A stretch of DNA of 37,500 nucleotides from Leisingera caerulea DSM 24564 (GTDB lineage: Bacteria > Pseudomonadota > Alphaproteobacteria > Rhodobacterales > Rhodobacteraceae), in the NCBI RefSeq assembly GCF_000473325.1, contig NZ_KI421513.1:1020717-1058216 (forward strand). Reading direction: 5' to 3'. The position numbers were made by a program, and so were the translations under genes. Numbering within the stretch: the first letter of the stretch is position 1; each line of letters starts with the position of its first letter. Of this stretch, positions 1-37,500 are shown piece by piece. The notes below the pieces were generated by a model. It did no database searches. It saw only the letters and a program-made list of their open reading frames with translations, and was not told where the DNA came from.

Positions 1-477
1 CCAGCGTGTCCCACCGTCTCTCCGGTGTGTTTCCCGTCCAATCCCGCGTCGCCCTGTCTGGCTCAGCGTCCCGTCCGGTGTGTCTCAGCAGCGCCTCAGC
101 GCCGCCGGTGAGGGGGCTTTTACGGTTACCCCCCAGAACCCGCAACCCTAAAATTCAGAAAAACGCCAAAATCCGCAAAGAAAAATCACACATCCAACAA
201 AATCAAAGACTTACACCAAAACAAAGTCAGCACCCCTGACCCGCTTTCCGCCCCAGCCCCACCCCGCAATCCGCCCGGAACACCCCAAATCCGAAGCCAA
301 AACCACTTACCCACAGACTCGCACCCCTTATCCACAGAACCAGCCCAGGAATCGCACCAAAGCCAACAGACTCACCCCCCTACCCTTGCCCCAAACCCCC
401 CGGGGGAACCCGGCCAACGGCCAAAGAGGGCAAAGCACCAAAGAAAAGGGACGGCCAAAAGGACGCCCTTCAAAGCT
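1..477. other. C-rich intergenic stretch, no gene seen
   Basis: I find no convincing gene here. The sequence is strongly C-rich on the plus strand, with an A-rich patch at about 150-235. A short open frame at 6-239 has low-complexity Ser/Arg/Pro composition and looks like chance. Two DnaA-box-like 9-mers lie at 307-315 and 328-336 and are listed separately. Confidence 0.6.
307..336 (+). promoter_or_regulatory. Pair of DnaA-box-like 9-mers
   Basis: TTATCCACA at 328-336 matches the DnaA-box consensus exactly, and TTACCCACA at 307-315 differs by one base. They lie in the same orientation, 21 bp apart (about two helical turns), just downstream of an A-rich patch. Two boxes do not make an origin, and no dnaA, parAB or repABC gene is nearby, so this may be a DnaA titration or regulatory site, or chance. 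Confidence 0.3.
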
Positions 478-1203
478 TCAGCGCTCCAGCATGTCCAAGC
501 CTGCAACAAGATCGCGGCACATGCCCGCCTCTTGCATGTGCTGGCGCAGACGCTGATTGTAGCCGCCGGGTGTGTTCAGGGCCTCAATCAGGTCCGCACA
601 GCCCGACTTTTCCAGGCTGCTGGCGACCAGTATCCGCAGGAAGGCCTCAGCCTGTGTCCTGTCTTGGACCCGCTCCCCCAGCCAGTCCGCCGCATCATTC
701 ACCATACGCGCAACCGGGGACAAAACAGCCTGAGCACAGAGGTAAGCGTTCAGTTCGGCCTCATCCTTCAAGGCAAATACCCTGTTTCCAGGCCCGAAGA
801 TTTGCTCGACCAGCCGCGTGTCTCCCATCGCCATGATTGGAGAGCCGCCCTGTGCAATTCCCGGGAAGGGCATCATCACAGCCGCCGCGCGCGCCGGTGC
901 CGTCAGATCCGCTATCCGGTCCAATCCGGCCCCGGCCATGAAGGAGATCACCTGCTGATCTTCCCGGAGCACCAGACCGGAAAGGATGCCCTCCGCCGCT
1001 TCCGCCATCAGGCCCAGAAAAACCACGTCGCTGGCATCGGCGACCGCTTGGTTGCCGGCAACAGTGACGTCGCCGAATTCAGCTGCCAAAGCAGCTGATT
1101 GCGCCCGGCTGCGTTCGGACACCGTGATCCGGTGCCCCCTGCCTGCAAGCCCCCGAACCACTGCAGAGGTGATGGTGCCGCATCCCAGGAACCCCAATCG
1201 CAT
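478..1203 (-). CDS. ProC-like NAD(P)-binding reductase
   Basis: A 241-residue protein resembling pyrroline-5-carboxylate reductase, which makes proline from P5C with NAD(P)H in the cytoplasm. The N-terminus has a Rossmann dinucleotide-binding start (MRLGFLGCGTITSAVVRG, GxGxxx type). A mid-region with VMMPFPG matches the conserved substrate-side segment (usually RxMPNxP) only loosely. It is a little shorter than usual ProC (about 270). The start codon lies 1 nt past the stop of the upstream flavoprotein gene, so the two are probably translationally coupled. Coupling to a possible N-methylproline demethylase suggests a role in proline/imino-acid catabolism rather than housekeeping proline synthesis; that is inference. 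It could be another imine reductase of the same fold. Confidence 0.65.
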   Translation of the reverse strand: MRLGFLGCGTITSAVVRGLAGRGHRITVSERSRAQSAALAAEFGDVTVAGNQAVADASDVVFLGLMAEAAEGILSGLVLREDQQVISFMAGAGLDRIADLTAPARAAAVMMPFPGIAQGGSPIMAMGDTRLVEQIFGPGNRVFALKDEAELNAYLCAQAVLSPVARMVNDAADWLGERVQDRTQAEAFLRILVASSLEKSGCADLIEALNTPGGYNQRLRQHMQEAGMCRDLVAGLDMLER

Positions 1204-1204
1204 A

Positions 1205-3250
1205 TCAAATATCCTTCATCAGCCGCAGCGCATCGTAGATCGCCGCATGTGTATTGCGCGCCGAAACAGCATCGCCAATCCGGAACAGCTGGAACCGGCC
1301 ATCCGGGTTCGCCGCGACCGCCTGCGGGCGGCCGGCGATCAGCGCGCCGTGATCCACCTCGCCACGGTTTGCCGCGTGCTCCTTGAGCGCAAAGTACAAA
1401 TCATCCAGCGGCAGAGTTCCATAGTTGACCACGACCTGATCGTACTCCGCGCGGTAGACATGGCCGCTGTAATCTGTGCCGATGGCAGCTGTCAGCCGGT
1501 TGCCGCTGCGGGTGATCCCCACCAGGCGGCGGGCAACAGTAAAGCTCACATCCTTGTCCTGCAGCACCCGCATATAGGGCACCAGATTCATGCCCATGAT
1601 ATCCGGCGCAAACGTCCGGTCCGGTGTCATCACTTCGACACGGGCACCGGCTGCCGCCGCGGTTTCGGCCGCCATCAATCCGGGGTGGTCGCCGCTTTCG
1701 TCATAAATCAGTACTTGCCCTGCGGGTTTTACATCACCTGAGATGATGTCCCAGCTGGACACCGCATGCGGCAGGTCCGCCCCGGTTTCAAACAGCATCA
1801 TGTTCGGTATCCCGCCGGTCGCAACAATCACCACATCGGGGTCCAGGGCCATCACATCCTCCGCTTCGGCCCAGGTATTGAAGCGGAACGCCACATCCCG
1901 GGCCGCGCATTGCCCCATGCGCCAGTCTATGATCCCGATCATCTCGGCCCGGCGCGGGTTCTGCGCCGTCAAGCGCACCTGGCCGCCCGGTTCCGCGGCA
2001 GCTTCGAATACAGTCACGTCATGGCCGCGTTCCGCTGCGACCCGCGCCGCCTCCAGCCCGCCGGGGCCGGCGCCGACAATCACCACTTTCCTAGGGTTTT
2101 CTGCCGGTAAGATTTCATGGGGCATCGTCAGTTCGCGCCCGGTGGCCGCATTGTGGATGCAGAGTGCTTCACCCGCCTGGTAGATCCGGTCCAGACAATA
2201 GGTGGCGCCGACACAGGGGCGGATGCCGTCTTCGCGCCCCTCGATGATTTTCTTCACTACATGCGGGTCTGCCATATGGGCGCGGGTCATGCCGACCATG
2301 TCCAGCAGGCCGCTGGCAACCGCATGGCGGGCGGTGGCCACATCCGGGATCCGGGCAGCGTGGAAGGTCGTCATGCCGGTGGCCTTTTTCACCTCTCCGG
2401 CAAAATCCAGATGCGGTGCCGATTTCATGCCCTGCACCGGGATCACGTCGGTCATCGCCGGATCGGTGTGGATGCGGCCGCGGATCACGTTGAGGAAATC
2501 CACCATGCCGCTGTCCGCCAGTCGCCTGGAAATTTCAATCCCCTCTTCAGGAGGTATCCCGCCTGCCTGCGCCTCATCCGCGGTGTACCGGAGGCCGACG
2601 ATGAAATCCTCCCCAACCCTGTCCCTGACTGCGCGCAGCACGTCGAGCGGCATGCGCATCCGGCTGTCCAAAGATTGGCCGCCATAAGGCCCGTCAAGAT
2701 CATTGGTCAGCGGCGACCAGAACTGATCCAGGAGGTGGCCATAGACCTGCAGCTCGATGCCATCCATGCCGCCTGCCTTCATCCGCTCAGCGGCATCGGC
2801 GAAATCTGAGATGATGCGGGTAATGTCCCAGTCCTCCGCCAGCTTCGGGAAGGACCGGTGCGCAGGCTCCCGGTGGCGCGAGGAACTGACGGAGGGCAGC
2901 CAGTCACCCTTGTTCCAGCCGGTGCGGCGGCCCAGGTGGGTGAGCTGGATCATCACCGCCGCGCCGTGTTCGTGGACCTGATCGGTCAAGTTGCGGATCC
3001 ACGGAACCACTTCGTCCTTATAGGCAAGGATATTGTTAAACACCGGCGAGCTGTCGCGGCTGACCGCGGCCGAGCCGGCGGTCATCGTCAGCGCCACGCC
3101 CGCCTTGGCCCGTTCTGCGTGATAGGCCGCATAACGCTCCTTCGGCATGCCGTCTTCCGGATAGGCCGGTTCGTGGCTGGTGGTCATGATCCGGTTGCGC
3201 AGTGTCAGATGCTTCAACTGGTATGGTTGCAGCAGCGGATCCTTGGACAT
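1205..3250 (-). CDS. OYE/dienoyl-CoA-reductase-type flavoprotein, possible N-methylproline demethylase
   Basis: A 681-residue two-module flavoenzyme. The first ~370 residues form an Old Yellow Enzyme FMN barrel (LTLRNRI start, HLGRR, then the YGHLLDQFWSPLTN and YGG...SR motifs typical of this family). An Fe-S segment with Cys spacing C-x5-C-x11-C (RPCVGATYC...LC) follows, then an FAD/NAD(P) module with VVIVGAGPGGLEAA. The family includes 2,4-dienoyl-CoA reductase, trimethylamine and histamine dehydrogenases and N-methylproline (stachydrine-pathway) demethylases. I favour the last because of the coupled ProC-like gene. The start at 3250 is chosen over an upstream ATG at 3328 because AGGAGA sits just before it and the longer N-terminus overlaps the operator palindrome. 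Divergent from a TetR gene that probably regulates it. Confidence 0.7.
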   Translation of the reverse strand: MSKDPLLQPYQLKHLTLRNRIMTTSHEPAYPEDGMPKERYAAYHAERAKAGVALTMTAGSAAVSRDSSPVFNNILAYKDEVVPWIRNLTDQVHEHGAAVMIQLTHLGRRTGWNKGDWLPSVSSSRHREPAHRSFPKLAEDWDITRIISDFADAAERMKAGGMDGIELQVYGHLLDQFWSPLTNDLDGPYGGQSLDSRMRMPLDVLRAVRDRVGEDFIVGLRYTADEAQAGGIPPEEGIEISRRLADSGMVDFLNVIRGRIHTDPAMTDVIPVQGMKSAPHLDFAGEVKKATGMTTFHAARIPDVATARHAVASGLLDMVGMTRAHMADPHVVKKIIEGREDGIRPCVGATYCLDRIYQAGEALCIHNAATGRELTMPHEILPAENPRKVVIVGAGPGGLEAARVAAERGHDVTVFEAAAEPGGQVRLTAQNPRRAEMIGIIDWRMGQCAARDVAFRFNTWAEAEDVMALDPDVVIVATGGIPNMMLFETGADLPHAVSSWDIISGDVKPAGQVLIYDESGDHPGLMAAETAAAAGARVEVMTPDRTFAPDIMGMNLVPYMRVLQDKDVSFTVARRLVGITRSGNRLTAAIGTDYSGHVYRAEYDQVVVNYGTLPLDDLYFALKEHAANRGEVDHGALIAGRPQAVAANPDGRFQLFRIGDAVSARNTHAAIYDALRLMKDI

Positions 3251-3307
3251 GGGCGCGTCTCCTGGAACGGTGTTTTGGCAAGGGGAAGTGACGTGCGACT
3301 GGCCACT

Positions 3308-3325
3308 CTCGACATATATGTCGAG
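3308..3325. promoter_or_regulatory. 18-bp perfect palindrome, likely TetR operator
   Basis: CTCGACATATATGTCGAG is a perfect inverted repeat in the 136-bp gap between the divergent flavoprotein and TetR genes. Position, length and symmetry fit the operator of a dimeric TetR regulator controlling both promoters. Confidence 0.6.
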
Positions 3326-3386
3326 CAAACATGCATACCTGTCAAGAAGAGTTGCGACCGCCCTGCCCCGCTGCTATGGCTGGCGC

Positions 3387-4001
3387 ATGGACACACAGGA
3401 CATTTCCCGCCCGCGGCTGAGCGAAGAGGACTGGCTGGCTGCTGCCTATGAGGTGCTGACCGAGAGCGGGGTGGAAGCCGTGAAGGTAATGCCGCTGGCC
3501 AAACGGCTTGGTGTGGCGCGCACCAGTTTCTACTGGCACTTCAAGGACCGCGAAGAGCTACTGGAAGCAATGGTGCGGCGCTGGGAGGAGCGGAATACCG
3601 GCAATCTGGTGGCCCGGACCGAGGCCTATGCCGAGAGCATTGCGGAGGCAATGTTCAACCTTTTCGACTGCTGGATCGACCCGGGCCTGTTTGACGCACG
3701 GCTGGATCTGGCCATTCGCAACTGGGCGCGCAATGACTGCCGCCTGCAGGAACGGCTGGACCTGGCCGATGCCCGCCGCGAACAGGCCATGACGGATATG
3801 TTCATCCGTTTCGGCTATGCTGAAGCGGATGCGCTGATCCGCGCGCGGGCCATGATCTACACCCAGATCGGCTATATCTCGATGCAGGTGCACGAAAGCA
3901 CCGAATACCGGATTTCGCTGATGCCCGGCTGGATTGAGGTCTTCACAGGCACCCGCCCGGCGCAGCGGGATCTGGACCGGTTCCTGTCCCGGCACCGCTG
4001 A
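3387..4001 (+). CDS. TetR-family transcriptional regulator
   Basis: A 204-residue DNA-binding repressor. Residues about 10-60 carry the TetR helix-turn-helix (LTESGVEAVKVMPLAKRLGVARTSFYWHFKDREELLEAM; the TSFYWHFKDREEL recognition region is diagnostic). The remaining helical part is the ligand-binding and dimerisation domain, of usual family length. I chose the ATG at 3387 because the helix-turn-helix starts at the normal distance from it; a longer in-frame extension back to 3180 runs through the operator. It is divergent from the flavoprotein/ProC-like pair and probably represses that pair and itself through the palindrome at 3308-3325. The ligand is unknown; a betaine or N-methylated amino acid would fit the neighbours. 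Confidence 0.85.
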   Translation: MDTQDISRPRLSEEDWLAAAYEVLTESGVEAVKVMPLAKRLGVARTSFYWHFKDREELLEAMVRRWEERNTGNLVARTEAYAESIAEAMFNLFDCWIDPGLFDARLDLAIRNWARNDCRLQERLDLADARREQAMTDMFIRFGYAEADALIRARAMIYTQIGYISMQVHESTEYRISLMPGWIEVFTGTRPAQRDLDRFLSRHR

Positions 4002-4112
4002 ACCGGGCTTAACCCTGCAAAGTCACCGGCATACTGAGCTGCCCTCCCTCTGACGCGAGCTCTCCCGCCTGCCTGCCAGCCATCGCAGATGCCAGCCTGC
4101 CAGTTGGGCCGG

Positions 4113-4165
4113 GCGCCGCGCCTTTTGAGGCGCAGCGCAGGTCGCTTCGGGCACAGCCCGAAGCG
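4113..4165. repeat. Clustered hairpins (REP-like) in intergenic gap
   Basis: The gap after the TetR gene holds two adjacent hairpins: GCGCC-ttttga-GGCGC at 4118-4133, flanked by further partly complementary GC-rich sequence, and CGCTTCGGGC-aca-GCCCGAAGCG at 4143-4165. They are not followed by a T-run and look like a REP-type palindromic unit. No second copy was found in this window. Confidence 0.35.
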
Positions 4166-4252
4166 AAACACATCGGCGGAATTTGCGGCCAAGCATCCCG
4201 GGTCTGCGTGGCACTGCCGCGCCGGGCACCAGCCTGGCGCCCCAAACGAAAC

Positions 4253-4279
4253 GGGCGCGGAATCCCTGATTCCGCGCCC
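4253..4279 (-). terminator. Intrinsic terminator of the formate dehydrogenase operon
   Basis: A perfect 12-bp stem (GGGCGCGGAATC / GATTCCGCGCCC) with a 3-nt loop lies about 30 nt past the stop of the formate dehydrogenase alpha gene. On the minus strand it is followed by GTTTCGTTT, a moderately T-rich tail. It could also serve the convergent TetR gene. Confidence 0.7.
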
Positions 4280-4307
4280 GCCCTGTTTACTCACTCAGGA
4301 TGCCGGT

Positions 4308-7082
4308 TTACTCGGCTGCGATCTGCCCTTCGATCTTTTCGACCTTCACCGCCGAGAATTTGAACTCTGGGATCTTACCATAGGGGTCCAGCGCCGGGTT
4401 GGTCAGGATGTTGGCCGCCGCCTCCACATAGGCGAAAGGCACGAACACCATATCCTCGGCAATCGCCCGGTCGGCCCGCGCCATGATCTCGATCGAACCG
4501 CGGCGGGTAGACAGGCGGATCATCTCGCCAGGCTCGATGCCCATCAGCTTGAGCGTGCGCGGGTTGAGCGAGCAGTTCGCCTCCGGCTCCACCGCATCCA
4601 GAACCTTGGACCGCCGGGTCATCGACCCGGTGTGCCAATGCTCCAGCTGGCGGCCGGTGGTCATTATCATCGGGAACTCTTCATCCGGCGCCTCATCCGG
4701 CGGGATGACCGAAGCCGGGGTAAAGCGGGCCCGGCCCTCAGGGCGCGGGAAGCCGTCACCGAAAACAATCGCCTGACCGGGGTCGGTCTCATGCAGCGAC
4801 GGGTAGGTGATGGTCTCGGTTTCCAGACGCTCCCAAGTGATGTTGTTCAAGGACTTCATGTTCAGCTTCATCTCGGCGAAGACTTCGCTCACATCCTTGT
4901 AGTCCCAGGGCAGGCCGATGCGCTGCGCCAGCTCGACAGTGACCTGCCAGTCCTCGCGCGCTTCGCCCGGAGGCGCAACAGCAGGACGCACCCGCTGCAC
5001 CTGACGGTTGGTGTTCGACACGGTGCCGTTCTTCTCATACAGCGCCGAGGCCGGCAGGATGATGTCGGCATAGTTCGCCGTCTCGGTCAGGAAGATGTCC
5101 TGAACGATCATCAGCTCCAGCTTGGCAAAGGCGTCGCGCGCGTGGTCCGCATCCGGGTCGGACATCGCAGGGTTTTCACCCTGGATGTACATGCCCTTGA
5201 TGTTGCCGGCATAGGCCTCGTCCACGATCTCAGTCACGGTCAGGCCCTTCTCATTCGAGAAGTCGCCGCCGCCCCAGACATCGGTAAAGCTCTTGCGGAC
5301 ATCATCCGAGGTCACGGTCTGGTAATCCGGCAGGAACATCGGGATGAGGCCTGCGTCGGAAGCACCCTGCACATTGTTCTGGCCGCGCAGCGGGTGGAGG
5401 CCTGCGCCCGGCTTGCCCACGTTGCCGGTCATCAGCGCCAGCGAGATCAGGCAGCGCGAGTTGTCTGTGCCGTGAATGTGCTGGGAGACGCCCATGCCCC
5501 AGAAAATCAGGCCTGCCTTGCCGCCCGCAAAGATGCGCGCAACACTGCGCAGCTGCTCAGGGGAGACGCCGCAGATTTCCGACATCTTTTCAGGCGTGAA
5601 CTGCGCCAGATGCTGTTTTTCCGCTTCCCAGTTCTCGGTGTACTTGTCGATATACTCCTGATCGTACAGGCCTTCCTCGACAATCACGCTCATGATCGCG
5701 TTCAGCATCGACACGTCCGCGCCGGGGCGGAACTGCACCATTTCGGTGGCAAAACGGCGCAGGCCAACTCCGCGCGGATCCATCACGATGAGCTTGCCGC
5801 CGCGCTTGGTGAACTGCTTGAAATAGGTCGCCGCGACCGGGTGGTTCTCGATCGGGTTGGAGCCGATCACGATCGCCACATCCGCGTTTTCGATTTCGTT
5901 GAAGGTCGCGGTCACAGCACCGGAACCGACGTTTTCGATCAGCGCCGCAACGGATGACGCGTGGCACAAACGGGTGCAGTGGTCGACGTTGTTGTGCTTG
6001 AAACCCTGGCGGATGAACTTCTGGAAGAGGTAAGCCTCTTCATTGGTGCATTTCGCCGAACCGAAGCCCGCAACCGACTTCGGGTTCTCGTCCCGCAACT
6101 TCATCAGGCCCTTGGCGGCCAGATCCATTGCCTCTTCCCAGGTTGCTTCGCGGAAATGGGTCGACAGGTTGCCCGGATCGACGTTCAGGCCCTTGGCCGG
6201 AGCGTCGTCGCGGCGGATCAGCGGCTTGGTCAGGCGGTGGGGGTGGTGAATATAGTCAAAGCCGAAGCGGCCCTTAACGCACAGGCGGCCTTCGTTCGCC
6301 GGGCCGTTGATGCCGTCGACGTATTTGACCTTGCCGTCCTTTACCTTGAGGCTGACCTTGCAGCCGACGCCGCAGAACGGGCAGACGCTTTCGGTCTCGG
6401 AATCGTAGTCCTTGCTGTCGCCAACCTGGTTTTCGTCCATCACAGTGGCGGGCATCAGCGCGCCGGTCGGGCAGGCCTGCACGCATTCGCCGCAGGCGAC
6501 ACAGGTGGATTGGCCCATCGGGTCAGCAATGTCGAAGGTCGGAAAGGCGTTGTGGCCGCGGCCGGCCATACCGATCACGTCGTTCACCTGAACTTCGCGG
6601 CAGGCACGCACGCACAGGCCGCAGGAGATACAGGCGTCCAGGTTCACCTTCATGGCAACGTGGCTGTCATCCAGCAGCGGGATGCGGCCCTCTTCCAGCT
6701 TGGGGAAGCGGCTCTCGGTAACTCCGTTCAGCTCTGCCATGTCCCACATGTGGGAGGACTTGTCGTGCGCCTCTTCCTTCTTGGGCTGGTCGGCAACCAG
6801 CAGCTCCATCACCATCTTGCGGGCGTTTTCAGCGCGTGCGTTGTTGGTGGTGACAACCATGCCCTCGGCGGGTTCGCGGATGCAGGAGGCTGCCAGAGTG
6901 CGCTCGCCCTCGATCTCCACCATGCAGGCGCGGCAGTTTCCGTCCGGGCGGTAGCCCGGCTGCGGCTTGTGGCACAGGTGCGGGATCTTCAGCCCGCGGC
7001 CGTTGGCGACTTCCCAGATGGTCAGGCCCTTGTCCGCCGTGACCTGTTCGCCATCGAGTGTGAATGTGACTTTATCGCTCAT
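4308..7082 (-). CDS. fdsA: NAD-dependent formate dehydrogenase, molybdenum catalytic (alpha) subunit
   Basis: A 924-residue catalytic subunit that oxidises formate to CO2 at a bis-MGD Mo centre and passes electrons through Fe-S clusters to the NAD-reducing subunit. N-terminal plant-type [2Fe-2S] ligands are C37, C50, C53 and C67. Two ferredoxin-type [4Fe-4S] motifs follow at C151-C161 (CISCGLC) and C194-C204 (CVACGEC). A further [4Fe-4S] site is CPFCGVGC at 234-241 with C268. The catalytic pair is C373-H374 (RLCHASS), so it is a Cys and not a selenocysteine enzyme. No NuoG-like His-Cys3 motif is visible at residues 100-145. Length is close to FdsA/Fdh1A. The start lies 3 nt past the stop of the beta-subunit gene. 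It is equally called fdhF or fdh1A. Confidence 0.93.
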   Translation of the reverse strand: MSDKVTFTLDGEQVTADKGLTIWEVANGRGLKIPHLCHKPQPGYRPDGNCRACMVEIEGERTLAASCIREPAEGMVVTTNNARAENARKMVMELLVADQPKKEEAHDKSSHMWDMAELNGVTESRFPKLEEGRIPLLDDSHVAMKVNLDACISCGLCVRACREVQVNDVIGMAGRGHNAFPTFDIADPMGQSTCVACGECVQACPTGALMPATVMDENQVGDSKDYDSETESVCPFCGVGCKVSLKVKDGKVKYVDGINGPANEGRLCVKGRFGFDYIHHPHRLTKPLIRRDDAPAKGLNVDPGNLSTHFREATWEEAMDLAAKGLMKLRDENPKSVAGFGSAKCTNEEAYLFQKFIRQGFKHNNVDHCTRLCHASSVAALIENVGSGAVTATFNEIENADVAIVIGSNPIENHPVAATYFKQFTKRGGKLIVMDPRGVGLRRFATEMVQFRPGADVSMLNAIMSVIVEEGLYDQEYIDKYTENWEAEKQHLAQFTPEKMSEICGVSPEQLRSVARIFAGGKAGLIFWGMGVSQHIHGTDNSRCLISLALMTGNVGKPGAGLHPLRGQNNVQGASDAGLIPMFLPDYQTVTSDDVRKSFTDVWGGGDFSNEKGLTVTEIVDEAYAGNIKGMYIQGENPAMSDPDADHARDAFAKLELMIVQDIFLTETANYADIILPASALYEKNGTVSNTNRQVQRVRPAVAPPGEAREDWQVTVELAQRIGLPWDYKDVSEVFAEMKLNMKSLNNITWERLETETITYPSLHETDPGQAIVFGDGFPRPEGRARFTPASVIPPDEAPDEEFPMIMTTGRQLEHWHTGSMTRRSKVLDAVEPEANCSLNPRTLKLMGIEPGEMIRLSTRRGSIEIMARADRAIAEDMVFVPFAYVEAAANILTNPALDPYGKIPEFKFSAVKVEKIEGQIAAE

Positions 7083-7085
7083 GGC

Positions 7086-8774
7086 TCAGACCTCATCCGG
7101 AAAATGTTTCATGGTCAGGCGGATCGGGTTCGGCGCAGCCTGGCCCAGACCGCAGATCGACGCATCGACCATTGCGGTGCTCAGCTCTTCCAAGAGGCCC
7201 TGATCCCACTTCTTCTCGCTCATCAGCTTCACGGCTTTTTCGCAGCCTACCCGGCAGGGGGTGCACTGGCCGCAGCTTTCGTCCTCGAAGAAGCGCAGCA
7301 TGTTCAGCGCCGCGTCGCGGGCCGAGTCCTGATCAGACAGCACCACCACGGCAGCGGAGCCGATGAAGGTGCCATGCGGCTGCAGCGTGTCAAAGTCGAG
7401 CGGAACGTCATTCATCGACGCAGGCAGCAGGCCAGAGGACGGGCCGCCCGGCTGATAGGCCTTGAAGGCATGACCGTCCAGCATCCCGCCGCAGGCTTCG
7501 ATGATGTCGGTGATGGTGGAACCGGCGGGCAGCAGATGCACGCCCGGGTTCTTCACCCGGCCCGACACCGAGTAGCTGCGCAGGCCCTTGCGGCCGTTCT
7601 TCTCAACCGAGTTCAGGCATTCCGGGCCTTCGCGGCAGATCTTGGCGACCCAGTAAAGGGTCTCGACGTTGTGGACGAGGGTCGGGCGCCCGAAGACACC
7701 CACCTGCGCCACAAACGGCGGACGGTGGCGCGGCTCGCCGCGCTTGCCTTCGATCGACTCGATCATCGCGCTTTCTTCACCGCAGATATAGGCCCCTGCC
7801 CCGCGGCGCAGGTCGATGTAACCTTCCTCCACGATGCCGGCGTCTTCCAGCGCCTTGATCTCGCGGCGCAGGATTTCCAGCACCGCCGGATATTCATCGC
7901 GCATGTAGATAAAGGCTTTCTCGGCCTCGACCGCCCAAGACGCGATCAGCATACCTTCGAGGAAGACGTGCGGGGTACGCTCCAGGTAATAACGGTCCTT
8001 AAAGGTGCCGGGTTCGCCCTCGTCGCCGTTCACCGCGAGGTAGCGCGGGCCGTCGTTGGCGCGGACAAAGCCCCATTTGGTACCGGACGGGAAGCCAGCG
8101 CCGCCCAGGCCGCGCAGGCCGGCTTCTTTGACTTTCGCCTGAACTGCTTCCCAGTCGCCAACCGCACGCAGGTCTTTCAGCGTGGCATAGCCACCTTCGG
8201 CCTCATAGGCGGCGAAGGTTTCATACTCAGGAATGTGGGCGTGAGTGTCGTCCGCCGCAATCGCCGCTTCCACTTTCTCGACGGTGGCGTGGTCGATATG
8301 GTTGTGGCCGATTTCCAGAACCGGCGCGGTGTCGCAGCGGCCCATGCAAGGCGCGCGCAGCACCCGGACCTGGCTTGCGTCCAGACCGTCTTCCAGTGCT
8401 TTCTGAAGTTGCTGGGCACCTGCCAGTTCACAGGAAAGCGAGTCGCAGACCCGGATGGTAAGCGCCGGAGGCGGAGTCTCGCCCTCCTTCACCACATCAA
8501 AATGAGCATAGAAGCTGGCGACCTCGTAGATCTCAGCCTGGCCGGTGCGCATCTCTTCGGCCAGCGCCCGGATGTGCGCGGTGCTCAGATGGCCGTATTT
8601 GTCCTGAATCAGATGCAGGAACTCGATCAGCAGGTCACGGTTGCGCGGGCGGTCCCCCAGCAGTTCCTGAACCTCGCTCAGCGCAGCATCATCGACCTGG
8701 CGTCCTTTCGGGGTTTTGCGCCCCTTGCCGCGGCCGGACTTCCATACGCCCTTGCTATCATCCAATGGTGCCAT
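7086..8774 (-). CDS. NAD-dependent formate dehydrogenase, fused NuoE/NuoF-like diaphorase (beta) subunit
   Basis: A 562-residue fusion of the gamma-like (NuoE/FdsG) and beta-like (NuoF/FdsB) subunits, comparable to Fdh1B of Methylobacterium. Residues about 25-165 are thioredoxin-like with [2Fe-2S] ligands C110, C115, C143 and C147. From about 195 on is the NuoF-like part: RGLGGAGFPSGTKW (222-235) and NGDEGEPGTFKDR (250-262) form FMN/NADH sites, GAGAYICGEESAM lies near 327-339, and the C-terminal [4Fe-4S] ligands are C502, C505, C508 and C542. It transfers electrons from the alpha subunit to NAD+ in the cytoplasm. GGAGG lies a few bases before the ATG. It is the first gene of the operon, followed by the alpha subunit; no fdhD or fdsD is seen next to it. 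Confidence 0.92.
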   Translation of the reverse strand: MAPLDDSKGVWKSGRGKGRKTPKGRQVDDAALSEVQELLGDRPRNRDLLIEFLHLIQDKYGHLSTAHIRALAEEMRTGQAEIYEVASFYAHFDVVKEGETPPPALTIRVCDSLSCELAGAQQLQKALEDGLDASQVRVLRAPCMGRCDTAPVLEIGHNHIDHATVEKVEAAIAADDTHAHIPEYETFAAYEAEGGYATLKDLRAVGDWEAVQAKVKEAGLRGLGGAGFPSGTKWGFVRANDGPRYLAVNGDEGEPGTFKDRYYLERTPHVFLEGMLIASWAVEAEKAFIYMRDEYPAVLEILRREIKALEDAGIVEEGYIDLRRGAGAYICGEESAMIESIEGKRGEPRHRPPFVAQVGVFGRPTLVHNVETLYWVAKICREGPECLNSVEKNGRKGLRSYSVSGRVKNPGVHLLPAGSTITDIIEACGGMLDGHAFKAYQPGGPSSGLLPASMNDVPLDFDTLQPHGTFIGSAAVVVLSDQDSARDAALNMLRFFEDESCGQCTPCRVGCEKAVKLMSEKKWDQGLLEELSTAMVDASICGLGQAAPNPIRLTMKHFPDEV

Positions 8775-8836
8775 GGGATCCTCCAGTCAGCACGTCTTTC
8801 ATTCCGCCAATGCCATCAAGAATGAATATCGTCAAA

Positions 8837-8862
8837 TCTGATAATTGGATCGCACGATCAGA
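8837..8862. promoter_or_regulatory. Inverted repeat, candidate LysR-type operator
   Basis: TCTGAT-N14-ATCAGA lies in the 93-bp gap between the LysR gene and the formate dehydrogenase operon. The arm spacing is compatible with a dimeric regulator site in front of the beta-subunit gene. Assignment to the adjacent LysR is inference. Confidence 0.35.
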
Positions 8863-8867
8863 AAACC

Positions 8868-9779
8868 TTATGACGCCATTTGCGGCATCCTATTGTCTGC
8901 AAACGTCGCAACCACCTCTTTCAAAGCGCGCACAGTTGTGAGTTCCGGCGTCCGGTCGAGAGTCGCGATGCAGATCGGGCGCGCCTGTTCCGGCTCAACC
9001 AGCGCCAGGACCCGGGTTCCTCCCAGCTCTCCCAAGGCCTGCATCAGAGCCCGCGGCAGAATCGTCGCCGCAGAGCCTTCGCGCGCCAGCACCATTGACG
9101 CCATGAAACCGTTGGACTCGGACACGATCTCCGGCCTCAGCTTCAGATCGGCAAAGATCCGGTCCAGAATGCGGCGGTTCTGCATCTGCTGATCGAGCAG
9201 GCTCAGCGGCAGCTCCGCCGCCTCAGCCCAGCTGATCGTATCGCCGTGCTCCGCCACCATGTCTTCCGGCGCCAGCAGCACATAGCTTTCTTCGTAAAGC
9301 GGCTGCACTGTCACCAGGTCCCGGCCCATGCTCTCGGCGTAGGTAATACCTGCATCAATTGTACCATCATAGAGGCGTTGCTGGATAGCCAATGAGTTGG
9401 TGACCTCTATCCGCGCCAGAATCCGCGGATAGGCATGATGCACCTGATCCACCAGCTGCGCCGCCCAAGCGGTGGCCGTCGGCACCACCCCCAGCACCAG
9501 AGTGCCGGTCACTTCGCCGCGGGAGGCTGCGATCTCCTGCTCCAACGCCTTAGCATCATCGAGGATCGAGCGCCCCCGGCGCACGATCATCATGCCCTCC
9601 TCGGTCAGCCCCTGAAAGCGGTTGGCGCGGCGCACGATGGACAGGCCAAGCCGCTCCTCCAGATTGCGGATCCGCATGGAGAATGCCGGCTGCGACATAC
9701 CGCAGTCGGCGGCGGCCTTGGCAAAATGCTGATGCCGTGCCAGAGCGGTCAGCAACTGAAGGTCTTTGAGTTCGATCAT
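8868..9779 (-). CDS. LysR-family transcriptional regulator
   Basis: A 303-residue regulator of normal LysR length. Residues 1-60 hold the winged helix-turn-helix (LQLLTALARHQHFAKAAADCGMSQPAFSMRIRNLEERLGLSIVRR). The rest is the two-lobed periplasmic-binding-like effector domain (GTLVLGVVPTATAW...). It lies directly upstream of the formate dehydrogenase operon and on the same strand, which suggests that it controls formate oxidation in response to formate or the growth substrate; this is inferred from position. It could be co-transcribed into fdh or use the 93-bp gap as a regulated promoter. Confidence 0.88.
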   Translation of the reverse strand: MIELKDLQLLTALARHQHFAKAAADCGMSQPAFSMRIRNLEERLGLSIVRRANRFQGLTEEGMMIVRRGRSILDDAKALEQEIAASRGEVTGTLVLGVVPTATAWAAQLVDQVHHAYPRILARIEVTNSLAIQQRLYDGTIDAGITYAESMGRDLVTVQPLYEESYVLLAPEDMVAEHGDTISWAEAAELPLSLLDQQMQNRRILDRIFADLKLRPEIVSESNGFMASMVLAREGSAATILPRALMQALGELGGTRVLALVEPEQARPICIATLDRTPELTTVRALKEVVATFADNRMPQMAS

Positions 9780-9832
9780 GGCAGCACCTTACGCCGCCGC
9801 CGCAAGACCCTGCAATGGGGCGCGCCGCACTG

Positions 9833-10357
9833 TCAGTCTTTGCCCGGCCCTTCTACCTGGTGCGCTGCTGCCCCGTACAGCTCCACCAGTTCTTCCAGCA
9901 CATCGGCTGCCCCCCGCAACCGCCCGGCCAGTTCAGAGCGCCCGTCAAGCACCTGTGTCAAGAGGCGCGCGCGAAGCGAGTCCAGCTTTTCGGCCAGCTG
10001 GCAGCCCTCATCTGTCAGGCTGTAGGTGACTCCTGAACGGCCAGCCCCTTGTTTGCGGGTCAGCCCTGCCGACGCCAGCTTGCGCAAGGAATACTGGATG
10101 TTGGGGATATCCACACGGTTTGTCGAGCGGGCCAGTTCCTTAATAGATTTGGACCGCCTGCCGCTGCCGATCAAAAGCAGCAATGTGATCTCGGCTCCAG
10201 CCAGCGGCACGCCGCTGACCTGCTCCAGGCACCCGGCCTGCCATCGGGTCAGGCCCTCGCCGGCCCGCTGCACCGCCATCTCCAGCCGATGCAGCGCGTC
10301 AGCAGCCGGTTCCGCAGTCAGGTATGAAAACGGGGATGGGTCGACGTTGTTATTCAA
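9833..10357 (-). CDS. MarR-like winged-helix regulator
   Basis: A 174-residue protein if started at a TTG (10355-10357) that has GGAG upstream (ctggagcttttcc). Longer in-frame extensions to 10444 have no good ribosome site. The core looks like a winged helix: an initial helical region, then SIKELARSTNRVDIPNIQYSLRKLASAGLTRK as helix-turn-helix plus recognition helix and GRSGVTYSLTDEG as the beta-wing, typical of MarR/HTH_27 proteins. It ends just upstream of the LysR start on the same strand. The target and ligand are unknown. Confidence 0.65.
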   Translation of the reverse strand: MNNNVDPSPFSYLTAEPAADALHRLEMAVQRAGEGLTRWQAGCLEQVSGVPLAGAEITLLLLIGSGRRSKSIKELARSTNRVDIPNIQYSLRKLASAGLTRKQGAGRSGVTYSLTDEGCQLAEKLDSLRARLLTQVLDGRSELAGRLRGAADVLEELVELYGAAAHQVEGPGKD

Positions 10358-10645
10358 GGAAAAGCTCCAGATAAAATGCGGCCCAAACGGGCATGAAAAC
10401 TGCAGATCAGAATACGGGAGGCACTTGCGCGCGCACCTCGGCACAAAAACGCACGCAATGGCCGCGGAACACTGAGGTGCCGCCCCCCTTACTGAAAATC
10501 CATCTCAAATTGCCCGCAACTTATCCAACCAATTCCTCCGGACTTCAATACCCGGCAGCGCAGTCGGTTAACCTCACAGCAGCGTAGCGTTCGCCAGCCG
10601 CCCCGCGAACCACCGCGGCGGCGCCATCAAGATCCGGGCCGGAGA

Positions 10646-12307
10646 TCAGGGCGAGGATGCCCCTTGGTCCGGAAGCGCCCAAAGCACGGTTTGCGCCCAA
10701 CAGTCGGAGATGCTGCCGAAGCAATCATGAATCGAGTCCGTGGCGATGGCGCTGCCGTTCGCCAGCCGGCCGGTCAACGCAAGGCCCGCCACCCGCGCCC
10801 CTTCCGCTGTGATCAGCGCAGCGTCGGGCGCGCACCGCGCGCCCAAACCGTCGCCCAAAGGTTCCAGGGCCAAATCCTGCCGCAGCCCGGCCACCAGCGG
10901 TTCCGTCACGTGAGCCAGCGCGGGCTGGGGCAGCACAGCGTCAATCATGACGCTGGCGGTGACCGTCTGTTCATCAGAGTGCAGCTGCCAGCCGTGCTGC
11001 GTAAGCGTGATATCGGGATCATCCGCAGCACGCGGGTCCACCAGCCCGGTTTCGATCAGGATTAGCAGCTGACGGGCGGTTTCCACTGGCGCACCATAGG
11101 AATAACGCTTGAGCCCGTCGTCGAAACTCACAAAGTCCTGCGCGATGCTGGCAGGAACTAGGGCGCTGTCGAAGACGCGGCGCAACTGCGGCTGCCACTT
11201 CCGCCAAAGCTGGCCGATCGTATAACCGATGGCGGGCGGCTCCCGTCCCTCGGCCTGGGAGATACTCGCGCGCAGGGCCTCAAGTGTTCCCCGCTGTTCC
11301 TGGCTGCCCGGGCGTTCGCTTTCCAGCTTCAGCCAATCGCGCACCTCGGCAGCCTGAACCGCGCCTCCGCCGGCACGGATGATGCGCAGCGCCGCATTTT
11401 CGAGCACGCCATGCACCGGCTCCAGCTCGGCCTCCGGCACTTCAAACAAGCCGGCACGCAAGGCCTCCTCGAAAGCCGCGCTTTCTTCCTGCAAGGGATC
11501 AAACCGCGCATCCAGCCTTGCATTCACGGGTTTGGGGGCAGGAGCGTGCCCATCCAGCGAGAAGGGCACGATCCGGGCCGGTTCCCGCCCCGAGGCGACA
11601 TAGCTGCTGCCTGCAAACCTGCCGCCAAGACCCAAGGTCAGCATCCGGACCACATCAAGTGCCGACAGCGCCATGCCGCGTATGCCGACAACCCGGCCCG
11701 CCCAAGCCCCGGCCGCATCTATCAGCCCGGTTCCAGGGTAGGCGGGTTTCAAAGGCAATGAATAGCGGTCCGCATGATCCTGCCAGCGGGAGAGCTGGTC
11801 ATCCCTGGCGGTTTCAGGCTGGCCAAGGGACAGCAGCACATGGCCGTAAGGGCCATACGTCACGCCTTGCGCATGCAGTTGCCAGCCCTGCCCGCCGCGC
11901 CGGGCCTCAGTCACCCGCACTGCGCGCTGGGTCACCTTTATGTGGCCTGGCAACTGCGCAAGAAGCGCCTCGTAGCGGGCGTGCAGATAGGCGCCCAGCC
12001 TGGCGCGCGGCAGATACGCCTCGCCATCGCCGGCGGCCTGGCCCATCCATTCGGCAAAACTGCCTTCCCCTTCGCGCGCCAAAGGCGGCGGCGGCAGATC
12101 AATACTGCGCAATGGCAGGTTCAGCAGGCAGGTCTCACTTTCGCATGGGTTGAAGCTTGGCCCGGACGCTGGCCATCTGGACGGGTCGAAAACCTCCACC
12201 GCCAGGGCTTCGCCGGCCCCTGAAGCATGGCGCACCAGAGCCTCCAGCGCTGCCAGGCCGCGCGGCCCGAATCCAACAATGGCAACCCGGCGCCGGTCCC
12301 GCCCCAT
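10646..12307 (-). CDS. FAD/NAD(P)-binding protein
   Basis: A 553-residue protein whose N-terminus is a dinucleotide-binding fold (RRVAIVGFGPRGLAALEAL), followed by VEVFDPSRWPASGPSFNPCESETCLLNLPLRSIDLP, typical of the NAD_binding_9 FAD/NAD(P) family. A second nucleotide-binding segment (GRVVGIRGMALSALDVVRML) is near residue 210. The family includes poorly characterised amine/hydroxylating flavoproteins; the substrate is unknown. GAGGGAG precedes the ATG. It lies 180 nt downstream of an amino-acid ABC transporter on the same strand, so the imported compound may be its substrate, which is inference. The 288-bp gap between it and the MarR-like gene shows nothing recognisable. Confidence 0.7.
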   Translation of the reverse strand: MGRDRRRVAIVGFGPRGLAALEALVRHASGAGEALAVEVFDPSRWPASGPSFNPCESETCLLNLPLRSIDLPPPPLAREGEGSFAEWMGQAAGDGEAYLPRARLGAYLHARYEALLAQLPGHIKVTQRAVRVTEARRGGQGWQLHAQGVTYGPYGHVLLSLGQPETARDDQLSRWQDHADRYSLPLKPAYPGTGLIDAAGAWAGRVVGIRGMALSALDVVRMLTLGLGGRFAGSSYVASGREPARIVPFSLDGHAPAPKPVNARLDARFDPLQEESAAFEEALRAGLFEVPEAELEPVHGVLENAALRIIRAGGGAVQAAEVRDWLKLESERPGSQEQRGTLEALRASISQAEGREPPAIGYTIGQLWRKWQPQLRRVFDSALVPASIAQDFVSFDDGLKRYSYGAPVETARQLLILIETGLVDPRAADDPDITLTQHGWQLHSDEQTVTASVMIDAVLPQPALAHVTEPLVAGLRQDLALEPLGDGLGARCAPDAALITAEGARVAGLALTGRLANGSAIATDSIHDCFGSISDCWAQTVLWALPDQGASSP

Positions 12308-12487
12308 TCATGCACTCCCTCACCCAGCATAGCCTCGCCACTTTGGGCCGCAGTGGCCCGGCAGCGCAAGCCATTATCGCGCGATGGCATTCGGCGCGCT
12401 TTCCCTGCATAGGCAATGTTATACAGGGCCAACGGCACACGCAGCCCGAGAGCATTGAAGACCGTCGCGCCCAATGACCTTAGGCAC

Positions 12488-13237
12488 TTATCCGGCCTCT
12501 TGCTCGCGCCCCACCCGCTTCAGGAACCGCCTCAGCCGGTCGTCCCGGGGCGCATCAAAGATCTGCTTCGGCGGACCGGCTTCGACGATCTTGCCGCCGT
12601 GCATAAAAACGATGCGGTCCGCGATTTCGCGCGCGAACTGCATTTCATGGGTGACGATGATCATGGTTTGGCTTTTCTCGGCCACCCGCCGCATCAGGTC
12701 CAGCACCTCGCCCACCCATTCCGGATCCAGCGCCGAGGTGGGCTCATCGAACAGCAGAACTTCCGCACCCAAGGCCATCGCACGGCCAATACCCACGCGC
12801 TGCTGCTGGCCGCCGGACAAAGCCGCCGGGTAGCTGTCCGCCTTCTCAGCCAGCCCGGTTTCACGCAACACCGACAGCGCGCGCTCTTCGGCCTCGGCAC
12901 GAGGGCGCTTCTGCACGGTGACGAGCGCCTCCATGATGTTCTCTTTCGCGGTCTTGTTGGCAAAGAGCGCATAGTTCTGAAAAACAAACCCGGTGCGGCG
13001 GCGCAAGGCCAGGATATCGGACTTGGACGCCCGCGCAGCATCAACTGTCAGGTCGCCAACCGTAATCTGCCCCGCATCTGGCACATCGAGGAAGTTGAGG
13101 CTACGCAAAAGCGTCGATTTCCCGGTGCCGGACGGACCGATCACAACAACCTTTTCGCCGTCCTGGATATCAAGATCGATACTGCGCAGCACCGGTGCGC
13201 CGCGAAACGACTTGGTCAGTCCCCGGATTGAAATCAT
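12488..13237 (-). CDS. Polar amino-acid ABC transporter, ATP-binding protein
   Basis: A 249-residue ATPase of the GlnQ/HisP type that powers uptake. Walker A is GPSGTGKSTL, the signature LSGGQQQR and Walker B VLLFDEPTSALDPE, followed by the switch-His segment IVTHEMQFA. Length matches the family. Its ATG overlaps the permease stop (13234-13237), which shows translational coupling. Together with the permease and binding protein upstream it forms a complete importer with one permease gene, so the permease probably acts as a homodimer. Confidence 0.93.
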   Translation of the reverse strand: MISIRGLTKSFRGAPVLRSIDLDIQDGEKVVVIGPSGTGKSTLLRSLNFLDVPDAGQITVGDLTVDAARASKSDILALRRRTGFVFQNYALFANKTAKENIMEALVTVQKRPRAEAEERALSVLRETGLAEKADSYPAALSGGQQQRVGIGRAMALGAEVLLFDEPTSALDPEWVGEVLDLMRRVAEKSQTMIIVTHEMQFAREIADRIVFMHGGKIVEAGPPKQIFDAPRDDRLRRFLKRVGREQEAG

Positions 13238-13908
13238 CGCGCAAATGCCTTGTTCAGACGGGTTTCCAGCCGGCCCTGCACCTGGCTCAGTGCCTCAACC
13301 ATGATCCAGTAGATGGCGGCCACCACCAAGAACGCCTCGAAATAGAGAAAGCTGCCAGCCGCCTCCTTTTGGGCTGCGCCCATCATTTCGGTAACGCCAA
13401 GCGTGAAGGCCAGCGAGGTGCCCTTGATCATATCAATGAAGTAATTCACCAGCGTCGGTGCCGCAATCCGCGTGGCCTGAGGAAGAATGATACGGCGCAT
13501 CATCTGGGCTTGTGTCATGCCGATGGATTGCGCCGCCTCCCATTGACTGCGGTCCACTCCCGCAATGGCCGCACGGATGCTCTCGGCCATGTAGGCGGCG
13601 AAATGCAGCGTGAGCCCCATGATCGCGGCCGTGACGCCGTTGATATTGGCAAGCGCAGGCAGCAGCTGCGGCAGGCCGAAATAGAACAGAAACAGCTGCA
13701 CCAGCAGCGGGGTGCCGCGGAAGAAGCTGATGAACAGCACAACCAGGCTGTCCAGCACCGGCACCTTGATGACGCGTTCGACCGCCAGCAGCGAGGCGAG
13801 GACCAGCGCAAGCACCATGGATGCGCCGGCCATTGCCAGAGTGGTCGGAACGTAGGAAAGGATAACGGGCACCAGCCCTAGCATGTAATCGAAGTCGAGC
13901 GCCCGCAT
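13234..13908 (-). CDS. Polar amino-acid ABC transporter, permease
   Basis: A 224-residue inner-membrane permease of the HisM/GlnP family. Several hydrophobic helices are visible, and the cytoplasmic coupling EAA-loop reads EAAQSIGMTQAQMMRRIILPQATRIAAP, very close to the family consensus (EAA...G...IxLPQAxR). It lies between the binding protein (8-nt gap) and the ATPase (4-nt overlap) in one operon. Confidence 0.92.
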   Translation of the reverse strand: MRALDFDYMLGLVPVILSYVPTTLAMAGASMVLALVLASLLAVERVIKVPVLDSLVVLFISFFRGTPLLVQLFLFYFGLPQLLPALANINGVTAAIMGLTLHFAAYMAESIRAAIAGVDRSQWEAAQSIGMTQAQMMRRIILPQATRIAAPTLVNYFIDMIKGTSLAFTLGVTEMMGAAQKEAAGSFLYFEAFLVVAAIYWIMVEALSQVQGRLETRLNKAFAR

Positions 13909-13916
13909 CGTCCGAC

Positions 13917-14672
13917 CTACTGCGAAACTGTAATATCAGAACCGAACCATTTCATGGAGATTTCGGTCAGTGTGCCATTAGCCCGCAGCGTGTCCAGTGC
14001 CGCATCGACACGGTCACGCAGGTCCCGCCCTTCCTCGGTATTGGCAAAGGGGAGTGCATTTCGGATCTCGGAGAACGGCGCCCCGGCCAATTCCAGCGGC
14101 AGCGGGCTTTCCTTGATGAGCTGGACCGATGACACGCGATCCATCACAAAAGCATCGACCCGGCCAAGCGCGGTATCCTGGGCGATATTGCTTTCATAGG
14201 TGCGGATGTCGATGTCTTCCGCATAAGGCAGCTCGTGCAGCAACTGCTCGAAGTTCGAGCCGAGGTTGACCGCAACCGACCGGCCGCGAAGATCTTCGAC
14301 CGACCCGACCTCTTCATTACCCTTGCGCACGACAACTTGCGCACCGTCGATCACATACGGTTGGGTGAAAGCGAATTTTGCCTCCCGCTCCGGCGTAATC
14401 GTGATTTGGTTCGCAATGGTGTCGATCCGTCCGGATTCCAGCGCCCCGACCAGCCCGGAAAACGACATGGTTTCATAGGTGATTTCCAGGCCGGCCGCTT
14501 CGCCGACTGCGTCCATCACATCCACTTCGAACCCCTGCAGCTTGTCCTGCTTTACGAAGGTAAAGGGGAAATACCCTCCCGACATGCCAACCCGCAGCTC
14601 TTCGGTCTCGGCAATGGCGGCGGTGCCCAGCACGGCGGCGGCAAGCGCGCCGTAAGTAAGGGATTTTAGCAT
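13917..14672 (-). CDS. Polar amino-acid ABC transporter, periplasmic binding protein
   Basis: A 251-residue family-3 solute-binding protein. From the ATG at 14672 the N-terminus is a clear Sec signal peptide (MLKSLTYGALAAAVLGTAAIA-E). The earlier in-frame ATG at 14702 would put a charged stretch before the signal, and AGGA lies at a good distance before 14672, so the shorter start is preferred. LRVGMSGGYFPFTF, ITITPEREAKFAFTQPYV and SVAVNLGSNFEQ are typical of this family. Specificity cannot be read from the sequence. First gene of the transporter operon. Confidence 0.92.
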   Translation of the reverse strand: MLKSLTYGALAAAVLGTAAIAETEELRVGMSGGYFPFTFVKQDKLQGFEVDVMDAVGEAAGLEITYETMSFSGLVGALESGRIDTIANQITITPEREAKFAFTQPYVIDGAQVVVRKGNEEVGSVEDLRGRSVAVNLGSNFEQLLHELPYAEDIDIRTYESNIAQDTALGRVDAFVMDRVSSVQLIKESPLPLELAGAPFSEIRNALPFANTEEGRDLRDRVDAALDTLRANGTLTEISMKWFGSDITVSQ

Positions 14673-14964
14673 AGGTCTGATCCTGTCTGAGTGGTCCGCC
14701 ATAAAGTGAGGATCCAGAGCGATGTTTCAACCGTTTGGTCAAATCAAAAACAGAACTCCGCCCCGGAGGAGCCTATAAAAACCTGCATTCCTGTCCAGCG
14801 CAGGAACCTGCAATGTGCATTCTCAAAATATGTGTTTCGTGGAAAATTCCTCCTTTCCAGCCGCTGCCAGCCTGACAGGCCCATTGGGGGTGTCCGTCGT
14901 CAGAGAATTTGGGACAGATGGCCGCCTGAGCTAAGAGAGGGTCTGGCTCATCTGGTTGGTTTGA

Positions 14965-16055
14965 TTATGCGGCGTATCTTCGGTGAAGCAAGCGCCGGGT
15001 TTCGACAGTCTTTCGTTTGATCCTTTCTCGTTGTTTCAGGATGGTCTGGCCGCGCCCGAAGTAGACATCGGCCGGGGTGAGGTTCTGCAGGCTCTCGTGG
15101 GATCGTCGGTGGTTTTAATGCTCGACGAAGGCGTCGATCTTTTGCCTGAGATCGCCGGGCAGGAAGTAGTTCTCCAGCAGGATGCGGTTCTTCAGGGTCT
15201 GGTGCCAGCGCTCGATCTTGCCCTGAGTTTGCGGGTGATATGGGGCACCGCGGACATGATCCATCTGCCGATCTTCCAGCCAATCGGCTAACTCGCCCGA
15301 GATGTAACTCGACCCGTTGTCACTGAGCAGGCGGGGCTTTTGCAGAACCGTCGCCTGATCACAACCCGAAGCCTGCAGCGCCAGGTCGAGCGTGTCGGTC
15401 ACATCGCCTGACGTCATCGTCGTGCAAAGTTTCCAGGCGATGATGTAGCGGCTGTAATCGTCGAGGATCGTGGACAAGTAGAACCAGCCCCAGCCGATGA
15501 CCTTCTGGTAGGTGAAGTCGGTCTGCCAAAGCTGGTTCGGTCGGGTCGCCTTGTCACGGAACTCGTCAGCGGCGAACAGAACCACATAAGCCGGGCTGGG
15601 GATCAGGTCGCAGGCCTTGAGGATGCCCCTCTCGGGACATTGCTGCGCAATGCCCTGCTGGGCAGTGGATAGACCGAAGCCTCTGACACAAAATAGTTTT
15701 CCGTGTCAGTGAATTACACGGCCAACTCGCGCGACGACAGATCGCTTTCCTGCAGGGCCAGGTCCTTGATCTTCTCGCGCACCGGCTCAGGGATGCGGTT
15801 CCAGACCCGCGACGGCCTGGGACTGCGATCCTCCAGCGCCTCAGGGCCGCCCGACAAATACCGATCATACCAGCGGCAGAAGGTCGTTCTAGGGATGCTG
15901 AGCTTGTCCAGCGTGCGCCTGGTCGGCAGGTGCGACCCTTCCACCAGCCGGATGATCTCCAGCTTCTCAGATGCGGGATACTTCATTCGCCGTCGTCCCC
16001 ATCCGCAATCATGCTTTTTTGAGCAGCCGCAACTCCAGGGCCTGCTCAGCGACAA
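14965..16055 (-). pseudogene. IS3-family transposase OrfB (dead)
   Basis: The DDE transposase frame is broken at three places. It starts well (MKYPASEKLEIIRLVEGSHLP...), then hits TAA at 15714-15716 where a sense codon is expected between ELAV and FTDTENYFVSEASVY. A hairpin-rich insertion of about 40 nt around 15620-15668 then shifts frame. The integrase core resumes at VVLFAADEFRDK with DDE residues in TDFTY, LLSDNGSSY and KIERWHQTLK. A further TAA at 15115-15117 interrupts FVEH-NHRRSHESL before the natural end near 14965. It cannot make an active transposase. Confidence 0.85.
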
Positions 16056-16356
16056 CCTCCTTTAGATCTCGGGCTTCCCGGCGAAGGTCTTTGACCTCGC
16101 TCGACGTCGCCGCACGCGCCGTATCGCCCGCCAAGCGTTTCTTCCCGGCTTCGAGGAGTTCCTTGGACCAGCTGTAATACAAGCTTTGCGCAATGCCCTC
16201 GCGGCGACACAGCTCTGCAATGCTGTCCTCGCCCTTCAGGCCGTCCAAGACGACCCTGATCTTCTCCTCAGCTGAATACTGCTTTCGGGTGGCACGGCGG
16301 ATGTCCTTGACGACCTTCTCGCCGTGGCTCCGCTTGGTTCCTGGTTTCTGTCTCAT
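16009..16356 (-). CDS. IS3-family transposase OrfA
   Basis: A 115-residue helix-turn-helix and coiled-coil subunit (QYSAEEKIRVVLDGLKGEDSIAELCRREGIAQSLYYSWSKE, then a heptad-like RREARDLKEVVAEQALELRLLKK). The ATG at 16356 follows GAGGAG. Near the end, an A6G run (CTC AAA AAA GCA TGA) is a classic IS3 -1 frameshift signal that would join it to OrfB. OrfA is intact although OrfB is dead. Confidence 0.8.
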   Translation of the reverse strand: MRQKPGTKRSHGEKVVKDIRRATRKQYSAEEKIRVVLDGLKGEDSIAELCRREGIAQSLYYSWSKELLEAGKKRLAGDTARAATSSEVKDLRREARDLKEVVAEQALELRLLKKA

Positions 16357-16441
16357 CTCCACTCCTCGGTGGTTACGATGTGCCAGAAACCCTCTCTTAT
16401 CAAATCAGCCTAAACTGTCCCATTGGCGCTGACGTCAGACA

Positions 16442-16873
16442 CCCGCAGATCAGGTGAAGGACTGGATGATCGAGCTCGACGCGCGGCGCCAGCAGCTGGA
16501 ACGGGAGCTGGAACACACCCCTGCCCCGGAGACGGTGGTGTTTCACCCCTCGATGGCGGAGGCCTACCGCGAACGGGTGTCGCGGCTGATCCGGACCCTT
16601 GGCTCCGCCGAAGGCATGGAAGACGCTAAGGAGTCGCTGCGGGCACTGGTGGCGCGGATCGTGCTGACACCTGTGGCGGAGGGCGCAGGCCTGGATCTGA
16701 CCCTTGAGGGCGATCTGGCCGGACTGCTGCGCTTCGCGGCGGGTGCGGAAGGCCCGAACACGAAGAAGGCCTCGGACGGTTTACCCGAAGCCTTTGATAT
16801 TTCAGGTGAATTAGTGTTGGTTGCGGGAGCAGGCAACCGCCGTATCCTACCTGCCCTCTCCGCAATCATATAA
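16442..16873 (+). pseudogene. 3' fragment of a serine site-specific recombinase
   Basis: About 143 codons of the C-terminal region of a large serine recombinase remain (WMIELDARRQQLERELE..., AYRERVSRLIRTLGSAEGMEDAKESLRALVARIVLTPV). The catalytic N-terminal domain and zinc-ribbon region are missing, cut off exactly at the right end of the IS3 element. The last codons (LVLVAGAG) are encoded by a copy of the tRNA-fMet 3' end, a common result of an integrase gene abutting its tRNA attachment site. After that copy the frame runs on into unrelated sequence to 16873. Confidence 0.8.
16724..16833 (+). repeat. Left attachment-type repeat (recombinase 3' end plus tRNA-fMet end)
   Basis: These 110 bp match 35531-35640 at the same length with about nine mismatches counted by eye. 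The last 26 bp (16808-16833) are identical and include the 3' end of tRNA-fMet. The two direct copies bracket the accessory region. Confidence 0.85.
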
Positions 16874-17254
16874 ACCCATGATAGCTCGCAGCTAACGGCA
16901 AGTCTGCTGCAGGTTTCTCGGACGCCACGCGCGACGTTTGAATGATGCGCGGCATTGCCTGGCGTCGGAGAAGCGCGCAAGCGGGAAATCGCGGTGTTGG
17001 AATTGGGCACACCAACTGCGTCTATGGGGATTTGAAGGGGTTGATTGCCTTGGTTATTGCTCTGCAGGTTGGCCCAAGCGCGCTCGTTGCAGGCAGCTTC
17101 GGTACGGATTCTGCGAGCTTTGATGGGCATGCGCCGCGTCTTGCGGGGGCCGACAACCTTCGCACCACTGCTATCCGGGTTGCAGGCATTCCGGTTTGGC
17201 CGCAAGCGGTATCGTGAGCAGCGGCAATTGGACTTCCGGTCTTTGGCGCGCGTG
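16874..17254. other. Non-coding stretch downstream of IS91-type transposase
   Basis: No convincing gene is seen. This is the 3' flank of the IS91-type transposase and should contain one end of that element, but I could not identify a conserved terminus. Confidence 0.4.
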
Positions 17255-18472
17255 TCATGCAGCAGCCCTCGCTGTTCCTGGCGGCGCTCTGGGGCGCCGT
17301 TCTGGCGCCATGGTTTCGACGATGACCAACCGCCCGCCGCAGCAGGGGCATGGCAGCGCGAGGACGCGGGCAAGTGCATCGGATGCATCGGATGCATCGA
17401 TATTGTCATCGCGAGCGTGACCCTGATCTGATGTTTCGGCCCCGAGCAGTTCCTTGATCCTGGCGATATTGGCGGCACGGTTGCCATTCCCGAAGAAGCC
17501 GTAGTGGCGGATGCGATGCTGCCCCTTGGGCAGGACATGGATCAGGAACCGGCGGATGAACTCGCCGGTCTTGAGGGTCATGGTGGTATGCCGCCCGGGA
17601 CCGTTGACGCGGTAATCCTTGACGCGGAAGGTGACGCTCCGGCCGTCCATGCGGATCAGGCGGCTGTTCGAGATCGCGACACGGTGGGTGTAGCGCGACA
17701 GGTATGCCAGCACGGCTCTGGGGCCGGCGAAGGGCTCCTTGGCATACACAACCCAATCGATCTTGCGCAGCGGTCGCAGGAAAGCGTCGAAGGCCGCGCG
17801 ATCCGCAAGCCTGGCATGATCGCCGAAGAAGTGCAGCTTCCCGGCTTTGTGCAGCCGGGCCAGCCCGTCCAGGAAGAGGCGCCGGTAGAGGCGGGACAGC
17901 ACCCGGACAGAGAGGAAGAAATTCCTGCGGCAGGCGATCCAACCGGTGCCATCGGCAGACAGGCCACCGCCCGGCACGATCATGTGGACATGCGGATGGT
18001 GCGTCATCGCCGAGCCCCAAGTGTGCAGGACGGATGTGATGCCGGCCCGGGCGCCAAGGTGCTTGGGGTCGGCGGCGATCCGGATCACCGTGTCCGCACT
18101 TGATCGCATCAGCAGATTGTAGATCTCCCGTTTGTTATGGCGGGCGATGTCGGCGACCGGTTTTGGCAGCGTGAAGACCAGGTGGAAATACCGCACGGGC
18201 AGCAGTTCGGCCTCCCGCGCCGCCAGCCATGCCTTGGCCGCACCCGCCTGGCATTTGGGACAGTGCCTGTTCCGGCACGAATTGTAGGCGATATGTTCAT
18301 GCGCGCAGTCTTCACATCGTGCAACATGACCGCCAAGCACGGCCGTGCGGCAGCGCTCGATGGCGCTCATCACCTTCAACTGATCGAGGCTGATATGGTC
18401 CGCATTGGCCGCCCGCCAAGCAGCACCATGCATGCGGAAGACATCCGCGACCTCCAAATGTGATGGGGGCAA
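17255..18472 (-). CDS. IS91-family (Y2 rolling-circle) transposase
   Basis: A 405-residue HUH-type transposase. The N-terminal zinc-binding region is visible (HVARCEDCAHEHIAYNSCRNRHCPKCQ), then TLPKPV, HHPHVHMIVPGGG (the HUH metal site) and YLSRYTHRVAISNSRL with the tyrosine-containing motif. Length is normal for the family. A tandem 9-bp repeat near the 3' end encodes a DASDASDA stretch. The downstream partner on the same strand is upstream in transcription: a tyrosine recombinase gene ends 6 nt before this start, the usual two-gene arrangement of one IS91 subgroup. Confidence 0.9.
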   Translation of the reverse strand: MPPSHLEVADVFRMHGAAWRAANADHISLDQLKVMSAIERCRTAVLGGHVARCEDCAHEHIAYNSCRNRHCPKCQAGAAKAWLAAREAELLPVRYFHLVFTLPKPVADIARHNKREIYNLLMRSSADTVIRIAADPKHLGARAGITSVLHTWGSAMTHHPHVHMIVPGGGLSADGTGWIACRRNFFLSVRVLSRLYRRLFLDGLARLHKAGKLHFFGDHARLADRAAFDAFLRPLRKIDWVVYAKEPFAGPRAVLAYLSRYTHRVAISNSRLIRMDGRSVTFRVKDYRVNGPGRHTTMTLKTGEFIRRFLIHVLPKGQHRIRHYGFFGNGNRAANIARIKELLGAETSDQGHARDDNIDASDASDALARVLALPCPCCGGRLVIVETMAPERRPRAPPGTARAAA

Positions 18473-18478
18473 GGCGCG

Positions 18479-19393
18479 CTATGACGCGCGTTTCCTGCCC
18501 TTCCTGCGCTTCGCCGCGGTCAGGCCGTCCAGCGGGCTCTCCACCGCCGCGATCATGCCCGTAGCGACGCTGGCATAGCGCGCCGTCGTGGTGAGTTTGG
18601 CATGACCGAGCAGCGCCTGAATGACCCGGATGTCGACGCCGCGTTCCAGCAGATGTGTCGCAAAGGAATGGCGCAACGTGTGCAGCGTCACCGGCTTGGT
18701 AATCCCTGCGGCCCGCGCGGCCTCCTTGAACAGCCGCGAAATCTGGCGGGCCGAGAGGTGTTTGCCGCGATAGCCGGGGAAGAGAACCCGCTCGGGTCCG
18801 GGCACGCCCGTGTCCTGGCTCGCGGGGCGTTGGGTCCACCACTCGCGCAACAAACCCAGAATGTCCCCGGGCAACATCACGTTGCGATCCTTGCGGCCTT
18901 TGGCCTGCACAATGCGGATGATCTTCTGTTCCCCGTCGATGTCGCCGACCTTCAGCCGGACGACCTCGCTTGCCCGCAGGCCGCATCCATAGGCGAGTGA
19001 CAGCATAACACGCGCTTTCAGGCCGGGCGCCATGGCCAGAACGCGTTTGACCTCGTTGCGGCTCAGCACGAGGGGAACCTTCACGGGCTTTTTGAGGTGG
19101 AACACTTCGGCCGCAAGGTCATGCCGGCGCAGGGTGACCCGGAACAGGAACTTCAGCCCGGTCATGGTCTGGTTGCGGGTGCAGATACTGGTCCCGCTCT
19201 CGATCAGATGCAGCTGGAAATGCTTCACGTCATCCGGTGAAGCTGTCTCCGGAGATCGCCCGAGCCAGGAGGCAAACCGCTTGCAGGCCCGCAGGTGGCT
19301 GGTCTGCGACGCAGGTCCGAGATTGCGTGCGGACATATCCGCGATCATGCGCGCCCGAAGGGGTGTCGCCGGTGCAGGGTGCTGATTGGTCAT
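18479..19393 (-). CDS. Tyrosine recombinase of the IS91-type element
   Basis: A 304-residue XerD-like recombinase. The SAM-like N-terminal domain ends near residue 105, and the catalytic domain has YGCGLRASEVVRL (first Arg), HTLRHSFATHLLERG (HxxR) and LLGHAKLTTTARYA (His and Tyr nucleophile). The ATG at 19393 follows GAGGG; an upstream in-frame start at 19441 lacks such a site. The gene is 6 nt upstream of the Y2 transposase, so the two are expressed together. All catalytic residues appear present. Confidence 0.88.
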   Translation of the reverse strand: MTNQHPAPATPLRARMIADMSARNLGPASQTSHLRACKRFASWLGRSPETASPDDVKHFQLHLIESGTSICTRNQTMTGLKFLFRVTLRRHDLAAEVFHLKKPVKVPLVLSRNEVKRVLAMAPGLKARVMLSLAYGCGLRASEVVRLKVGDIDGEQKIIRIVQAKGRKDRNVMLPGDILGLLREWWTQRPASQDTGVPGPERVLFPGYRGKHLSARQISRLFKEAARAAGITKPVTLHTLRHSFATHLLERGVDIRVIQALLGHAKLTTTARYASVATGMIAAVESPLDGLTAAKRRKGRKRAS

Positions 19394-19738
19394 GGGAAAA
19401 CCCTCTATCAACCGAGGCAAAATCACCTCGGCCAACAGCACACACCCGACCTCCTAAACCGCGAAACAAATACCGCTTCAGCCCAACGCCTGCCACGCAG
19501 AGCCCCTATCGCGGAGCGATTTAGTGCATGCGCAGATAGCAGCCTTTGCAAACTCGGCCGTTTGAAGCAACCAGGTGAGGTTCTACGCTGCGGCGCGGCC
19601 TGCCGTTCCGGTCGTTCGCTGCGACTGCGAGGTTTTGCCGCCGGTGAGCTCACACAGTGCCGGACAAAGCGGCAATTTGCTGCGGCTGCGCGAACGTCCG
19701 CATCGAATATCAGTTCGTAACATTATGGAAACTTTGCT

Positions 19739-19993
19739 TCAGGGAGGGCCTGCAAGCCAGCCAACATCATTACGCGCCCCACGCTCACAGTCTTCGAGGC
19801 TTTCGTAATACCCTGACATCTCTGGGCACGACCAATACCCCCCGTCTGGATAGTATAGCAATTCGTCGTCTCCGACGGTGATCCATGCGTTCTCATAGTA
19901 ACGGAAAAACTTGCCGTCAGGACTGATGCGTATGTCGACTGAGCGTGTACCGTCGTCATTTCGCAACGCCTTTTCTATCGGCCAAATTTGCAT
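19739..19993 (-). CDS. Small hypothetical protein
   Basis: An 84-residue acidic, aromatic-rich protein with no family that I recognise (…RNDDGTRSVDIRISPDGKFF…, then YYPDGGYWSCPEMSGYYESLEDCERGARND). Its composition is protein-like, unlike the overlapping frame at 19723-19959. The ribosome site is weak (AACAGG next to the ATG). It sits between the IS91-type and IS3 elements and may be the remains of earlier cargo. Confidence 0.45.
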   Translation of the reverse strand: MQIWPIEKALRNDDGTRSVDIRISPDGKFFRYYENAWITVGDDELLYYPDGGYWSCPEMSGYYESLEDCERGARNDVGWLAGPP

Positions 19994-20382
19994 CCTGTTA
20001 GATTACCAATGATGCATAAGATGAACAAGAAGCCGACATCCGCGCACGTTGCAGCATTCGTAGGTCTGGGCTCTCTGCCGCCATGCGGCGGCACAGCACC
20101 GAGAATCCAGCACCAGCCTGCCCCAGGCCAGTTGTGATCGGCTCAAGCCAGCCCAAAGCGGCCCCAAGCCTGGTGACCAGCCTGGCGGGCCAGCGCATGC
20201 AGGTCGGGCGGTGACCGGACCTTCGCTGCAGGAGCGAGAAAATGGCTACTGGTTCAAGAAGCAGACTTTCATTGCGAAAAAGGTGAACTAACATTTTCCA
20301 CTTGCAGGAAAAATGCCTCCCCGTTGACTGATGGTGTTGGCCTTGCAACAATCAACCTTGAATAGATTGCGAGTATTGGACG
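19994..20382. other. Non-coding stretch between small gene and IS3
   Basis: No gene is supported. There is a GC-rich hairpin (CTGCCGCCATGCGGCGGCA) near 20078-20096. The left end of the next IS3 starts at 20383. Confidence 0.4.
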
Positions 20383-20414
20383 TGTCGCGTTTTAGTGCCG
20401 CCCCAAGTGCTCGT

Positions 20415-21272
20415 TTAAGCCACCTTTCGTTCGAAAGCGACCGGGCTTTTCCAGCCCAGTGCTGAGTGACGGCGGCGCGGGTTATAGAAGCCGTTGATGT
20501 ATTCAAAGATGGCCATCTCAGCCTGACGCCGTGTGTCCCATGACTGTCGCCAGATCAGTTCAGCTTTGATGGTCTTGAAGAACGTCTCGACCGCGGCATT
20601 GTCGTAACAATTACCCTTGCCGCTCATAGACACCTGGAAGCCATGCTGACGCAGGATTTTTTGATAGTCGTGTGAACAGTATTGCGACCCGCGATCTGTG
20701 TGATGAATGCAGCCCTTAGGCGGTGATCTGAAGGCGATAGCCATCTTCAGCGCCCGGATCGCCAAGTCCCGCTTCATGCGATTGCTGACGGCCCACCCAA
20801 TGACACGCCGGGAATGCAGGTCCAGGATCACAGCAAGATACAACCATCCCTCACGCGTCCAGACATAGCTGATGTCACCCGCCCATTTCTGGTTTGGCAG
20901 GTCTGCTGTGAAGTTTCGATCCAGCAGATTGGGTGCGATGTTGAACTGGTGGTCGCTATCGGTCGTGGCCTTGTATTTGCGGGTTCGAACCACGGATATG
21001 CCATTCTGGCGCATCAAACGGCCCACACGGCGATGGCCAACATCCAGGCCGATCTCCTTAAGCTCTTCGGTCATTCTTGGCCGACCATAGCTGCCCAGGC
21101 TGAGACGTGACTGTTCTTTGATGTGCGCCAGTGTGACCATATCAGAGCGCTGCCTGCGACTGGCTGGCCGACTGCGGAAGGCCCGCAATCCGCGTGTGCT
21201 GACACCGACGACATCGCATAGGCGTTTGGCCGGGAACCTGTCTTGGTGCTCTTCGATGAACTTAAATCTCAT
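20415..21272 (-). CDS. IS3-family transposase OrfB
   Basis: A 285-residue DDE integrase-core transposase. The N-terminal HTH_21-like part (YGRPRMTEELKEIGLDVGHRRVGRLMRQNGI) precedes the catalytic core, with D in WAGDISYVWT, D in HHTDRGSQYC and E in VETFFKTIKAEL. It ends with the typical NPRRRHSALGWKSP. The ATG overlaps the OrfA stop (ATGA). No defects are seen, so the element may be active. Confidence 0.9.
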   Translation of the reverse strand: MRFKFIEEHQDRFPAKRLCDVVGVSTRGLRAFRSRPASRRQRSDMVTLAHIKEQSRLSLGSYGRPRMTEELKEIGLDVGHRRVGRLMRQNGISVVRTRKYKATTDSDHQFNIAPNLLDRNFTADLPNQKWAGDISYVWTREGWLYLAVILDLHSRRVIGWAVSNRMKRDLAIRALKMAIAFRSPPKGCIHHTDRGSQYCSHDYQKILRQHGFQVSMSGKGNCYDNAAVETFFKTIKAELIWRQSWDTRRQAEMAIFEYINGFYNPRRRHSALGWKSPVAFERKVA

Positions 21273-21544
21273 TGCTTTAGGCCCGCGAAGAATTGGGCGG
21301 CCTTTTTTAGGATGTCCCTCTCCTCCTTGAGAATGCGCACCTCGCGCCGAAGGCGTTCATTCTCCTGAGCGAGGCTCAAATCCTCTTTCGACACCGCATC
21401 AGTGTCTCGATGTGCCGTGATCCATTTGTTCAGCGTCGACAGCCCAACACCTAAATCAGAAGCCACCTGCTTACGCGTAAGCCCGCTCGTTAATGCGATC
21501 CGCACAGCATCTTGGCGGAATTCATCCGTCCGCTTCAGTCCCAT
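21269..21544 (-). CDS. IS3-family transposase OrfA
   Basis: A 91-residue helix-turn-helix protein (FRQDAVRIALTSGLTRKQVASDLGVGLSTLNKWI) with a C-terminal leucine-zipper-like segment ending ILKEERDILKKAAQFF, typical of IS3 OrfA. It overlaps OrfB by 4 nt. Confidence 0.9.
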   Translation of the reverse strand: MGLKRTDEFRQDAVRIALTSGLTRKQVASDLGVGLSTLNKWITAHRDTDAVSKEDLSLAQENERLRREVRILKEERDILKKAAQFFAGLKQ

Positions 21545-21601
21545 AGTTCATCTCCTTTGCTGCAATAAATGCTATCAAAGGAGCGGCATCAAACCGGGAC
21601 A

Positions 21602-22255
21602 GGTCCAGATGGACGGCGCGAAATTATTGGTCTGGGGCTTGGTCCGTCTGAAGCCGAGACTTTCTGAGCGGACTTCTTGCGCGGCTTGAAAGCCCGAGGG
21701 CTCGACGGCACCAAGCTGGTGGTCAGCGACGCGCACAGCGGCCTCAGGGCGGCCATCGTGCGGGTCTTCGAAGCAACCTGGCAGCGATGTCGCGTTCACT
21801 GGATGCGCAATGCTCTGGCTCATGTCTCACGCGGCCAGCACACCGTAGTCGCCGCTGCGATCCGCCAGGCCTTCGACCAACCCGACCGCGCATCGGCCGA
21901 AGAAACCTGGCGGCGCGTTGCGGATCAGCTCCGCGGGCGATGGCCTAAGCTGGCTGACCTCATGGATGAGAGCGAGCACGACGTGCTGGCCTACATGGCG
22001 TTCCCGCGCCAGCACAAGACGAAGTTGCACAGCACCAATCCGATCGAGCGCTTGAACAAGGAGGTGAAGCGCCGAGCCGATGTCGTCGGTATCTTCCCGA
22101 ATGAGGCCTCCATCACCCACCTGATCGGCGCCGTGCTGTTCGAACAGAACGACGAATGGCAGACCGCCAGCCGCTACATGATGGTGGAGGCCTTCGCCGA
22201 AATCGACGCAGAGGAGACAGACCTCATTCTCAGCCTTTCAACACAAGCCGCCTGA
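21602..22255 (+). pseudogene. IS256-family transposase remnant
   Basis: The C-terminal ~215 codons of a mutator/IS256-type transposase. The frame opens at DGRREIIGLGLGPSEAETF, is interrupted by TGA at 21665-21667 (probably from TGG, Trp), then continues as ADFLRGLKARGLDGTKLVVSDAHSGL...KLHSTNPIERLNKEVKRRADVVGIFPNEAS to the natural end. The 5' half is missing where the IS3 right end begins. Confidence 0.85.
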
Positions 22256-22520
22256 TCATGACCTCAGGCCATCCGGGAAATTACAACAGCTCGACGGACG
22301 TGACCTTCCTTTGCTGCGGTCTGTGCCGAACCCTTTCGCGAGTCGCGGTCCGATTGGTGTGCGCTTTGACAAATCAGAGATACAACTACCTTGGAGGGCC
22401 GGAGCGAACACCTTGTCGCAGGTGTCCGTAACAGGATTGGTGCCGGCCAGACGGGAATTCACTCAATCCAAACGAGGGCTTAACGACTTTAGCTGCAGGT
22501 CGTCAGTTGCGAGACCTCTG
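22256..22520. other. Leader region between IS256 remnant and cargo cassette
   Basis: No gene is supported. The first part should contain the right end of the IS256-type element; the rest leads into the AT-rich promoter region of the cassette. Confidence 0.4.
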
Positions 22521-22550
22521 AATACCGGCCAACGGAGAAATACCGGTATT
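22521..22550 (+). promoter_or_regulatory. ATACCGG repeats, candidate operator of the cassette
   Basis: AATACCGG at 22521-22528 is repeated at 22539-22546, where it forms the perfect 12-bp palindrome AATACCGGTATT (22539-22550). This lies 9 bp upstream of the predicted -35 box. A related palindrome occurs at 26039-26052. Confidence 0.45.
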
Positions 22551-22559
22551 ATCTTAAGG

Positions 22560-22588
22560 TTGTATTTAATCAATAAATAGGCTAAATT
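22560..22588 (+). promoter_or_regulatory. Candidate sigma70 promoter of the cassette
   Basis: TTGTAT (22560-22565), a 17-bp spacer and TAAATT (22583-22588) form a reasonable -35/-10 pair in an AT-rich patch that stands out from the GC-rich surroundings. Transcription would start about 30 nt before the small peptide gene. Confidence 0.5.
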
Positions 22589-22624
22589 TTTTATGTTATC
22601 AGTTTGTAGTAGCGGGGTTTCGCC

Positions 22625-22723
22625 GTGAAGTATCTAGTGATCATCCTTGCAGTATGCTGTGCAGCACCGGCTTCAGTTTCGGCTCAGCCCCCATGTGATC
22701 CAGCCTCACAGCCCTGCCGCTAA
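22625..22723 (+). CDS. Tiny putative secreted peptide (32 aa)
   Basis: A GTG-started frame encodes a textbook signal peptide (VKYLVIILAVCCAAPASVSA) followed by only about 12 residues, QPPCDPASQPCR, with two cysteines. GCGGGG lies upstream of the GTG. It sits between the predicted promoter and the 682-residue membrane protein gene, 18 nt before that start. It may be a real small periplasmic peptide, a leader peptide, or the broken start of a longer secreted protein. No known family is recognised. Confidence 0.45.
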   Translation: MKYLVIILAVCCAAPASVSAQPPCDPASQPCR

Positions 22724-22741
22724 ACCCGAGTAGAAATCGAG

Positions 22742-24790
22742 ATGTTTCCCGACGGCATGTCCGATCTTGCCGCGCTGATCTATGGCGGCGGTATTCTTGT
22801 CGCGTTTTCCTATACGCGCTTTAATCGCATCTCATATGAGACCGGTCGAAGACTTGACAGGCTGGTCAATTTCCTGACCCCGGACAAGCTCCGTGCGAGA
22901 CGCCAAGTAGGGTTCGCCTACTTCATATATACTCTAGTTCTTATCCTGACATACCTAGTTCTCTGCGCGTATGCCGATTTGCTGCTGCCACTGATCGGCG
23001 CCCAAGCCATCGTTCCAGACCAAGGGGCGAGCGGTCTGCCCGCTCCGGCGGGCAACGGCCAGTCGATTGCCGTTCCGTCCGCAACGGCCGACGTTGACGC
23101 CATTTTGACGACGGGCTTTGCGCCGCTGGGAGAGCCCGTCATCAAATATTGGACCGATGAACTTCAGCCGTCCGAAACCGTGACGACAAACAAAGGCGAC
23201 AGCGACGGCTTTATAGAACCGCAAGTCTCGTTAGGGCTGGCGCTGATCATGGTTGGTCTTGCACCAGCCATACCCGCCCTGGAACGCGCTGATGAATGGC
23301 TGCGCATGGTGGCCCATCGCATGGCCGGAATCCCAACCTGGGTCATTGATGCATCAGACAATCTCCGCTCGAACGCGGGAGTTCTTGGCATTTTCAGGAA
23401 AACGAATGGAAAAATAGAGGACAACGAAAAAGAGGAAGAGACAAAACAGCGGGTGAGCGCACTAATGGTCTCGCCGTCCGACGTCGAACTCATGCGGAAA
23501 TTGCGTGACGAAGCCCGCCTTTCCCTCGGGAACTTCGACGATTTCTGCCTGAATATCGAGGTCATTTTTGTCGCAGCAGCGTGGTTTCTCGAAGAGAACC
23601 TGCATGTTTCCAACTCCGGCGACAAACTGCGTTTCACGGAAATGGAGGATGAGCTGAGACGGAGAAAGGACGCCCTGATTAGCATGGCCGAGGGCGACTT
23701 ATCGCGCGAAAAGCTGGAAAACCTGGCCGTCGAAGCCGACCTATTGGCAAGCGACTTCTGTGTTCTGATCGCCCTTTATGATGAGCACGGTGTCATTCAA
23801 CCCTTCAGCCGCCGCCCAAGCGCTAATGCTCGCCAGAAAGAAGCCCGCGAACGGCTTCAAGAATTTCTAAGGGTGCTACACGACAGCAGGACAGAGCCAA
23901 TGCTGCGTCAACGTGCTACGACCTTGGCGCTGTTTTGGACGTTGGCCATCGTGATGACATGGACTGCCGCATGGGCACTGCTATGGCCGGGCGCCGCTGA
24001 ATTCAGCCTCATTAGGGGCGAGATGGAAAGCAGTCCATATGAGAGAATGCTGAATTACTCGGCCTCCGCCTTCAATAGCTACGGGCTGGCTATCATCGTG
24101 GCTATCACCCTGCGTTGGCTCCGCGACATTGACGAGACTGGCGACGGGCAGTGGAACTGGGAAAACCTGCGCTACCCGTCACATTGGACGCGCTGGCTGC
24201 CACAAGCCGCGATGTTGGTTTTTGCAGCCTGGGCCTTCTCGACCTTGATGATGTTAGCAACGTACGTCTTCCTGTCTGGTGTTATTAAGGGCGAAGCGAA
24301 GGCCGAAGATGTTTGGGCATTCGTTCAGCGGAGTTTCGAATATAACAGTCCAGTCGCACTCCGCGGGGCGATCTTGTCGCTCATGGTCGTCATTTTGCTG
24401 GATGCGCGCCAACGACTTTGGATCGATGCTTTCCGCTACAAACGGGGCGAGAACCCTAGAAGAACGGACCCGCAGAGGCTTGCGAGAAACGCCCGCGTTT
24501 GGAGCGAACTGTCGCTCGGATACAGTTTTGTCTGGGCCGCCATCGGCGCCGTCGTGATGATGATGACAGGTGCATTGACGCGGTATCTGTCCTTTCTTGC
24601 CGCCAGCCGAGGCAATCGCGCTTTTGAAGATATCGACGCCGGCCTGATGATCTGGGCAACGTTGAACTGCACCATTCTGGGAGCATTGGTGATGTTTTGC
24701 GTCTCCGAAGCTCTCAGCGGGCGCTCCTTTGTCAAGTTACCGGCGCAGTCTGGTGGCAGCTCGGATAATCCGGCTGCGGCGGAGACATGA
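22742..24790 (+). CDS. Multi-pass membrane protein of unknown function with large soluble loop
   Basis: A 682-residue inner-membrane protein with about nine hydrophobic segments, near residues 8-24, 58-86, 162-180, 393-415, 441-459, 486-512, 539-553, 593-616 and 632-656. Between helices two and three lies a ~75-residue polar loop rich in Pro/Ser/Thr, probably periplasmic. Between helices three and four lies a charged, largely helical ~210-residue region (KIEDNEKEEETKQRV..., MEDELRRRKDALISM...) that is probably cytoplasmic. I do not recognise the family. The gene overlaps the next by 4 nt (ATGA), so the membrane protein and the binding protein are made together. The likely role is as a membrane transducer or channel reading the periplasmic partner; this is inferred from context only. 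Confidence 0.8.
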   Translation: MFPDGMSDLAALIYGGGILVAFSYTRFNRISYETGRRLDRLVNFLTPDKLRARRQVGFAYFIYTLVLILTYLVLCAYADLLLPLIGAQAIVPDQGASGLPAPAGNGQSIAVPSATADVDAILTTGFAPLGEPVIKYWTDELQPSETVTTNKGDSDGFIEPQVSLGLALIMVGLAPAIPALERADEWLRMVAHRMAGIPTWVIDASDNLRSNAGVLGIFRKTNGKIEDNEKEEETKQRVSALMVSPSDVELMRKLRDEARLSLGNFDDFCLNIEVIFVAAAWFLEENLHVSNSGDKLRFTEMEDELRRRKDALISMAEGDLSREKLENLAVEADLLASDFCVLIALYDEHGVIQPFSRRPSANARQKEARERLQEFLRVLHDSRTEPMLRQRATTLALFWTLAIVMTWTAAWALLWPGAAEFSLIRGEMESSPYERMLNYSASAFNSYGLAIIVAITLRWLRDIDETGDGQWNWENLRYPSHWTRWLPQAAMLVFAAWAFSTLMMLATYVFLSGVIKGEAKAEDVWAFVQRSFEYNSPVALRGAILSLMVVILLDARQRLWIDAFRYKRGENPRRTDPQRLARNARVWSELSLGYSFVWAAIGAVVMMMTGALTRYLSFLAASRGNRAFEDIDAGLMIWATLNCTILGALVMFCVSEALSGRSFVKLPAQSGGSSDNPAAAET

Positions 24791-26028
24791 AGGCCCTGGC
24801 TGCCTCTGCCGTTCTGGCCGCATTCTGCGCCGGCCCGCTCGCGGCTCAGAGCATGTGTGCAAACTGCGATGAACCGATCCGCATGGGCGTGCGTCCGGAT
24901 GTTCCACCCTTCATTTGGAAAGACTCCACCAGCGGCCATTTCCGCGGATTTTTCTGGGATATCTGCACCACCGCGCTGACGCGGGCTGGTTACCGGCGCG
25001 AAACCGTCGAAATAACCGCAGGCCAACGCGCCAACCTGCTTGCATCCGGCAACAAGAACTGCACAGCGGGCACGGCCTGTCGGACCAAGCAAGGCGTCGA
25101 TCTTCTGTGCGACCCGACGACCATCACGCTGGCGCGTATGGAAGCTTTCGCGGGGCCGCACCATGGCGCCGGGCGGTTTGTTTTCTCGCCCATTCTCTAT
25201 GTCGCGAACGGGGCGTATATCCAGCAGACTTACCCGCGCCGTGAATTCCGCCGACGCCTGGGTCGTAAACTCCGAAGTAAATGCCCCGACAGCGACCAGC
25301 TCAAAGCGATTTACTGCAGCAAGCCGCTACGGCTTCCTCCTTTATCCTGGCTGCTTCGGCCGCATGCGCGGGAACTGCCCGAACGGCCAAAGATCAAGTG
25401 GCCTGCCGCCTGCGATGCAATTCTCGAGGCACTGGACACCGCGACCGAAACCTCAGAGTCCGATGCTCCGGCCCCCGGCGGCAGCGGCACCGGAGAACGC
25501 AGCGCCTGGGACCCACCGCAGATTTGGCCCGAGCAGGAACCCAGCGAGCCGGAATTCGAGATATGGGGATATGTGGAAGGCGCCACGATCGGCAGCACCG
25601 TCATGAAAGCAGCTGACAATGCCAATGACGGGACCATCGGTGTCTGCGCGAAGCCCTTTGCCTCGCACGGCAAGGCAGCCGAAGCGTTCTGCGAAAACCG
25701 TATCTACCGGTACTTCGGTGATGTCGACCTCGTCCGTGCGGCGATCGATGGATATACGAAGATCAGCAGCAAGGAATGCAATACCAACCAGAAAGCCGCG
25801 GAACGCGGCACGTACGAACCATACGCCTTGCTGCTGTCGCAAAGGCGCAATGGTTTTCCCGAAGCCTTCAACCTCGCGCTCTACTCCATGTTCACCGACG
25901 GCACGATCGGCGAGATGTTCGACGGGCGTTTTGGCGGGCAGCGCCGCTCGCAATACCTCGACACACTATTCAGAATTAACAGTATTCCGGCCGGTAAGCG
26001 GCAGCGATTCCACACTGGTGGAAGGTAG
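24787..26028 (+). CDS. Orphan periplasmic solute-binding protein (family 3-like)
   Basis: A 413-residue secreted protein with signal peptide MKALAASAVLAAFCAGPLAA. Features of family-3 binding proteins are visible: IRMGVRPDVPPFIW and FRGFFWDICTTAL in lobe one, FVFSPILYVANGAYI at the hinge strand, WGYVEGATIGSTV and YFGDVDLVRAAIDGY in lobe two, and YALLLSQRRNGFPEAFNLALYSMFTDGTIGEMF at the end. It is much longer than usual (about 250) because of Cys-rich and Pro/Ser-rich insertions, including an acidic linker near residues 219-255. No ABC permease or ATPase is nearby, so it is probably a sensor rather than a transporter component. Translationally coupled to the upstream membrane protein. Confidence 0.75.
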   Translation: MKALAASAVLAAFCAGPLAAQSMCANCDEPIRMGVRPDVPPFIWKDSTSGHFRGFFWDICTTALTRAGYRRETVEITAGQRANLLASGNKNCTAGTACRTKQGVDLLCDPTTITLARMEAFAGPHHGAGRFVFSPILYVANGAYIQQTYPRREFRRRLGRKLRSKCPDSDQLKAIYCSKPLRLPPLSWLLRPHARELPERPKIKWPAACDAILEALDTATETSESDAPAPGGSGTGERSAWDPPQIWPEQEPSEPEFEIWGYVEGATIGSTVMKAADNANDGTIGVCAKPFASHGKAAEAFCENRIYRYFGDVDLVRAAIDGYTKISSKECNTNQKAAERGTYEPYALLLSQRRNGFPEAFNLALYSMFTDGTIGEMFDGRFGGQRRSQYLDTLFRINSIPAGKRQRFHTGGR

Positions 26029-26038
26029 GGAAGATCCG

Positions 26039-26052
26039 CCCGGTATACCGGG
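26039..26052. promoter_or_regulatory. 14-bp perfect palindrome, second candidate operator
   Basis: CCCGGTATACCGGG lies 10 nt after the binding-protein stop, in the 202-bp gap before the protease gene. It is built from the same CCGGTAT/ATACCGG half-site as the palindrome at 22539-22550. It may control a separate promoter for the two protease genes; alternatively it could form a small hairpin in the transcript. Confidence 0.4.
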
Positions 26053-26230
26053 ATACGGCCGCTGGATTCACGGCTGAAAAAAACGACAGAAAGGCAATCT
26101 GGACAGAGCCGTTGATTTTCCACAAGGACTGCGGCCTCCACCACGAACGTGGATGTTGCCAACGCGGATCATCTTCTGTCCCTGCCCGTCACGGCGCTCG
26201 GTTGTTTCTAATCAGTACATGGAGGTTCAA

Positions 26231-28444
26231 ATGCCCTTCGTAGTTCCCTCCGAGTTCATCGATAACCAGGGCGTACGCCAGGACTGGGTTGACCTGCGCG
26301 ACCAGCCCTTTGTGCCCAGCCTGTCGGTTCTGCGCGATGCGGTCTCAATCGACAGGCGCCTGATGGAGCCTATCGGGGAGACCGCGTTCAGGCGGCCGAT
26401 TTTCGGCGTGCGCCACCAGCAGTTGACCCAGCGATGCGTCGGTTACGCGCTTGCCGCGCTGATCGACATCCAGCGCAACCTGCAATGGCTCCGCCGTTCC
26501 GATATCTGCGAGGCACAATGGTCCAAGAAGAAGGCGAAGGCACGAACCGACATTGCCAGCGCCGACATGCTTTACCGCATGGCCTATTTTCACGACCGGT
26601 ACCCGGAGATTGACAGCCAGCAGGGGGGGGAGGAAGGCATTCGCTCGCTTCGCTCCGCGGTTAAGGGGTTTTACCATCACGGCGCCTGCCTGGACTGGCC
26701 TGAAAGTTCGGCAACGGACGATCCTGGACGCTGGCAAAGCACTTGCTACTTCCTACGGAGCCCTGACAATGAGAGCTACTTCCCAACGGACGCGCAAGTC
26801 AAGAAAGCACAGGAAACCGGTTTGGGCGCATATTTCCGCCTCGCCTCGGTGCTCAATCACTACCATTCTGCGCTGAACGATGCCGAGGCGGTCCTGACCA
26901 CCGCCAATGTCCATGACGGATGGCAAAACGTCACTCCCGACACTGGCGGTGTAATAAAATGGCCGCCGGAGAAGGGCCTGTCCGGCTGCCATGCAGTTGT
27001 TCTGACCGGGTATGACGATCAGGGCTTTCATGTCTTGAACTCCTGGGGAGAGGACTGGGGCGGATACAAGGGGCAGATGGGGATTGCCCTGTGGCAATAT
27101 GCAGATTGGGCGCAGAATGTCGTGGACAGCTGGGTGCTTCGGCTCGGCGTTCCGGCCCCCCGGGCCTTTTCCGTCTCCACCGGAGAGAAAGGCGTCAAGG
27201 GAATTCATGCTGCCGCCCGGGCCGGTTCCACACCCTGCTCCTCCCTGGCTGGCCACTACATGCATCTCGATGACGGCTTCCACGTCTCCAACGGGTCCTA
27301 TCCATCCTTCCATTCGGGGTGGAAGAGAACCCGCGCTCTGCTGGAGGAAAGGCTTGAACCGAAAACCAGATCGGGCCCAGCCGAAACGCTCTGCAAGGGT
27401 GTCCTGCTGTGGATTCCCGGAAGTGCCGAAGGCATCAAACCGGCATTTGACGCGGCGGTGCTTCGCAAAGACCGTATTGAGGCACTCGGGCTCTATCCCT
27501 ACACGATTTTCTGGTGCAACAGCTTTGTCGAAACCTCGATGGACGTCCTTCGTTTCATCTTCGACGACGCCGAGACGCAAACCGGAAAAGGGGCCGAGCA
27601 TCTTGATAGGCTGATCGAAACGCGTGTGCGGGGAATTGGCCGGGCGATCTGGCGCGAGGTGGAGACCTGCGCTGAGAAGGCCGTGCGCGGCCCGGCCGAG
27701 CACCCCGGCCCACGCGCCGCGATCCGGCCGCTTGGACTTGGCTATGTCTCCAGATTCCTTCGCGATCTGATGCAGTTGAAGGAAAGAACCGGCTGCCAGC
27801 TGCACCTTGTCGCCGAGGGCGCGGGGGTGATGGTCTTGGACGAGATCCTGGCAATGGTCGCCGAAGATGGAGATGGGATGTTCCCACACAGCAAACCGGC
27901 TGACCTGTTCGAAACACTGCACCTTGTGCATCCCGCCATCGGACTTCCCCGCGCCAAACATCGTCTGATCCCTTGTATTGAGGCGATGAACGGTGAGCTG
28001 AAGGGCAAAACTGTTCATGCCTCCAGCCCGGAAATATCCGGGATCACCCCGCTGATCGACACCGGAGCCGAGCCCCGCGCCCGCGTCTACATCCCCACAC
28101 CCGGCCTGGAAGAGGCGCTGCACTTCGGCAGCTATGGGAAATCGCTGCTGCATCTGGTGTCGCGCAGCTTTGAAGACCGCCACTTCGAGCCGCAAGTGAA
28201 GGATGGCGCCCCCGTAACCCAAGGTCAGCCGCGCGAAGTATTTGGCATGAGCAGCCTGGCCGGCAGCGATGATTTCCCGCCGCAGTCTTCGATCTTCCGC
28301 CTCAACCGGGTCGAAAGCCCGGCTGGCACCGGCGGGAAAGTCGCGCAAACGGAGCTGATGCGGGATCCGGCCATCACGGATTTCATTTTCACCAAGATCC
28401 GCGAAATGGGGGAGATTTCGGGATCATCTAGCAATGAGGATTAA
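26231..28444 (+). CDS. Papain-like (C1) cysteine protease fused to degenerate alpha/beta-hydrolase domain
   Basis: A 737-residue cytoplasmic-looking protein without a signal peptide. Residues ~55-305 are papain-like: Q63 and C69 in QQLTQRCVGYALA (oxyanion Gln six before the catalytic Cys), H254 in GCHAVVLTGYD, and N270 in NSWGEDWGGYKG. Residues ~385-650 resemble an alpha/beta hydrolase: CKGVLLWIPGSAEG, YPYTIFWCNSFVETSMDVL, HLVAEGAG where GHSAG is usual, and SYGKSLLHLVSRSFE. The nucleophile Ser appears replaced by Gly530, so this domain may bind rather than hydrolyse. GGAGG 5 nt before the ATG fixes the start at 26231, not the ATG at 26153. The stop lies 4 nt before the next start. Confidence 0.8.
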   Translation: MPFVVPSEFIDNQGVRQDWVDLRDQPFVPSLSVLRDAVSIDRRLMEPIGETAFRRPIFGVRHQQLTQRCVGYALAALIDIQRNLQWLRRSDICEAQWSKKKAKARTDIASADMLYRMAYFHDRYPEIDSQQGGEEGIRSLRSAVKGFYHHGACLDWPESSATDDPGRWQSTCYFLRSPDNESYFPTDAQVKKAQETGLGAYFRLASVLNHYHSALNDAEAVLTTANVHDGWQNVTPDTGGVIKWPPEKGLSGCHAVVLTGYDDQGFHVLNSWGEDWGGYKGQMGIALWQYADWAQNVVDSWVLRLGVPAPRAFSVSTGEKGVKGIHAAARAGSTPCSSLAGHYMHLDDGFHVSNGSYPSFHSGWKRTRALLEERLEPKTRSGPAETLCKGVLLWIPGSAEGIKPAFDAAVLRKDRIEALGLYPYTIFWCNSFVETSMDVLRFIFDDAETQTGKGAEHLDRLIETRVRGIGRAIWREVETCAEKAVRGPAEHPGPRAAIRPLGLGYVSRFLRDLMQLKERTGCQLHLVAEGAGVMVLDEILAMVAEDGDGMFPHSKPADLFETLHLVHPAIGLPRAKHRLIPCIEAMNGELKGKTVHASSPEISGITPLIDTGAEPRARVYIPTPGLEEALHFGSYGKSLLHLVSRSFEDRHFEPQVKDGAPVTQGQPREVFGMSSLAGSDDFPPQSSIFRLNRVESPAGTGGKVAQTELMRDPAITDFIFTKIREMGEISGSSSNED

Positions 28445-28448
28445 GATA

Positions 28449-31400
28449 ATGGCAAAGATCACAGTTGAACAGCTACAGGCGAAGATGGCCGACCCAACCA
28501 CAGACGAAAGCGAGCTGGCGCAGTACTTCACCGTCGATGAAGACGCCTCCGCCGCCTTCGCGCCAAGACTGAGACTGAACCCCGCAACGGTCCAGATCCC
28601 CCGCACCGCCGACGCGGAACAGCGTACGGCGGCGTTGATGAATTCGGCCAACTGGTTTGCCCGCTTGCGGCGGCAGGTCCGGTTCCAGAACGCGCTCGCG
28701 AAAGGGTATGACGGGCCGTTGATCGTCTCTGACGGCGACAGCTGGTTCCAGTACCCGCTGCTGCTGAAGGACACGATCGACCACCTGCTGGACCACTACG
28801 CGATCCTGTCGCTGGGCGCTGCCGGAGACCTGCTTAAGCGGATGGCGGACAAGCAGGAATACCTGCGCGCCCTGCGCGATACCGGGGCCGAAATACTGCT
28901 GCTGTCTGGCGGTGGCAACGATCTGGTCGCAGGCGGCGGCCTCGCCGCGCACCTTGAGGAGTTCCACCCCGATCTCATGCCCGAAGACTACCTACTGCCG
29001 TCGTTCCACGATCTGCTGGACGACGCACTGACCCACTACGAGCGCATGTTCACCCAGGTCCGCGATGCTTTCCCGCATGTCACGATCCTCTGCCACGGCT
29101 ACGATTATCCCGTGCCCAACCGGGACCGCTGGCTGGGCAAACCGATGGAGCGCCGCGGCATTCGCGACCGGGGCCTGCAAAAATCCATCGCCGCCTGCAT
29201 GATGGACCATTTCAACCGGCGCCTACGGCGGCTAGCCGCGTCGATGCCGCATGTCACCTACATCGACTGCCGCGGGGTCGTCGGCGATCATCGCTGGCAT
29301 GACGGTCTGCACCCGACAGACGAGGGGTACGCCGATGTGGCGGCGAAATTCCAGCATGAGATCAGTGCGCTCTCCAACGCACGCAGCAGCCCGCCGATGG
29401 TCATCAGCGGTCCCTTTGGCACTGCCAATCAGCTATCCCGCGCGCTTGGCGCGCCGCCAGTCATCGCCGGTGGAAAAGCAACGGGCTACTCGCTACACGC
29501 AGGTTTGAACACGGTCGACCCCGATCACTACGACGGGTGGGATGGCCGGCTGATCGCCTGCGAGGCTGATGCAATTGCGATGGAAACACTGGCAGCAGCT
29601 GAAGGTTTCGCCCCTGCCCGTCTGCTGACATCAGACGCCACGCGGGCGAACGTCACCGAGGAAATCCGCCGCGCGGCGCGGGACCTCAAGGCCGGAGACA
29701 TGTTCCTGATGACGGTCTCGGGCCATGGCGGACGCGTTCCCGACTTCAACCTGGACGAGGATCACGACGGCGACCAGAAGTTCGACGAGACCCTATGCCT
29801 CTATGACTTCCAATTGGCCGACGACGAGCTTTATATGCTGTGGTCGGAGTTTCGCGCCGGTGTGCGGGTGCTGGTGGTCGCCGATACATGTCATTCTGGC
29901 TCGATGATCAAGATGGGCGGGTTGCCGATGCCAACCGCTCTCTTCGGCAGACCCATCGCACCGCCGCCCGGTGCCCGCGCCATGCCGCTGCATATCGAAG
30001 ACCGCGTCTGGCGCGCCAATGAGGCCGCATACCGCAGTGCCTCCGACAGCTACTCGGCGCTAAAGGAATGCGTTCTCACCAACCCTCTGTCCACGCCGGT
30101 CAAGGCATCGGTGCTGAACCTAGGTGCCTGCATGGACACGCAATTCGCCATGGACGGGCCGCAAAATGGCGCCTTTACCGGGGCCTTGCTGCAAGTCTGG
30201 GACAACGGGCGCTTCAAAGGCAACTACCACGATCTCCGCGCCGCCACCGAAGGCCAGATCGGCAGCCCAAGCCAAACCCCGCAGTTGTTCGACAAACTGG
30301 TGCGCGAGCCCGACTTCACCACGCACCGGCCATTCACCTTGCAACCGCGCGCCGGCCGCCCGGCAGCGCAGGGCAGCACGCCTCCGGTCCCGCACTCGGT
30401 GGAAGAGCAGATGAGCTCCGCCGAAGAAGAGGGCGACGGCGAGGAGCGCGACCAGATCAGCGCGGAAGAGGTCGAGGCGATCCTTTCCGCCAAGGCCCGC
30501 GGCGCAGGTTTCCGCGACAGCCAGGCGGCGCTCACCTGGTCCGGCTACGCGGAATTCGATGCCTTCATCTCCTCCCTCGGGCTGAAGCATTTCTCAACCG
30601 GCGAGTTTCTTGTCCTGGGCGGCGGCCACAATACCCCCGGCGGACCCTGCGCGGGCAAGAACACCTATCCGCCGCGCCATCTGTGGAGCAATATTGCCTC
30701 CACCGCGCGGGTGCTCGACCAACTGCGCGACCGGCTCGGTAAGCCTATCGCCATCACCAATGCCTATCGCGGTCCGGCCTATAATTCCTGCATCGGCGGC
30801 GCCGCTGGCAGCCAGCATATGCAGTTCACGGCGCTTGACTTTCAGGTCCGGGGCATGGCGGCACCAGGCGTGGCCCATGCACTGCGTTACCTGCGCGACA
30901 AGGAAGGCCTCTTCAAGGGCGGGATCGGCCGCTACAACAGCTTCACCCATGTCGATACGCGTGGCTACAACGCCACTTGGCCGAAAGCGTTCCGGGACAG
31001 CCCCCTGGCCTCGTCACCGCCACTGGGTCCGCCGGGCCCGGGCAGCCTGACCGAGCGCCTAGCGATGATCGGCGCCCTCGACCTGGCCCCAACGCGCAGC
31101 CGGCGCGCCGTCTCGGAGGCATCGGTCTTCTCCGAACCGGTCAATCGTTCCCATGACAGTTTCGACCCGTCCTCCGCGCTGGCAGCGCAGCAACAGGCTC
31201 TGTCCGCCGCTGTCAACGCGTCCAGCGTGATCTCCTTCGTGGATAACCTCACGCCGGGGCACAAGGAGGATGTGCTGTTGTCCACCCTATTCGCACAGCG
31301 CGCCGCGGACGCCAAGTCCGATCCGGTGGCGGAGCGTGAAGCCTGGTTCACGGAATACATGCGGGTCCTCGGCCTCCTGGGATGGGTGCGCGAAGAGGCA

Positions 31401-31844
31401 CCGTTTACCGCCAGCGAAACGATGCAAGGCAGCGGCAGCTTCGAAAAGGTCATCCTGTCAACCCTAGCGCAGGTCGCCACGGCCAACCAGTTCGAGATCG
31501 TTAAGAGCGCCATCGGCGCGCTGCGCGGGCTGGCCGACGACGACGGCACAATCAAGCTGTTCGATTTCGAAACCTCGAAAACCAGCGGCAGCAACTTCCA
31601 GATCGGCACGGCCGAAGCTTCCGGCGACATCATCAACATCGCGCTCGGCGCCTTCAACTTCACCTACAGCGACAGCAAGAAGAACATCCTCTTCGTATCC
31701 TGGGGGGCAAAAGAACTGAAGTATTGGCTGGCGGCGCAGAATTTGTCACTGAGCCCAGCGGTCTACAACACCGTTCGTAAGCTGGTAGCTTCCCGCCTCT
31801 CGGAGGTCCGGAAAGCCGTTCTGGCCGATATTTCTCTGGTCTAG
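28449..31844 (+). CDS. SGNH hydrolase-caspase-M15 peptidase fusion protein
   Basis: A 1131-residue protein with no signal peptide or membrane segment. Domain 1 (~88-310) is an SGNH/GDSL esterase: SDGDSW (nucleophile S98), SGGGND (N157), and HDGLHP (D285, H288). Domain 2 (~345-590) is a caspase/metacaspase-like C14 peptidase: catalytic H426 in SGHGG and C481 in ADTCHSG, with a DEDHDGD acidic loop between. An acidic linker follows (~650-675). Domain 3 (~710-845) is an M15A-type zinc peptidase: SQHMQFTALD (H790, D797) and THVD (H834), although the motif Gly is Phe793. The C-terminal ~290 residues (Ser/Ala-rich linker, then a compact domain from ~990) are unrecognised. The start at 28449 follows GAGGA. 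It is the last gene of the cassette. Confidence 0.85.
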   Translation: MAKITVEQLQAKMADPTTDESELAQYFTVDEDASAAFAPRLRLNPATVQIPRTADAEQRTAALMNSANWFARLRRQVRFQNALAKGYDGPLIVSDGDSWFQYPLLLKDTIDHLLDHYAILSLGAAGDLLKRMADKQEYLRALRDTGAEILLLSGGGNDLVAGGGLAAHLEEFHPDLMPEDYLLPSFHDLLDDALTHYERMFTQVRDAFPHVTILCHGYDYPVPNRDRWLGKPMERRGIRDRGLQKSIAACMMDHFNRRLRRLAASMPHVTYIDCRGVVGDHRWHDGLHPTDEGYADVAAKFQHEISALSNARSSPPMVISGPFGTANQLSRALGAPPVIAGGKATGYSLHAGLNTVDPDHYDGWDGRLIACEADAIAMETLAAAEGFAPARLLTSDATRANVTEEIRRAARDLKAGDMFLMTVSGHGGRVPDFNLDEDHDGDQKFDETLCLYDFQLADDELYMLWSEFRAGVRVLVVADTCHSGSMIKMGGLPMPTALFGRPIAPPPGARAMPLHIEDRVWRANEAAYRSASDSYSALKECVLTNPLSTPVKASVLNLGACMDTQFAMDGPQNGAFTGALLQVWDNGRFKGNYHDLRAATEGQIGSPSQTPQLFDKLVREPDFTTHRPFTLQPRAGRPAAQGSTPPVPHSVEEQMSSAEEEGDGEERDQISAEEVEAILSAKARGAGFRDSQAALTWSGYAEFDAFISSLGLKHFSTGEFLVLGGGHNTPGGPCAGKNTYPPRHLWSNIASTARVLDQLRDRLGKPIAITNAYRGPAYNSCIGGAAGSQHMQFTALDFQVRGMAAPGVAHALRYLRDKEGLFKGGIGRYNSFTHVDTRGYNATWPKAFRDSPLASSPPLGPPGPGSLTERLAMIGALDLAPTRSRRAVSEASVFSEPVNRSHDSFDPSSALAAQQQALSAAVNASSVISFVDNLTPGHKEDVLLSTLFAQRAADAKSDPVAEREAWFTEYMRVLGLLGWVREEAPFTASETMQGSGSFEKVILSTLAQVATANQFEIVKSAIGALRGLADDDGTIKLFDFETSKTSGSNFQIGTAEASGDIINIALGAFNFTYSDSKKNILFVSWGAKELKYWLAAQNLSLSPAVYNTVRKLVASRLSEVRKAVLADISLV

Positions 31845-32114
31845 GCGCCTCTTGATCCCGGCCCAATTCGCACGTGCAGCGGGTGGGGCAGACACCTAGC
31901 GCGCTGCTTTATGTGTGGAACAAATCTGAGGCCTCCGGGCCGAAACCGGCGTTCCAAGGCACCCGGTAAGCCATTCAACCGACTGGCTTTCCCGCCTGCG
32001 GAACGGGCCGCGGCGGCGGTTTTCCTTCCTGAACTATGCTGCTTTCCCGCTTTTCCCGGCCGCTTCCCGGGAAACTGCGTGGAATTTTTTCTAAAGCAGA
32101 GAAGGAAGACAGCC
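31845..32114. other. Gap between cassette and integrase gene
   Basis: No gene and no clear T-tailed terminator were found. A reading frame extends back from the integrase to 31911, but it is Arg/Pro-rich and lacks a ribosome site. The integrase promoter should lie here. Confidence 0.4.
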
Positions 32115-33389
32115 ATGCGTAAATCCGCTCTGAACACCGCCAATGCACGTCCCGCTTCCCACCGGTCAGAGACTGTTCATTGGGACACTGAGGTTCCCAA
32201 GCTGGGCCTCCGGCAGCGCGGTGCCACAAGCTCCTGGATCGTGCAGTGGCATGCCGATGGCAGGACCCGGAAGCAGACACTCGAGCGGGCCGACGCGATC
32301 CCCCTGCCCCAGGCCCGCGAGCTGGCTAGAACGCTGCTCGACGGCGTAACTGCGGGGGTAGCTCCGGACGCCGCCCCGACGGTGGCCGCCTTCAGCCGCC
32401 GCTATCTCAAGGATCTCGCCCCGAGCTGGAAACCGGCTACACAACGTGCCCACGCACATGACATTGAACACCTCATTATTCCTGAACTGGGCAGCAAGCG
32501 GCTTAATCAGGTGACACAGGCAGATTTGATTTCTTGGAAAGATGGTCTGCCCGGCAGTGCCGCCAGCGGCAACCGCGCACTCGCCGTTTTGTCTGGCATG
32601 ATGCGCCACGCGGAACTGCTTGGTCTGCAGCCGCGCGGCAGCAACCCTTGCAAGGGGCTCAGGCGCCGCAAAACAAGTTTCACGGCCACTTACCTCTCCG
32701 AGGCACAGTGGGCGCGGCCGGGAACTGCTCTGCGGCGGCTGGAGGTAACCCACCCGCGTGAGGCGGGCTGCTTCCGCTTTCTCGCCCTCTCCGGCTGCCG
32801 CAAGGGGGAAGCGCTTGCGCTGCGGTGGGACATGATCGACGGGCCGCGTTGCGCTCTGCCAGATGCCAAGTCCGGACCGCGCGCGATCTGGCTCGGGCGT
32901 CCCGTAAAACAGGTTCTTGCCTCCTTTCCGCGCAACAACCTGTACGTGTTCGGCGAGGGCAAGGACCCAATGCCGGACCACCGGATTGACAGGGTCTGGC
33001 GCAAGCTCCGGAAAAGCGCAAAACTCAGCGGAGTCCGCCTGCATGATCTGCGCCATAGCTTTGCCTCAGTTGGCATCAACGCCGGGCTGGATCTGCGCGT
33101 GATCGGCGGGTTGCTGGGCCATTCCGATCTCGCAACCACCGAAGGCTATGCGCATTTGGAGGACCGCACCATCAAGGCTGCAAGCCAGCGGGTGGGCACG
33201 CATCTGGAAAAGATCGTCAAGGTTCCCGTTTCGGGCCGCGTCCGGGACAGTTCGATTTACCAGCGCTTCTGCAATTCACGGCTCTCCATCGGCGCCTTCT
33301 GCGATGAAAACGGGATCGACCCAGTCACGTTCCGCAAAGGGCTCCTGGCTTGGCGCTCGGTGAAACGGGGCCGGAGGGCGCGAGCATGA
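32115..33389 (+). CDS. Tyrosine-type site-specific integrase
   Basis: A 424-residue phage/island integrase. The N-terminal arm-binding part (VHWDTEVPKLGLRQRGATSSWIVQWHADGRTRKQTL) resembles the DUF4102-type domain; a core-binding region follows (~95-190). The catalytic domain has Arg in ALSGCRKGEALALRW, LHDLRHSFAS (HxxR), and LLGHSDLATTEGYAHL (His and Tyr nucleophile). AAGGAAG precedes the ATG at 32115. The stop overlaps the ATG of a second integrase gene (ATGA), so the two formed a coupled pair. It appears intact and is the best candidate for mobilising the island. About 60 residues beyond the usual end (RVRDSSIYQRFCN...) are extra. Confidence 0.88.
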   Translation: MRKSALNTANARPASHRSETVHWDTEVPKLGLRQRGATSSWIVQWHADGRTRKQTLERADAIPLPQARELARTLLDGVTAGVAPDAAPTVAAFSRRYLKDLAPSWKPATQRAHAHDIEHLIIPELGSKRLNQVTQADLISWKDGLPGSAASGNRALAVLSGMMRHAELLGLQPRGSNPCKGLRRRKTSFTATYLSEAQWARPGTALRRLEVTHPREAGCFRFLALSGCRKGEALALRWDMIDGPRCALPDAKSGPRAIWLGRPVKQVLASFPRNNLYVFGEGKDPMPDHRIDRVWRKLRKSAKLSGVRLHDLRHSFASVGINAGLDLRVIGGLLGHSDLATTEGYAHLEDRTIKAASQRVGTHLEKIVKVPVSGRVRDSSIYQRFCNSRLSIGAFCDENGIDPVTFRKGLLAWRSVKRGRRARA

Positions 33390-34538
33390 AAACCGTCACC
33401 CTCCTCACCCCGCTGATCTTGTCATCTCTCAAGGCGCGCAAGAAGGAATACGTGCTTCATGATGCCCAGTGCGACGGCCTGGCCCTGCGTGTCCAGCCCG
33501 GCAGCGCCAAGTCCTGGGTCCGCTGGCAGCGGGACGCGGGACGCGGGGAAAACCCGGCGTGTCACCTTGGGGAGCTTTGAGGACATGGAAATCTGCGAAG
33601 AACGCGAAGCCTTCCATGCGGAAAAAGGAACTGGGCAACGGCCCCCTGCCCCGGAGCAGCGCAACACACCCACCTTCTCGGCGCTCTGCGCCGCCTTCCT
33701 GGATGCCAAGCGCGGGGTCTATGCCAATTCCACGCTTTTTTCGCTGGACTGCTATCTGAATACGCAGCTTCTGCCCGCCTTTGGTCGGCGGAGAATTGCG
33801 CGGATCACAACGCCCGACATCGCCGAATGGTTCTATGCCTATTCCCGTTTGCGGCCGAGCGGGGCCAACCAGGCGCTTGGGCACTTTACGACAATTCTGT
33901 ATTGGGGCCAGAAAGCAGGTCACCTTCCGGCGGGCTTGCCCAATCCGGCTGCGCCTTTGCGTTTCAACCGGCGGTTGGCGCGCGGTCGCATGCTGAGCAG
34001 CGACCAGCTCCGGCGGCTGGCGGCCGTGCTGTACTCCGCAACGGCCAGACAGCGGGACGCTGCGGACGCAATTTGGCTGATGCTGCTGACAGGCTGCCGC
34101 TCCGGTGAGATTCTGCGGTTGAGCTGGGATGAGGTCCAGAAAGACAAGCTTGTCCTCCGGCGCACCACGACGGGCCCTCGCGAGGTTAATCTCAGCGATG
34201 CCGCTATCCAGTACCTTAGCCGGCTGCGCAAACAGCGCCGGTCCAGCTACGTGTTCCTTGCTCAGCGTGCAAAAAAGCCACACCGCACGTCAGTCGATCA
34301 TGCTTGGCAGACCTTCAAAAACCTGGCTGATTTGCCAGCAGAAATCCGGCTGCACGATCTCCGCCACACATACGCCTAGCATGCCATCATGTCCGGCGAA
34401 ACCCTCCACATGACCGGCAAACTGCCCGGCCACATGTCTCCGGACAGCACCGAACGTTACGCACACTTTGACGCGGGCCATCTGGAAAAAGCCGCCGACA
34501 AAGTGTCTCGGAAAATTGAAGGATTACTGAGTGGTTAG
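33386..34538 (+). pseudogene. Second tyrosine integrase, inactivated
   Basis: Originally about 380 codons. It starts MKTVTLLTPLILSSLKARKKEYVLHDAQCDGLALRVQPG, then a 7-bp tandem duplication (GGGACGC at 33531-33537 and 33538-33544) shifts frame. Removing one copy restores WQRDAGKTRRVTLGSFEDM. The second frame runs through the catalytic Arg (LLTGCRSGEILRLSWDE) to LHDLRHTYA, then TAG at 34377-34379, probably from TCG (Ser). The rest (HAIMSGETLHMTGKLPGHMSPDSTERYAHFD, with His and Tyr nucleophile) follows to 34538. It overlaps the intact integrase by 4 nt. Confidence 0.9.
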
Positions 34539-34818
34539 AACGAAGAGCGGAAGCGCATTGAAAAACGAGCACCTCCGGTTTCTCTTCGAATTCGCATTCA
34601 CGAATTGCCTGTAAGACCACGCAACTGCGTGAAAGGTTGCAGATATCAGAAATTTTCGCCAGACACCATAAATCAACGTAACTTTTCACACGGCCTCAAT
34701 AAACAACGGACGCGATCCGTACCATCCTTTTAAGCGTCCGGTCTGCCCGCACTGACGGTCATCGTTAGTGATGGATAATGTCCATTAGCGAATAAGCGGA
34801 CATTATCGAGGTTGGGGA
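34539..34818. other. AT-richer non-coding stretch
   Basis: No gene was found. It contains a small hairpin (CACGCA-ac-TGCGTG, 34618-34631) and the longer inverted repeat listed separately. Base composition is lower in GC than around it. Confidence 0.4.
34774..34807. repeat. 10-bp perfect inverted repeat
   Basis: GATAATGTCC (34774-34783) and GGACATTATC (34798-34807) are separated by 14 bp, just upstream of the IS66 remnant. It may be an operator or the end of an insertion sequence. Confidence 0.5.
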
Positions 34819-35164
34819 TGGCAAAGCGGCGCAGGCGTCGGAATTGGTCTGAAGACGAGAAGCGTATGGTTTGCGCACAGACGCGGGTGCCTGCCGTATC
34901 CGTTGCCCAAGTTGCACGGCGCTAAGATGTGAATGCGAACCAGGTCTTCAACTGGCTGAAGGAACCGCGGTTCGCGGCCGAGGCTGAAGAAGAACCCGTC
35001 ACCCGCTTCCTGCCGGCGAAGTTCTGGAAGCTGAGCCTGCTTCTGCCCCGCCGGATGCCGGTGCGCAGATCGAGGTGGAGCTTGCCAGCGGCCACCGGCT
35101 GAAGGTTCTGGGCGGCTTTGATCCCGATGCGCTCGCCGCATTGATCCGAAAGCTTTCGGCGTGA
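34819..35164 (+). pseudogene. IS66-family TnpA remnant
   Basis: The frame MAKRRRRNWSEDEKRMVCAQTRVPAVSVAQVARR is stopped by TAA at 34921-34923, then continues DVNANQVFNWLKEPRF. A frameshift near 35020 moves to the frame EVLEAEPAS...IEVELASGHRLKVLGGF, ending ALIRKLSA at 35164. Two lesions make it non-functional. Confidence 0.8.
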
Positions 35165-35349
35165 TCCCGGTTCCGGCAAACACAAAGGTCTGGCTGGCCG
35201 CCGGGGTCACAGATATGCGCAAGGGGTTTGACGGTTTGTCGGCCTTAATGATGCGCGGGACGGACGAGGCGAGCGGATCGCTTTTTAGCTGTGTCGATCT
35301 GGAGGAGCCCATCCCCGCGCGGCACCCGCTGCGGTCGCTGACAGCGTAG
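35161..35349 (+). pseudogene. IS66-family TnpB 5' fragment
   Basis: GTG ATC CCG overlaps the TnpA stop. The first ~31 codons ([20 protein letters not shown], then [11 protein letters not shown]) match IS66 TnpB. After about 35253 the sequence is unrelated and the frame ends at 35349. The large IS66 transposase is absent. Confidence 0.75.
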
Positions 35350-35530
35350 GGGACCGCAGCAGAAGGCGCTGAAGTTATGCTGGAAAACATGTTTGTGATC
35401 ACCCTCAAGCTGTGGAGCTACGCTGCTCGTGCAGCGAAGCCGCGGCGTGTGTTTCAGCTCTGAATTCCCAAGTCGGGCTGACCTTAAGACGCGAATAGAG
35501 CCAGGACGGTGAGAACCAGGTGTGAACAGG

Positions 35531-35624
35531 CTGCTGCGCCTTGCGGCGGGTGCGCAAGGCGCGAACACGAAGAAGGCCCCGGACGGTTTATCCGAAGCCT
35601 TTGATATTTCTGAGGAATTAGTGT

Positions 35625-35640
<16 letters not shown>
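35531..35640 (+). repeat. Right attachment-type repeat at tRNA-fMet
   Basis: A second copy of the 110-bp recombinase 3' end; the last 26 bp (35615-35640) are identical to 16808-16833 and overlap the tRNA 3' end. Only this tail of the recombinase remains here. Confidence 0.85.
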
Positions 35641-35701
<61 letters not shown>

Positions 35702-35746
35702 ACAGGTGTTATTGACCGTTTAAGAGAGTTATTTGGATTTTACTAG

Positions 35747-35861
35747 GTTTGGCGGTGACCTACTCTCCCAGGGCTTGAGCCCAAGTACCATCGGCGCGAC
35801 AGTGCTTAACTTCCGGGTTCGGGATGGGACCGGGTGTTTCACTTGTGCTGTGGCCACCAAA
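35747..35861 (-). rRNA. rrf: 5S ribosomal RNA
   Basis: The minus strand reads TTTGGTGGCCACAGCACAAG..., with CCCATCCCGAACCCGGAAGTTAAGC and GGTACTTGGG...GGGAGAGTAGG, all hallmark 5S segments. The ends pair (GGTGGC / GCCACC-type closing stem). The boundaries are within a few bases. Confidence 0.93.
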
Positions 35862-35904
35862 CCGAGAAAAATCCAGATGCCTTCGGCAGGTGGATTTTTC
35901 TCGG
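35862..35904 (-). other. Long hairpin in the 23S-5S spacer
   Basis: A perfect 14-bp stem (CCGAGAAAAATCCA / TGGATTTTTCTCGG) with a 15-nt loop abuts the 5' side of 5S. It probably forms a processing stem in the precursor rRNA (RNase III type); this is inferred from position. Confidence 0.5.
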
Positions 35905-36069
35905 TTAGCGGCAGGCAGCGTATTTGCAAAGCAAATGCGCGTTGCCGCACCTGAGTTACGTCACAGGACGTTTCCACAAGCGGAAGGCAATACAATCAAC
36001 GTTTGTCCAAGTTTTTTGTTTTGGATGGTTTGCTTTATTTGGTTCGAGTAACACTGTCTGTTACTGGAT

Positions 36070-37500
<1,431 letters not shown>

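Follow-up and report, generated by a model that had tools for sequence, protein, structure and literature searches.

Why a tiny secreted peptide, a polytopic membrane protein, a solute-binding protein and two protease-like proteins are encoded side by side is the question raised by a locus of Leisingera caerulea DSM 24564 (Rhodobacteraceae), analysed here in a window of 37,500 nucleotides, the whole stretch of DNA under study. A sequence-only reading had described a five-gene sensor-protease cassette and proposed a ligand-triggered proteolytic cascade. We give an even chance to the answer that the cassette is a mobile, peptidase-triggered cell-lysis (suicide) system of two modules. A description of such a cassette was not found in the open-access papers searched.

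The cassette and its island

All five open reading frames are present at the locus in one orientation.

22625..22723, + strand: micropeptide, 32 aa, GTG start
22742..24790, + strand: A, membrane protein, 682 aa
24787..26028, + strand: B, SBP_bac_3-like protein, 413 aa
26231..28444, + strand: C, papain-like protease with pseudo-alpha/beta-hydrolase, 737 aa
28449..31844, + strand: D, fusion of SGNH, caspase, M15 and predicted Cyt-like domains, 1131 aa

The reading frames of A and B share 4 nt, and C and D are spaced by 4 nt, as had been claimed; the gap between B and C is 202 nt, and GGAGG lies 5 bases ahead of the ATG of C. The description as a five-gene sensor-protease cassette was confirmed as a whole, apart from the promoter of its own that it had been given: a simple scan found no sigma-70-like site upstream, and this candidate is not supported.

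The location on a tRNA island was borne out by the following features.

16724..16833, no strand: 110-nt direct repeat, left copy (island end), 92% identical to the right copy
31911..33389, + strand: tyrosine integrase of the island, PF00589 E 2.7e-15
33459..34379, + strand: second tyrosine integrase, PF00589 E 2.8e-15
35531..35640, no strand: 110-nt direct repeat, right copy, terminating within the tRNA 3' end
35625..35701, - strand: tRNA-Met(CAT), the integration site, found by ARAGORN beside 5S/23S

The cassette is mobile, and its relatives are also carried by conjugative plasmids.

Proteins of the cassette

The micropeptide has a signal-peptide-like N-terminus and ends in CDPASQPC(R), with a predicted mature form of about 10 residues. 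The motif C[DN]PxxxxC adjoins the start of A at 19 of 20 loci and lies next to A in all three plasmid loci, so that the tiny secreted peptide of the sequence-only reading proves to be a genuine conserved component. Such a conserved micropeptide is easily overlooked in annotation. PLSDB, whose gene tables are incomplete by design, does not list it for any of the three A-bearing plasmid loci inspected.

A is predicted to have about nine transmembrane helices, an outer loop of about 85 aa and a cytoplasmic helical part of about 210 residues. Its hydropathy profile gives 11 peaks at the threshold used, two of which we assign to amphipathic helices within the cytoplasmic part, and is thus compatible with nine helices. 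No Pfam family scored above its cut-off and no PDB fold was matched (all Foldseek rows with E of at least 0.19), and A was rejected as an ABC permease or other known fold. Assignment to the ABC amino-acid transporters failed, with no permease family in A and no ABC ATPase family in A-D. A Paracoccus protein (c96) is linked to A weakly, with an E of only 6e-4, and hhalign rejected as an A homologue the different membrane protein c2 (6-7 TM), which lies downstream of D in Aliiroseovarius.

For B, the claim of a solute-binding protein is supported by an SBP_bac_3 score of 28.3 bits over a cut-off of 26.4, in the N-terminal half only (profile positions 1-70 of 132). B has a signal-peptide-like N-terminus and is predicted to be periplasmic; because B faces the periplasm, we place the sensor side there. 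In relatives, A and B are fused into one protein.

The papain score of C as a single sequence stays below the Pfam cut-off (13.8 vs 20.7), whereas its family profile matches the cysteine protease 3ois with an E of 6e-14. C69 had been named correctly as the catalytic residue and has H254 and N270 as partners; in the family alignment the Cys is kept in 26 of 27 rows, the remaining row lacking the N-terminus, and His and Asn in 27 of 27. By sequence, C is therefore a member of the papain family (C1) with a papain-type fold and a Cys-His-Asn triad. The label pseudo-hydrolase for the second part was also correct, since the nucleophile position holds E529 and is Glu or Asp in all 27 aligned members, whereas seven of eight distant homologues inspected keep the Ser of GHSxG.

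D combines four domains, the last of which is a prediction and had been overlooked in the sequence-only reading.

28731..29333, + strand: SGNH/GDSL hydrolase domain, PF13472 E 3e-12
29523..30287, + strand: caspase (C14) domain, PF00656 E 1e-14
30693..30956, + strand: M15_3 peptidoglycan peptidase domain, PF08291 E 4e-19
30999..31844, + strand: predicted Cyt/volvatoxin-like pore-forming fold at the C-terminus, with a variable linker ahead

The SGNH, C14 and M15_3 domains each score above the Pfam cut-off (PF00656 with 54.9 bits vs 21.4), which upholds the fusion that had been read from the sequence. The catalytic residues proposed for it are right as well: S98 (with N157, D285 and H288), C481 (with H426) and H790 (with D797 and H834) are each conserved in 62 of 62 aligned sequences. 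D matches 3bij/GSU0716 with an E of 1.7e-66, and by its sequence it is a caspase/orthocaspase (Peptidase C14) with a caspase fold and a His-Cys dyad. Fusions of C with D exist among relatives.

The Cyt fold of the C-terminus comes from a single low-confidence model (pLDDT 59, pTM 0.61), for which Foldseek gives modest TM-scores (0.31-0.39 when scaled by query length, over 11 rows). These rows match Cyt; a gasdermin fold is not among them, which as an absence from a list is no proof. For the best two viral rows (E 6e-5 and 3e-4) the names are uninformative. By sequence no similarity to Cyt was seen, with no Cyt family match in 20 members searched against Pfam and none among PDB sequences. The linker before the domain is variable, yet R870, R883 and R900 are conserved. 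Among the 42 loci with a C-D pair the domain is present in 23 and missing from 19, and 15 of these 19 lack M15 too. One locus (L180) carries a stand-alone Cyt-like gene with no protease in view.

From these parts it could be argued that C-D and its relatives are antagonistic toxins against other cells, either competitors or eukaryotic predators, which are secreted or released by lysis, with the peptide-A-B part governing production or export. The swappable parts (amidases, CHAP, Endonuclease_NS, patatin, GH19, Cyt-like) are typical of intercellular toxins, the R. leguminosarum locus has an immunity gene of the Rap1a/Tai family in its vicinity, and known Cyt proteins target eukaryotic cells, as outlined in PMC5390079. 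However, D shows neither a signal-peptide-like N-terminus nor a hydrophobic segment over threshold, and C only one weak peak. A general Pfam scan of neighbouring genes brought to notice neither a conserved immunity gene at C-D loci nor a secretion-apparatus family. We regard this explanation as unlikely.

Distribution and gene neighbourhoods

Neighbourhoods were compared at named loci and co-occurrence in a sample of 394 Rhodobacteraceae genomes; the two surveys overlap (G012/L004, G190/L028, G257/L023, G350/L035, G385/L014, G398/L020, G411/L046) and their counts are kept apart.

The C-D pair is present at 42 of the 65 named loci. Leisingera SS27 and two Paracoccus share the order A-B-C-D with the window; two further Paracoccus and R. 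leguminosarum have A-B divergent from C-D, and in Ensifer/Sinorhizobium A alone is found downstream of D. A adjoins only nine of the 42 C-D loci, four of which (those of Ensifer/Sinorhizobium) show no B, and the other 33 are without A beside them. At 18 distant C loci (L051-L068, mostly with gammaproteobacterial titles and one from Rhodobacteraceae) the SGNH-caspase gene is beside C in none. The conserved synteny that had been named as support for a system is thus seen in distant genomes, in the same or a rearranged order, but the set of four is not obligate.

In the genome sample C has a sporadic distribution (17 of 394 genomes). Four of 21 genomes with C were left out with a best E above 1e-20 (G238, G325, G373, G417), as were 70 of 80 genomes with SGNH-caspase, where the match spans one domain only. 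A occurs together with C-D in three genomes vs 0.28 expected (P 0.0018) and with C in four of the 11 A genomes (P 0.0007). When the L. caerulea genome of the window is removed, the first association is weaker (2 vs 0.23, P 0.019) and the second gives 3 vs 0.41 (P 0.006). A fixed set of the four large genes was not upheld, as seven of ten C-D genomes have no detectable A and seven of 11 A genomes no C; eight of the 11 A loci lack both C and an SGNH protein alongside.

These counts bear on the explanation that a peptide-A-B sensor or transporter and a C-D protease system are independent modules which share mobile elements by chance. It is in keeping with the A-B loci that lack an adjoining C or SGNH gene (L137, L140-L143, L145), with the many C-D loci without A, and with the unrelated c2, which lies downstream of D at 12 loci. 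Chance is made less likely by adjacency in at least three arrangements (same operon, divergent, A downstream) across Rhodobacterales and Rhizobiales, by the excess of co-occurrence, which persists without the window genome, and by locus L005, where the micropeptide lies upstream of C-D although A is absent. We therefore hold two unconnected modules to be improbable.

A clear enrichment in defence islands, which had been proposed as a check, was not seen. Among 94 flanking ORFs, mad2, mad3 and mad8 were found once each, with no control set, at a PADLOC threshold of E 1e-10 or better. These ORFs, several of them possibly spurious, come from 35 loci and were hand-picked from 140 ORFs of 37 loci; c2 repeats, near-identical Aliiroseovarius neighbours and some long doubtful ORFs were left out. 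D matches PADLOC solely via a generic caspase model, and A, B and C match no PADLOC model. This scarcity counts against a strict anti-phage abortive infection system in the manner of bacterial gasdermins or CARD-NLR, as do the periplasm-facing sensor and the lack of any NTPase family match in profile searches of A-D. Its protease and pore logic does resemble bacterial gasdermins as they are outlined in PMC9612521, its location is mobile, and ABC-three-component genes lie near a relative in S. fredii and a TIR gene near one in S. meliloti. Anti-phage action would be a sub-case of the lysis explanation and does not compete with it; we entertain it as a doubtful possibility.

Programmed lysis could also serve release, of gene transfer agents or public goods, as with LypABC in Caulobacter, a protease-based immune-like system that, as reported in PMC13236601, brings about lysis for GTA release in this alphaproteobacterium. 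Family profile searches matched no NTPase family in A-D and no NLR-type STAND ATPase component was seen there, and because the distribution of C is sporadic a conserved release role is not suggested. We rate this purpose as very unlikely.

Of the overall interpretation, the distant synteny, the fusions and the pairing of a solute-binding protein and a membrane protein with catalytically intact proteases stand; the obligate set does not, and the defence-island enrichment has no clear support.

A candidate lysis switch

Because a membrane sensor, with the small conserved peptide as part of it, appears to be paired with a caspase-like protease that carries a wall cutter and a putative membrane-piercing domain, the cassette may be a built-in self-destruct switch. 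In this lysis system the sensor module, composed of the secreted Cys-bracketed micropeptide, periplasmic B and polytopic A, would perceive a periplasmic signal, with the micropeptide acting as ligand of B or as external plug of A. The signal would be relayed via the cytoplasmic helical part of A to the cytosolic protease pair C and D, for which the pseudo-hydrolase of C might be an adaptor. The caspase of D, or C, could then cleave D within the Arg-containing linkers and so release the Cyt-like domain, which would perforate the inner membrane. The M15 peptidase, aided by the SGNH hydrolase, would thereby gain the envelope and the peptidoglycan, and D would act as its own activating protease as well as holin and endolysin, all within a single chain. 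Phage, a competitor, stress or a quorum are candidate triggers of the putative cascade.

One close comparison is the EACC1-caspase two-gene conflict system, a membrane-associated caspase with variable partners; as presented under System 4 of Kaur et al. 2020 (PMC7159879), in some instances the variable part holds TM helices followed by an extracellular periplasmic-binding-protein domain. Here, in contrast, three distinct genes encode the solute-binding protein, the TM protein and the micropeptide, and the caspase shares its chain with SGNH, M15 and the Cyt-like domain. The EACC1-type caspase model NF047832 scores 22.8 bits, far under its cut-off of 140, and no EACC1-named family was matched in A-D, by libraries that may lack an EACC1-domain model. 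The NucA-trypsin system (System 3 as outlined in PMC7159879) is likewise mostly alphaproteobacterial; its operons encode several proteases, and its effectors are nucleases and proteins that attack peptidoglycan. Trypsin-Endonuclease_NS proteins adjoin or contain relatives of C and of the SGNH domain, but neither Endonuclease_NS nor trypsin was matched in A-D of the window, where the core is papain and SGNH-caspase and a sensor of peptide, A and B is added.

Bacterial gasdermins and CARD-NLR/LypABC share protease-controlled membrane killing or lysis, with a caspase- or trypsin-like protease beside or within the system (as outlined in PMC9612521 and PMC13236601); the cassette differs in that its pore domain models as Cyt-like, no NLR ATPase family was matched, its sensor faces the periplasm, and a single chain unites the pore with the protease and the wall hydrolase. 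The C-terminus of D resembles Cyt delta-endotoxins, volvatoxin A2 and Evf in predicted fold, but sequence similarity is undetectable, and where those toxins stand alone the domain of D is fused to a caspase and a wall hydrolase. A metacaspase of Chitinophaga pinensis that carries a GDSL lipase and an amidase, as described in PMC3501461, likewise brings a lipase, a wall hydrolase and a caspase together in a single protein. That is a single sequence, whereas here a family has a partner papain and, at the 23 loci given above, the Cyt-like domain.

At its furthest, and tentatively, the locus could represent a new class of lytic death pathway in bacteria. A C[DN]PxxxxC octapeptide loop of disulfide type would act as signal or plug of a receptor made of solute-binding and membrane proteins, and this would control a single-chain executioner made of caspase, Cyt-type pore, endolysin and SGNH lipase. 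Its logic would be gasdermin-like with a different pore fold, and its sensor and effector modules would be exchangeable parts that spread, in Rhodobacterales and Rhizobiales, by way of islands and conjugative plasmids. To our knowledge, activators and execution targets are known for few bacterial caspases. The family offers a testable circuit in which a mature peptide, a solute-binding protein and a membrane protein stand before a caspase tied covalently to a predicted pore and a wall peptidase. If true, this would be a second, gasdermin-independent case of protease-released pore formation, and the family may account for the partner swapping of caspase, trypsin, subtilase and papain genes in alphaproteobacteria.

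The cassette and its island

The five co-oriented genes proposed from the sequence alone were borne out, as all five ORFs were found in the same orientation with the tight junctions described, a 4-nt overlap of A and B and a 4-nt gap between C and D. B and C are spaced by 202 nt. The cassette lies inside an island of about 18.8 kb, flanked by two copies (92% identical) of a direct repeat which terminates in the 3' end of tRNA-Met(CAT). The remaining long genes between the repeats are all mobile, so apart from the cassette no long cargo of another kind was seen in the island.

Cassette genes (all co-oriented) and island features in the window
22625-22723, secreted peptide, 32 aa
22742-24790, A, membrane protein with about nine TM segments
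24787-26028, B, SBP_bac_3-like protein
26231-28444, C, papain-like cysteine protease with pseudo-alpha/beta-hydrolase
28449-31844, D, SGNH-caspase-M15-Cyt-like fusion
16724-16833 and 35531-35640, 110-nt direct repeat copies, island ends
17255-19441, IS91-type transposase and tyrosine recombinase, between the repeats
20415-21544, IS3-type element, between the repeats
21677-22255, Mutator-type fragment, between the repeats
31911-34379, two tyrosine integrases, between the repeats

An acidic 84-aa ORF lies among the mobile elements of the island (19739-19993, minus strand). Outside the island lies an ordinary amino-acid SBP_bac_3 gene (13917-14702, minus strand), in a position unrelated to B.

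The C-D pair and its variants

The genome_contigs collection was scanned with the C alignment and at least 65 C loci were found, a number that is not exhaustive because two peptide patterns were used; one locus is truncated by a contig end. The sequence-only reading had proposed a search of gene neighbourhoods, and the C-D synteny is indeed kept in distant genomes, in 42 of the 65 loci: an SGNH-caspase gene directly follows C in 41 and is fused to it in one. All 42 fall within the 47 closer loci (L004-L050); among the 18 more distant ones C has no SGNH-caspase neighbour. Record titles assign 44 of the 65 loci to alphaproteobacteria, 40 of them with C-D, and the other two C-D loci to Granulosicoccus. 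Of 394 Rhodobacteraceae genomes sampled, 17 have C (four weak matches were dropped beforehand) and 10 have a full SGNH-caspase gene, which C adjoins in every case (P 9e-16; genome association without the window's own genome, P 2e-14).

D is variable in the 42 loci: 23 have the Cyt-like part, 4 end after M15 and 15 after the caspase. At some loci with a short D the wall enzyme is supplied by a neighbour; a GH19-like gene precedes C in L038 and L040-L042 (by protein cluster, L040 alone being scanned), and L046 and L050, where D is short, have a separate M15 ORF. The SGNH domain has relatives joined to trypsin (L045, L152, L163, L164), to trypsin and Endonuclease_NS (L159) or to Amidase_3 and M15 (L144). 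C itself adjoins trypsin-Endonuclease_NS in L136 and L157, lies behind Amidase_2-caspase in L048, is fused to trypsin in L155 and occurs with a haem-peroxidase gene in L034 and L152.

Animal-haem-peroxidase genes were seen next to C, SGNH-trypsin or A in L034-L036, L045, L138, L152 and L153; those of L034, L138 and L152 have a Pfam match, those of L035, L036 and L045 belong to the L034 cluster, and the L153 gene resembles them at its start. In L154 (9212-14954) C is present as two ORFs adjoining a KAP-family NTPase gene, possibly an NTPase-linked version. On an R. leguminosarum plasmid (L183:1353-8293) the genes after SGNH-caspase encode chitosanase, L,D-transpeptidase and, at a greater distance, a C25 peptidase that apparently takes the place of the C1 papain; peptide-A-B is divergent.

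The Cyt-like protein was repeatedly found next to a caspase, subtilase or trypsin. As a stand-alone gene it adjoins a Lipase_3-subtilase gene in L179 (4-nt overlap as the ORFs were called) and an SGNH-trypsin gene in L164, and on two Sinorhizobium plasmids its neighbours code for an SGNH-M15 protein and for what the annotation calls a serine or trypsin-like protease; in L180 no such protease partner is in view. Sinorhizobium accounts for 45 of the 74 plasmid records matching D.

Consecutive Cyt-like, SGNH-M15 and serine/trypsin-like protease genes in the two plasmid records examined
L182:6854-12895
L185:17988-22828

The putative sensor module and its possible linkage to C-D

Relatives of A form 14 protein clusters among 7,996 candidates scored. 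A profile search found A in 11 of the 394 genomes, and B adjoins or is fused to it in 9 of these. In hhalign comparisons A matches the gene that lies downstream of D in Ensifer/Sinorhizobium (E 1e-10) and the TM portion of a Paracoccus fusion (6e-9); its match to c96, also from Paracoccus, is weak (6e-4). The A copy of Leisingera SS27 (L004:6550-8410) is split over two overlapping frames and looks broken or misassembled.

The neighbour cluster c2 was rejected as a relative, being unlinked to A by hhalign. Its proteins (350-366 aa, 6-7 hydrophobic segments) are encoded immediately after D in 12 loci (L006, L007, L009-L012, L015-L018, L022, L025), and a Pfam scan of one member gave no family; c2 may be a substitute membrane partner.

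A short ORF with a hydrophobic N-terminus, ending in C[DN]PxxxxC, is located near A in 19 of 20 A loci, L138 being without it. It lies within about 100 nt of the A ORF start, in four loci just inside it, where the start was probably called too early. Scanning 1.91 Mb of fetched loci for a hydrophobic stretch, CxPxxxxC and at most three codons before the stop returned 22 ORFs: 20 beside A, one upstream of C-D in L005, where two other ORFs occupy the place of A-B, and one chance match. Since the motif was derived from the first loci, the plasmids are an independent test, and the micropeptide is present in all three examined out of 11 plasmid records with A. In L005 (7985-9951) the micropeptide (CNPRIQQC) is followed by a one-TM ORF, a secreted-looking protein of about 420 aa and C-D; in L140 (10297-10580, minus strand) two micropeptide ORFs, both counted beside A, stand in succession upstream of an A-B fusion.

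The four large genes recur together at some loci, but not as an obligate set. The order peptide-A-B-C-D is common to the window, Leisingera SS27 and two Paracoccus; A-B is divergent in P. aerius, P. lichenicola and R. leguminosarum, and a Palleronia plasmid carries SGNH-caspase and A-B side by side. In Ensifer/Sinorhizobium peptide and A are downstream of D, with no B seen. A-B is also divergent from C in L136 and from SGNH-Amidase-M15 in L144. A and C-D co-occur in three of the 394 genomes against 0.28 expected (P 0.0018), or in two against 0.23 without the window's own genome (P 0.019). However, A is absent from most C-D genomes of the sample (7 of 10), stands beside only 9 of the 42 C-D loci, with B too in five of those, and at 8 of its 11 loci in the sample neither C nor an SGNH gene is a neighbour.

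Proposed mechanism and known systems

Architecture, residues, conservation, fusions and the fold similarity of a predicted model are the observed basis from which we infer signalling, cleavage and killing. A periplasmic signal would be received by B or the peptide and relayed inward by A, upon which C and the caspase of D would become activated. D might then be cut in linkers holding the conserved R870 (61/62 aligned sequences), R883 (53/62) and R900 (60/62); orthocaspases cleave after basic residues, according to the excerpt of PMC6426788. The Cyt-like part would perforate, its reading as a protease-controlled pore resting mainly on the recurrent protease pairing, and M15 and SGNH would destroy the envelope. 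D lacks a signal-peptide-like N-terminus and a caspase implies regulation, so suicide seems likelier than export.

The closest published systems found are EACC1-caspase and NucA-trypsin (PMC7159879), bacterial gasdermins (PMC9612521) and LypABC (PMC13236601); the peptide, both gene pairs (A-B and C-D) and any caspase-Cyt fusion are absent from the excerpts of these papers. As excerpted, PMC7159879 gives EACC1-caspase systems a variable part that includes TM helices with a periplasmic-binding domain. For the claimed defence-gene setting no enrichment was evident: the 94 flanking ORFs gave three matches, one to each of three families, as a raw count without control. Gasdermin aside, the cassette misses a defining part of each known system compared, and it is therefore placed as a variant among the protease-activated bacterial conflict/death systems. 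The peptide, A and B are best described as a sensor module for which several lytic effector modules can serve as partners, C-D being the most frequent of them in this analysis.
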